A stretch of DNA of 64,000 nt from Diprion similis (lineage: Eukaryota > Arthropoda > Insecta > Hymenoptera > Diprionidae): the NCBI RefSeq assembly GCF_021155765.1, contig NC_060107.1:15176501-15240500 (forward strand), given 5' to 3'. Below the pieces are notes generated by a model that saw only the letters and a program-made list of their open reading frames with translations, searched no databases and was not told the DNA's origin. How positions within the stretch are numbered: the first letter of the stretch is position 1; every line of letters begins with the position of its first letter. A program made the translations under genes and the position numbers. Below are positions 1 to 64,000 of this stretch, piece by piece.

Positions 1-123
1 GCTATAAGGAAAATTATCAGGTGTAAATATCGCTGCATTGCTAACATGGAACGAATTGTTCTTGAAGGTGAAGCTAAACTCATATCGAGTAAGAAGAAAA
101 AGAACATCAGCTTCACGGAGTAG
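1..123 (+). CDS. Possible 3' terminal coding exon of an unknown gene (partial)
   Basis: The first frame is open from base 1 to a TAG at 121-123 and gives about 40 residues ending in a basic stretch (SSKKKKNISFTE). A possible splice acceptor (ttatcag) lies at 14-20, so the terminal exon may start near 21. The tail is not recognised. The piece is short and cut by the window edge, so it could be chance. No function can be given. Confidence 0.25.
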   Translation, partial: AIRKIIRCKYRCIANMERIVLEGEAKLISSKKKKNISFTE

Positions 124-1104
124 GATTTATATAACTCTTCACTAATTGTGAGCTTCTTGTTATGTAGATGTGTATTATAATAAAAGTAAAAATGTATTAT
201 AATACTAATTTTCCTATCAGTACAAATTCACTGGATCGATAAAATCTCGAGAATTAAGTTACTTAATTTTCCCATAGGACAAACATTTCTGTGTTTCTCT
301 AAATCTTTTTTCTCAAAAACTGACATCTCTTTTTACGTTTTCGGAGATTCCTCAAAATGCATTTTCAAAACTTTTGCATTAATTCTGAACATAAAACAAT
401 GCTCAGTTAATTAATTATCGCTTCAAATTTAAACAAATTTCTCAGTATTATGTTTCATTACTTACTTTTTCGTATTGTAGACAACAAAATGAGTTAATGT
501 GATTGTTAACACAGTTTGTGGATCTGTTACTTTAGGAACGTGAAAATGGAAGCAAAAAAACGAAAAATGAAAAATTGTTTTGTCACATTTGGAAAAACTA
601 TTCGTGAAAATGAAAACATTAATATATTCACGCTTCCTTTACCAATACCAAGGAATCGGACAACAGTTTTTGTGCAGTGCTGAAATTTATTTGTTGGTAT
701 TTTGCACAGCAAGCAATTTTTTCCTTCCCTGTTGACCTCATTGTGTAACTGTTGACGCTGACAATTTTGCGGAACTTTGCATTATAAAGCAATCAGCAGG
801 TTTAAAACATATCTGGATAAACGCCAAAAGACTTATTCAAGTCTTAGTCATTCAACTAACAAGTGCCTAATTTCTGCTACAGGTAAGTGAAATTGTGAAT
901 TGAAGTAATATGCATTATGTTTTATTTTATTTTTCGGACTTGTCGAGTTATACTTTTGAGAAAGAACACTGATTCGACATTTATCGAATTTTGTATTCGA
1001 TTATCTATCAAATAGAAACATGTTCTCAGATTTATTACAAATGAAGTTATTTCCTGGCCCTGAATTGTTGTCTCAAATTATTCTTGAGTCTACAGCTTAT
1101 TACC
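124..1104. other. Spacer and probable 5' leader of the Fcp3C-like gene
   Basis: About 980 bases with no convincing coding sequence. A perfect splice donor (CAG|GTAAGT) follows base 882, and a good acceptor (tctacag) ends at 1095, nine bases before the ATG at 1105. This suggests a non-coding first exon ending at 882 and a leader intron at 883-1095. The transcription start was not identified. Confidence 0.4.
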
Positions 1105-2019
1105 ATGCGCCTACAAATTCTGGCCGTGATTTTGTGTGCGTCGCAAATCTGTGCGGATGAAACGACGCAGACAGCAACGACAAGTAATGTGACAACAACC
1201 GATGCTCCTACAACTGAAACAACACCACTCGGCTGTGTTTGCGGAGTATTTTTGAGCGGGCAGTTCAAGAAGGGAAGCAAGGAACAACCTAAAGGAAATC
1301 CAGCTCTACTTCACGAACATCCCGATGATTTTCCCTGCTCAATTGTCGGGAACAAACTCTGTACCAACAAATGCCTCGACACTGTTAGTAACCTTTTTGT
1401 TGTTCAAAAACCATTAACGGCAATTTAAATTCCTGTTTACTTTTATCTTTTTCTTTTAGTATTCCTTTTTGGTATCAAAAATAGAAAATGAATACATGCG
1501 ATTATCATTCATTCATCAACTGAATAACTATTTACAATTTTGAATATCGATGACTTTCACAGATTGTGAAGCACCTTCCCAACAGTCCAGCGATTCTCTG
1601 CGGATCAATTGATCGTGATTGTCATAAAGAAAGGGTAAGTTTTTGTCAAATAATTGTCTTACATTATCAGAAAATAAAAACAAGCTCATTGATATCTTGA
1701 TGCAATTTGAAATTAGATAAAATCGGTAATATTGTGTTAGAATTAAATTTTCTTAGCACATGATTTCATAACACTGGTGAAAAGAGAAGACTTATTACGC
1801 TTGCTTCAATAACGAAAATGAATTCATATTTTCTACGTCGGTTGGAATTGCAATGTTGTGCGTATAGTACAGTTTCAAATTTTCAATACCACAATTTACT
1901 TCCAGGCATACTTGTTCATAAAGAACTGCAAGGATGAATGGATAAACACGAATCTCTCGGCAGGACGTGAATACTGCTGCAAAGATGGATTGCCGTACAA
2001 GTGTCCAATTTTAAGCTAA
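1105..2019 (+). CDS. Fcp3C: Fcp3C-like secreted cysteine-rich protein (3 exons, complete)
   Basis: Coding exons 1105-1383, 1563-1634 and 1906-2019 join in phase 0 at GT-AG sites and give 154 aa. The protein starts with a hydrophobic signal peptide (MRLQILAVILCASQICA). A Thr-rich linker of about 20 residues follows. The rest is a cysteine-rich domain with CVCGVFLSGQFKKGSKEQPK, then IVKHLPNSPAILC, DCHKERAYLFIKNC and AGREYCCKDG. These conserved blocks match what I recall of insect follicle cell protein 3C, a secreted protein made by ovarian follicle cells around the egg. The eleven cysteines after the linker suggest a disulfide-stabilised extracellular fold. The ATG at 1105 was chosen because it begins the signal peptide; an in-frame TTG at 1084 is not a likely start. 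The family call is by recall of motifs; the exact fold and role are not shown by the sequence. Confidence 0.75.
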
Positions 2020-2100
2020 TCTGCAAAAGATGACTGTCCATAAAATTGTATCATGCATGCACTTGCATGTTTTTTGCCATTTATAGATAATTGGCTGTTT

Positions 2101-2106
2101 AATAAA
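2101..2106 (+). terminator. Poly(A) signal AATAAA of the Fcp3C-like gene
   Basis: The hexamer lies 82 bases after the stop codon at 2017-2019, a usual distance for a short insect 3' UTR. Confidence 0.5.
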
Positions 2107-2219
2107 AAATGTCTAACCACAGGCTTCGGAAATGTCCTGTAATTCTTAAACTTCCTAACGTTGCACAATTTCTTCTGGAGTATGTGTGGTAATGTCTGGA
2201 TCAAAAGCTAAGAAAATAG

Positions 2220-2860
2220 AAAAACATTTGAAAAATTTCTAGCAGTGTTATTTCTACCAATAATGACGAACGTGAATGAAACCAACACCCCTGTAACGTA
2301 ATAAAGGCCACTCTGCGTAAATATGAATATATCAACAATGTGAGAAAAGGTTTTTATAATTAGAACCTTCAAAACGATTAAACTCTGGTGTTTTTGATTT
2401 GATTCTAATCTCTCAGTTTTGGGCTCATTTTTCTCGTCGGTAGGATTTTCACAAATTGTCTAAAGTACAATCAAAAAAATGTACATTATTGTGCAACTAT
2501 AATATGCAAATGTAATTCACTAACATCTGTTGTACCTTACTTGAATAAATCTATTTTTATCCACTCTGGAGATCCTGTAACACTTTTTTTAGAGAATCGC
2601 TCGAGACCTCTATAGCAAACAAATTAAGCCTAAAAACATTAGCATTGGATAAGAAAACACCAGATTTCAATCCTTTTCAACGTTTTATTTCTAAAAGCTT
2701 TTCTCAACCTGTTAATATCAGCTTGCATTATGTTATATGTCCATGCTCAAACTCGAATTTTGTACGTGATAGGAATATTATTTTATTCGTGTTCACTAAT
2801 ACCTATAAACGTGAATTAAATTGTTAGAATTGTCTTGAATGATTATTCTTTTATATTCCT
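2220..2860. repeat. Dispersed repeat family A, copy 1
   Basis: AT-rich stretch sharing an ordered set of short blocks with copies near 15.4, 18.2, 20.6, 23.1 and 36.4 kb: 'gagaaaaggttttataatta', then 'aaactctggtgttttt', then 'ctcatttttctcg', then 'aatgtgcagatgtaat'. A later block near 2630-2670 ('aaaacaccaga') is an inverted form of the 'tctggtgttttt' block, so the element looks like a foldback unit. No coding capacity is visible. Confidence 0.6.
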
Positions 2861-3545
2861 AACTTTTGATATCCAGACTAGCTTTTGCATTTTTAAATTT
2901 TGTTATAATTTTTATTTGATAATTACATCTGTTCCAAACGTTGGATAAAATTTTATTACACAATACACATATTCTGGAATCCAGAGGAAATTCAACTCAA
3001 CATTCCGAGGCCTGTCAAATCAGGATACTATAACCATTATCGTTGTAAACCTCTTGAACCTCCCGCCCTAAACTGAATATAAATATAGAATTGGTGTGAG
3101 GAGCGAGTTTTGTCTGAAAATAAGTATTAAGCCTGACGTTTCTATAATTAGAAATTCGGATTTGAACAAAATCAAGATTTTCTAAGCTCTACAACTCAAC
3201 AAGTCAACGCAATTGAAAGATCCTGGTGTCAAATTAACTCTATACCTGATCATTGCATCTAATGAGCATCTAAACAGGTCAAGATCAAATGCAGAGCCTA
3301 AACAACGAGGGCATATTTTGTTCTAATTTTAACTACCCAGACACCAGAGGTAGCATGTTTGCAACAGTTGTTAAGAGTTCCTAATACCAGATGTAGTTAG
3401 TCGGATAACTGACTTTTCCTAACTACAATTCAATGCATCTGCTGAACAGCAACAAAAGCCTGGCTACGAAGTGAAGTGTAAGATGTTTGAACCTTCGTAC
3501 GTATATTAACAGAATTGCATTGAAAGGAACCACAACAGCAGTAAA
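2861..3545. other. Spacer and probable 5' leader of the zinc-finger gene
   Basis: No coding sequence recognised. A TATA-like 'atataaatatag' occurs near 3079, and a possible leader acceptor ('atattaacag') ends near 3512, shortly before the ATG at 3546. Neither is strong enough to place the transcription start. Confidence 0.3.
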
Positions 3546-6500
3546 ATGTGTGCAAAGTTACTCGCGTGTCCGCTCTGCTCTCAGCCTGCATTTTTGACGC
3601 TTGATGCACTGCGCGCAGGACTTATAAGTGTGGCAACGCGTCCACTGGCTTGTCCAGTATGCAACGAAGTATTACTAGGCGTAGACAAGCTGACGATACA
3701 TTTATTCAGCCACACGATTAATTTTTCCAACGATCATAATGCCAGGAACGGTATCAGCTCTGTTATCGAAAATCAGAAGAACCTAAGGAATGAAGAAGAC
3801 GTCGACTGCACTCCCATCCACAATTGGAATGTAATCAACAAAATGATCGGTTCTCGAAATGACTTTCCTAATGTAAAAAATTTGCCAAAAAGCCAAAGTC
3901 AAATAATTCCATCGACCACGACAGCGAATCAGGTAATATTTTTACAAACGTTGCCACAACTCCAATCTGCAACCTCGAGTCACAATGTGAATAATTCTAT
4001 TGCCGAGGAAATTTACGTCCAGAGTATTACGCCTGCCGGAGAACCAGTGACCCAACAAACGTCATCAGGATTTAGTAACGATAAATTGGAAACGTGTGTA
4101 GAAAATTCATTGAAGAATTTTAATAAATCTAAGAAAGTTGATGAAAATTATAGAACAAAAATCTCTGAGTTCCAACCAATTTGGTCAGAAAATGTTTTGT
4201 TGGACAAAGGAATCACGTCTATTGAGGAAACTAATTCATCTCAAATTGTAACAATATGCCCAAAAGTGTTACCAAAAAGTAACATGGAAGTATTGCTTGA
4301 GTCTGTAGCCGAAAGTAAAGATGTCAACGAAGCAGAAACAATGATAACAGAAAACTCTACAAAGGAGCGAGAAAGTTCTGAACAATGCCAAGTATCACCA
4401 CAACTCAAGTCGCCACAACTGCCGGCCACAAAAGAGAAAACCGAAAGATGTGACATATGCGGTGTTTATTTTTCTGATCTGAATATATTAACTCTTCACA
4501 AACAACTTGTGCACATGATTAACGAAAAAGATGTGAACAGGAAAACTGAAGATTTACTGAAGAATTACCCTTGCCATTTGTGCCCTAAGGTTTTCAAAAT
4601 GAGGGGCAGTCTTATGGTTCATATGAGGGTAGCGCATATTGGTTTTAATTTAGGTAAGACTGTTTTACAGCCGAATCTGTCGAAGTAATAACGCAATATG
4701 TGATCTAGGCTCGCTACCCAAGGAAGGCGACGCCTTTCCAATGCCCGGCGAACATGGATATAACTGCCCAACTTGCGGAAAACTATTTAAGAAGGTATTT
4801 CCTTGTAAAAATGATTTTCAGACATTTTTTGGAGATATACCAGACGTTTAGTCTGCGGTTCTGAAAAAAATTCTGTATTATTTTTAGCAAAGTTTGAATT
4901 ATTCTAATAGTGTCTGAAGAGTTTCAGAAAATACTAGAGATCGTTTTTGGATAGAAAAATATGTTCTTACGGAATCTCGTTTTATACTGATGATCTGGGA
5001 AAACACTCCGATATTTCAATTTTTTTTACTATTTCCGATGAAGTCAAGTTTGAAGAAAAATCGACTTTTTTTCTGGGAAAAACTCAAATTCTTTTAGAAC
5101 TTTTTCTTTCTCTTGAAAATTTGAGACAACTGCCGAAGTCTTGGCTTTCTGAATATTTCTGATCATGTCGAGTTAGAGGTGAAAACCAGCCCAATTTCTA
5201 CAGAAGACTCATATTTTTCGACAACTTCATTTCATATTGCAAATCCTAAAAAATATGAGATCTGGTGTTTACCACGTATTTTCTGATGGTACCAAGTTAT
5301 GGAAAACTAAGGTGAATTTGTGAGAGAAATGAGAAATTTTTAGGGAATAGATTAAATTATTTTTTCTGAAATTCAACTAAAAAGTCTGGACATATTATCT
5401 GTAAAAGAATAACTCTAATAAAACTAAAATTATGAAAGCTTTTTAGAAATTCTCCAAGATTGTTGAGTTTTTCCGTGAATTTTCTGAAATCAATTTCTGA
5501 CACCAAGATTAAAATATTTTGCCAAATATCGAAAATTTATCGGAAAAACTCACAAGCTGTGAGAAATTCATAATATGATTGGATCATTTGAAATTTTGGA
5601 ACGTTTCTGAAAACAAATTTTTTGAGGATTTTTTAACGAACCTTATGTTTTAACTCTGAAATAGTCAGATCAACTTCTGTTCGACTATTGAACAATTCTT
5701 TTGTCCTTTTATTTCTAACATCAAAGTTTTCGTCTGAATTCTATCACCAGGAAACGTTCTTTGCAAATTTAAACAGGAGCAACATGTTACTCAACACTTG
5801 AAGACACACGAGGGAAAACAATGGGAATGTGATGTGTGCAGTAAAATGTTTACGACGAAATATTTCCTGAAAAAGCATAAGAGATTACATTCTGGTGAGA
5901 TGCCTTACAAGTGTAACATCTGCGACAAAACGTTCACTTTTCAGCAATCTTATCATAAGCACAGGCTTTACCACAAGGATGATAAACCTCATACTTGTAC
6001 GACTTGCGGTAGATCTTTCAAGGAACTCTCCACTCTGCACAATCATGAACGTATCCATACGGGAGAAAAGCCTTTTGCCTGCGAAACATGCGGTACGCAT
6101 AATTCATGGTTGGTGATTATTCTCTTCTAATCAACAAGCCTGAAAATAGTAAATTGGACTTCTTTCTTCGGATCTCAGAATATTTACAATTTTTATTTTT
6201 CTTAATTCAGTCGTTTTTTTTTTCTTTAGGCAAATGTTTTCGCCAACGTGTATCGTACTTGGTACATCGGCGCATCCACACTGGAGTGATGCCATACAAA
6301 TGTACAGCATGTGGCAAATGCTTTAGATACAAAGTAACAAATGAGTTAATTTACAAAAACGAAAAAAGCTATTCCATACTGTGAAAATAGCTGGTTTGAA
6401 AAAACTATTACTCAGAACGCAACTAATGCTTGTATTTTATTCTTTGATACCAGGTGAGTCAACGAACGCACAAGTGTACAGCGCAACCACCAGGAATGGT

Positions 6501-7230
6501 GGTGCGTCAGTCGAGCGATCTGGTTCAGCGACTATTGCAGGTATCGCAGATAAAGGATTCCAGTGCGTCAGAAGGTACCAACAGCATGAAGATTCCGTCA
6601 TCGTCAGAGGCTGAGACTTCGCAAGTTCAGTGTATTGCAAATGAGGAGAACAGGTACATTTTGATAATAAATAACCTAGGTCAGCATGTTTTAACGAGGC
6701 AATCAGAGGTCGAAGGAAAACGATTAAAGGAGGAAGTGGACACGGAGCGGAGTTTGAATGCAATGAAATGCAAGGATAGAAACGATGAAACATTCATCAA
6801 GGACTTGTGGGGTCACAATATTCTAAATGGAACAACCCTTAAGGATTCTATAGAGATATCAGTAAGGACTGGCTTAGTAGAGTCCGAGCAGGAATTGCTT
6901 TTGGGTGACGGAAAGAATCACTTCTTTTCCATGGGTCAGTCATCTTCCACAGAGAACGAAGTTCGATCGCCATCAAACGAAATGGAACACCTGAGACTTT
7001 CCTCTCCGACAAGCAGTGAAACTATTATCAATAATGTCAATCAGACTTCCAGCGTAGCATTACACTCGATGACAAATGACTTTCAATGCGGAATGAACGG
7101 ATGTCACGATATAATGATTCAACAAGATTTTGCTAGCGAGAATAGCACAGAAGCTATCTGTTCGTCAACGATCAACGAGGAATCTTTGAAACAATTACTC
7201 TACGGTAATACAGAAACTCCACACAAATAA
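3546..7230 (+). CDS. C2H2 zinc-finger protein, probable DNA-binding regulator (5 exons)
   Basis: Exons 3546-4653, 4709-4794, 5777-6092, 6230-6333 and 6454-7230 join in phase to give 796 aa. Finger 1 is C36-C39-H52-H56, preceded by a second CPLC pair at C8/C11. After about 240 residues of Ser/Thr/Asn-rich, probably disordered sequence come fingers 2 (CDIC) and 3 (CHLC), near residues 302 and 342. A tandem block follows, encoded by exons 2-5: CPTC, CDVC, CNIC, CTTC, CETC and CTAC, several joined by TGEKP-like linkers. Exon junctions cut through fingers. The last finger has Cys, Cys and the first His but then reads HKC, so it lacks the normal second His. The C-terminal 230 residues have low complexity and no known domain. 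Such tandem fingers normally bind DNA in the nucleus; the target cannot be read from sequence, and I do not assign an ortholog. Intron 1 is only 55 nt. Confidence 0.85.
4830..5700. repeat. Dispersed repeat family B in zinc-finger intron 2
   Basis: Most of the 982-bp intron is AT-rich sequence sharing blocks with TRIP12 intron 1, for example 'gttagaggtgaaaaccag' near 5170 against 'gttagaggtaaagtcgg' near 14247. Both are followed by 'actcatatttttc'. Part of it (4855-4915) also resembles 30310-30380. It is old, diverged and non-coding. Confidence 0.45.
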
Positions 7231-7643
7231 TTTCAGAGGAACAATTTCGTTTAATCCTTTAAAGTACAATTATTATATCTAAGTTTTCAATGTACATACA
7301 TACATATTGGTTGTGGACATTAGAAACAAAATTCACAGGCCGATTATCTGTGACTTGCATAAAAACTTTAGCATACTCCGTTTTAAATTTGGTATCACTA
7401 ATCAAAGCAATCATGATCACTTGCGTGAGCCTCTTTCTAAAGCTGCAACGGAGACAAACAGAGAAAACTGTGTGTGGTGGTGATTGTAGAAATAGTGGCA
7501 TAAAATTCTGTTGTTAAGTGAAATTTGTTCTTAGTAGGTGTTTTCGAATCACAAAACTTGCGCTATGTGAATCTCAAGAGCTTCGATTGTATATCTTGAT
7601 AAAACTATTTTCGTTAGCCTTTTTTACGCATTCTCGCTCGCAG

Positions 7644-7653
7644 AATAAATAAA
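7644..7653 (+). terminator. Overlapping poly(A) signals of the zinc-finger gene
   Basis: Two overlapping AATAAA hexamers ('aataaataaa') lie about 415 bases after the stop codon. They are followed by a GT-rich stretch (tgtgtgtttgtttt), as expected for a cleavage site. Confidence 0.55.
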
Positions 7654-7669
7654 TTATGTGTGTTTGTTT

Positions 7670-9004
7670 TCTTCATACGTATATTTTCATCTACAGCACA
7701 CTGGGATGGTAGTATTATTTTGAATCAAGATATTTTCATATACTTCGTATAGAGTTTAAGTATAGTAAAATGCATCCAGTTTTGTAGTTTTCAAGCTCAT
7801 CGGATTATTTGTAGAGATATATTTGAAAGTATCATTCGATCGACCGCAAATTAGTCCGCAAAAAAATCCGGACCAATTTTAAAACCCATCCATAGATTTT
7901 CAAAAATTTTCACGTTCAAAATCAAAAGTATAAGCTTCATGTTTCATATCACGTGAATAGAATCTAGGGAAATTGCTAAACCGCCAAAATCAAACATCGA
8001 ATCACAACTTAAGATGGAATTTAAGTTGAACATTATTTAATATTATTTTGTTTCATCTTCCCAACGACTTTTTCAAAATCCGTTTTTCAAGAGCAAGAAT
8101 CTCAGCAGGAATAAAAATTTTTTGGATTTTCCCACGCGGAACGAAAGAACTATTCTTCTAATTTTTAGCAAAAAAAGTTTCTGAAGATTGGTCGACGCGT
8201 TCAGATTTTATTCATGTTTTGAATCGGTCTGGTTTTTATTTTACCCACCCCGTACTAGAAATTGCAATGGTTATGTGCACGCGAAATAATACGGTACTTC
8301 ATTCCGGTGGAAATTCCCGCCTGAAACTCATAAAAGAATCCTGCAATTTTTTCTGAAATCGTCTAATGTCGAATAATTCTATCTTAATCAATGCCATAAT
8401 GGCCGGTTTACGCATATTTGTATGGTACCTATGTATTTAGGCACATATCTAGTATTTATACATCTGATTCCTCAATTACCTCGAGATTCGTCGCGAGAAG
8501 GGAAAAGAACGGCTTGATACGCGTCGCGAGGAAAGAAAATACAAAAACACTACTTTTTACAACCGATTGCATTGGGTGTACACCTGGCCGCACGGAGTGC
8601 GTGTTGAGTACGATTTCCCCAGTTTTCAACTGATCAGAAGGCGGAATCCTAGGGATGCTGCATAGTTGAAAATGCACGGATATATAGGTATAGGATGTGA
8701 GAATGCTTTGAGGGCAAAATTAGGAAGTCAAAACCACGGTCTTACATACAGGTCTGGAAACGACCACGAAATAGTAGTACCAGTTAGCCGATTCAGATAT
8801 TTTTACATTTTTCGCCGCTACGTAGCATTAATTGCTGCTTAGTAGTGACGACGAAGGGGACAGGGGGGATTACAGAGGGCCGTGGGTGGGAATACTACTA
8901 AATCGCAGCGACGTATGTGGTCGCGAGTGAAAAGAATAGCGGGGCTAATAACGGCGATACACGACCTCGTCGAAATGGATCTTCATTTTCCGACCTGTAT
9001 GCAT
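7670..9004. other. Intergenic DNA, nothing recognised
   Basis: Short ORFs here (for example 8418-8633) look like random open frames: they overlap on both strands and show no family motif. A locally GC-richer patch occurs at about 8800-9000, just before the palindromic element. No RNA gene or repeat was identified. Confidence 0.4.
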
Positions 9005-9554
9005 ATGGGGTGTCCCAGTTTTAAGTGGCCAAACTGATAGGGGTTATAGAGGAGATTGAACTGAGTAAATTAACCCAGAGAACATGTGGTCTCCGGAGAC
9101 GCGTTCGCGAGATACGAGCTGTTAAAGATGATCTACTAAGCGCCGGAATATAGGCAACCGAGCATACTAAGCGCCGGCATGTAGGCAACCCAGTACACAG
9201 CTCAACGCGGATAAATGATCAGGCTATTTCCCTCGCACGTTAGCTTTCGCGAAATTCAATGTTAAGAGTGTTTTCGTTTAAATTTCGTGAATTTGAACGC
9301 GTTCTGTTTCGCATCAGCAACCAAGCGTGCATCAATTAGATCGCAAACTACTGCCTGCTGTTTACTCGGTTGCTTACATGCCAGCGCTTAGTGTACGCAG
9401 TTGCCTATATTGCGGTGCTTAGTGAGTCTTTTTGAACAGCTCGTATGTCACAAACGCGACTTTGGAGACCACGTGTTCCCTGGGTTAGTTTACTCAGTTC
9501 GACCTCCTCTATAACCCCTATCAGTTTGGTCATTTGGAGCTTGGACACCCTGTA
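9005..9554. mobile_element. Palindromic (long inverted repeat) transposon-like element, about 550 bp
   Basis: The two halves are inverted copies of each other with moderate divergence. The left end runs 'ggggtgtccca', then 'ccaaactgataggggttata', with 'cactaagcgcc'-like motifs further in. The right end is its reverse complement, ending 'tataacccctatcagtttgg' then 'ggacaccctgta'. The arms are about 200-250 bases each around a short centre near 9210-9350. There is no transposase; it is a non-autonomous foldback or MITE-like element of unknown superfamily. Confidence 0.75.
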
Positions 9555-9594
9555 CAAGACCGTGGCCAAAACCACTGTGAAAGACCCATACACT

Positions 9595-9870
9595 TATAGA
9601 AATAGACTGCGTGGTCCATGTGCCGGGCTGAAGCCCTAATTAAAAAGAGAAAGCAACAGCGGGAGTCTGACCTTTCGATTGCATGACCAAAAAAGTCGGA
9701 AGTAGCAGTGGAAGCAGCTGTCAGGCGAGGAAAGCGATAAGCCAACCGAGGAAGTTAGGTGTTTCTCCCGCCAAGTCATAGATTAAAGTTGGGGGTCGGA
9801 CACCCGGTGCTGCTTGTCTTTTTAATTAGGGCTTCACTTCGGTGCTCGTACCGCGCAGTCTATCTCTATA
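9595..9870. mobile_element. MITE-like element with about 50-bp terminal inverted repeats
   Basis: The left end 'tatagaaatagactgcg' and the right end (reverse complement 'tatagagatagactgcg') match. The match continues inward through the block 'gaagccctaattaaaaaga'. The element is about 276 bp, has no ORF of interest, and lies only about 40 bp from the previous palindromic element. Possible TA target duplications flank it, but this is not certain. Confidence 0.7.
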
Positions 9871-11559
9871 TATAGGTCAACTGAATGGAAAAAACACGGT
9901 AGAGTCTTGGGATACGTTCCGAAGCTGGTGAAAAGCTGTTGTAAGTTAGATACGCTAGGATTGGACAAGCATCCGGATCTAGTGCCTGGTTACAGACATT
10001 TGATTTATTTATTTTTTTCGGGTGAGAGAAATGATTTTTTTAAGTTGACACATAATTGGGGGACTATTAAAGGTTGGAGAAGTGCTAAGAAGCACCTAAA
10101 AACGATTTCGCGCAAGTAGTACTCAATTCGATTCCAAAATACAATTATGAGGGCTGACATCACTCGAATTCCCAAGCGGATTTGGTTTCATTAATAATTC
10201 GCGACTAAACTATTGACTATTAAACGTCGGGAATTCACTATCAGACACCAAGAAACGACTAACAAACGGTTAAAAAAAACTCATTCGGGTGTTACTGTGG
10301 GGCTTGGTATATGGAGCTGATACCTAGAATCCCTACACAACAGACTCTAGCGATATCTGGTGCGCAATGAATGCGAATTACCTATATTCTTGGCATTCCT
10401 ATTGGTCGAAAATTCGGCAGCAAAGTGCGACAGTTTCAACTACCCATGAAAATCCCGCCTAAGTTTCACCGTGACCTATCCGCAATGGCAGTAGTTAGCC
10501 ATATTCACTGTGTTTAAAAGAAGATGTACAGTTTTCACTCTATTGATATTTGATATAGCTTGTGGTTGGTGATGAAATTTGTATACCTACATGGATTTGG
10601 TGGTAGCAGACACGGGCACACGACGGGAAGCGGTGGACGGTTCGATATAGAGTTTAACATTAAAACTCCGTTCGAGATTATACAGCGTAACTAAAATTGA
10701 ATTGTAATTAAAAACGAGAATCGAGCATAAAAATTAATTAATCATGAGTATAGCTGAAACGATACCGAGTAATACGTAAATAAATAAACTAATCTGCAAT
10801 ATCGAGAGAGGGAGTATATACATATATTTTTGGTTGAAAATATCTCGATTAGCAGACGACATTGAGAGCCCTATCGACTTGACAGACACTTCTGTCTTCA
10901 CATGTCTACTTGCGCATCTCGTTGCATAACTTGAGGTCCGAGTTCCCTGGGAGGAGCTCCAATATTCGGTAAGTTATGTATATCGCGAAATCGAAATAAT
11001 AGGATAAATGCTTCTCTCGTAAAAAAAAATTAGACGTTCCTCAGACGTGTCGCATCGACACAGTCAAGAGATAATTCCATACATCGATGATTGAACTCTC
11101 TCAAGTAGAGATCATGCTGATTTACTACAAAAGCTGTTTTGACATGGTAGGCTGCAGGCGTACGCCAGAGACCTTGATGCTTTTATCAATCGCCAATCCG
11201 TGCTCGACAAATTTGTTCCGTCGACCAATCATGCAGTCTCTTTGTTAGCCTAGGTTCCATAAGAAGCATGCCCTCACCACGCTGTAGAAAAACCTCACAC
11301 GACTGTACCTGAACACACACACACACAATTAAAACAGCCTTGGACTAACACCTTGTAATCAAAATTTCTCACGTCAACAGTACGTATAAATTGCCAAGCA
11401 AAGTCAAAAGTAGGAACAAAACATTAACATATGAAATTTGATTGAATAGTAATTTTTAGTAAACTGCATAAAGTTTTGAAAAAAAATAAAGAAATTAATC
11501 TTCTCATCCCGACGCTTAAAAAACCCACGTATCATACAACAGAACGTATGTAGTCAGTA
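9871..11559. other. Intergenic DNA, nothing recognised
   Basis: No coding exon, RNA gene or clear repeat could be supported. A short (AC)n run occurs near 11311-11326. It may include upstream regulatory DNA of TRIP12. Confidence 0.35.
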
Positions 11560-11819
11560 CACACATGTGAGTGACGCAAATTTGACGGGGGCGGAGCGTC
11601 GAGGACTGCTTCCAATCCTAACCAACCCGATTGAACAGTTCGCGTTTCTGGACTCTCGTCGAGTCGATGCAGGTCCAGAATAAATATCTCCGCGTGTCCG
11701 ATCGCATCGAGTTTTAGTTGAATAGTTCGAAATCTACAGAAAATCGTGACCAAGGGAAATTCAAGGGCTAGACAGCGACGCACCAGGGATGCCCTCGGAG
11801 CGCTGAGGTAACTAGCCTA

Positions 11820-11890
11820 GCTAATTTTTCGTCTACGCATATATAAATATGAATCCGAATCACCGTCAGCGTCGGCCATGTGCTGCACCG

Positions 11891-11921
<31 letters not shown>

Positions 11922-12200
11922 TTCTCTCTCTCTCTCTTCTCGAGGTATAGGTTTTTTCATCAGCTACGTTTCGAGGGACCGAGAGGAGCGACGGCCAACA
12001 GCAGTGAGTCTGAAAAGGAGACTCGATAAAACTTCTCCTACTCCTCCATTCCCCGTTCTGCAGAGCTCAGGTTCTCCATTACAGCAAATGGATGCTCGAA
12101 GTAGTCGGAGCGAGTCTTTGTTGCGATCGCCGAGAGTGAATAAACTCGTTCTAGCGCATCGTTGGGCGATTTATGGAGGCGGAAAGTGATTGCCGATCGC
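11820..12200 (+). promoter_or_regulatory. Candidate TRIP12 promoter / first non-coding exon region
   Basis: A TATA-like 'atatataaatatg' at about 11839 is followed by a (TC)n tract at 11891-11940, which on the other strand is a GAGA-type tract common at insect promoters. GC-richer DNA with many CpG follows, and a possible donor (GTGAGT) lies near 12004. TRIP12 coding begins 1.3 kb further on in an exon with its own acceptor, so a separate 5' exon is needed somewhere upstream. Placement here is inference. Confidence 0.3.
11891..11940. repeat. (TC)n microsatellite
   Basis: About 50 bases of almost pure TC/TTTC repeats are seen directly. The overlapping open frame is a by-product of the repeat. 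Confidence 0.9.
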
Positions 12201-12325
12201 GTTCTTTTACCACCTAACGAGCGACGGGTCTGCGAGCTTCGTCAGCTGTGCATCGTTTTAATCGACAACCTTAGTGCGCTGCTGCTTTGTGACAACCAGA
12301 CAATCAGCCCCCTTATCTAAGTACT

Positions 12326-12352
12326 GTTTGTTTGTTTGTTTGTTTGTTTGTT
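12326..12352. repeat. (GTTT)n microsatellite
   Basis: Six to seven perfect GTTT units are seen directly. Confidence 0.9.
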
Positions 12353-13428
12353 ATGATTCTCGTGTTAAATTTATCGAACAATTTCGGTAGCTTGATGTCT
12401 CCGAGCTGCCACGCTAATTCCGTGCCAATATTAATATAACCGACAGTTACTAAAATATCGCAATACGTTTTTCATACCAGTAAGTACATACATAACAGGT
12501 ACACCTTATACATGTTATTATATTCATCGATTTATTATAACACAGCTACACGTTTCTCGAGACCTTGAGTATTGAAGTATTTTCCTTTATCTTCTTTTAC
12601 TTCACTCACTCACGAATCTAATCGTAATCGAGGTATTCAATCCCTTGTTTTTCATCCCCTCCCCTCCCCTCAACCTTTTATTTAATTAAGATTATGACTC
12701 CTCCGTCTATTTTACTTCTTTTACTTCACCAATTAGGCCGTTCAATGGTCGTGGTGTGATTCATTTCTTCCATTAAGATTTATTCCTTTCTTCCACGATT
12801 ACAGAATTGTCTAATTTATTTGTACGGATAATGATGGTGTATGGATTTGTGTATAAAGAGTGAAAAATGGCAGAAGTATTAGCACTGATTTTTATACAGC
12901 TGTGTATGTTTTTAATTTACAGGGGAAAACTAATGGGGTTTCACCAAAAAAAATCAGGTTAGGCATTTGCTATTTAAATTAATTTAGTTCATTATCTCTC
13001 CGCTTCTTTACTTTCAAATAAGATGTGAAGCTATTGTAACCACCCTATATATAAACGTTTTAGTTATCACAGAGTCTTTGTTCGACGATATCCTAAAGAG
13101 AACTGAAAGTGTCCTGATGAGTTTGGGCCCAATTTATGTGGTTTTTCTTAGTCCAGAAGTAATTTGTGCTCGAGTAGAATCAGTCGAGTTATTTCTGGGT
13201 TCTTTGTAGACATGAAATTCTGATCCCTGAAAATTTTTTTTTTTTTTGAATAATTAGTGTAATGGGAAATATCAGGCTTCTTTCATATTCCATTTATTTT
13301 TACCGCTCATTCTTGACTAGCTATTGGACGTTTTTAAAAAAGGGGACGAGTAATGGAGTGCGCGATCGATTTGACCACGTCCAGCGCATCAATTACCTAA
13401 CCGATTTCTTTGTCATTTATGATTACAG
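12353..13428. other. Probable leader intron of TRIP12, with a family C repeat fragment
   Basis: No coding sequence is seen. A block at about 13125-13205 ('gggcccaattta', 'agtccagaagt', 'gagttattt') resembles 29517-29600 in TRIP12 intron 18, marking a dispersed repeat. The region ends at a good acceptor ('gattacag', 13421-13428) in front of the first coding exon. Confidence 0.45.
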
Positions 13429-13441
13429 ACAGAATAGTGGC

Positions 13442-13531
13442 ATGAGTCGATTAATCTATGGCAGATCAACAAGATCAGTCGTTGTCAGGGGGGTCTGTAG
13501 AGAAGGCCAGTGCTTCAGCAGACGCCTCTAA
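13442..13531 (+). promoter_or_regulatory. Upstream ORF overlapping the TRIP12 start codon
   Basis: An ATG at 13442 in the same exon opens a 29-codon frame ending in TAA at 13529-13531. It is out of frame with the TRIP12 ATG at 13458 and overlaps it. The uORF start has G at -3, whereas the TRIP12 start has T at -3 and G at +4, so scanning ribosomes may often use the uORF first. This could lower TRIP12 translation; it is inference from sequence context. Confidence 0.45.
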
Positions 13532-16500
13532 GGAAGGCGGTAAAAGCTTTAGCGGACCGGCCAGCGGCGCAAACAACAACACCAACAACACAAACATAAT
13601 AAGCACAAGCAACAGTAGTGCTGGCTACAGGAAACGGCAGAGCAGTGGAGAGGTTCAAGGTACTACAGAAGAGAAAAGGCGCAGGCAGACTTTCGCCAGC
13701 TCTCAGAGCGCTGCTCTACATACTCAAAACAGTCTTCGAAGGTCCGTCGATTCGGTCAGAGGAGAAAACGCCAGGAACAAATCGGAACGCAGAAGCCAAA
13801 ATGTCACTGGCCTAGGGCCACCCACAGGTTATACAAATTTCATTCACCTTTTGCTCTCCGTGCTCTTTGATTGACAAATATTTCTCTCTATTTTCCATGG
13901 AATTTCTCATCATTTCTCAGAATCATGTCAAGCCTTTAGACAGAGTTAAAAACTATTATTCATTATTTCTAAAAAAAAATTTAATTATTTTGATATTGTT
14001 TAGAGTTCCAATAAAATTCTAACGTTGCTGGAAATAACTCTAGAGTGTTTTGCAAGTTTATTTTCTATTAGAAATTTACTTATTTATTCAAATTTAGATT
14101 GCTTCTATTTCTAATTGAGTCGAGATTGAGATAAAAATTGAATGAATATCTGAAAACACTTGAGATTTCTTCTTCACTTCTGTTTTGCCCTTGAAAAACT
14201 GACAAATTTTTAGTTTTTATCTTTTTGACTTTCTGACAATTTCAAGTTAGAGGTAAAGTCGGATCAATTTTTATAGAAAACTCATATTTTTCTTGAAATA
14301 TAATTTTTTTTATTGCCCTTCCGATAAAATCTGAGTTTTCAGAGTTTAAACACTGAGATAAATTTCTAAGGAATTGAAAATTTTGAGAAAACTGTTTAAA
14401 TTAATTTGGCTTAAACGCAGGTGAAAAAAAAATCGGAAAAGGGCTGAATTCACCGCATTTCAAACTGCCTCAGACAAATTTTCAGGAAATATCAAGGTTT
14501 ATCATACATACGAAGAAACTAATTTTCTGCATTGCAAATGAAATACTTGTACAAGGTTTCAAGAAGTTATTAGAATTCGTTGGAAGTTTTTTTAGCTTCT
14601 AGAAATTTTTAATAGTTGCTGAAAATAATTTTTGCTCGATTCTTACATAATTAGAAGATTTTTAAAAATTTAACGACAATTTGTGAAAGTGTTTTCAAAC
14701 ATCGGCAGAAACTTTGAGCAAAATCTTCAACGAAATACCAACTTTTTTAATGTTTCAGAATTTTTTTGGTAAACATATCAAATCTCTGAAATATTTTCAT
14801 CATCTATCAACCCTCGTTTGCGAATAAAATTAACCATTCAATGGTTGTATGTTAGATACGGATCGGCGGCACCTACCAAAGACGCAACAGTCGAATAGCG
14901 CAATCCACGGTGGTACTCGGGGTCGCAATTCCACCAGATCCTCGCTGCCTGATTTGAACTCAGCGCCAATAGACTGCGTCGCGTCTCGCACACGATCAAG
15001 AACTCCGCAGAATTCTCAGAGCAATACTTCACACGGCAGCAGCAGTTGTGACGTTCTACTTCTCGGGCTTTTCAACGGCTATCCAACTAGAAAATCATCC
15101 ACCGCTCATCATAGCAATTCTGTACAAACACACCTAGGATCTCCTTTAACCAGCCACCCATCAACTTCAAGAGGTAGAGGTGAGTTTGCCCTTTATTTTT
15201 CACCATTCAAATTGCCGTGTATCACTAATCGCTTTGATTTATGGTAATGGACAGAAGCTCACAAGCAGCGATTTTCGATAAGCTTGGCGTGTTTTGAGCC
15301 CTGGATCACATGACTGATTTACAAGAATCGAATTAAGCGTACCATTTGAATAAAAAGTTAGGAAAAGAGAAGGGAACCGTTTATAAAATCTTCAGCAATG
15401 TTATTTGCACATGTGATGTTGAGCATGAATGATAAAACATACCTAATATATCATAGAAATGATTCTCAGTGAACTCCAATAACACAAGCTAAAATATCAA
15501 TAATCCGAGAAAAGGTTTTATCAGTACCAATATTCAAACTCATTTAAATCCTTGTGTTTTTTTTTTCAATTATAAACTCTCTGAGCTCATTTTTCTCGTT
15601 GATCAGATCGCTACAAATTGTTTAAAACATGTTCAAGAAATCTTGCATTTTATTATAGTTATAATGTGCAGATGTAATCGTTGATGATCATCTGTTCTAC
15701 TGCACTTGCATTCCATTTTCATGTGAAATTTTTCCAAACGATTAAACAAACTGGTCAAAAAACATTAGAATTGGATCAAAAATACCACAGTTTCATCAAT
15801 TTGAACTTTTTTATTACAACACATTTGTGTAACTCTAAAACTGTGTCACTCAAATTTACTCATAAACATTTCAATGCGTGAATGCGAGTCTTTCTATCTA
15901 TCATCTTAAGGGGGTGCTCCGGTCGATTTCGATATTGTTGTATATATCTCCAAATATCACAACCCACGTATTTGAAACCCAAAACTGGGCTTAGCAGCCC
16001 CATTTGATACGCAATTCTGAACAAAAACACTCCAATACATTTTCATTTGATGCAAAAATAAAGAAATTGCACGCATTCTACGAAGTCGCAATCCATGAAA
16101 GAAGTTCAATTTATTCCTTCAAAGCTCACAAACTAAAAGTAATGAAAATATTAATTACTGGAGTTTTCTTTGTTGTTGTCTCAGCTGAGAGAACATCCGA
16201 AGAGTTGCATACGAGTAACATTTTTAAGTTATATCTGCAAGGTTATCAAGTAATGTTAGCTGAAAGTACTTGAAGTGATTATCATGTCTACCGCTCATTA
16301 CATTTGCATACTTTTCACCGTGCATTAATGAGTATTGCAAAAAATTTAAGACGTAGAGAGACCGAATCGAAATTGAACGAGCACTACCGTAAAAATATAC
16401 GGATGGCTTTTCATCTGCCGATGTGAATACTTTCGTAATAATGAATGGCATCATCTCCTTAACCAAGCGAAATTATGATTCAAGATAAAAGTGCGTAGTT

Positions 16501-19500
16501 AGATATGTATTTAAATGTCATACAGACTGTATCAGTGACAGATTGTAAATCTAGAAATGCAGGCATAGATTAGGTAAAAACGATTCAGCAATTAATACAG
16601 CTTCACTTTTCTCTATGATCGTTACTGAAAGTACGCACTTAGTTAATTATGCGCATTTTCAATATTCATTTTTCTTCCTGTTCTATTTAATTTAGTTTGT
16701 TTTTATACGAAAACAAGTGCGAGCAGAGTGGGAGGCGAATTTGCAATGTGAAAACAATACGCTGTGGTAATGAAAATAACATTTTCATACAGTTTTTTCC
16801 CCGTTTTAATTAACCACGAACAGATATAACTGGAAAAGTATAAACAAAGATAGAAAAATATAGATCAGTTATGTTTAAATTTATAAACAATGAGTGACTG
16901 CACAATAAGCAAAGAAAGTTATTATTATTACAGAATTACTAATCACGTAATCTTACGAATTCTGAAAACTTACTACGATTCAATGCGAAGATAGAAAAGG
17001 GCATTACTTCTCCTAGTATTTTAAATATCCATCTTGGAAAGAGAATTCTGTCCGCTTATTTTGCAATACTAGTCTGGGTGCTGGGGGATTGAGCTCCCCT
17101 TGTTATTAAAAGTACAGTAATCGTATAATCGCATATAATCTGTGTATGAATTGGTTTTTGAACGATTTGATTTATACGTATATAAATTAATATATTTATA
17201 AAAAACTTTGTTTTTAATAATTTTATCAATGCAATTTATTCATTAATAACATTAATTTTTATTAAGAATATTAATATTCTCAAGTCACGTTACTGTTCAC
17301 AATAATCTAAATAATTTTAGAAAATAAAATTAATGAAAACAATATAATATCTTCATATCACGTCGTTAGTATTTGCTATTATTGAACAATATTTAAATAT
17401 TCAGATAACAACATTAAAAACTGTGGGTTGAAAGTGTGGAAACTTGAGCACTTTGCTGTAATCAGATAAGAAAAGTAGTCACTCAACCCTTTCCCTAGCA
17501 CCCAGACTATACAATGGATTCCATATTCAGCTTTTTAAAGAGCAAAACTTCCTCCTTAAACTATTTTTCGATGTCCTTCTATCTCTGTTTTTAAAGAAAT
17601 TAAATTGTTAAAAATATTACTGTGAAACTACATGTAGCATCAGTAAAACTGATAAGTTCCAAAGAGATTGACACACAATTTTTTACAATTATGTGTTATT
17701 CGAAAAAACAATCATCTTTTTCTGAATTTTCTTTACTTTTAAAATACTACTGAAACTTCACTGTGAAATAATTTTTCTTTGTACATTAAAATGCCATAAA
17801 TATTTAATGAATCTTCTTCCAGCCACTCCTTTTGAATTTGGAAGATGGGTCAACTAAACAAAGTCATTAGTAAATTTGCGAATGAAATTCTTGAAGTGGA
17901 AAGTTGTTTAACATGAAAAGTATCGCGAGGGCGAAAAATTTTACATCATATATTTATTTTATAAATAATTTCACATCCCAGTGAATTTTATCCGAATCAG
18001 TAAAGTTGATTTACTGTTTTGAATTCAGTTTTCGAAAGGTGTGGATTGCATCTAATTCCGTCAAAGGATAAATTAGCTGTATCAGTCGAATCAAAATCTA
18101 AGAAATGAAAAGAAACCGTTCACAAATCTCAAGCAATGTTATTTATGCCAACGGTGGTAAACACTAATTGAAATGAATTTGAGCTAATTTAAATAACACG
18201 AGCTAAGACATTAATGATCAGAGAAAAGATTTTATAATTATATCATTCAAAATGAATAAACTTTGGTGTTTTTTTGGTTCATTTCAAATCGTCCGCAATT
18301 ATCTGAAACCTCTAGAAACTCTTGAAATTTTTTTAAAACCTTTGAAATATAGAAATCAGGTGTACATTAAATCCATGTATAATTAACCCCTCGTGAAAAG
18401 CGATGCTGAAGGTTTTTTGACCGGTTTGTTTTCTGTTCCTAACTTTATACTCGGAAGACACAGCCAATTCATCCTCGACTAGCTCGATTCCCTTGGCTGT
18501 TTTACTTCCTCTTTTCAATTCCGTTACTTCGTTTTAAAAATATCTTTTTACGCCTAGTTTGATCAACGATTTGAAAATTTTCACCAGGTTACAAATCCCA
18601 AAACTTGAACAGCGGATCGATTAGCAGCACGAGTAGTCGGGTATTGGGTGTAAAGTCCAGCATCAGAGTGGGTAACGCAGCAAGCAACTCAGTGGAGAGC
18701 GGTGGTGGGGCGTTGGCACATGAGGGGGCAGGTACGAGCGGCGCAACGGCTGCAGCAACTGCTAACCCGCCTTCGTCCTCCGCCGCCCACTCCTCGCAGT
18801 CCCACCCAACGCACAAGCACCTTCTCCGTTCGCGGGTCAAGCTTGCTACCGATCAGGTCAAGGAAACCGTACCTGGTAACAAGATTCAAGGCAAACATAA
18901 CAAGAAGGATTCTACAACTGGCTCCTGCTCCAGTGTCAGGTGATATTTCCTTCTTCTTTTCTGTCCTTTGTATAACCGATACTCAAAATTACTTGCTTTT
19001 CAATGCTGATGCCTTTATTATTATCCTCCTGTTTCATCGCTTAGACATCGTTCTTCGTCTCGGGCTAGGAAACCGATGGTCGAGGGTGGTTCTGGGGGAG
19101 CAGGAGTTGTAATGTCAGGCACTGAGGCTGCAGCTAATAGTTCTACCCCAACTTCAGTTACATCTACGATTCCAAGCGGCGGCCAGTTGGGATCGTCGAC
19201 TACCGAAGAGGAGTCTGCTTCAACGGCAATCTCTGCCATTGGTAAGATATTGCGAATAGAAAGGATTTTCCTGATACTTGAAACGTTTCAGAAACCTGGA
19301 TGCGTAAAGACGAGTCTTGATTACATATCTCGGGGGTGCGGCAAAATTGACAAATTTCTTGAAATTGCATATTTTGCCTTAAACACGTCCAACATAATAT
19401 GATCGAATTGTAGAAAATCATAACAAATTATCAAACACGATTTAATATGAGGTTTTGAACTTCGACTTTGGGATACCTATGAAATTGAATTATATGGATT

Positions 19501-22500
19501 GAATGAACAAAGTCATTTTAATATTTCTAACTTGAATTATTAAATTTCGAAATATTTGGTAAAATTATGAAAGGTTCTTGTCAAATTGAATTCACTTACT
19601 AGCTTGAAGAACTGCTTTTTTTGTCTGCATGTATACTATTACATACGTAAATTCCAACCGTTGTCTTTCTGTATGTATGATAGGATATCATTCGGATCCA
19701 CTGAACTGATTCAAGTCAGTTTTCTTCAGTTGACAACTTGATTATTCCGGTTAATTCTCACGTCAAGAAAAGCGCTTGTCGGTGATAGCTGCCTAAAAAT
19801 ATCACAATTATCTAGAAAAATAAAGTATCAAATTTTGTTTAAATAGCAAAAAAAAAGTTCAAATAAATAACTTGAATTCACAATTATTTGAAAATTGACT
19901 AATATACAAATAATTATTTAATATCGATTGTTATTCCGTTTACCAAAGCGAGTGGAGGACCGTCTGGAATGTCAGGCACGACTGGAGATAGTGAAAGTGA
20001 CGATGGCGAAGTTGGTCGGCTTCAAGCACTCTTGGAAGCTCGGGGCTTACCTCCTCATGTGTTCGGAGCTCTGGGACCACGTATGCAGCATCTTTTAAAC
20101 CGGAGTATGGGCGCCAGTTCAGGTAATGTTCACCTTCGCCATTATTCAATGTACTTCATTCGATACAATTTTACAACCGAACCTGATACTCCTGCAACTT
20201 TAACCCAGGGTGGACATTAAAACTGAGCCCAAATCTGGCTAGATGTTTTATATTTTGTCGTGTTTTTTATTTCTGTCTGAGCATGAAATTTCATTTTGTT
20301 GCGGTAAACAGGAAAATGTAGTAAAATGGTTATTGGCAAAATGCAACGGCCATATATCATTTGAAAATTAGATAATTATTTGGTACAACTAACCGTTCGA
20401 TGTGATTATGCCTAGTTGTTGTTGTTGTTGTTACATTTCTGGTACTAATATCAAAGAATGATGGATATATTTGTTTATTGGTGTTTATTGAGGATGAATA
20501 GTAGTAATTGCAACAAATGAATCGTAAGTTAGAAAAAGAAAAACTGTTTTAAATATCTGCAGCAATGTTATTTACGCTAATTATGGTGAAGACGAATTAA
20601 ACAATATTTCTATGTCATAGAAATGATTTTAAAAAAATTCTAAAATCCAAATCAAGCTAATGTACCAACAATTTGAGAACAGATTTTCAAATTTATGATC
20701 AGACTACAATGTAAGATTTGTGGAATAAATTACAGGCAATTTGTGAGAGAATCTGGCCAGCGAGAAAAATGAGTCCAAGAAATATAAACATTGGATTTTT
20801 ATCAGTTGGAAAGTTCGACTTGTAGGATGTTTTTTGAAATTGTTGACATCTCAGCATTCTGTTATTTGACTCTACTCCAATTGATTCCTATCACATACTA
20901 GGATTTTGCTTATTCGAACGATTTTTTCTTCCTTCGCGACTTTTGATTTACGCCTCAGTCATCTGCGATTGATAATTAATTGTTTGTAGTTATCCTGACT
21001 TAGCGTTTAATTCTACATGTTTCTATTCTAGCTGCCAAAGCGCAACAGTTGTTGGCAGGCTTACAGGCAGTCGACGACGAGGGCGAGCAGCTGCAGGCTG
21101 TGATAGGAATGGGAGAAATATTAGTAATGGGAAATGAGGATACATTGACAGGTTTTCCAGTGAAACAAGTTGTCGCAGCTTTAATCAACTTACTCGGAAT
21201 GGAGCACAACTTTGTTATAATGACACACGCCTGTCGTGCTTTAACTTACATGATGGAAGCCTTGCCTCGTTCATCGACAGTCGTTGTGGACGCTGTCCCT
21301 GTTTTTTTGCAAAAATTGGAATCCATCGAGTGCATGGATGTCGCTGAACAATGCCTTACTGCTCTGGCTATGTTATCGCGTAGACACAGCAAAACAATTT
21401 TACACGCGGTATGTGTCATTTTTTTATATTTCATTCTTCTTTGAATAAGGAATAAAACTCAATTTCTCAAACTTTTTTAAAGGCACCAAAGTTCTTTATT
21501 GCACATACTAAATTTTGATAATCCGTTTCATTTTGGTACGGATTCATTTTTATCCGTTTATTGACTGAAATGAAACGTAGTTTAGTAAGGCATGGGTCAA
21601 AGTTCCGAAAGGGTAGAACTTCAACCGTCAAGAACATCCACGTATGCCGTGAAGCATTCGTCGCACACCAGCCCTTCGATTGGAACTTTGATCCACACCC
21701 TAAAATCAGACCTCGGAAATGATCCTATCTTTCCTAAATATGGCGCATCACGTTCTACGAATATTGAATAAACCAACGAAGGCTTAAAATTTACAATCCC
21801 TAAAATTCTTGTATAATTTTACAATTACAGGGAGGTGTCTCGGCGTGTCTGAAATTTGTAGACTTTTTCAATATCACTGCTCAGCGGGCGGCTCTAACAA
21901 TAACTGCCAACTGTTGTCAAAACTTACATCCTGATGATTTTCATCTAGTCACCGACAGTTTACCTCTGCTAACCAGCAGACTGGCCAATCAGGATAAAAA
22001 GAGCGTCGAGTGCGTTTGTCAGGCGTTCAGTCGACTGGTCGACAGTTTTCAACACGATCCAACCATGCTTCACAAAATCATCAATGCAGAACTTTTACAA
22101 AACTTACAACAATTGGTAAGTCTGCTGCAATTGCGAATGATTATTTGCCTTCATTGTTTGTTCGAGTAGATCACTGTTTTTGTTACTATTACGCAACGTT
22201 TGTTTTGAAACCTCTGCCCTTATGCAAACCTATCTTAACACGTGAATTTAAAAATCAGGAGCTAAACATTGAAAAAAACAGGTAAAACTGATATATTTCT
22301 CATCGTAAAACATGTTTTCTAATTTATAAAAAGCGGTCAAGTAACATTACAATTTTGACACTTATATGCAACAAACTTTTATTGCAAATATCCTAAAATC
22401 CGAACTCATTTTTCATCCACAAAACTAATACAAATAAATCTCTATTCTAATACATTCTGTATATTAAATTTTCAGCTGATGATTACACCGCCAGTAAACA

Positions 22501-25500
22501 GTATTGGCAATTTTATAACCGTACTACGAATGCTTTCTGTGATATCAAATCGCTGTCCTGACCTGGCGCAGCTGCTTCTCCAACAAAACATAGCTTTCAC
22601 GCTCAGTTATCTCCTTACTGGGTCCCTGGAGGTTAAGACTGAAGACGTCGAACTGGTGCCACGATCTCCACAAGAGTGGTACGAGATAACTTGTCTAATA
22701 GAGGAACTGATGCCGCCGCTACCCACCGACGGTATATTTAGTGTAAATAGTCTACTCGAGAGGACCAATAATCAACAAGAAACTGTGCACTGGGAATGGA
22801 GAGACGAGAGACACTGTTGTCATCCCTTCAGCACCATAGATTCAAGAATCATCGAGGTATGTGTGGCGTAAAAAAACGGAAGCGCGCATTCAAGATCATC
22901 TAAATCAAGAATTGAAAGTGAAAAACCCTTTCAAAACTTTCCATCAACGTTTTTTGTGCCAATGATTATGAAACAGCATCCCTAATATGTAACAAGAATA
23001 ATTTTTAAATAATTCTAATACTAACTGAGATATAAATAACTTGAGAAAAGGTTTCATAACTAGATCATACAAAGTAATTAAACTCTTAATATTTTTCATG
23101 CGATTTTCATGCTTTTGGAGGTATTTTAGTCGCTGAACAGATTTCCATGAGTTATCCGAAACACATTTAAGAAATCGTACATTGTAGTAGTGTTAGAACA
23201 GGTTGTTGTAATTGCTAGCAGAGATTTGTTACATCGTACTTACATAAATCTGTCTCTCTCTACTTTAGAAATAACGATTTTTAGAATTTTTTTTATTGTT
23301 GCTCTATGGAGATCTCTATGGTGAATAAATTGAACTGGAAAAAATTAGAATCTCATTAAAAGAAAAACACTAGAGGCCAATCATTTTGAATATTTCAATT
23401 ATGTAACTCTCACACTCTCAATAACTTAGCTTGTAATATCCAAATTTCTTCACTCACTTCCATTAGATAATAGGAATGTTGTTTCATTTGCATTCACCAT
23501 TTTTGTCACAACTAACACTGCTGATAAATTTTTGATAAATTTTTTTTTAACTCTTTTTCTCCCTTAAATTTTGATTCGCATGGTACGAGCCGATTCATAC
23601 TCTGTTTTCCCCGTTTGTTTGACGAATCTTAGCAAATTTTCAATCTGTAATCATTCAGATGGCTTTCCAAAATGGCGAGGATGAAATATGCTTATCAACA
23701 TTGGGTCGCACTTACACAATCGACTTGACTGTCATGAAGCAGATTAACGAAGACATTGGAATGGCGAGGAGTATATTTCGCAGGGTTAACACTAATCCCG
23801 CCGAAGGGAAGACTCCCAACTGTTTGTCAAGGTAGGCAAAGATGCTTAATTCATTTACGTTTTACGAAAACCTCAGTTTCTGTCGTCATTATATCTTATC
23901 CACAAACTCTTTATTTTCCAGTATGGATGTAGTGCCTCCTGTTATCGAAACCAACGAATGGCTAGTTTCATTCATTCGGACGTTATTCTCCGTTTTGTAC
24001 GAAGTATACAGCAGCTCCGCCGGGCCTGCTGTCAAATGCAAATGTCTTCGAGCTCTTCTACGCATGGTTTATTATGCCTCTACTGATCTACTCAGGGTGA
24101 GAATTACTTGTAGTCAAAGAAAAGTTATTAAAATTACTCCGATAATAAGAAGTTTAGTTTTCAGTTAATCTCCACGTTTTTCAGGACCCAACAAAAAACT
24201 AATCATTTTGAAATTGGCACCAATTTTTTGTCCCCCGATATATCGAGAATAAATTAACGCATTATAATGATTACCGTCTCAGTCAATGCGGGATTTAATT
24301 AAAGAATCAATTGACTAGTCTTGATTAATGTACAAAAACGAAAATTTGTTCGTCGGAAGTTCGAAAATGGATAAATTAATATAAAGGAAATATGATCTGC
24401 TGGGTTGGCTTCGTTTAGCTTAGACCTGATCAGGATCCGAGCACAATTGGTTCAGCCGTCACTGAGTTAATTATGAAAATGAAAATCTGTGAATCGAATA
24501 TGTTTAATTTCGCATACAACTGTCAACTAGCGGGGAGTTTCAGGCCTCTTCTTTCCAAGCCAGTTGATTTTCATGCTTACTTTTTTCATTACTCCGCGAG
24601 ACTCGGAACAAAAAGTGATTTGAAATTTTAACAACTAATCTGAAACGAACCGACAAATTGTATAATCGAAAGTATGCTACTTGAATGTAATAAATTATCA
24701 TGTTTTTGTCTCTTTACTTTGAAGGATGTGCTGAAAAATCAAGTGGTCTCGTCGCACATAGCAGGAATGTTGGCTTCCCAGGATCTCAGAATTGTAATTG
24801 GAGCTCTGCAAATGGCAAGCATATTGATGAAAAGGCTGCCACAAGTATTTGGTGTACATTTTCACCGCGAGGGAGTATTACATCAGGTTAGGCAGCTGGC
24901 AGACCCTGAAATACCGCTCGGCGTGTCACCACCTAAATGTCCTTCGGGTCAGTGCGCAAGTAGAATAAAATAACAAACTCTGTTTCTTAATATTTCCATT
25001 TTTATACTCACTTCAATCTACGTACATTGGGCAGATCCTCGATGGAAAAAAACTATCGTTTTTACCTATTCAATTGTTATTCACTTCCTCTTTCTCTCTT
25101 TCAAAATTGCAGGACTTTCCTTGCCAAGTCCTCAACCCGGTCCATCAAACACCCCACTTTCTTCCACAACGCCGTTGTCGTCAAGCAGTGCAACCTCTCC
25201 CATCGCGTCGCCGACAACCAATGGAAATATATTGATAGGTGCTATAGCTACTAGCCAATTAAAACCAAATCTCACTGCCACTATGGAGACTCGCAGTCGA
25301 ACTGATTTAAACACCAGCACGACTGACGACAGCAGCACGCCACAGAATGCTCATTTGTAAGTTGTCATTATTACTTTTATTTGTCCTTCTAATTAAATTA
25401 TGAACGCTAAAGTATGACGATAAGTTGGTCTGCAAATGGTCTAGGTTTTATACAAACAATTGATAAACAGTTTGGGTAGATTAAGAACTATGTAAATTCA

Positions 25501-28500
25501 GTAGGAAAACTTTTTGTCTCTTTTCCTTAATTTCGTTACATACGACTCGGTTGCTTCATCGTCAAATTAAATTCTTGCTCGTTTATACCAGCTCTGCGGA
25601 TCCTTGAAATGTTCAAACATTCCTCTTATTGCGAAGAATGACTTCATGCTGGTTTTTTCAGAAGAATCGGAGATGTTCTAAAAAGAAAACGACAGAACAA
25701 AAAGGGCCGATTTTCAAGATTGTCAAACGCGATGCCTCAACAAGCTCAACAGCAAGAGTCATTGTTCACTGGTTTCACACCGAAGAATAGCCGCTTTTTG
25801 GGTAACTTGAACCCGGCTAGATGGGGTCGGAAATCTTCTTCGTCGAGCGCGACAAGCGACAAACGTGACTCCAGCTCATCAACGAGTTTAGCCAAGCCAC
25901 CGAGCAATCCTAGTTTAACCGGAGGGAATCGCGACAAGGCTAAGGCTTGGGTTAGAGAACAGGCTGCTCAGTTTTTAGCCAGGTATCAAGACGATGCTCC
26001 TTCTACACATCCGGCGCTCACTGTACTTTCCAGGCTAACCGCAGCAATACAAAGACTGCAGTCAAATGTAAGTTTTCGACAAGAGGACTTTTTGTCTAGA
26101 ATGAATGAGAAAAATATTGTTGCCATTTAGGAGGCCTGAATTTAATCAAATTGTCTATTATGTGCCTGAAATGTCCTGTGATAATGAAGAATTTAAAAAT
26201 AATCCTCAAATCGCTACGAGTAGCCAGCTAAAAAAGTAGGTGAATTTTGGAGTTTGTTTCATTTGAATGTGCGCAAACTGAGCGTCACTTGCATATTGTA
26301 TTTTTTTTTCCCCCAGAATCAATATGAAGCATTGTTATTGACAATAACGTCAATAACGTCAAGAATTTTGCTCGATGAGATGTTTTACAGTGTCCACTAT
26401 ATCTCAGCAATTATTTGAAATTTTGTTTTGGGTATCGTGTGAAGTTGAAATTTTATATTTCATTCAAACATTAACGTTTTTCTTCAATTAAAAAAAAAGT
26501 ATATATATACGGTGCTCAAAGAAGAATTTCGAATCGTGGCAGAGGATAAAATGTCCAAAAATACTGACTCTAAATTTAAAGTAAATCCGAGCTATTCTAG
26601 AGACGTCGTGAGCACCGCAAAACATGTAACCGAGCAAAATGGTTGACATTGTGACAGTAACAATACTTCTTAGTATTTGATTCTGATAAGAAAAATACTT
26701 ATTGAAGCTTAATCTATATACTTTCGAATAAACGAAATTATAATCGATCTGAAAAATTTGTTGTCGAAGTATAAATTGTAAAAATTCACCATTTGTTCAG
26801 CCGCGTATTTGCAGATACCCCTTTGATCTGCCACCAGACGCGATATAAGACGAAAGTTTTTCAGACTTCGTACACACAGCAAAAACCAGGAATACTCATG
26901 GAATTTTTTACAGCAGACAAACGTCAGGGAATTTCGAGAACAAGATCGGAATTTTAAGTCTTGAAGAAATAAAACTCGTTCTTATATAAAATACTATCGA
27001 TCTTGAGACCAAAAAAATTGATTAGAGAGAAAAATGACTTGTCGGAGAACCAATTTTCGTATGTGGACCGATAGGGAGAAGAAGTCAGATGTCAAATTTT
27101 AGATGAAACTTCATTGCAGTTGAAACAAGATCATAAAGTAATGTTCAATTTTCTTTTTCCAAATGATGATTTCATCTTTATACACACAGGAAATGGATGA
27201 AATGCTGTCAGCATTAACCGAGCTCCGTGACATTGTGTTAGAAAGTGATATATCGCCATTCGAGATGAACTACAGCGGATTAATAAAAGCTCTTCTCAAC
27301 TACCTCACTACGACAGATGCACCAGGGCATCGATACGATCGTTTACGGATGTTCTGGAAGCTCTTCGCTGATTCCACAGTGAGTTTCGTGTTCATTAATG
27401 AATAACATACTACGTACAAAACGAAAACATTGTAATTATTATATTGTTGGTTTTTCATTTTTTGTTTGTTACCGTTTATTTCAATTGCTTTTTTCTTACT
27501 TGCTCTACCATCCAGATTGAACAAGACAATGGACTTTTGGTTGACCTAAATGCCAGGGCTTTCGGCGCACTGGTTGCCAAGTTGAATAGCTGTGTTGCTC
27601 AATTGGAACAATTCCCAGTAAAGGTCCATGATTTACCAGCTGGATCCGGAGCTGGACGAGGCGGAACGAGTGCATTGAAATTCTTCAACACTCACCAACT
27701 CAAGGTATTTGAAATGGAAATTAATTTTTCTTGCTGTTACTTAGGATTGCACAAAATTTTGGAGGCAGAAATCATTTTTGTCAGCTTCAAAGAGGATTAG
27801 AATTAATGAATCATGTTTCAGTGCAATCTTCAACGACATCCAGACTGCAATAATCTGAAGCAATGGAAGGGAGGCACCGTCAAAATAGACCCCCTTGCAC
27901 TTGTTCAGGCCATTGAGCGTTATCTGATGGTGCGAGGATATGGAAGAATCAGGGATGCTGAATCAATGGTCAGTGATGATGACAACAGCGAAGATGACAT
28001 CGATGATACTTTGGTAAGATTCTTCACCTGATTTTTTCATTGATAATGTATTTCGGAAAAATTCGTCCAACAATTTGTACCTTTAGTTTTCCTCGTTACT
28101 TTCTAAATGTGTATTCTTCCTTGATTTATTTTTTGTCTTGAAAGATCATTACTTTTGATACCATGAAACAGGCTGCGGTTGTGATAAGCCAGGGCTCGGC
28201 TAAACATAAACTTCAATTTCTGATCGGCGATCAAGTTCTGCCGTTCAATATGACGGTTTATCAAGCGGTCAGGCAGTTTGGCTGCTCGGGAGTTGATCAT
28301 TCGGAGGCTGAAGCTGATGGAGAAGCGCCTCTAGGTCACGATGCTGTCTGGGTGCAAACACACACGATTTACTACAGGTGCGTACTCAATTTTTTTTCTC
28401 TTTACTGAAACGTTTTTTATTATTATATCGTTTATCAACATGAAGCTTCTCCGATATTTCCTGTAAATTGTCTGGACTATAATGGACCTCGAGTCCTTGG

Positions 28501-31500
28501 TCTCTTAAATAAAGTAATCTAATCTAATCTAATAAGTTTTATCAGAAACGTGACCCGTTTTAATGGAAAAAACCTTGTTGAAAACTCTAAATTTCGATCG
28601 AAACAGCTTAGCAAATAATAAGCTGTGGAATCTCAATGATTTTGTTTTCCGAATTTCAGGCCTGTACCTGAGGATGAAACAATGGTATCCTCAAAGCCTG
28701 GATCAAGTTCTCAGAGCAGTAGCAGCCGGAAAGGAAAAGGAAAGAGTACGAAAATAAGCTCTAAGAGAAAGGAGGACAGCCTTTGGTTAGAGGGAACAAT
28801 TCCACCGCCGCGGTGTCCTCTGGCGCCTTATCTCACCCCGACGCTCCCTCTTTCCGTAACAATAGCAGACGCTTCGCTCGACGGTCTTTGTTTACTTCGT
28901 TTGTTACATTCGCTGAATCGTCACTGGGGCGTTTTATTTCCTCATCTTAAAAGCATCAGACTTCTATCCGCCCAAGATTTTGTTAACAATAAAATCGCCG
29001 CCAAAGCTAACAGGCAACTTCAAGATCCGCTTGTCATTATGACTGGAAATCTTCCTTCTTGGCTCCAACAGATTGCCGCAGTTTGGTAAGCTATCCTTGT
29101 TACACATCTTAAATTGTCGGGTTGAGGTTTGTAACGTTAAAGTCATTTTGTAATATTAATATGCCTTTGGAAGAGTCGAGTTTCCAAAATATGCGCATAT
29201 TATGTCATGTAGTAACGATGTTTTTTGGTTTTAAACTACGTCGTCACATCAACTTTACAAGCTTGAACATCTTATTTATTCGGCAACCGCCGATGAGCGG
29301 TTTTTTTTTAAATCTCACTGCTTTTCCCATTCTTTAAAAAAAGGTACATTATAGTTACCTCAAAAATAGAAAGTTTTGTTGTCACGAGATCTCCACATTT
29401 TGAAGTCTCGAGATTCATGTTCTACCATTTTCAAATAGAAATCTGAGTGTTTGCAAGGTCAATTTTTATTCGAACGATATCCGAGAGCTAATATACAAAC
29501 GAATATTGATAATATTGGGCCCAATTGGTATGGTTCTTTTTAGTTCAGGATTGATCTAATTGTTATTAAAATCAGCTCAAATATTCATGAGTTATTTGCA
29601 TGAATGCCAATAATTCTATAAACTGATTAATCAATTCGAATTAAATTCGGTCCGCTAATTTGGCTTCATTTAACTTGGAATGAATGAGATTTTGACTAAG
29701 ATTAATCGTGAATATGAAAATCTATTTGTCAAATATTTTTACTCTTGCAAATAAAGGGAATAGCGTTAAGTTTCAGGACTCTTTCTTTTAAGCCACTTGA
29801 TTTTTCTGCTTACTTTTCTGTTTTTCTGGGAATATCATGATATCGAAATTGATTTTTCAGCCCATTCTTATTTCCATTTGAAACGCGACAACTGCTCCTC
29901 TATGCAACGTCGTTTGACCGAGATCGTGCACTGCAGCGACTTCTTGATTCCGCTCCTGAGCTCTCAGGCTCGGACAGTCAGGAACGAGTAACGCCACGTT
30001 TAGAGAGGAGGAAACGAACCATATCAAGGACAGACATCCTAAAACAAGCTGAGCAAGTTATTCAGGATTTGGCTTCGAGCAAAGCACTGCTTGAAGTGCA
30101 GTATGTTAACGAGGTAACGATGCCATCGTCGATCCATTTTCTTTGAACAACACGCATATCATCTCTATGTTTCAAATCCCTAAAACGTATTTCGTCGTTC
30201 GTATTACTCTTGATTTTCGGTATTCGATAGATTTTAAATACTCAGCATATTGAAGAAATTCAGAGATTCTCATTCTTTTCTGTTATTTTTCAGTAATACA
30301 TATCCATTTCTTCCGTGCAGTCCTGAAATGAATTCTGTATCTTTTCAAGATCGCTTTTGATTATTTTTAACAATGTTTGAACGGTTTGGAGAAATTCTAT
30401 TAAGTTTCTTGAAATAACTCATATTCCTAACTTCATTTAATATTCAAAATTTAAAGCTTCAAGTATTCCCGACCAAGTTGAGTTTGACGTTAAAACGGAA
30501 CAAATTTCTGGACACAGAAATTTTTTTTCATTCTGTATCATGCATCGGAAAAATTTAGAGTTCTGGTATTTCTACATACGTTTTAACGGTATTGTATTAT
30601 GAAAAACTGGAGTAGAGTCCCGAGAGTAAATGACTAGAATTTCAATAAGGAAAATTAAGAAACAGTTGGGAATTTAGATTCTCAGTATATTCTTAGAAAT
30701 TATTGAAAGTTTGAGAAACTTAATTTTGGTCAGGGTATACACCTGATTTTCTATTTTAATAGCCTTTGACCATTGATTCCTGTTACTGTTTTAATAAATT
30801 CGATAACTGTTCAAACTATTTATGACTTTATTCATAATCATGGATTTTCAATTGTGAAATTAATCTCCTTATAGGTCGGTACAGGCTTGGGCCCCACACT
30901 TGAATTTTACGCTCTGGTTTCAAGAGAGCTGCAGCGTGCAGACCTTGAATTATGGCATGGCAGTTCAACTCCAACTCTGGGAGGATATGTAAATAGCCCT
31001 CACGGCCTCTTTCCGACTCCTATTCCATGGAATACAAAGGTTTCACACCTTGCTAAACAGAAAACTAAGTTCAAGTTTCTTGGAAAGTTCATGGCCAAGG
31101 CAATTTACGATTCTAGAATGGTAAGTGACATATTTTCTACAGAGTTATGAGTCTCAGACTAAAATTGCATATCCTGCCGATGAATGTTCTATATTTTTGT
31201 CGAATTGAAGAAGCCCAAGGCTTGGAAATTATGGAGTTGAACCAGTTATATACCTCCAGTAAACTTCTATAATTATTATGTTAGAAGTAATGAAAATTTT
31301 CTTTTTTTCAGCTTGATTTGCCATTCAGTTTAACTTTCTATCGCTGGTTATTGGGAGAGGAGCACACCTTGACTTTAAACGACTTGTGCTACGTTTGCCC
31401 TGATGTCTATCGGACTCTTTGCAAACTTCAAGATATCGTTAGGCGAAAAGAGGCCATTGAAAGGGATCAAACCTTGAGACCTACCGAGAGGAATCAACTA

Positions 31501-32973
31501 ATCGAATCTCTATCTTTGGACGGATGTCCCATTGCTGATTTGGGTCTAATCTTCGAACTTCCGGGATACGAAAATGTCGAATTGAGGAAAGGCGGTAGCG
31601 AGCTTCCCGTGGATATACAAAACTTAGATCAATATATCAAGGTGTGTATTAGCGTGTTTCGATTCGAAGAGAAAATTTTTCTTTGACACAAAATACTTCA
31701 ATTTGTATTGAATGTGCTAGTTTCACGCTGAATTTCGGTTCTAGATTTCTCAAAAGTTACGCAAATCTCCAGAAGATGAAGTAATGTTGGCAAAAAATAA
31801 ACCCGATACAATTTTATTTCACAGTTAGTGGTTCACTGGTTCCTGTACGAAGGGGTGTTCAGACAAATGGAAGCATTCAGAGAGGGATTTGAATCCGTAT
31901 TCCCGCCGTCGCAGCTTCGTTTGTTCTTTCCTGAGGAGCTTGAAGCTGTCTTTTGTGGTCACGCTCAGACCGGCGGCCACTGGGATATAAAAACTCTGTT
32001 GGAATGCTGCCGGACGGATCACGGCTACACTCCCGACTCTCGCGCAATTCGATTCTTGTTCGAAGTCATGTCGGAATACAAGAGCGAAGAACAGCGGCAA
32101 TTCGTTCAGTTCGTTACCGGCTCTCCTAGATTACCCGTCGGAGGCAAGTTATTTCATTTATCCCACATTACATGTTCGCGGTTTTTACTCTCTCGTTTGC
32201 ATGACACACATTGAAAAATCGAATGTAAGGCAAGCCTCGGTACAGCGAATGGAACTCGAAGATTTTCATCACTGTGAATAAAATTTATTGTTTCCTACAT
32301 CTGCTCGAAAGTTCCATTTTCGAACATTTTATACACACTAGGATTTCCTTCGACGCATGCACACTTTCGAATAATTGAATTTTACGCACTGTGTTATTGA
32401 ACCCTGATTTAACGTGCTGTCAGTCGCACCTTCATAGCTTCGAAAATCAAACTTTCCTTCACAGTTGTTGCAAAAAATAGCATGTGTGTCACGCTCGCTT
32501 TGTCTTACGCTGCAAAGCTGCACATCCATTGAAAATCGCCTACTATCCGCACTTGCACACAATATAATACTGAAATCTATTACCTCATTCTGGAATTCGA
32601 ATACAGTTTAAGTTCTTGAATAAGTCATGTAATGTTGAAAATTGTGTAAAATTGCTAGACGAGTTACGAGTTCCACCGAAATTGGAAACAAGAGTCGTTA
32701 GTTCATTGCCCTGCATAAACAACAGTTGAATGTGATTCCACACATAGTTTAAAAATCCATTTTCTTTTTATTCCAGGCTTCAAAAGTCTAACGCCGCCAT
32801 TAACGATAGTACGCAAAACGTTTGACCCGTCAATGAAAACCGACGATTTCCTTCCTTCCGTAATGACCTGCGTAAATTATTTAAAACTGCCCGATTACAC
32901 AACGCTGGAGATAATGAGGGAGAAACTAAGGATGGCTGCGCAAGAGGGTCAACACTCGTTCCATCTGTCATAG
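13458..32973 (+). CDS. TRIP12: TRIP12 (fly ctrip) HECT-type E3 ubiquitin ligase, complete, 23 coding exons, 2075 aa
   Basis: Coding exons: 13458-13827, 14856-15179, 18588-18939, 19045-19241, 19949-20122, 21032-21408, 21831-22115, 22476-22856, 23659-23831, 23922-24096, 24725-24947, 25113-25356, 25662-26067, 27190-27378, 27516-27704, 27822-28013, 28172-28377, 28660-29085, 29861-30113, 30875-31120, 31312-31641, 31825-32143, 32777-32973. All phases agree and the total is 6228 nt. TRIP12 transfers ubiquitin from an E2 through a HECT cysteine to nuclear and cytosolic substrates, including N-end and ubiquitin-fusion degradation targets. Residues 1-470 are low-complexity and basic; ARM-type helices span about 473-780, a WWE domain about 797-850, a second disordered Ser-rich part about 1010-1200, and HECT about 1713-2075 with catalytic C2042, 33 residues before the end as in the human protein. 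An in-frame TAA at 13452-13454, just upstream of the ATG, fixes the start. Vertebrate TRIP12 is about 1990 aa, so the length fits. Confidence 0.95.
13950..14760. repeat. Dispersed repeat family B in TRIP12 intron 1
   Basis: AT-rich intron filler sharing blocks with zinc-finger intron 2 ('gttagaggtaaag', 'actcatatttttc', 'ttgaaaattttgaga'). Diverged and without coding potential. Confidence 0.45.
15355..15830. repeat. Dispersed repeat family A, copy 2 (TRIP12 intron 2)
   Basis: Carries the family A blocks in order: 'cagcaatgttattt', 'catagaaatgattct', 'aacacaagctaa', 'gagaaaaggttttat', 'ctcatttttctcgtt', 'gtgcagatgtaatcg'. It ends with 'aaacattagaattggatc', as in copies 1 and 6. No coding capacity. 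Confidence 0.65.
15831..17071. other. TRIP12 intron 2 DNA with a possible orphan transposon end
   Basis: At 15909 'aagggggtgctccggtcga' resembles the terminal repeat of the Mutator-like element at 61.0 kb ('aagggggtatcctagtctag'). No opposite end was found, so it may be an orphan end. The two short ORFs at 16004-16466 on opposite strands show no recognised domain. Confidence 0.3.
17072..17507. mobile_element. MITE with TA target duplication in TRIP12 intron 2
   Basis: The left end 'gtctgggtgctggggg' and the right end (reverse complement 'gtctgggtgctaggga') form terminal inverted repeats of about 25 bp, each flanked by TA. The 436-bp interior is very AT-rich and non-coding. TA duplications suit a Tc1/mariner-type origin, but the superfamily is not proven. 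Confidence 0.7.
18090..18340. repeat. Dispersed repeat family A, copy 3 (left arm only)
   Basis: Shows 'caagcaatgttattta', 'aataacacgagctaa', 'gagaaaagattttataatta' and 'aaactttggtgttttt' in the same order as the other copies. It sits in the end of TRIP12 intron 2. Confidence 0.6.
19242..19948. other. TRIP12 intron 4, nothing recognised
   Basis: AT-rich intron of 707 bases with normal GT-AG ends. No repeat or RNA gene could be supported. Confidence 0.4.
20510..20780. repeat. Dispersed repeat family A, copy 4 (TRIP12 intron 5)
   Basis: Contains 'gcagcaatgttattta', 'catagaaatgatttt', 'caagctaa' and 'ttgagaacagattttcaaat'. It is a more diverged left arm of the same element. Confidence 0.5.
21032..22856 (+). 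other. TRIP12 ARM-repeat region (exons 6-8)
   Basis: These three exons code for about residues 473-820. Conserved blocks include [71 protein letters not shown] and [12 protein letters not shown]. They form the helical armadillo-like scaffold of the family. All three junctions are phase 0 or complete a codon cleanly. Confidence 0.9.
21590..21705. other. Inverted repeat (hairpin) in TRIP12 intron 6
   Basis: 'gggtcaaagttcc' at about 21595 pairs with 'ggaactttgatcc' at about 21680. The pairing extends through 'gaaaggg' / 'cccttcg', with about 45-60 bases between the arms. It may be a small MITE remnant or an RNA hairpin. Confidence 0.45.
22785..23745 (+). other. TRIP12 WWE domain, split by intron 8
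   Basis: The end of exon 8 codes for [20 protein letters not shown] (followed by RIIE) and exon 9 continues with [19 protein letters not shown]. Together these are the WWE fold, which in this family contacts poly-ADP-ribose. The Trp-x-Trp pair and the TYTIDL strand are visible. Confidence 0.85.
22880..23530. repeat. Dispersed repeat family A, copy 5, with both foldback arms (TRIP12 intron 8)
   Basis: The left arm has 'ttgagaaaaggtttcataac' and 'aattaaactcttaat'. The right arm near 23360-23410 ('aaaacactagaggccaatca', then 'ttttgaatatttcaatta') is its diverged inverse. The element fills most of the intron. Confidence 0.55.
24350..24640. repeat. Dispersed repeat family C in TRIP12 intron 10
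   Basis: Shares ordered blocks with 29645-29835: 'ttggcttcgtttagctt', 'gaaaatctgtg', 'gtttcaggcctcttctttcc' and 'agccagttgattttcatgct', followed by a 'tactttt' block. Non-coding. Confidence 0.5.
26068..27189. other. TRIP12 intron 13, nothing recognised
   Basis: AT-rich intron of 1122 bases with GT-AG ends. No repeat, RNA or coding exon could be supported. An in-frame ATG at 27163 lies in the intron just before the acceptor and is not a start. Confidence 0.4.
28460..28533 (+). mobile_element. LINE 3'-end fragment with (AATCT)n tail in TRIP12 intron 17
   Basis: 'ctggactataatggacctcg', then 'agtccttggtctcttaaata', end in 'aagtaatctaatctaatct'. A short 3' end plus a simple-repeat tail is typical of non-LTR retrotransposon copies truncated at the 5' side. 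The clade is not certain. Confidence 0.5.
29600..29840. repeat. Dispersed repeat family C in TRIP12 intron 18
   Basis: Same order of blocks as the intron 10 copy, including 'gtttcaggactctttctttt', 'aagccacttgatttttctgc' and 'ttacttttctg'. It ends about 20 bases before the exon 19 acceptor. The block at 29517-29600 also matches 13125-13205. Confidence 0.5.
30290..30740. repeat. Possible family B fragment in TRIP12 intron 19
   Basis: 'cctgaaatgaattctgtatc' and 'atttttaacaatgtttgaac' resemble 4858-4905 in zinc-finger intron 2. The similarity is limited and the rest of the intron is plain AT-rich DNA. Confidence 0.3.
30875..32973 (+). other. TRIP12 HECT domain (exons 20-23)
   Basis: [20 protein letters not shown] begins the N-lobe; [37 protein letters not shown] and [14 protein letters not shown] follow. 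The C-lobe has [16 protein letters not shown], with the thioester-forming Cys encoded by TGC at 32869-32871 (C2042). The chain ends [10 protein letters not shown], the family's normal end. All the usual elements are present, so the ligase looks functional. Confidence 0.95.
32144..32776 (+). other. GC-AG intron, last intron of TRIP12
   Basis: Exon 22 ends GGA-G at 32143 and the intron begins GCAAGT, a perfect donor except for C in place of T. It ends ttccag at 32776. Only this junction restores the conserved PVGGFKSL. The nearest GT (32148) would shift the frame. The intron interior has no recognised feature. Confidence 0.85.
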
Positions 32974-33086
32974 AAATGGAATATTCGCCTGTTGATTTTT
33001 TCTGTTATATTTACCCCCTTTCTTTGCCCCAATTTTGCCGATTTACTGATTTCAAACAAATTTTCCACTATGAAAATGCAAAAAAA

Positions 33087-33113
33087 ATTAATAAATAAAT
33101 AATAAAATAAAAT
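33087..33113 (+). terminator. Clustered poly(A) signals of TRIP12
   Basis: Overlapping AATAAA hexamers lie about 115-140 bases after the stop codon. Further AT-rich runs downstream could serve longer 3' UTRs. Confidence 0.45.
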
Positions 33114-35501
33114 ACTGTTCTTAGTCAAGGGTTTAATGAGAAGCAATGAGAAAGATAAGTTTTATTACACTTTATATAATACACACACGTGTTTACCCAA
33201 TTATTATTATTATTATCGTGATTTTTTTTTCCATAGCTGAATAGATATTCGCGAGTTTAATGTTATTTTTTTCTGTATCTTTTTCCCTCTTCGATTTTTC
33301 TCTCATCTTCTCTATGATTAGGTCAATTTTTAATAAATATTCCAGTTCCATGTTTATCGTTAGTTCTGGTTTTTTCTGTTATTTTTTTTTTTTTTAATTT
33401 TATGTACATACTTGCAGTTTTTTTTTTTTTTCTTTTTTTAAACCCTAGTGTTCTGTTTCATGGATTCAACGACGAGTGAGCAAGGCTTTCTCTTCCGAAA
33501 AGAAAAACAGAAAAAAAAAAAGAAAAACACAACTGAGCGCCTCACCAAGTGTTATGCCCAGTATAACCTGTCTTGTCTTTAGCATGTTACTATGACAATG
33601 GTAATGGATATGAAGGAGGAAAAAACAAAGAAGAGAAAGAAAAAAGTTGTAAATATAACTATTATTCTCCATATACTATAGTTTGTTACGTGCAACTTGA
33701 TACAAATAATTTGTAGAATTATTATTATCATCATCATCATTATTATTATTATTATTATTACTATTATTATTATTACCTGCTAATATCGGATAATACACAC
33801 GATTAATTTTCTGCGCGTTATTAGGACCGAGTTCAGAGTAGTTTGTAAAATTAGGCAATTAATGAAAAAAAAATTTGAACTGAGACCGATTTTTATCCTG
33901 TCCGCATCTAGAGTATATTCAACTAATTATTATAGTACAGTAAAAATATTGCAGAAATATTGACGACGACTTATACAATATACATATACACGAAAGCGTT
34001 GACGAAACTACGATGCAAACAATGCAAGACTCGACCTGATTGACGCGCAGATTTGATAAAGAAACAGGTCAAGAAGAAGATGAAGAAGGACAGAAAAAGA
34101 AAATTAACATTAATAAAAACGCTAAAAAAAAAAAAAAAAAAAAAAAAACATATATAGCTACCAAACAAACAAAATAATTATAATAATGAACTAACGAATG
34201 TCAGATAAAGGAGGATTTAAATTAGGATCATGTAAAGTTTTATATTTGCGGTGCGTCGAATGCCGTTATCAGTTGTATCTGCCCCTGTCGTCTCACCTCT
34301 AATTACACATATTGTATAACTCTTTTCGAGCACCTTCCTCCCCTCTTGAACCCCCCTCCAAAAAAAGTACTATGAAAACAAGTAATGATAGTAACATCGG
34401 AAGGTAATTATTATCTAGTTTCCATATTTTTTTCCAATTTTGTCTCGCATATATAAATATATATATATATATATAAATTATTTTTTTTTTTTATTACCTC
34501 GAATCTGTAACAGTAATCACACACGTTTTATTATCAGTATCACGTCAGGCGCAATTATACTTATATATATATATACACACACATATATTTTGTATACATA
34601 TATATAGAGTAATGGAGTAATATCTAATAATTAAAATTTAAAATCTGTGCAAGCGTGTGTGTGTATGTGTTTCTTTCTTATCGATCTCTTGTGTTTGATT
34701 ATGTTGCTGATTTTCGCAAGGCAAAGAATGCCGACCAATTTAGGAGTTTATGCAACACTATAAGCATGAATATACATGTATGGTTATATACATATGTATG
34801 TATATACTATATTTACATGTGTGTTATATTTTATGTCCATACGTATCTATATAAATATTCGATATGTATACGTTATTATATTTAATTTTAATTCATATAT
34901 ATTGTTAATTAATATTATTCGATTATTATTATTATTATTTTCCTTCGATTTTTTTAATTACTGTACGTTAAGATAGTCTGATTATATTACTTAGTTGCGT
35001 AAGGAGTATATCGCCAACATCATCAGACCGTATTCCGCTGCGTCGATGTATTACTGTGATTCACGTTAATAAAAAGGATATCGTGCACTTATTATGGGTT
35101 AGATATGAAGGAAAAAAAGACATGAGAAAAGGAGAATTATATCCAGAATCATATATATTATTATGTATACATTTTATTCTTAATTAACTACAACTACAGA
35201 AGTCCGTATTGAGGATTTGAATAGAAAAAATTTCAACTCAATGTCAGTTCAACAAAATTTTCGGTTTCATTATCACTGCAACAGCTGCAAAAAATTTTAT
35301 TAAAACCCGTGGAATTATTCCGAAATTGAAGAAAAAAAAAAAAAGGCTTGGGGAATTTATCCAAAATTGTCAGAATGATTTAAAAAATTCCAGTAAAATT
35401 TGTCTCGCACATTAATTTAAACATCAGTTGTTCGGGAAATTTTGACTAACAGAGAAAATAATAATGAACGTTTGGCGATAGTAATTATTGCACAAATAAA
35501 T
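33114..35501. repeat. Low-complexity intergenic DNA between TRIP12 and TMEM256 (convergent 3' ends)
   Basis: Very AT-rich, with simple repeats: ATT/CAT trinucleotides at 33720-33776, about 25 A at 34124-34148, TA repeats at 34450-34475 and 34561-34577, and ATT repeats at about 34923-34940. Open frames here come from the repeats. It may include a long TRIP12 3' UTR. Confidence 0.6.
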
Positions 35502-35507
35502 GTTTAT
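35502..35507 (-). terminator. Poly(A) signal of TMEM256 (minus strand)
   Basis: 'tttatt' on the plus strand reads AATAAA on the minus strand, about 145 bases beyond the TMEM256 stop codon. Confidence 0.5.
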
Positions 35508-35651
35508 TGCAGCTTGGTCAATGGGAAAAAAAACAGCATTGGCAGTTGTTCAACAGTTACTGAACTAAAACTTGAAACATTATTATCATAAGTTACAGTA
35601 AAATTTGGGATAATGTAGTGGCTTATCGTATATCTTCATTTGCCCAAGTAT

Positions 35652-37396
35652 TCAATAGAGCATTGCTAGCCAGCCGAGGATGAAGCAAGTGCCGCCGAAC
35701 GGTGTCACTTTGCTGAATCGTTTGTCGGAGGTAAATGCAAAGTAGTAGCAAGGACCGCAGAACATCAGAATACCGGAAACCATGAAGACACCAGCCTAGA
35801 ACATGCAACCTTATGAACACCTGTACACTTCATGTATTTAAGAAAATCTGTCCAGAAGCTAGCGAAGGTTCTTACCACATTGGACGCCCTACAAAGCGGC
35901 AGGCCCAGCAGGGCCAAAGTGTGAATAAAGTGGTACCTATTGGCCGTTTCAAAAATCCTGATACTATCTCTGGCGGTGTCTTTCGGATATTGTCCTGAAG
36001 TCATTTATACAGTTAATAGTATTATTTCTACAAAGTGTCGTGTAGATTTTGAATCAGAGGTAGAGGTGAAACAAGTGTAAAAAACAATTCAACATACCTA
36101 AGAATCAATAGTCCCGTTGCATAGAAATGATTCTGTACAAATTTGAAGTATACAAGATACCATAATTTTTTACATTCAGTTGGTTTTTTTTTTAGATAAT
36201 TGTTTTGGTCAGCAAAACGTTTAAAATGACTAAACTCTGCTATTTTCAGCCAATTTTAATGTTTTTCGGCACATTTTGCTCACTTACCAAATCTCCACAA
36301 GTTTTTGGAAAAAAATCAAGAAAACTTACAGTATAACGTGTTTATGATGGACATGAAGTGTAATGTTCATAAACATCTTTTGGGTCACGATCGCACTAAT
36401 CGATTTGTACACAGTTTAAAGATAAATAATTGTAAAAATTTTCTCAGACTATCTGTGGTAATCTCTGTGGTTATCAAAATAACGCAACAAACATTAGAAT
36501 CGGATGAAACAACACCAGAGGTTGATTATTTCGAATGTTTTAATTATAAAACCTTTTCTCAAATTGTTGAAATCTTAGCTTGTGTTATTCGAATCTGCTC
36601 AGAATCAGTGATATTTGTAGTAGTGATGTTATTTCATTTGTGTTCAGTAATTGGCACAAATATAATTGTCGAGATTTTTTCCTCAGATTTTTTATCTGTT
36701 TTCATCTCCTGATTTGGATGGTAAGGCCTGTTCATTCTTAAAGGAAGGTCAAGTCAACATATTCCAACTTACGGTGAGCTCCGTATGCACCAAGGATTAC
36801 CGCTAACGCTCCACTGAATGCTGCAAGTCTCACGTAAGGTCCGGTAGTGGCTGCAAGCTTCCATAACGGAACAGGAGATGGTACAACCATTTTAAAATCT
36901 GCCTGTGGAGTTAATCCTACGTAACTCACTAACTGAAATTAAAAAAACAAAATATAATTAAATTGACTTTCTCTGTGATCAATGTGGTTGTAGTACTAAT
37001 GCTTGAAAATTTATGAGGCGAATAACTACCAGCAACGTGAATTACTAAGATCAACATTCTGGGTATGAAAATATCTGTCACAAAGTTGAAATAAAAATAT
37101 ATTTAAAAAAAAAAGGGACAATATGTGAATTTACTTTTTCATTTAATTAAGTATACTAGGTAGATACATGTAATTATTAATTGTTCAAATATACAAATGC
37201 AGTGCATGACATTTACTTATGTCTGTTCTGAGTGGAAAAATACTAATGATATGAAAATAAATAATGCGATGTCATGCAGTGTGCTCGTGAATCGATTAAC
37301 ACTTACGCCGGTGATTGTGCTCTTAGCGATGTCAAATGCGTTAGAACTGAGGGGATTAGTATACAACGCGTAATTCAACGCTTCTTGAATTCCCAT
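35652..37396 (-). CDS. TMEM256: TMEM256 / DUF423-family small membrane protein (4 exons, complete)
   Basis: Minus-strand exons 37396-37307, 36932-36773, 35994-35876 and 35795-35652 join at GT-AG sites to give 170 aa. Family motifs are YVRLAAFSGALAVILGAYGA followed by H-R, then an ANRYHFIHTLALLGLPLC helix. Two further hydrophobic helices follow: AGVFMVSGILMFCGPCYYFA and TPFGGTCFILGWLAMLY. This is the layout of TMEM256 (DUF423), a small multi-pass membrane protein of poorly known function, found in vertebrate mitochondria-rich tissues and exosomes. The human protein is about 113 aa; the extra N-terminal 55 residues here (MGIQEALNYALYTNPLSSNA onward) come from exon 1 and the start of exon 2 and seem to be an insect extension. 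The ATG at 37396 was preferred over an upstream in-frame TTG. Intron 2 holds a family A foldback repeat. Confidence 0.88.
36060..36720. repeat. Dispersed repeat family A, copy 6, complete foldback (TMEM256 intron 2)
   Basis: The left part is in plus orientation ('catagaaatgattctg', 'gactaaactctgctatttt'). The right part is inverted: the reverse complement of 36539-36600 reads 'aataacacaagctaagattt', then 'tttgagaaaaggttttataa', matching the left arms of the other copies. This is the clearest evidence that family A has long terminal inverted arms. The open frame across it is not a gene. Confidence 0.65.
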
Positions 37397-37406
37397 TTTT
37401 CGATTC

Positions 37407-37433
37407 AACCTAACCTAACCTAACCTAACCTAA
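37407..37433. repeat. (CCTAA)n / (TTAGG)n telomere-type repeat beside the TMEM256 start
   Basis: Five CCTAA units on the plus strand (TTAGG on the TMEM256 sense strand) end 11 bases before the ATG. TTAGG is the insect telomere repeat. Here it is an internal tract, in the probable 5' UTR or core promoter. Confidence 0.9.
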
Positions 37434-37530
37434 GACGGCGTACCGATTATTTTAAATGCGGTGCTCAAATTCGTTTCAGATCATTGCTCACTCACGCGCA
37501 CGTTTGACACTTTTTCTGTAAATCGAATAC

Positions 37531-37700
37531 GCCAATAAAGGGCGCTTCCCTTTTACATCAATTTTCCGACACAAATCGACACTAAGTAATTTCATTGGTC
37601 GGATCTAACGGAATGAATCAATGAAATCATTTAGTGTCGTGTTGTGTCATAAAATTGATGTAAAAGGCACGAGGTAAGTAAAGGGAAAGCGCTCATAGGC
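37531..37700. mobile_element. Palindromic MITE-like element upstream of TMEM256
   Basis: 'ttttacatcaatttt', 'gacacaa', 'cgacactaa' and 'atttcattg' (37551-37596) recur in inverse order at 37619-37665. The outer ends also pair ('gcgcttccctt' against 'aagggaaagcgc'), with about 17 extra bases in the right arm. There is no coding sequence. Confidence 0.65.
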
Positions 37701-38284
37701 TGGCTGTTCACAGGCAGCAAAAAATGCTGTCGCTGTATTTTGCTGCCTAGTTTTTGATCAATGAAAATGCCAATAAAGATTAAAGCAGCTAGGGAGGTGT
37801 TACCTTAGGCTGAATTTTCACGGGCGTCAAATTGGTCAGCGGCGAAAAGATGCCCACGAAATAGGTTCCGAACTTGTCTGAACTACGTGGTTGAGTAGCT
37901 GATTCTGAAATACGTATTTATCATAAGAATTGTAAAATCTAGGAATATTAAATAGAAGGGTGAACTAACGGGGATAATTTCGAGAAAGTGGTAATTGAAG
38001 AAATCTAATAAAACGTTAGCAGTTTTTCCAGGAAGAAACATATATAATCTAATTCATTCTCATTATTCCGGAACAGTGCACTCCTGAATGATGAAAATGT
38101 CTTTTCATACGATTATTACCGCATGGTCCAATCTGAAAATATTGCGGTGTGCACAGGGTCTTTCTACGGAACAATAAACGATACCCAAAAAGATATATAT
38201 CAATACTTCATTCGTGTCAATGCATTACATGTATTGCGGTTCTAGATTAATGAGAATGTTATGACATTAAGTTCGATTATTTTC
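37701..38284. other. Spacer left of the satellite, with transposon-end-like motifs
   Basis: Two related motifs occur: 'taggctggctgttcacaggc' (about 37696) and 'taggctgaattttcacgggc' (about 37807). A close inverse of the second lies on the far side of the satellite at about 60400. Otherwise nothing is recognised. Confidence 0.4.
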
Positions 38285-38972
38285 TTATTGTGGAATGCGT
38301 TGTAAAGAACGTATCAAAAGCTAGAGCCAAGAAACGAAAAATTTCCTTCGTAATTCCATTGCTGTTAAACCTATGCTATTTTTAATGTCTTTATCGCATT
38401 CCCCAGGGACCAATTAGCGAAAATAGAATCTTGTAGAACAGTTCTGGGACGAGAAGTATCCGAGCTCTGAAAATCGCGAAAAAACAAGGCTAATCCCTTT
38501 GGATTTGATTGGCTGAAATTTAGCGAATTTAAAAAACTTGCACTGCAGTTGGTCTACGCTCTTTTTGCTGTATTTTCTACGTTTCTGAGTGTCCGAATAG
38601 TCTAGGAAGGGTCATACAAATCGTATTCAAGACAAAATATTTTTCGCCCAAAAAATAAGTAAGGCTAACCCACCTGGATTTTTTGCAAAAATTTCGATGA
38701 CTTTGAAAAATGCTGCAAAAACTTCTTTGTTACACTATTCCAACGTCGTTATGCGAGAGAAATCGATGGAACGCAGTCCCAACATGCTGCGAACAGCGCG
38801 TAAAAAGTGACAGCCGAAAAACTGAAAATTTTTATCGTCATTTCTATGCTGTTGGTCCTACGCTCTTTTTGCTGTGTTTTCTGAGTTCCTAAGCGTCCAA
38901 TTAATCTAGGAAGGGTCATGCAAATCGGTTCCGAGACGAAAAATTCTCGGCTCCAAAAAAGTAAGGCTAACC
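38285..38972 (+). repeat. Left degenerate edge of the 312-bp satellite, part 1
   Basis: Diverged monomers can be aligned block by block with the core: 'aaaagctagagccaagaaacg', then 'attccattgctgttaaacct', then 'cccagggaccaattagcg', then 'aaggctaatccctttggat'. Similarity fades towards 38285, which is taken as the approximate edge. Confidence 0.7.
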
Positions 38973-39685
38973 CACATGCTGTTTGCCACCAGGAGAATAC
39001 CAGACGTATGCCAGGCATACGTGAAGAACGCACTAGTGCGGCTTGAACGAAAGCTGGAAGAGATGAAAGAAAGAGAGCACATCCACGAACATGACACCAG
39101 AGCCAGGACACGAGAAAACCTCACACTACCAAAAACTAAAACAACAATTGGGCATAGACCGGAAAAAGTGATTGTAAACAAGCTATATAATAGAATGCCA
39201 TGAAAATAGAGCAAAAATGTGTTGAGGGGTTTCAAAAAAAGTATTACAAAATGGATTGTACAACAGGGAAGAAATTTTTACGATAGACTCACCATCACTA
39301 AAAAATCAGCTGCTGAAAAAACTGTCTAAGAAAATAGAAGTATACCAAATGTTTATTGATGAGTATGAGTGAGTTAATGAGTATAGATGAAAAATTAAGT
39401 ACAAGTGAATCGATAAGTATAGGCTGATGAACGAATAGGAAGTATTGATGAGTGATAAGTGTGAAATCGTGGATAATTAGGTGCAGATGTAAATGAATGA
39501 AATGCAAGCACACAAATGAAGCAATAAATTGTAATTTGAAAATAAGCGTAACAACTTGCCACTAGGGAAAGAAAACGACTCCAGCCAAACAAGCATATTA
39601 GATGCTCAGGCACAGGAGACCAAAAAATATCGATAAGAAGAAAGATCGGTATGTAAAAAATTCAGAACGTGATTTCAATAAATCT
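38973..39685 (+). mobile_element. 5'-truncated non-LTR retrotransposon (LINE) fragment inserted in satellite edge
   Basis: The satellite breaks off at about 38973 and resumes at about 39686. The insert has an open frame at 38976-39203 ending TRENLTLPKTKTTIGHRPEK, then VIVNKLYNRMP. Further on in the same frame it reads FKKSITKWIVQQGRNFYDRL. The order 'TR..nl.lP..kT.iG', 'lyN.lP', 'FKk...wl....fY' is the C-terminal tail after the reverse transcriptase of CR1/Jockey-like LINEs. Stops interrupt it, and the 3' part is AT-rich UTR-like sequence. It is dead. Confidence 0.65.
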
Positions 39686-40590
39686 AATGGACGTCAAAAA
39701 ATGCTGCAAATAACTCTTTCATGCACTATTCCGACGTAATCTTGTGAAAGAAATCGATTGAATGCATTCCCAATACGCTGTGAGCAACGGATCAAGGGTT
39801 ACAGCCGAAGAACTGAAGACATCCTTTTTCTTATTATTTTCATGCTGGTCTCCCATACTTAATTTCTTTGCTGTTGATTCCCACAATAGTTTTCATGTGT
39901 TTTCCTGAGTTCCTGGGCGTCCAATTAATCTAGAAAAGGTCATGCAAATCGATTTCGAGACGAAAAATTCTCGGCTCAAAAAATGACCAAAAAGTACGGC
40001 TAACGCCTTTGGAATTTTTGAGAAAATTTCTGCGATTCTGAAAAGTACTGTGATGAATTCTTTCAGGCACTATTCCGACGAAATTTTGCGGGAGATATCG
40101 AATGAGCGCAGTCCAAATGCGCTGCGAGTAACGAAACAAAAGTTACAGCCAAATAACGAAAGACGTATTTTCTCAATTTTTCTGCTGCTGGTCTTTGCGT
40201 CGTGATTTCTCTGCTGTTAGTCCTACGCTCTTTTTGCTGTGTTATCTGAGCTTCTGGGCGTCCGATTAATCTAGATAAGGTCATACAAATCGACTCCAAG
40301 TCGAAATATTCTCGGCTCAAAAATGATCAAGAAAGTAGGGCTAACCCCTTTGGATTTTTCCGAATATTTCGACACTTTTGGGAAGTGTTGCAACAAATTC
40401 TTTGAGGTACTATTCCGACGTAATTTTGCGAGAGAAATCGATTGTGCGCATTCTGAATGCGCTGCGAGTGACGGATCAAAAATTAGAGCCAAAAAACGGA
40501 AGATGAATTTTTTTTATTTTTCTGCTGCTGGTCTTTTTGTCGTCGTTTCGATGGCGTTTATCCTACGCTCTTTTTGCTGTGTTTTATAAG
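39686..40590 (+). repeat. Left degenerate edge of the satellite, part 2
   Basis: Two to three diverged monomers with spacing of about 340 bases (the 'gagttcctggg'-type block recurs near 39910, 40250 and 40595), against 312 in the core. Extra sequence lies between the 'cagcc' block and the 'ctgctgttggtcct' block, which is itself partly duplicated (40180-40225). Confidence 0.75.
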
Positions 40591-43500
40591 TAGCTGGGCT
40601 TCTAATCAATCTGAAAAAGGGTCATACTAATCGATTCCGAAACAAGAAATTCTCGGTTCCAAAAATGTCCAAAAAAGTGAGGCTAACCCCTTTGGATTTT
40701 TGCCGGAAATTTGGACCACTTCGAAAAGTGCTGCAATTATTTCTTTAGGGCACTATTCTGACATAATTTTGCGGGAGAAATCGATTGAGTGCAGTCCGAA
40801 TACGCTGCGAGCAACGGTTTAAAAGTTACAGCCAAAAAACTGCGGATTTTCGTCGTCATTTCTCTGCTGTTGGTCCTAAGCTTTTTTCAGTGTGTTTTTT
40901 GAGTTCCTGGGGTTCCAATTAGCCAAAAAATGGTCATACAAATCAATTCGGAGACCAGAAATTTTCGGCTCCAGAAATCGCAAAAATAGTGAGGCTAACC
41001 CCTTTGGATTTTTGCCGAAAATTTTGACGATTCCGGAAAATGCTGCAATTAATTCTTTAGGGCACTATTCCGACGTAATTTTGCGGGAGAAATCGTTTAA
41101 GCACAGTCACAATACGCTGCGAGCAACGGATCAAAAGTGACGGTCAAAAAACCGCAGATTTTCGTCGTCATTTCTCTGCTGTTGGTCCTACGCTGTTTTC
41201 AACGTGTTTTTTGAGTTCCTGGGGTTCCAATTAGCCAAAAATTGGTCATACAAATCAATTCGGAGATCAGAAATTTTCGGCTCCAGAAATCGCGAAAAAA
41301 GTAAGGCTAACCCCTTTGGATTTTTGCCGAAAATTTGAACGACTCCGGAAAATGCTGCAATTAATTCTTCAGGGCACTATTCCGACGTAATTTTGCGGGA
41401 GAAATCGATTGAGCACAGTCCCAATACGCTGCGAGCAACGGATCAAAAGTAACAGCTCAAAAACTGCGAAATTTCGTCGTCATTTCTCTGCTGTTGGTCC
41501 TACGCAGTTTTTAATGCGTTTTTTGAGTTCCTGGGGTTCCAATTAGCCGAATAATGGTCATACAAATCAATTCGGAGACCAGAAATTTTCAGCTCCAGAA
41601 ATCGAAAAAAAAGTAAGGCTAACCGCTTTGGATTTTTGCCGAAAATTTCGACGACTTCGGAAAATGCTGCAATTAATTCTTTAGGGCACTATTCCGACGT
41701 AATTTTGCGGGAGAAATCGATTGAGCACAGTCCCAATACGCTGCGAGCAACGAATCAAAAGTTACAGTCAAAAAACTGCAGATTCTCGTCGTTATTGCTC
41801 TGCTGTTGGTCCTGAGTATTTTTCAATGTGTTTTTTGAGTTCCTGGGGTTCCAATTAGCCAAAAAATGGTCATACAAATCAATTCGGAGACCAGAAATTT
41901 TCGGCTCCAGAAATCGCGAAAAAAGTAAGGCTAACCCCTTTGGATTTTTGCCGAAAATTTTAACGACTCCGGAAAATGCTGCAATTAATTCTTCAGGGCA
42001 CTATTCCGACGTAATTTTGCGGGAGAAATCGATTGAACACAGTCCCAATACGCTGCGAGCAACGGATCAAAAGTTACAGTCAAAAAACTGCAGATTCTCG
42101 TCGTCATTTCTCTGCTGTTGGTCCTAAGCATTTTTCAATGTGTTTTTTGAGTTTCTAGGGTTCCAATTAGCCAAAGAATGGTCATACAAATCAATTCGGA
42201 GACCAGAAATTTTCAGCTCCAGAAATTGCAAAAAAAGTAAGGCTAACCCCTTTGAATTTTTGCCGAAAATTTTGACGACTTCGGAAAATGCTGCAATTAA
42301 TTCTTTGGGGCACTATTCCGACGTAATTTTGCGGGAGAAATCGATTAAACACAGTCACAATACGCTGCGAGCAACGGATCAGAAGTTCGAGTCAAAAAGC
42401 TGCAGATTTTCGTCGTCATTTCTCTGCTGTTGGTCCTAAGCATTTTTTAATGTGTTTTTTGAGTTCCTGGGGTTCCAATTAGCCAAAAAATGGTCATACA
42501 AATCAATTCGGGGACCAGAAATTTTCGGCTCCAGAAATCGCAAAAAAAGTAAGGCTAACCCCTTTGGATTTTTGCCAAAAATTTTGACGACTTCGGAAAA
42601 TGCTGCAATTAATTCTTTGGGGCACTATTCCGACGTAATTTTGCGGGAGAAATCGATTAAACACAGTCACAAAACGCTGCGAGCAACGGATCAGAAGTTA
42701 CAGTCAAAAAACTGCAGATTTTCGTCGTCATTTCTCTGCTGTTGGTCCTAAGCATTTTTTGATGTGTTTTTTGAGTTCCTGGGGTTCCAATTAGCCAAAA
42801 AATGGTCATACAAATCAATTCGGAGACCAGAAATTTTCGGCTCCAGAAATCGCAAGAAAAGTAAGGCTAACCCCTTTGGATTTTTGCCGAAAATTTTGAC
42901 GACTCCGGAAAATGCTGCAAATAATTCTTTGGGGCACTATTCCGACGTAATTTTGCGGGAGAAATCGATTGAACACAGTCCCAATACGCTGCGAGCAACG
43001 GATCAGAAGTTACAGTGAAAAAACTGCAGATTTTCGTCGTCATTTCTCTGCTGTTGGTCCTGAGCATTTTTAAATGTGTTTTTTGAGTTCCTGGGGTTCC
43101 AATTAGCCAAAAAATGGTCATACAAATCAATTGGAAGACCAGAAATTTTCGGCTCCAGAAATCGCAAAAAAAGTAAGGCTAACCCCTTTGGATTTTTGCC
43201 GAAAATTTTGACGACTTCGGAAAATGCTGCAATCAATTCTTTGGGGCACTATTCCGACGTAATTTCGCGAGAGAAATCGATTGAGCACAGTCCCAATACG
43301 CTGCGAGCAACGGATCACAAGTTACAGCTCGAAAACTGCGGATTTTCGTCGTCATTTCTCTGCTGTTGGTCCTACGCAGTTTTTAATGCGTTTTTTGAGT
43401 TCCTGGGGTTCCAATTAGCCGAAAAATGGTCATACAAATCAATTCGGAGACCAGAAATTTTCGGCTCCAGAAATCGAAAAAAAAGTAAGGCTAACCCCTT

Positions 43501-44824
43501 TGGATTTTTGCCGAAAATTTCGACGACTTCGGAAAATGCTGCAATTAATTCTTTAGGGCACTATTCCGACGTAATTTTGCGGGAGAAATCGATTGAGCAT
43601 AGTCCCAATACGCTGCGAGCAGCGGATCAAAAGTGACAGTCAAAAAACTGCAGATTCTCGTCGTCATTTCTCTGCTGTTGGTCCTACGCTGTTTTCAACG
43701 TGTTTTTTGAGTTCCTGGGGTTCCAATTAGCCAAAAAATGGTCATACGAATCAATTCGGAGACCAGAAATTTTCGGCTCTAGAAATCGCAAAAAAAGTAA
43801 GGCTAACCCCTTTGGATTTTTGCCGAAAATTTCGACAACTTCGGAAAATGCTGCAATTAATTCTTTGGGGCACTATTCCGACGTAATTTTGCGGGAGAAA
43901 TTGATTGAGCACAGTCCCAATACGCTGCGAGCAACGGATCAAAAGTTACAGCGAAAAAACTGCAGATTTTCGTCGTCATTTCTCTGCTGTTGGTCCTACG
44001 CTGTTTTCAACGTGTTTTTTGAGTTCCTGGGGTTCCAATTAGCCAAAAAATGGTCATACAAATCAATTCGGAGACCAGAAATTTTCGGCTCTAGAAATCG
44101 CAAAAAAAGTGAGGCTAACCCCTTTGGATTTTTGCCGAAAATTTCGACGACTTCGGAAAATGCTGCAATTAATTCTTTAGGGCACTATTCCGACGTAATT
44201 TTGCGGGAGAAATCGATTGAGCACAGTCCCAATACGCTGCGAGCAACGGATCAAAAGTTACAGCGAAAGAACTGCAGATTTTCGTCGTCATTTCTCTGCT
44301 GTTGGTCCTACGCTGTTTTCAACGTGTCTTTCGAGTTCCTGGGGTTCCAATAAGCCAAGAAATGGTCATACAAATCAATTCGGAGACCAGAAATTTTCGG
44401 CTCTAGAAATCGCAAAAAAAGTGAGGCTAACCCCTTTGGATTTTTGCCGAAAATTTCGACGACTTCGGAAAATGCTGCAATTAATTCTTTAGGGCACTAT
44501 TCCGACGTAATTTTGCGGGAGAAATCGATTGAGCACAGTCCCAATACGCTGCGAGCAACGGATCAAAAGTTACAGCGAAAAAACTGCAGATTTTCGTCGT
44601 CATTTCTCTGCTGTTGGTCCTACGCTGTTTTCAACGTGTCTTTCGAGTTCCTGGGGTTCCAATAAGCCAAGAAATGGTCATACAAATCAATTCGGAGACC
44701 AGAAATCTTCGGCTCTAGAAATCGCAAAAAAAGTAAGGCTAACCCCTTTGGATTTTTGCCGAAAATTTCGACGACTTCGGAAAATCTTGCAATTAATTCT
44801 TTAGGGCACTATTCCGACGTAATT

Positions 44825-47195
44825 TTGCGGGAGAAATCGATTGAGCACAGTCCCAATACGCTGCGAGCAACGGATCAAAAGTTACAGCAAAAAAACTGCA
44901 GATTTTCGTCGTCATTTCTCTGCTGTTGGTCCTACGCTGTTTTCAACGTGTTTTTTGAGTTCCTGGGGTTGCACTTAGCCAAAAAATGGTCATACAAATT
45001 AATTCGGAGACCAGAAATTTTCGGCTCTAGAAATCACAAAGAAAGTAAGGCTAACCCCTTTGGATTTTTGCCGAAAATTTTGACGACTTCGGAAAATGCT
45101 GCAATTAATTCTTTGGGGCACTATTCCGACGTAATTTTGCGGGAGAAATCGATTGAGCACAGTCCCAATACGCTGCGAGCAACGGATCAAAAGTGACAGC
45201 GGAAAAACTGCAGATTCTCGTCGTCATTTCTCTGCTGTTGGTCCTACGCTGTTTTCAACGTGTTTTTTGAGTTCCTGGGGTTCCAATAAGCCAAGAAATG
45301 GTCATACAAATCAATTCGGAGACCAGAAATTTTCGGCTCTAGAAATCGCAAAAAAGTAAGGCTAACCCCTTTGGATTTTTGCCGAAAATTTCGACGACTT
45401 CGGAAAATGCTGCAGTTAATTCTTTAGGGCACTATTCCGACGTAATTTTGCGGGAGAAATCGATTGAGCACAGTCCCAATACGCTGCGAGCAACGGATCA
45501 AAAGTTACAGTCAAAAAACTGCAGATTCTCGTCGTCATTTCTCTGCTGTTGGTCCTACGCTGTTTTCAATGTGTTTTTTGAGTTCCTGGGGTTCCGATTA
45601 GCCAAAAAATAGTCATACAAATCAATTCGGAGACCAGAAATTTTCATCTCCAGAAATCGCAAAAAAAGTAAGGCTAACCCCTTTGGATTTTTGTCAAGAA
45701 TTTTGACGACTTCATAAAATGCTGCAATTAATTCTTTAGGGCACTATTCCGACGTGATTTTGCGGGAGAAATCGATTGAGCACAGTCTTAATACGCTGCG
45801 AGCAACGGATCAAAAGTTACAGGGAAAAAACTGCAGATTTTTGTCGTCATTTCTCTGCTGTTGGTCCTACGCTGTTTTCAACGTGTCTTTCGAGTTCCTG
45901 GGGTTTCAATAAGCCAAGAAATGGTCATACAAATCAATTCGGAGACCAGAAATTTTCATCTCCAGAAATCGCAAAAAAAGTAAGGCTAACCCCTTTGGAT
46001 TTTTGTCAAAAATTTTGACGACTTCATAAAATGCTGCAATTAATTCTTTAGGGCACTATTCCGACGTGATTTTGCGGGAGAAATCGATTGAGCACAGTCC
46101 CAATACGCTGCGAGCAACGGATCAAAAGTTACAGCAAAAAAACTGCAGATTTTCGTCGTCATTTCTCTGCTGTTGGTCCTACGCTGTTTTCAACGTGTTT
46201 TTTGAGTTGCTGGGGTTGCACTTAGCCAAAAAATGGTCATACAAATTAATTCGGAGACCAGAAATTTTCGGCTCTAGAAATCACAAAGAAAGTAAGGCTA
46301 ACCCCTTTGGATTTTTGCCGAAAATTTTGACGACTTCGGAAAATGCTGCAATTAATTCTTTGGGGCACTATTCCGACGTAATTTTGCGGGAGAAATCGAT
46401 TGAGCACAGTCCCAATACGCTGCGAGCAACGGATCAAAAGTGACAGCGGAAAAACTGCAGATTCTCGTCGTCATTTCTCTGCTGTTGGTCCTACGCTGTT
46501 TTCAACGTGTTTTTTGAGTTCCTGGGGTTCCAATAAGCCAAGAAATGGTCATACAAATCAATTCGGAGACCAGAAATTTTCGGCTCTAGAAATCGCAAAA
46601 AAGTAAGGCTAACCCCTTTGGATTTTTGCCGAAAATTTCGACGACTTCGGAAAATGCTGCAGTTAATTCTTTAGGGCACTATTCCGACGTAATTTTGCGG
46701 GAGAAATCGATTGAGCACAGTCCCAATACGCTGCGAGCAACGGATCAAAAGTTACAGTCAAAAAACTGCAGATTCTCGTCGTCATTTCTCTGCTGTTGGT
46801 CCTACGCTGTTTTCAATGTGTTTTTTGAGTTCCTGGGGTTCCGATTAGCCAAAAAATAGTCATACAAATCAATTCGGAGACCAGAAATTTTCATCTCCAG
46901 AAATCGCAAAAAAAGTAAGGCTAACCCCTTTGGATTTTTGTCAAGAATTTTGACGACTTCATAAAATGCTGCAATTAATTCTTTAGGGCACTATTCCGAC
47001 GTGATTTTGCGGGAGAAATCGATTGAGCACAGTCTTAATACGCTGCGAGCAACGGATCAAAAGTTACAGGGAAAAAACTGCAGATTTTTGTCGTCATTTC
47101 TCTGCTGTTGGTCCTACGCTGTTTTCAACGTGTCTTTCGAGTTCCTGGGGTTCCAATAAGCCAAGAAATGGTCATACAAATCAATTCGGAGACCA
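44825..47195 (+). repeat. Recent tandem duplication of a four-monomer block inside the satellite
   Basis: 44825-45948 and 46072-47195 are nearly identical at an offset of 1247 bases. They share private variants such as 'aatcacaaagaaagtaagg' (45035 and 46282) and 'gtcaagaattttgacg'. One of the rare differences is cctgggg against gctgggg. Confidence 0.85.
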
Positions 47196-48869
47196 GAAAT
47201 TTTCGGCTTCAGAAATCGCAAAAAAAGTAAGGCTAACCCCTTTGGATTTTTGCCGAAAATTTCGACGACTTCGGAAAATCTTGCAATTAATTCTTTAGGG
47301 CACTATTCCGACGTAATTTTGCGGGAGAAATCGATTGAGCACAGTCCCAATACGCTGCGAGCAACGGATCAAAAGTGACAGCGAAAAAACTGCAGATTCT
47401 CGTCGTCATTTCTCTGCTGTTGGTCCTACGCTGTTTTCAACGTGTTTTTTAAGTTCCTGGGGTTCCAATAAGCCAAGAAATGGTCATACAAATCAATTCG
47501 GAGACCAGAAATTTTCGGCTCTAGAAATCGCAAAAAAAGTAAGGCTAACCCCTTTGGATTTTTGCCGAAAATTTCGACGACTTCGGAAAATGCTGCAGTT
47601 AATTCTTTAGGGCACTATTTCGACGTAATTTTGCGGGAGAAATCGATTGAGCACAGTCCCAATACGCTGCGAGCAACGGATCAAAAGTTACAGCAAAAAA
47701 ACTGCAGATTTTCGTCGTCATTTCTCTGCTGTTGGTCCTACGCTGTTTTCAACGTGTTTTTTGAGTTCCTGGGGTTGCACTTAGCCAGAAAATGGTCATA
47801 CAAATCAATTCGGAGACCAGAAATTTTCGGCTCTAGAAATCACAAAAAAAGTAAGGCTAACCCCTTTGGATTTTTGCCGAAAATTTCGACGACTTCGGAA
47901 AATGCTGCAGTTCATTCTTTAGGGCACTATTCCGACGTATTTTGCGGGAGAAATCGATTGAGCACAGTCCCAATACGCTGCGAGCAACGGATCAAAAGTT
48001 ACAGTCAAAAAACTGCAGATTCTCGTCGTCATTTCTCTGCTGTTGGTCCTACGCTGTTTTTAATGTGTTTTTTGAGTTCCTGGGGTTCCGATTAGCCAAA
48101 AAATAGTCATACAAATCAATTCGGAGACCAGAAATTTTCATCTCCGGAAATCGCAAAAAAAGTAAGGCTAACCCCTTTGGATTTTTGTCAAAAATTTTGA
48201 CGACTTCATAAAATGCTGCAATTAATTCTTTAGGGCACTATTCCGACGTGATTTTGCGGGAGAAATCGATTGAGCACAGTCCCAATACGCTGCGAGCAAC
48301 GGATCAAAAGTTACAGGGAAAAAACTGCAGATTTTCGTCGTCATTTCTCTGCTGTTGGTCCTACGCTGTTTTCAACGTGTCTTTCGAGTTCCTGGGGTTC
48401 CAATAAGCCAAGAAATGGTCATACAAATCAATTCGGAGACCAGAAATTTTCGGCTCTAGAAATCGCAAAAAAAGTAAGGCTAACCCCTTTGGATTTTTGC
48501 CGAAAATTTCGACGACTTCGGAAAGTCTTGCAATTAATTCTTTAGGGCACTATTCCGACGTAATTTTGCGGGAGAAATCGATTGAGCACAGTCCCAATAC
48601 GCTGCGAGCAACGGATCAAAAGTTACAGTCACAAAACTGCAGATTCTCGTCGTCATTTCTCTGCTGTTGGTCCTACGCTGTTTTCAATGTGTTTTTCGAG
48701 TTCCTGGGGTTCCGATTAGCCAAAAAATAGTCATACAAATCAATTCGGAGACCAGAAATTTTCATCTCCGGAAATCGCAAAAAAAGTAAGGCTAACCCCT
48801 TTGGATTTTTGTCAAAAATTTTGACGACTTCATAAAATGCTGCAATTAATTCTTTAGGGCACTATTCCG

Positions 48870-51800
48870 ACGTGATTCCGCGGGAGAAATCGATTGAGCA
48901 CAGTCCCAATACGCTGCGAGCAACGGATCAAAAGTTACAGCGAAAAAACTGCAGATTTTCGTCGTCATTCCTCTGCTGTTGGTCCTACGCTGTTTTCAAC
49001 GTGTTTTTTGAGTTCCTGGGGTTGCACTTAGCCAAAAAATGGTCATACAAATTAATTCGGAGACCAGAAATTTTCGGCTCTAGAAATCACAAAAAAAGTA
49101 AGGCTAACCCCTTTGGATTTTTGCCGAAAATTTTGACGACTTCGGAAAATGCTGCAATTAATTCTTTGGGGCACTATTCCGACGTAATTTTGCGGGAGAA
49201 ATCGAATGAACACAGTCACAATACGCTGCGAGCAACGGATCAGAAGTTACAGTCAAAAAAATGCAGATTCTCGTCGTCATTTCTCTGCTGTTGGTCCTAC
49301 GCTGTTTTCAATGTGTTTTTTGAGTTCCTGGGGTTCCAATTAGCCAAAAAATGGTCATACAAATCAATTCGGAGACCAGAAATTTCCGGCTCCAGAAATC
49401 GCAAGAAAAGTAAGGCTAACCCCTTTGGATTTTTGTCAAAAATTTTGACGACTTTATAAAATGCTGCAATTAATTCTTTAGGGCACTATTTCGACGTAAT
49501 TTTGCGGGAGAAATCGATTGAGCACAGTCCCAATACGCTGCGAGCAACGGATTAAAAGTGACAGCGAAAAAACTGCAGATTCTCGTCGTCATTTCTCTGC
49601 TGTTGGTCCTACGCTGTTTTCAACGTGTTTTTTGAGTTCCTGGGGTTCCAATAAGCCAAGAAATGGTCATACAAATCAATTCGGAGACCAGAAATTTTGG
49701 GCTCTAGAAATCGCAAAAAAAGTAAGGCTAACCCCTTTGGATTTTTGCCGAAAATTTCGACGACTTCGGAAAATGCTGCAGTTGATTCTTTAGGGCACTA
49801 TTCCGACGTAATTTCGCGGGAGAAATCGATTGAGCACAGTCCCAATACGCTGCGAGCAACGGATCAAAAGTTACAGCGAAAAAACTGCAGATTTTCGTCG
49901 TCATTTCTCTGCTGTTGGTCCTACGCTGTTTTCAACGTGTTTTTTGAGTTCCTGGGGTTGCACTTAGCCAGAAAATGGTCATAAAATCAATTCGGAGACC
50001 AGAAATTTTCGGCTCTAGAAATCACAAAAAAAGTAAGGCTAACCCCTTTGGATTTTTGCCGAAAATTTCGACGACTTCGGAAAATGCTGCAGTTAATTCT
50101 TTAGGGCACTATTCCGACGTAATTTGCGGGAGAAATCGATTGAGCACAGTCCCAATACGCTGCGAGCAACGGATCAAAAGTTACAGTCAAAAAACTGCAG
50201 ATTCTCGTCGTTATTTCTCTGCTGTTGGTCCTAAGTATTTTTCAATGTGTTTTTTGAGTTCCTGGGGTTCCAATTAGCCAAAAAATGGTCACACAAATCA
50301 ATTCGGAGACCAGAAATTTTCGGCTCCAGAAATTGCAAAAAAAGTAAGGCTAACCCCTTTGGATTTTTGCCGAAAATTTTGACGACTTCGGAAAATGCTG
50401 CAATTAATTCTTTGGGGCACTATTCCGACGTAATTTTGCGGGAGAAATCGATTGAACACAGTCACAATACGCTGCGAGCAACGGATCAAAAGTGACAGCG
50501 AAAAAACTGCAGATTCTCGTCGTCATTTCTCTGCTGTTGGTCCTACGCTGTTTTCAACGTGTTTTTTGAGTTCCTGGGGTTCCAATAAGCCAAGAAATGG
50601 TCATACAAATCAATTCGGAGACCAGAAATTTTCGGCTCTAGAAATCGCAAAAAAAGTAAGGCTAACCCCTTTGGATTTTTGCCGAAAATTTCGACGACTT
50701 CGGAAAATGCTGCAATTAATTCTTTAGGGCACTATTCCGACGTAATTTTGCGGGAGAAATCGATTGAGCACAGTCCCAATACGCTGCGAGCAACGGATCA
50801 AAAGTTACAGCAAAAAAACTGCAGATTTTCGTCGTCATTTCTCTGCTGTTGGTCCTACGCTGTTTTCAACGTGTTTTTTGAGTTCCTGGGGTTGCACTCA
50901 GCCAAAAAATGGTCATACAAATCAATTCGGAGACCAGAAATTTTCGGCTCTAGAAATCGCAAAAAAAGTGAGGCTAACCCCTTTGGATTTTTGCCGAAAA
51001 TTTCGACGACTTCGGAAAATGCTGCAATTAATTCTTTAGGGCACTATTCCGACGTAATTTTGCGGGAGAAATCGATTGAGCACAGTCCCAATACGCTGCG
51101 AGCAACGGATCAGAAGTTACAGTCAAAAAACTGCAGATTCTCGTCGTCATTTCTCTGCTGTTGGTCCTACGCTGTTTTCAATGTGTTTTTTGAGTTCCTG
51201 GGGTTCCAATCAGCCAAAAAATGGTCATACAAATCAATTCGGAGACCAGAAATTTTCGGCTCCAGAAATCGCAAGAAAAGTAAGGCTAACCCCTTTGGAT
51301 TTTTGTCAAAAATTTTGACGACTTTATAAAATGCTGCAATTAATTCTTTAGGGCACTATTTCGACGTAATTTTGCGGGAGAAATCGATTGAGCACAGTCC
51401 CAATACGCTGCGAGCAACGGATCAAAAGTGACAGCGAAAAAACTGCAGACTCTCGTCGTCATTTCTCTGCTGTTGGTCCTACGCTGTTTTCAATGTGTTT
51501 TTTGAGTTCCTGGGGTTCCGATTAGCCAAAAAATAGTCATACAAATCAATTCGGAGACCAGAAATTTTCATCTCCAGAAATCGCAAAAAAAGTAACCCCT
51601 TTGGATTTTTGTCAAAAATTTTGACGACTTCATAAAATGCTGCAATTAATTCTTTAGGGCACTATTCCGACGTGATTTCGCGGGAGAAATCGATTGAGCA
51701 CAGTCCCAATACGCTGCGAGCAACGGATCAAAAGTTACAGCGAAAAAACTGCAGATTTTCGTCGTCATTTCTCTGCTGTTGGTCCTACGCTGTTTTCAAC

Positions 51801-52260
51801 GTGTTTTTTGAGTTCCTGGGGTTGCACTCAGCCAAAAAATGGTCATACAAATTAATTCGGAGACCAGAAATTTTCGGCTCTAGAAATCACAAAAAAAGTA
51901 AGGCTAACCCCTTTGGATTTTTGCCGAAAATTTTGACGACTTCGGAAAATGCTGCAATTAATTCTTTGGGGCACTATTCCGACGTAATTTTGCGGGAGAA
52001 ATCGAATGAACACAGTCACAATACGCTGCGAGCAACGGATCAGAAGTTACAGTCAAAAAACTGCAGATTCTCGTCGTCATTTCTCTGCTGTTGGTCCTAC
52101 GCTGTTTTCAATGTGTTTTTTGAGTTCCTGGGGTTCCAATTAGCCAAAAAATGGTCATACAAATCAATTCGGAGACCAGAAATTTTCGGCTCCAGAAATC
52201 GCAAAGAAAGTAAGGCTAACCCCTTTGGATTTTTGTCAAAAATTTTGACGACTTTATAAA
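48870..52260 (+). repeat. Satellite block repeated at an offset of 2800 bases
   Basis: The two-monomer stretch 48872-49459 recurs at 51672-52259 with shared private changes, for example 'aaatcgaatgaacacagtca' at 49200 and 52000. The order of subtypes is partly conserved between the two stretches. Confidence 0.7.
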
Positions 52261-52969
52261 ATGCTGCAATTAATTCTTGAGGCCACTATTTCAACGTAAT
52301 TTTGCGGGAGAAATCGATTGAGCACAGTCCCAATACGCTGCGAGCAACGGATCAGAAGTGACAGCGAAAAAACTGCAGATTCTCGTCGTCATTTCTCTGC
52401 TGTTGGTACTACGCTGTTTTCAACGTGTTTTTTGAGTTCCTGGGGTTCCAATAAGCCAAGAAATGGTCATACAAATCAATTCGGAGACCAGAAATTTTCG
52501 GCTCTAGAAATCGCAAAAAAAGTAAGGCTAACCCCTTTGGATTTTTGCCGAAAATTTCGACGACTTCGGAAAATGCTGCAGTTAATTCTTTAGGGCACTA
52601 TTCCGACGTAATTTTGCGGGAGAAATCGATTGAGCACAGTCCCAATACGCTGCGAGCAACGGATCAAAAGTTACAGCAAAAAAACTGCAGATTTTCGTCG
52701 TCATTTCTCTGCTGTTGGTCCTACGCTGTTTTCAACGTGTTTTTTGAGTTCCTGGGGTTGCACTTAGCCAGAAAATGGTCATACAAATCAATTCGGAGAC
52801 CAGAAATTTTCGGCTCTGGAAATCACAAAAAAAGTAAGGCTAACCCCTTTAGATTTTTGCCGAAAATTTCGACGACTTCGGAAAATGCTGCAATTAATTC
52901 TTTAGGGCACTATTCCGACGTAATTTTGCGGGAGAAATCGATTGAGCACAGTCCCAATACGCTGCGAGC

Positions 52970-55776
52970 AACGGATCAAAAGTTACAGTCAAAAAACTGC
53001 AGATTCTCGTCGTTATTTCTCTGCTGTTGGTCCTAAGTATTTTTCAATGTGTTTTTTGAGTTCCTGGGGTTCCAATTAGCCAAAAAATGGTCACACAAAT
53101 CAATTCGGAGACCAAAAATTTTCGGCTCTAGAAATCGCAAAAAAAGTGAGGCTAACCCCTTTGAATTTTTGCCGAAAATTTCGACGACTTCGGAAAATGC
53201 TGCAATTAATTCTTTAGGGCACTATTCCGACGTAATTTTGCGGGAGAAATCGATTGAGCACAGTCCCAATACGCTGCGAGCAACGGATCAAAAGTTACAG
53301 TCAAAAAACTGCAGATTCTCGTCGTTATTTCTCTGCTGTTGGTCCTAAGTATTTTTCAATGTGTTTTTTGAGTTCCTGGGGTTGCACTTAGCCAAAAAAT
53401 GGTCATACAAATTAATTCGGAGACCAGAAATTTTCGGCTCTAGAAATCACAAAAAAAGTAAGGCTAACCCCTTTGGATTTTTGCCGAAAATTTTGACGAC
53501 TTCGGAAAATGCTGCAATTAATTCTTTGGGGCACTATTCCGACGTAATTTTGCGGGAGAAATCGAATGAACACAGTCACAATACGCTGCGAGCAACGGAT
53601 CAGAAGTTACAGTCAAAAAACTGCAGATTCTCGTCGTCATTTCTCTGCTGTTGGTCCTACGCTGTTTTCAATGTGTTTCTTGAGTTCCTGGGGTTCCAAT
53701 TAGCCAAAAAATGGTCATACAAATCAATTCGGAGACCAGAACTTTTCGGCTCCAGAAATCGCAAAAAAAGTAAGGCCCTTTGGATTTTTGCCGAAAATTT
53801 CGACGACTTCGGAAAATGCTGCAATTAATTCTTTAGGGCACTATTCCGACGTAATTTTGCGGGAGAAATCGATTGAGCACAGTCCCAATACGCTGCGAGC
53901 AACGGATCAAAAGTTACAGTCAAAAAACTGCAGATTCTCGTCGTCATTTCTCTGCTGTTGGTCCTACGCTGTTTTCAATGTGTTTTTTGAGTTCCTGGGG
54001 TTCCGATTAGCCAAAAAATAGTCATACAAATCAATTCGGAGACCAGAAATTTTCATCTCCAGAAATCGCAAAAAAAGTAAGGCTAACCCCTTTGGATTTT
54101 TGTCAAAAATTTTGACGACTTCATAAAATGCTGCAATTAATTCTTTAGGGCACTATTCCGACGTGATTTTGCGGGAGAAATCGATTGAGCACAGTCCCAA
54201 TACGCTGCGAGCAACGGATCAAAAGTTACAGCAAAAAAACTGCAGATTTTTGTCGTCATTTCTCTGCTGTTGGTCCTACGCTGTTTTCAACGTGTTTTTT
54301 GAGTTCCTGGGGTTGCACTTAGCCAAAAAATGGTCATACAAATTAATTCGGAGACCAGAAATTTTCGGCTCTAGAAATCACAAAAAAAGTAAGGCTAACC
54401 CCTGTGGATTTTTGCCGAAAATTTTGACGACTTCGGAAAATGCTGCAATTAATTCTTTGGGGCACCATTCCGACGTAATTTTGCGGGAGAAATCGAATGA
54501 ACACAGTCACAATACGCTGCGAGCAACGGATCAGAAGTTACAGTCAAAAAACTGCAGATTCTCGTCGTCATTTCTCTGCTGTTGGTCCTACGCTGTTTTC
54601 AACGTGTTTTTTGAGTTCCTGGGGTTCCAATAAGCCAAGAAATGGTCATACAAATCAATTCGGAGACCAGAAATTTTCGGCTCTAGAAATCGCAAAAAAG
54701 TAAGGCTAACCCCTTTGGATTTTTGCCGAAAATTTCGACGACTTCGGAAAATGCTGCAGTTAATTCTTTAGGGCACTATTCCGACGTAATTTTGCGGGAG
54801 AAATCGATTGAGCACAGTCCCAATACGCTGCGAGCAACGGATCAAAAGTTACAGTCAAAAAACTGCAGATTCTCGTCGTTATTTCTCTGCTGTTGGTCCT
54901 AAGTATTTTTCAATGTGTTTTTTGAGTTCCTGGGGTTCCAATTAGCCAAAAAATGGTCACACAAATCAATTCGGAGACCAAAAATTTTCGGCTCTAGAAA
55001 TCGCAAAAAAAGTGAGGCTAACCCCTTTGAATTTTTGCCGAAAATTTCGACGACTTCGGAAAATGCTGCAATTAATTCTTTAGGGCACTATTCCGACGTA
55101 ATTTTGCGGGAGAAATCGATTGAGCACAGTCCCAATACGCTGCGAGCAACGGATCAAAAGTTACAGTCAAAAAACTGCAGATTCTCGTCGTTATTTCTCT
55201 GCTGTTGGTCCTAAGTATTTTTCAATGTGTTTTTTGAGTTCCTGGGGTTGCACTTAGCCAAAAAATGGTCATACAAATTAATTCGGAGACCAGAAATTTT
55301 CGGCTCTAGAAATCACAAAAAAAGTAAGGCTAACCCCTTTGGATTTTTGCCGAAAATTTTGACGACTTCGGAAAATGCTGCAATTAATTCTTTGGGGCAC
55401 TATTCCGACGTAATTTTGCGGGAGAAATCGAATGAACACAGTCACAATACGCTGCGAGCAACGGATCAGAAGTTACAGTCAAAAAACTGCAGATTCTCGT
55501 CGTCATTTCTCTGCTGTTGGTCCTACGCTGTTTTCAATGTGTTTCTTGAGTTCCTGGGGTTCCAATTAGCCAAAAAATGGTCATACAAATCAATTCGGAG
55601 ACCAGAACTTTTCGGCTCCAGAAATCGCAAAAAAAGTAAGGCCCTTTGGATTTTTGCCGAAAATTTCGACGACTTCGGAAAATGCTGCAATTAATTCTTT
55701 AGGGCACTATTCCGACGTAATTTTGCGGGAGAAATCGATTGAGCACAGTCCCAATACGCTGCGAGCAACGGATCAA
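52970..55776 (+). repeat. Satellite three-monomer block repeated at an offset of 1866 bases
   Basis: About 940 bases at 52970-53910 recur at 54836-55776 with the same rare variants: 'gaccaaaaattttcgg', 'cagaacttttcggc' and the deletion 'aaggccctttgg'. This marks a very recent duplication or conversion. Confidence 0.85.
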
Positions 55777-58140
55777 AAGTGACAGCGAAAAAACTGCAGA
55801 TTCTCGTCGTCATTTCTCTGCTGTTGGTCCTACGCTGTTTTCAACGTGTTTTTTGAGTTCCTGGGGTTCCAATAAGCCAAGAAATGGTCATACAAATCAA
55901 TTCGGAGACCAGAAATTTTCGGCTCTAGAAATCGCAAAAAAAGTAAGGCTAACCCCTTTGGATTTTTGCCGAAAATTTCGACGACTTCGGAAAATGCTGC
56001 AATTAATTCTTTAGGGCACTATTCCGACGTAATTTTGCGGGAGAAATCGATTGAGCACAGTCCCAATACGCTGCGAGCAACGGATCAAAAGTTACAGCAA
56101 AAAAACTGCAGATTTCCGTCGTCATTTCTCTGCTGTTGGTCCTACGCTGTTTTCAACGTATTTTTTGAGTTCCTGGGGTTGCACTTAGCCAAAAAATGGT
56201 CATACAAATCAATTCGGAGACCAGAAATTTTCGGCTCTAGAAATCACAAAAAAAGTAAGGCTAACCCCTTTGGATTTTTGCTGAAAATTTCGACGACTTC
56301 GGAAAATGCTGCAATTAATTCTTTAGCGCACTATTCCGACGTAATTTTGCGGGAGAAATCGATTGAGCACAGTCCCAATACGCTGCGAGCAACGGATCAA
56401 AAGTTACCGTCAAAAAACTGCAGATTCTTGTCGTTATGTCTCTGCTGTTGGTCCTAAGTATTTTTCAAAGTGTTTTTTGAGTTCCTGGGGTTCCAATTAG
56501 CCAAAAAATGGTCATACAAATCAATTCGGAGACCAGAAATTTTCGGCTCCAGAAATCGCAAAAAAAGTAAGGCTAACCCCTTTGGATTTTTGCCGAAAAT
56601 TTTGACGACTCCGGAAAATGCTGCAATCAATTCTTTGGGGCACTATTCCGACGTAATTTCGCGGGAGAAATCGATTGAGCACAGTCCCAATACGCTGCGA
56701 GCAACGGATCAAAAGTTACAGCGAAAAAACTGCAGATTCTCGTCGTCATTTCTCTGCTGTCGGTCCTACGCTGTTTTCAATGTGTTTTTTGAGTTCCTGG
56801 GGTTCCAATTAGCCAAAAAATGGTCATACAAATCAATTCGGAGACCAGAAATTTTCGGCTTCAGAAATCGCAAAAAAAGTAAGGCTAACCCCTTCGGATT
56901 TTTGCCGAAAATTTTGACGACTCCGGAAAATGCTGCAATTAATTCTTTGGGGCACCATTCCGACGTAATTTTGCGGGAGAAATCGATTGAGCACAGTCCC
57001 AATACGCTGCGAGCAACGGATCAAAAGTTACAGTCAAAAAACTGCAGATTCTCGTCGTCATTTCTCTGCTGTTGGTCCTAAGCATTTTTCAATGTGTTTT
57101 TTGAGTTTCTAGGGTTCCAATTAGCCAAAGAATGGTCATACAAATCAATTCGGAGACCAGAAATTTTCGGCTCCAGAAATCGCAAAAAAAGTAAGGCTAA
57201 CCCCTTTGGATTTTTGCCGAAAATTTTGACGACTCCGGAAAATGCTGCAATCAATTCTTTGGGGCACTATTCCGACGTAATTTCGCGGGAGAAATCGATT
57301 GAGCCCAGTCCCAATACGCTGCGAGCAACGGATCAAAAGTTACAGCGAAAAAACTGCAGATTCTCGTCGTCATTTCTCTGCTGTTGGTCCTACGCTGTTT
57401 TCAATGTGTTTTTTGAGTTCCTGGGGTTCCAATTAGCCAAAAAATGGTCATACAAATCAATTCGGAGACCAGAAATTTTCGGCTCCAGAAATCGCAAAAA
57501 AAGTAAGGCTAACCCCTTTGGATTTTTGCCGAAAATTTTGACGACTTCGGAAAATGCTGCAATCAATTCTTTGGGGCACTATTCCGACGTAATTTCGCGG
57601 GAGAAATCGATTGAGCTCAGTCCCAATACGCTGCGAGCAACGGATCAAAAGTTACAGCGAAAAAACTGCAGATTCTCGTCGTCATTTCTCTGCTGTTGGT
57701 CCTACGCTGTTTTCAATGTGTTTTTTGAGTTCCTGGGGTTCCAATTAGCCAAAAAATGGTCATACAAATCAATTCGGAGACCAGAAATTTTCGGCTCCAG
57801 AAATCGCAAAAAAAGTAAGGCTAACCCCTTTGGATTTTTGCCGAAAATTTTGACGACTTCGGAAAATGCTGCAATTAATTCTTTGGGGCACTATTCCGAC
57901 GTAATTTTGCGGGAGAAATCGATTGAGCACAGTCCCAATACGCTGCGAGCAACGGATCAAAAGTTACAGCGAAAAAACTGCAGATTTTTGTCGTCATTTC
58001 TCTGCTGTTGGTCCTACGCTGTTTTCAATGTGTTTTTTGAGTTCCAGGGGTTCCAACTCGCCAAGAAGCGGTCATACAATTCAATTTGGAGACCAGAAAT
58101 TTTCGGCTTCAAAAATCTCAAAAAAAAGTAAGGCTAACCC

Positions 58141-58925
58141 CTTTGGATTTTTGGCGGAAATTTCCACGATTCCGAAAAGTGCTGCAATAAATTCTTTGAG
58201 CCACTATTCTGACGTAATTTTGCGTGAGGATCGATTAAGCGGAGTCCCAATACGCTGCGAGCGATAGCTGAAAAGTTACAGCCGAAAAACTCAAAATTTT
58301 CATCGTCACTTCTCTGCTGCTGGTCCTACGCTTCTCGTTCATGTGTTTCCTGAGTTCCTGGGCATTGAATTACCCTAGAGATGGTCATACAAAGCGATTC
58401 CGAGACGAGAAATTTTCGGCCCCGAAAATGACCAAAAAACTAAGACTAACCCCTTTTGATTTCTGTTGAAATTTCCTACGAAATTGAAGAATTCCGCAAT
58501 CCATTCTTCGTTGCCCTAATCCCACGTAATCTTGTGAGGGAAATCGATCGCACGCAGTCCCAATAATGCGTGAGCAACTGATCAAAAGTTACAGCCGAAG
58601 AACGAAAGACTGACTTTTTTGATTCCGTTACTACTGGACTTGTATCCGTCATTTTGCTGCTTTAGGCCCTACGCTATTTTTGACTCGTTTTTCGAGTTTT
58701 TGGGGGTCCAATCAGTTCAGAAAGGGACATGTAAATCAATCTTGAGACAATAATTTTCTCACCCCAACAAAAAAGTAAGGCCAGCCCCGACGGATTGTTG
58801 GTGAAAGTTTTGACTTTGAAAAATGCTGCACGTAATATTTTAATGCACTATTTTGACGTCATTCCACGATAGGAAATAATTGAACGCAGTCAGAATACGC
58901 TGCGAACTACTGAATGACGAGAACC
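58141..58925 (+). repeat. Right degenerate edge of the satellite, part 1
   Basis: Monomers are still alignable ('cccaatacgctgcgagcgat', 'tctctgctgctggtcctacg', 'aaaagttacagccgaagaac'), but divergence rises steadily and the spacing lengthens to about 340 bases (58345 to 58685). Confidence 0.75.
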
Positions 58926-59355
58926 GTTGAAACACATTAAATATGCCCCAGCACCCATCAGGAAGGGAAATGAATTTATTGCTACGAAACTTTATTCCTG
59001 TACAGTTTCAGTACATTTATTACGCCTTAATCCTAATACATGTGTTAGGGTGTCAGTCTATAATACGTAATGAAGTTCATGAATATAATACTAAGGTACA
59101 TGGCAGTATTTAAGAAATGATCGAACATTACATAACAAAGCTGACTATCATCTTAGAATGAACAAGTACAATACATATTACCTTAACCAGCGTATGACAA
59201 GTAGTATAACAGATAGTATTTAATCAAGTTTGTGAGTACATATTAAGTTTTACCCTGCGCATAGGCGCAATGCACCTTGGCAGGATACGATATACCTATA
59301 TAACAGTGTATTGTTATATGCAGCACGAATTAGAATGAATGAATAACAACTTTCT
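58926..59355. mobile_element. Unidentified insertion of about 430 bp in the right satellite edge
   Basis: Satellite similarity stops after 'gacgagaaccgttga' and resumes near 59355. The insert is AT-rich, with the motif 'ttaccctgcgcataggcgca' then 'atgcaccttggcaggatacg' near 59250. No ORF, terminal repeat or target duplication was found, so its class is unknown. Confidence 0.45.
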
Positions 59356-59745
59356 GCGTGTTTTCTTCGTATTTCCCCAAAGGTCCGTCGCTATTTTACT
59401 TCCGTTTTTGAGTTCCTGGGTGTCCAATTGGTTAAGGAAGGGTTACACAAATCGATTTCGAGACGACAGATTTTTCGCCCAAAAAATAAATAAGGCAGAT
59501 TTATTACAAGAATCTTGAATATAAAAAAAAATTGTTTCTCGCCCGATATCAAAGAAATTTCGCGAGAAAAATCGACTGCGCGCAGTCCGAATACGCTCCG
59601 AGCAACGAATCAAGAGTTACAGCGACAAAACGAAAAAATTTTCTCGCAACTCCGCCGCTGTCGACCCTACGCCCTTTTTGGTGCTTTGATGTCCAAATAC
59701 CTTAGACAGGTTTATACAAATCGAATATCAGACGACAAATTATCT
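59356..59745 (+). repeat. Right degenerate edge of the satellite, part 2
   Basis: Old monomer copies: 'tttttgagttcctgggtgtcc', 'cacaaatcgatttcgagac', 'gcagtccgaatacgctccga' and 'aatcaagagttacagcgac'. Similarity ends near 59745. Confidence 0.7.
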
Positions 59746-60904
59746 GTTCGGTAAATCACGATACACGTAACCAAGAGTACGCGTGGATAACTGTTCGACT
59801 TGAGCAGAGCTCTGTGTTATAAATTATTTGCCCATGAATAAATTTTACATGAATAATGACTTCTGTAATATAAATGTCTTATACATAAATTAAATGGATC
59901 ACAGACTAATAATTCATTATCACTATGCAGACAAGTAATTCATAATATAAGTCTCAATATTCTTTTAAATATTTTTTATAAGTTTTCATCCCTTCTTTTA
60001 TCTTATAAGGATAAGATAAGACAATATAGTAAGGATTACATAAATCACGTTCACTTTCATATTCTATAGCAAATCGGATGGCACTTTTTTGATTATCAAT
60101 TAGATTGTTTTTAATCAACATGGGAACTTATAAATCTTCGACGTGTACAGAATTCTGCTTAATTGTAAGTCATACAGTTATTTCACCAATACCCTCAATT
60201 ACAGCATAATGAGAAAGAAATTAAATTATCCCACACTTTGGATGACAATTAGCCCTCGTATTTCGTCTTTTCGTGATACCCGGAAACAATGACCCTGTTC
60301 GGAACAGATCGTATTGCTGCTACCGCGGACACATTTTCATGAGCAGTTTTTCGCAGTCGTAGCGTGGCGCTGTGCTACCGCAGCATTTTTCTACCCGTGA
60401 AAATCTAGCCTGAGCTGCGTTCTGAAATCTCATTCGAGTTAATTCAGGTATCATCGTATCTCTGTCAAACGCATAAGATCAAACAGAGAAACAACAATAC
60501 TCGAGTAACTCGAATAAGGTTTCAGGCAGGCCTGTGATTCTATCGTCATGTATTGGTGCGTTCCGAAATTAGCTGGCAGCGCTAAAAACTCCCTAGGACA
60601 GTGTCAGAGCTAATCACGAACTTTGGAGCGCAAAAGAGATAAAACGAATACTATAATTATTCTCTGGCGTTTTGCCTGTCAATTTCCCTAAAATCCTGTT
60701 CACACTACATACATGTCAAGCTTAGAGCATATGTTCTAAGATGTCAAGCGCTGCCGAACTTATGTCGGCATAGATTGATGTAGATTCCATGTAGATTCCT
60801 CCAAATTCTTCGCATGTATCGTCTGTGTTTTCAAGTTCTGCCGTGAGTGAGGTGATTACCGATTAGTGAAAGCTGAGAAATTCAGACTTATTCTCCTGCT
60901 TACA
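59746..60904. other. Spacer and probable promoter / 5' UTR of OTUD6B
   Basis: AT-rich to about 60240, then more mixed sequence. 'acccgtgaaaatctagcctg' at about 60400 is the inverse of a motif left of the satellite. No gene was recognised before the OTUD6B ATG, and the transcription start was not located. Confidence 0.35.
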
Positions 60905-63895
60905 ATGGCTGATGAAGTGATAAATGAAGAAGCATTGTCTCTGAAACATAAAAAAGAACGAAAAGAACTCCAAGGTATGACGCAAATATGACTTGCCACA
61001 CATCAATCACATGCTTTAGAGCTTCATCTCGTCTAAGGGGGTATCCTAGTCTAGAAATTTTAAAATAACATTTTTTTCACGATCCCATAGTTTTGAAACG
61101 AAATTGAGTATCCCTTATATTCGCTAGCAAAGGTCATACAATTAATATCTGAATTCTGCATCAGCTGTTATTCATTAGTCTTTACATATACGCGGATTGC
61201 TTCAGTCAAGCCGCTAGTCAACCCTTGTTATTATAAAAACGTTCTTTCTCTATATGCACTTCGACAAGATACCACATCTGATTATACCAATTTCATCAGA
61301 TATACTATTTTTGCTATTATTTCTTCTGCCTAACGTTTGCTTGATTCACACAGAAAATCTATTTTGTTCGTTGTATATGAACGAGAATTTTTTCGCAATC
61401 CTCAAAATTGGTGACGTTCTAACAATTCTAAAAACCCTACTACATAGTAGGGAAGCACTTCTGTGCTCCTTTTCAAAAGGGAATCATATATTGTAAGCCG
61501 CATGTAAGTATATATTTCGCCATAGAGTTCTGATGTTTTACGATACAGGCAGGTATAGAAGCAAAAACCTAAATCAATGTACACGTGTGTACCTGCATAA
61601 CCTGCACAAGATATGTAGTGAGTTTAGATTTTCCTCTACTTCAGCAAGCAGTTAAGCACACGCGTGAACAGAGACAGTTTGTAGTGTGAATTTCAATTTT
61701 ATCAGGCAGAGTATAGTTACTGAAGTATGAATAGGAATGTTTCAAAATATAAGGCCCTCTACGCAGATCCAGCCAAGAAAAGGAAACTTCATGGAATCGA
61801 TATAGCATGGAACAATAAACAATTTCCACTATGGTTTAGCCATAAAGTTAAAGAAGTCACAAAACTTCTAAGCGTCAAATGCAAACTATATGACGATTAA
61901 ACCGTTATCAAGAAGAAAGAGCATATGAGACACGTGGTGAAGCTAATGAGTACAAGACTCTGCAATGCTAAGAAAGTCAACATGGGTATTAAATAACTGG
62001 AGAATTTATTACATATTATGGTTTGGTGATTCACAGGAGTCCCAACTCTCTGGATGACATTACTACAAAAACTCCACAGATGAGCATTCAAGTATACAAA
62101 CTGTTTCCTTGGATTGGAAAGTTGGTGTCAATGGCATAACACAGAGACTGAAGAAGCTCTTGATGAGTATACGCATAAGCCACCTCTGAACGACAAAGTT
62201 CTAGAAGTAATTAGATCGATTTACAACGATTTGACGGATAATTTACTAGAAAGATGTTTGGGAGTAAACATCCAAAATAGTAATGAATCTCTGAACTCAC
62301 TAGTTTGGAATTTTGCACCAGAGCACATACATTCTGGTCCGGCCACGATCGAAATTGCCATCTACCTAAGAGTTTCCATTTTTAACAAAGTCTAGCAGTA
62401 TTTTACAAATATTTTCAGTTATGGGAATATTCAGTTATTGGTCAGTAAACAAAAGTGTATGCTTATTAGAATACCAATAGTGGGTTTGCTGATTTGAGAG
62501 ACAGGCCTCAGAATCATCACAAAAAAAAGGTCAAAGCCTCTCGAATAAGAAAGGTCAGCTGCCTACTACATGTCGGGAAAAAAAAAAAAGCCTTTATGAC
62601 TCAGGAATCGCCGATTAATGGTATGTATCTTAAAATTCAATTGAAGAAGAAAAAAGAAAATTTCTATAAAAATGTTTAATATAAAAATCTGAATTAGTGA
62701 CCTTGTAAATTCTCAAGTATCACTTTGATCCTTTTTTACTTTTGGTGCCGAAAAAAAGACAAGAATTCTGAATGCATTTTTCTTGAAACTATATTTTTCC
62801 AACTGATGGACATGCTAACTCAAAAACTAATCATTCGATTGATTTCAAATTTGGTGTGTATATTTGTGACCCAATTGTTTATTGCACCAACTAGTAATAT
62901 CGGATAAAAGTTTTTTTTTTTTTTTTTTTTTTATGAACAATTATTGTTATTAAAAGTAAAAAAAAACATTACCAAAATTACTACACTTCATTTTTACGAC
63001 ACCGCCCGTTAGTAAATTTCACTTCCTGTCGTATTCTTTACTCCCAGCCATAGTTACACTCACTAATTGCTACTCTTTTTGATTTTTCAATTTCAGAAAA
63101 GCACAGCACCCGGTACCACTTTTTTATCTCTACACCCGCGACACTGTGGAGTGGCCGTAATCAACATAATTTTTAATTACAAAACTTACAGAGTAGTTCT
63201 AAATATCAATAAATAAGTACAAAAAATATCGGGCGAAATATTTATCAGTTCCTGCATAAAGGATTCCTAAAAACAGGCCAAAAAATCCTTGTCTAGACTA
63301 AAATACCCCCTTAACTTTACATTACTATTTATTATTTATTAAGGTTTACAGTATTCATGGTTAGTGATAAATTTACTGTATGAACGATCGAACAATATAA
63401 AAATCTAAGACAAGGGAAAAGGTGTAACAAATTTTACAAGTTTTTTCTAATTTAGGTAACTATTCTTAATATTACTATTATTATTGTTGTTATTATTCGG
63501 TTTCGACCAGCTCAAATCCAGAATTTGAAAAAGTCTATCTGCAAGGGTGATAAAAAACGGAAAAAAGAGATAACTGAGGAAATAGCACAGCTCGAGATTG
63601 ATCTGGATAAAAAACAGGAGCAGGAGATAATCGATTCAAGAATCAAGGAAGTCCCAGTTGCAAACGAAGACGTCTTACCCGATGATAACCAGCCAGAACC
63701 GGCGCAACAACGTATATCAAAAGCACAGAAGCGAAGAGACAAGAAAAGTAATGCAGAAAAGGAAAGAAATCAGAGGATCATCAAGCAGGAGGCAGAAAAT
63801 GTTCATGGGAAAAGAAACGTCGAAACACAAGCGATAATAAAAATACTCCAAGAACGTCACCTCCGGATCCATGAAATTCCCAGCGATGGTCATTG
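60905..63895 (+). CDS. OTUD6B: OTUD6B, OTU-family deubiquitinase, first two exons (continues beyond the window)
   Basis: Exon 1 (60905-60974) codes for MADEVINEEALSLKHKKERK plus ELQ. Exon 2 (63511-63895) continues AQIQNLKKSICKGDKKRKKE, then ITEEIAQLEIDLDKKQEQEI, RISKAQKRRDKKSNAEKERN and ends IHEIPSDGH. This is the charged, helical N-terminal region of OTUD6B, a cysteine protease that removes ubiquitin and affects translation and proteasome assembly. The human protein likewise has a long basic helix, a RISKAQKRREKK block and then IPSDGHC. Exon 2 ends with TG, so the catalytic Cys codon is completed by the next exon, which lies outside the window. The reading through the intron (GHW-stop) is not real. 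The OTU domain itself is missing only because the window ends. Confidence 0.9.
61880..62395 (+). pseudogene. Remnant of a Mutator-like transposase
   Basis: The frame at 62114-62395 contains SWCQWHNTETEEALDEYTHK, IRSIYNDLTDNLLERCLG, then QNSNESLNSLVWNFAP and SGPATIEIAIYLRVSIFN. This order (SWC.W, IY.DL, LL.RCLG, QN.NES.N...W) is what I recall of the arthropod Mutator-like transposase domain. Upstream, 61920-62100 gives HVVKLMSTRLCNAKK in a frame with stops and shifts. The gene is broken and cannot code for active transposase. Confidence 0.65.
62909..62932. repeat. Poly(T) tract
   Basis: About 24 T in a row, inside the Mutator-like element in OTUD6B intron 1. Confidence 0.9.
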
Positions 63896-64000
63896 GTAAA
63901 TTCTTACTCATCGATTGTTTATATGTCGACAAAAAAAAATCATGGACACTTTTCACTGTTCATCGATACGAAATTCCATGTTTTCGGACAGCAGTTGAAC

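Follow-up and report, generated by a model that had tools for sequence, protein, structure and literature searches.

A 312-bp satellite array among genes of the sawfly Diprion similis, probably amplified inside a dispersed transposon family

Tandem repeats carried inside mobile elements are described in distant animals. In Drosophila virilis, the DNA transposon Tetris is described as containing internal TIR-220 tandem repeats that were amplified to satellite arrays of up to 66 copies (PMC4079207), and in Crassostrea gigas the Cg_HINE elements are described as non-autonomous Helentrons with central repeats (PMC7492417). Here we analysed 64,000 nucleotides of the Diprion similis genome (the window; contig NC_060107.1, positions 15,176,501–15,240,500), in which a long array lies between genes. 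We consider it probable that this array is a satellite that was amplified, in a Tetris-like manner, inside a dispersed family of transposons with terminal inverted repeats (TIRs).

A BLAST walk recovered 55 consecutive full-length 312-bp monomers at 40,894–58,031, all on the forward strand and 90.7–96.5% identical to one reference monomer, and TRF reported a period of 312 with 57.7 copies and 93% matches over 40,614–58,603. The original prediction of about 56 head-to-tail 312-bp copies at 40,590–58,140 was right that the array is real, with 55 full monomers, and set the limits of the homogeneous core too wide, by about 0.3 kb on the left and 0.1 kb on the right; it also missed the eroded monomers that stretch the whole feature to 38,294 and 59,769. 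Core monomers differ pairwise by 5.7% on average (n = 55), and this difference is nearly constant with distance (5.5% at lag 1, 6.1% at lag 50); none of the tested lags showed a higher-order period. The repeat behaves as a satellite, forming long head-to-tail arrays that are homogenised internally, as in the 55 window monomers; across several arrays, the closest relative of a full monomer comes from the array to which it belongs in 190 of 218 cases. No Rfam family matched 38,000–60,500 at gathering thresholds, and no paper shown in the open-licence PMC literature was about this repeat by title or abstract.

On the left, eroded forward-strand monomers lie at 38,294–38,974 and continue, with longer copies of about 342 bp among them, at 39,698–40,893; a 723-bp dispersed repeat (38,975–39,697) interrupts them. 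On the right, eroded monomers on the same strand (58,032–58,912, including a 343-bp copy) fall to 84, 75 and 71% identity with a core monomer. They are followed by a 492-bp non-satellite segment (58,913–59,404, forward strand), and past it by further forward-strand monomers that are 66% identical (59,405–59,769). On both sides the array thus fades gradually into unlike DNA. Satellite arrays are usual sites of mis-assembly, and the array or its length might be an artefact of that kind; we find this scarcely credible, given the average difference between window monomers, the gradual erosion at both sides and the recurrence of the family, in variants specific to each locus, on 11 large contigs. 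Doubt is confined to the exact copy number.

The array is flanked by genes. The TMEM256 gene that had been predicted on the left is supported by two reverse-strand open reading frames (35,655–35,795 and 35,768–36,004) matching DUF423/TMEM256 (PF04241; E = 6.8e-10 and 4.8e-8). A third frame, at 36,741–36,938, resembles the first exon of TMEM256 by eye and had no match in the search. The right neighbour we take to be OTUD6B, as named in the original prediction; its exon frame (63,456–63,899) matched no Pfam family and no PDB chain, and the OTU domain would fall outside the window.

The repeat itself is likely, short of proof, to be non-coding, judging from its reading frames. The window consensus has one forward frame open over all 104 codons, and 14 of the 55 window monomers are stop-free in some forward frame, as are none of 30 at C3:11.1M (contig 3, 11.1 Mb), none of seven at C1:0.97M, none of nine at C1:1.18M, 26 of 30 at C1:4.95M and nine of ten at C4:17.6M. 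A coding repeat is unsupported, though less firmly so for the 312-bp branch.

Across the 269-Mb genome, a 24-mer of the monomer (up to three mismatches) occurs 43,625 times, compared with once in the control, a count that puts the satellite at about 5% of the genome. The original prediction held that such an array is unusual in gene-dense DNA, which may be true generally but is not so in D. similis, where copies are widely scattered. Monomer variants are locus-specific among the 11 large contigs. The scatter also bears on the proposal of a young centromere-type repeat or, equally, a former one. Unit length, head-to-tail order, a homogeneous core and high copy number would all suit such a repeat, but we consider it very improbable because the 312-bp repeat is dispersed and a different family fits better. 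Instead of one main locus per chromosome, there are at least 46 monomer places on 11 of the 14 large contigs, with up to 11 on a single contig (C1) among the places listed; the monomer also has no close CENP-B-box match, the best having two mismatches in nine fixed positions of the motif. By contrast, a 279-bp satellite (31,377 matches, none in the control) occupies one region of less than 0.8 Mb on each of C1–C4, among 100 places listed, and the first 10 kb of C6, C8, C12 and C15 consist of it. From its distribution, the 279-bp satellite is likely to be the better centromere candidate.

The 492-bp segment, the sole recognisable module of the transposon-like carrier in the window, hints at a larger unit behind the array. 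It has 39 other scored places in the genome, ten of which were read (eight picked by rank, and L046 and L048 for a known nearby array or tail). Monomers of the same orientation adjoin it at all ten, and on both sides at nine. The segment sits within a monomer, near position 270 (267–282 in seven of the ten copies). A tail is common to five of 14 segment loci (L040, L041, L044, L047 and L048); one monomer separates segment from tail at each of them, and the five sequences part directly after a common terminus, the last tail letters being kept in four. Upstream of the segment, a 5′ block was found at C3:11.112M (L046) and C6:1.709M, and for at least five of 40 listed 5′ blocks a segment from the listing follows on the same strand, 0.5–2.1 kb downstream. 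Moreover, 12 of these 40 blocks are followed in the right order by a tail within 70 kb (4.7–64 kb apart), compared with a mean of 0.31 and a maximum of 4 pairs under random placement (2,000 trials), four pairs on the opposite strand and none in reversed order. Seven of the 12 pairs are long, and the one of these that was read, C3:11.1M, shows a near-identical array between the 3′ module and the 5′ block of the TIR family (C3:11.11–11.14 Mb), in the order block, segment, array, segment, monomer, tail (reading covered both ends plus two stretches, in all about 13 kb of the 27). The repeat therefore lies inside an element with conserved ends at C3:11.1M, and the 3′ module is common to five loci; the window copy stands outside this demonstration, as no tail, 5′ block or inverted-repeat end was detected in the window.

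The modules could also be explained the other way round, by an independent satellite that came first and into which the segment, 5′ block and tail inserted as transposons, or whose monomers they later captured, to be carried along as the satellite spread, for example as circles. The position of the segment inside a monomer is what an insertion would produce; the window, L029 and L031 have the segment with neither tail nor 5′ block seen; and of seven 3′ array edges chosen by satellite, four have the segment (C3:11.1M was followed up since its tail was already listed) and three lack it (C1:0.97M, C1:1.18M and the start of C11). We nevertheless judge a satellite-first origin unlikely, because the identical orientation and order at all ten segment loci read, the single monomer and common terminus at five loci and the 12 ordered block–tail pairs are better explained by a single carrier unit than by repeated insertion. 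Array flanks compared after monomer masking had little in common beyond segment and tail. Of the three origins first suggested for the array (a species-specific satellite, a young centromere-type repeat or an expanded piece of a transposon), the centromeric one is unsupported and the transposon one is supported by the segment, 3′ tail, 5′ block and TIRs that accompany the satellite at other loci. Counted against a transposon origin are the single carrier module in the window, the 3′ edges that lack a segment, the four opposite-strand pairs and the failure to find a transposase.

Five elements are compact (C7:9971650–9976455 and pairs on C2, C10, C12 and C13). The C7 element has perfect 25-base TIRs whose match stops after 25 bases, and an 18-mer taken from the TIR matches the genome 279 times and the control twice. 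Its flanks, TAGGCAA and TAGGCGA, agree in six of seven letters, a possible target duplication in this one element. At C3:11.1M the ends are alike by eye, a match that local alignment did not single out, and no target duplication was seen. Helitrons and Helentrons make no target duplication and have a 3′ hairpin and characteristic ends; the perfect TIRs at C7 speak against a carrier of this kind (HINE). A foldback element, which would have tandem repeats in opposite orientation within its long TIRs, was rejected because monomers on either side of the segment run in one orientation (nine loci) and the C7 TIR ends at 25 bases. Neither PF21787 (P superfamily; 89 genome matches) nor PF05699 (hAT dimerisation; 116 matches, 150 of 160 candidates scored) occurred within the five compact elements; the carrier may be one that lacks a transposase of its own. 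We regard the 723-bp repeat at the left edge, in which no Pfam domain was found, as an insertion unrelated to the carrier, because the five compact elements contain none of its 30 other scored places. Three of these places are, however, no more than 10 kb away from known arrays, and one is inside the C8:15.17–15.21M pair.

Cores and flanks appear to have different histories. Between loci, array cores differ by 3–15% whereas the segment differs by 21–44%, and the core consensus is the less divergent in all ten locus pairs, indicating that core sequence was probably exchanged between loci after seeding. However, the two segment copies of the single C3:11.1M carrier are 36.5% apart, which makes the segment an imperfect clock for the time of seeding; exchange is probable rather than necessary, a weaker case than the raw numbers imply.

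We propose that a tandem repeat once internal to a dispersed TIR DNA transposon family expanded locally to form the array. Carriers, in the order 5′ end, block A/B, segment, monomers, segment, one monomer, tail and 3′ end, would long ago have been distributed among the chromosomes by a transposase; the modules are observed, and their movement is what we infer. Monomers would then have multiplied by unequal exchange at many seeds, giving the observed arrays of kilobases to tens of kilobases, whose edges retain carrier modules together with older monomers that are often longer. Finally, as the distances suggest, 312-bp core sequence may have moved from one chromosome to another, through gene conversion or through DNA circles that re-entered the genome, which would explain young-looking cores beside old-looking flanks. 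The window array would then descend from an old seed whose core was homogenised anew and whose carrier is recognisable by the segment alone; it is most likely without host function. More tentatively, and with the odds rather against it, one family may have seeded the satellite over most chromosomes, with 312-bp cores still copied between chromosomes during the decay of the sequence that flanks the seeds. About 5% of the genome would then undergo concerted evolution, at very many sites among genes, and some carriers would be whole satellite-filled TIR elements of 20–64 kb.

A long homogeneous satellite between genes is thus not necessarily centromeric. A single chromosome-scale assembly offers several stages for comparison at individual loci: the carrier element, the short repeat inside it, the homogenised array and the probable inter-chromosome exchange. 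Because flank modules can give a date for the seed, and the core a date for its last homogenisation, the entry of satellites into gene-rich DNA and their continuing similarity there can be measured.

Among described systems, TCAST of Tribolium castaneum is likewise a satellite that is abundant in an insect genome and has euchromatic copies among genes, but is described as the major pericentromeric satellite, whereas here the likely centromere satellite is the separate 279-bp family (PMC3411249). Cg_HINE shares satellite-like central repeats between conserved flanking modules, spread by a mobile element; it is described as a Helentron, unlike the compact relative here with its perfect TIRs and possible short target duplication, and the arrays here reach tens of kilobases (PMC7492417). 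In Tetris, too, amplified internal repeats are described as later existing largely without the element, although Tetris is foldback-like, with repeats in long TIRs and amplification in beta-heterochromatin (PMC4079207). In D. similis the TIR spans about 25 bases (C7), the repeats run in one orientation between the ends, the arrays are scattered over contigs, and the family accounts for about 5% of the genome. On our best reading, the 312-bp satellite would belong to an already known kind of system, that of transposon-internal repeats turned satellite, as in Tetris.

Tandem-repeat analysis bore out the original prediction of about 56 head-to-tail copies of a 312-bp satellite: TRF returned a period of 312 bp and 57.7 copies at 40,614-58,603 of the window, and a BLAST walk resolved 40,894-58,031 into 55 full monomers, all on the + strand and 90.7-96.5% identical to one reference copy. 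Pairs of monomers in this core differ by 5.7% on average, and none of the lags tested revealed a higher-order period. An array on contig C4 (C4:17604542-17611909, L001-L003) gave weak self-identity peaks at 7 and 13 monomers (98.2 and 98.5%, versus around 97% otherwise), a possible higher-order repeat that has no counterpart in the window array. Towards the right edge, monomer identity erodes from 84 to 75, 71 and 66%; on the left, eroded monomers extend out to 38,294 and are split by an unrelated dispersed repeat of 723 bp (38,975-39,697), scored at 30 other places in the genome with 67-82% identity. The latter, open over 75 codons at 38,976-39,203 and without a Pfam match, is perhaps a truncated retroelement end. 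The four edge monomers that we aligned to the core (two from the window, one each from loci L029 and L031) measure 335-343 bp, with 25-30 additional bases around core position 258-269. This longer form also makes arrays of its own, at C6:9.73-9.76 Mb and C2:11.67-11.68 Mb.

The window array seems to sit between two genes pointing away from each other, because two ORFs matching DUF423/TMEM256 lie on the - strand to its left and a + strand gene starts to its right. The right-hand gene is a putative OTUD6B, as originally named; its exon ORF matched no Pfam family and no PDB chain. Open stretches at 61724-62392, apparently in the first intron of this gene, resemble a transposase remnant by eye, and 62,084-62,392 matched DUF7005 weakly (E 0.032).

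The assembly comprises 269 Mb in 60 contigs, with the window at C3:15,176,501-15,240,500; among 20 contigs examined, 14 of 10.9-28.0 Mb together account for most of it, and (TTAGG)n stands at the start of C1, C2, C3 and C13. A monomer 24-mer, allowing up to three mismatches, found 43,625 genome matches (22,602 + and 21,023 -), and reversed-pattern controls found 1 and 0. At 312 bp each, these matches amount to 13.6 Mb, or 5.1% of the assembly, a share that is if anything too low, because the 57 matches in the window represent 20.1 kb of satellite. The satellite occurs at at least 46 separate places, window included and some of them single listed matches only, on 11 of the 14 large contigs. One array, of 17.6 copies, begins 4 kb from the start of C11, where it directly adjoins variant telomere-like 10-bp repeats (ACCCAACCTG, L019:3315-9572); an 11-bp variant (AACCTGACCTA) lies at the start of C7 (L015:698-1601).

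A centromere-type role, one suggestion made for the 312-bp monomer, is not supported by this dispersal, and a 279-bp satellite is the better centromere candidate. A 24-mer from the 279-bp satellite has 31,377 matches (12,193 + and 19,184 -; control, 0), for a total of around 8.8 Mb. Among 100 places listed, C1, C2, C3 and C4 each have a single region of it, shorter than 0.8 Mb (C1 14.24-15.01, C2 3.53-3.55, C3 17.12-17.15 and C4 8.92-9.01 Mb), on one strand per contig. The same 279-bp satellite occupies the opening 10 kb of C6, C8, C12 and C15. A further repeat family, of 148 bp, occurs at C14 and C16.

To the right of the window array lies a 492-bp non-satellite segment (58,913-59,404), found at 39 other places with 67-78% identity (40 of 55 candidates scored). 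Ten of the 39 were read: L038-L045, which make up all but one of the nine top-ranked places, and L046 (C3:11.112M) and L048, where an array or tail nearby was already known. Same-orientation monomers adjoin the segment in all ten, and flank it on both sides in nine; in the tenth, L046, the other side is occupied by the 5' block of a proposed carrier. Under random independent placement in a genome that is 5-10% satellite, the probability of finding eight of eight segments beside monomers would be about 4e-11 to 1e-8. Across ten copies (L038-L045, L031 and the window), the preceding monomer ends at position 267-282 in seven and the following one begins at position 2-4 in six. A profile search placed the segment at 14 loci (the window, L029, L031 and L038-L048), five of which (L040, L041, L044, L047 and L048) continue into one monomer, interrupted in L048, and then a common tail. 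All five diverge directly after the tail, with its last letters, CAACG, kept in four. The tail is absent from the other nine loci within the DNA read, the segment is missing at three of seven array 3' edges chosen by satellite, and the window array shows only one carrier module.

The carrier that we propose is a TIR transposon family, and its order is seen at C3:11.1M as 5' block, segment, array, second segment, monomer and tail (around 13 of 27 kb read; the two ends are TIR-like by eye only). The non-satellite 5' block has 134 candidate places, of which 40 were scored; it also precedes the segment at C6:1.709M, and in at least 5 of the 40 cases listed a same-strand segment follows 0.5-2.1 kb further downstream. 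When 40 blocks were paired with 40 tails, 12 pairs with the expected order and strand fell within 70 kb. Five of these are 4.7-5.3 kb apart and the other seven 19.6-63.6 kb apart; random placement of tails gave a mean of 0.31 and at most 4 in 2000 trials, reversed order 0 and opposite strand 4. The compact element at C7:9971650-9976455 has an identical 25-base inverted sequence at both ends, flanked by TAGGCAA and TAGGCGA. An 18-mer from this TIR has 279 matches (139 + and 140 -), compared with 2 in the control, and at C10:680,564-700,242 TIRs, 5' block and tail agree, at the ends, on one 19.7-kb unit. In at least five places (C2:1584199-1584230, C2:2523732-2523772, C7:9469443-9469474, C8:21724446-21724477 and C10:5449470-5449499), two TIR ends face each other within 30-41 bp as a nearly pure palindrome; are these footprints or minimal elements?

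Neither PF21787 (a P-type transposase domain) nor PF05699 matched inside the five compact elements, that on C7 and the close block-tail pairs on C2, C10, C12 and C13. Genome-wide, PF21787 has 89 matches (for example, C1:15729981-15730379, C10:2168032-2168430 and C14:5019199-5019597); with several of these lying in open frames 400-890 codons long, young P-like elements may be present in this genome. As for the monomer, 312 and 342 are both multiples of three and one + frame of the window consensus is open across all 104 codons; only 14 of 55 window monomers are stop-free in some + frame, and a coding role is not supported by these sequences.

A set of 218 full-length monomers, drawn from 11 arrays and from four segment loci, was then compared; for 190 of them the closest relative came from the same array, with C3:13.3M as the main exception (8 of its 14 monomers were closest to another array). 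Monomers within an array differ by as little as 0.6% (C3:11.1M) and by as much as 13-14% (C1:0.97M and C2:8.8M, edges counted in), and some arrays on separate contigs are similar (C1:4.95M differs by 4.3% from C4:13.4M and by 4.4% from C3:13.3M). Five loci hold both segment and core (the window, L029, L031, C3:11.1M and L038), and in all ten pairs the loci are closer in core consensus than in segment (differences of 2.9-14.9% versus 21.4-43.9%), as in window-L031 (5.1% versus 41.0%) and L031-L029 (2.9% versus 42.6%), a comparison weakened by damage to the L029 and L031 segments. Mean monomer differences gave the same sign in all ten, though narrowly for window-L038 (19.7% versus 21.4%), where L038 has only three diverged monomers. 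Because local homogenization alone should not bring cores closer than flanks that arrived with them, the simplest reading is that core sequence was probably copied between loci after seeding. Segment differences may themselves predate seeding: within the single C3:11.1M carrier, one segment copy differs from the other by 36.5%. The same principle is reported in Drosophila virilis and oyster (PMC4079207, PMC7492417, PMC12628747); beside these, the 312-bp case stands out for its scale, for its wide spread across contigs and for the exchange that probably took place among its loci.
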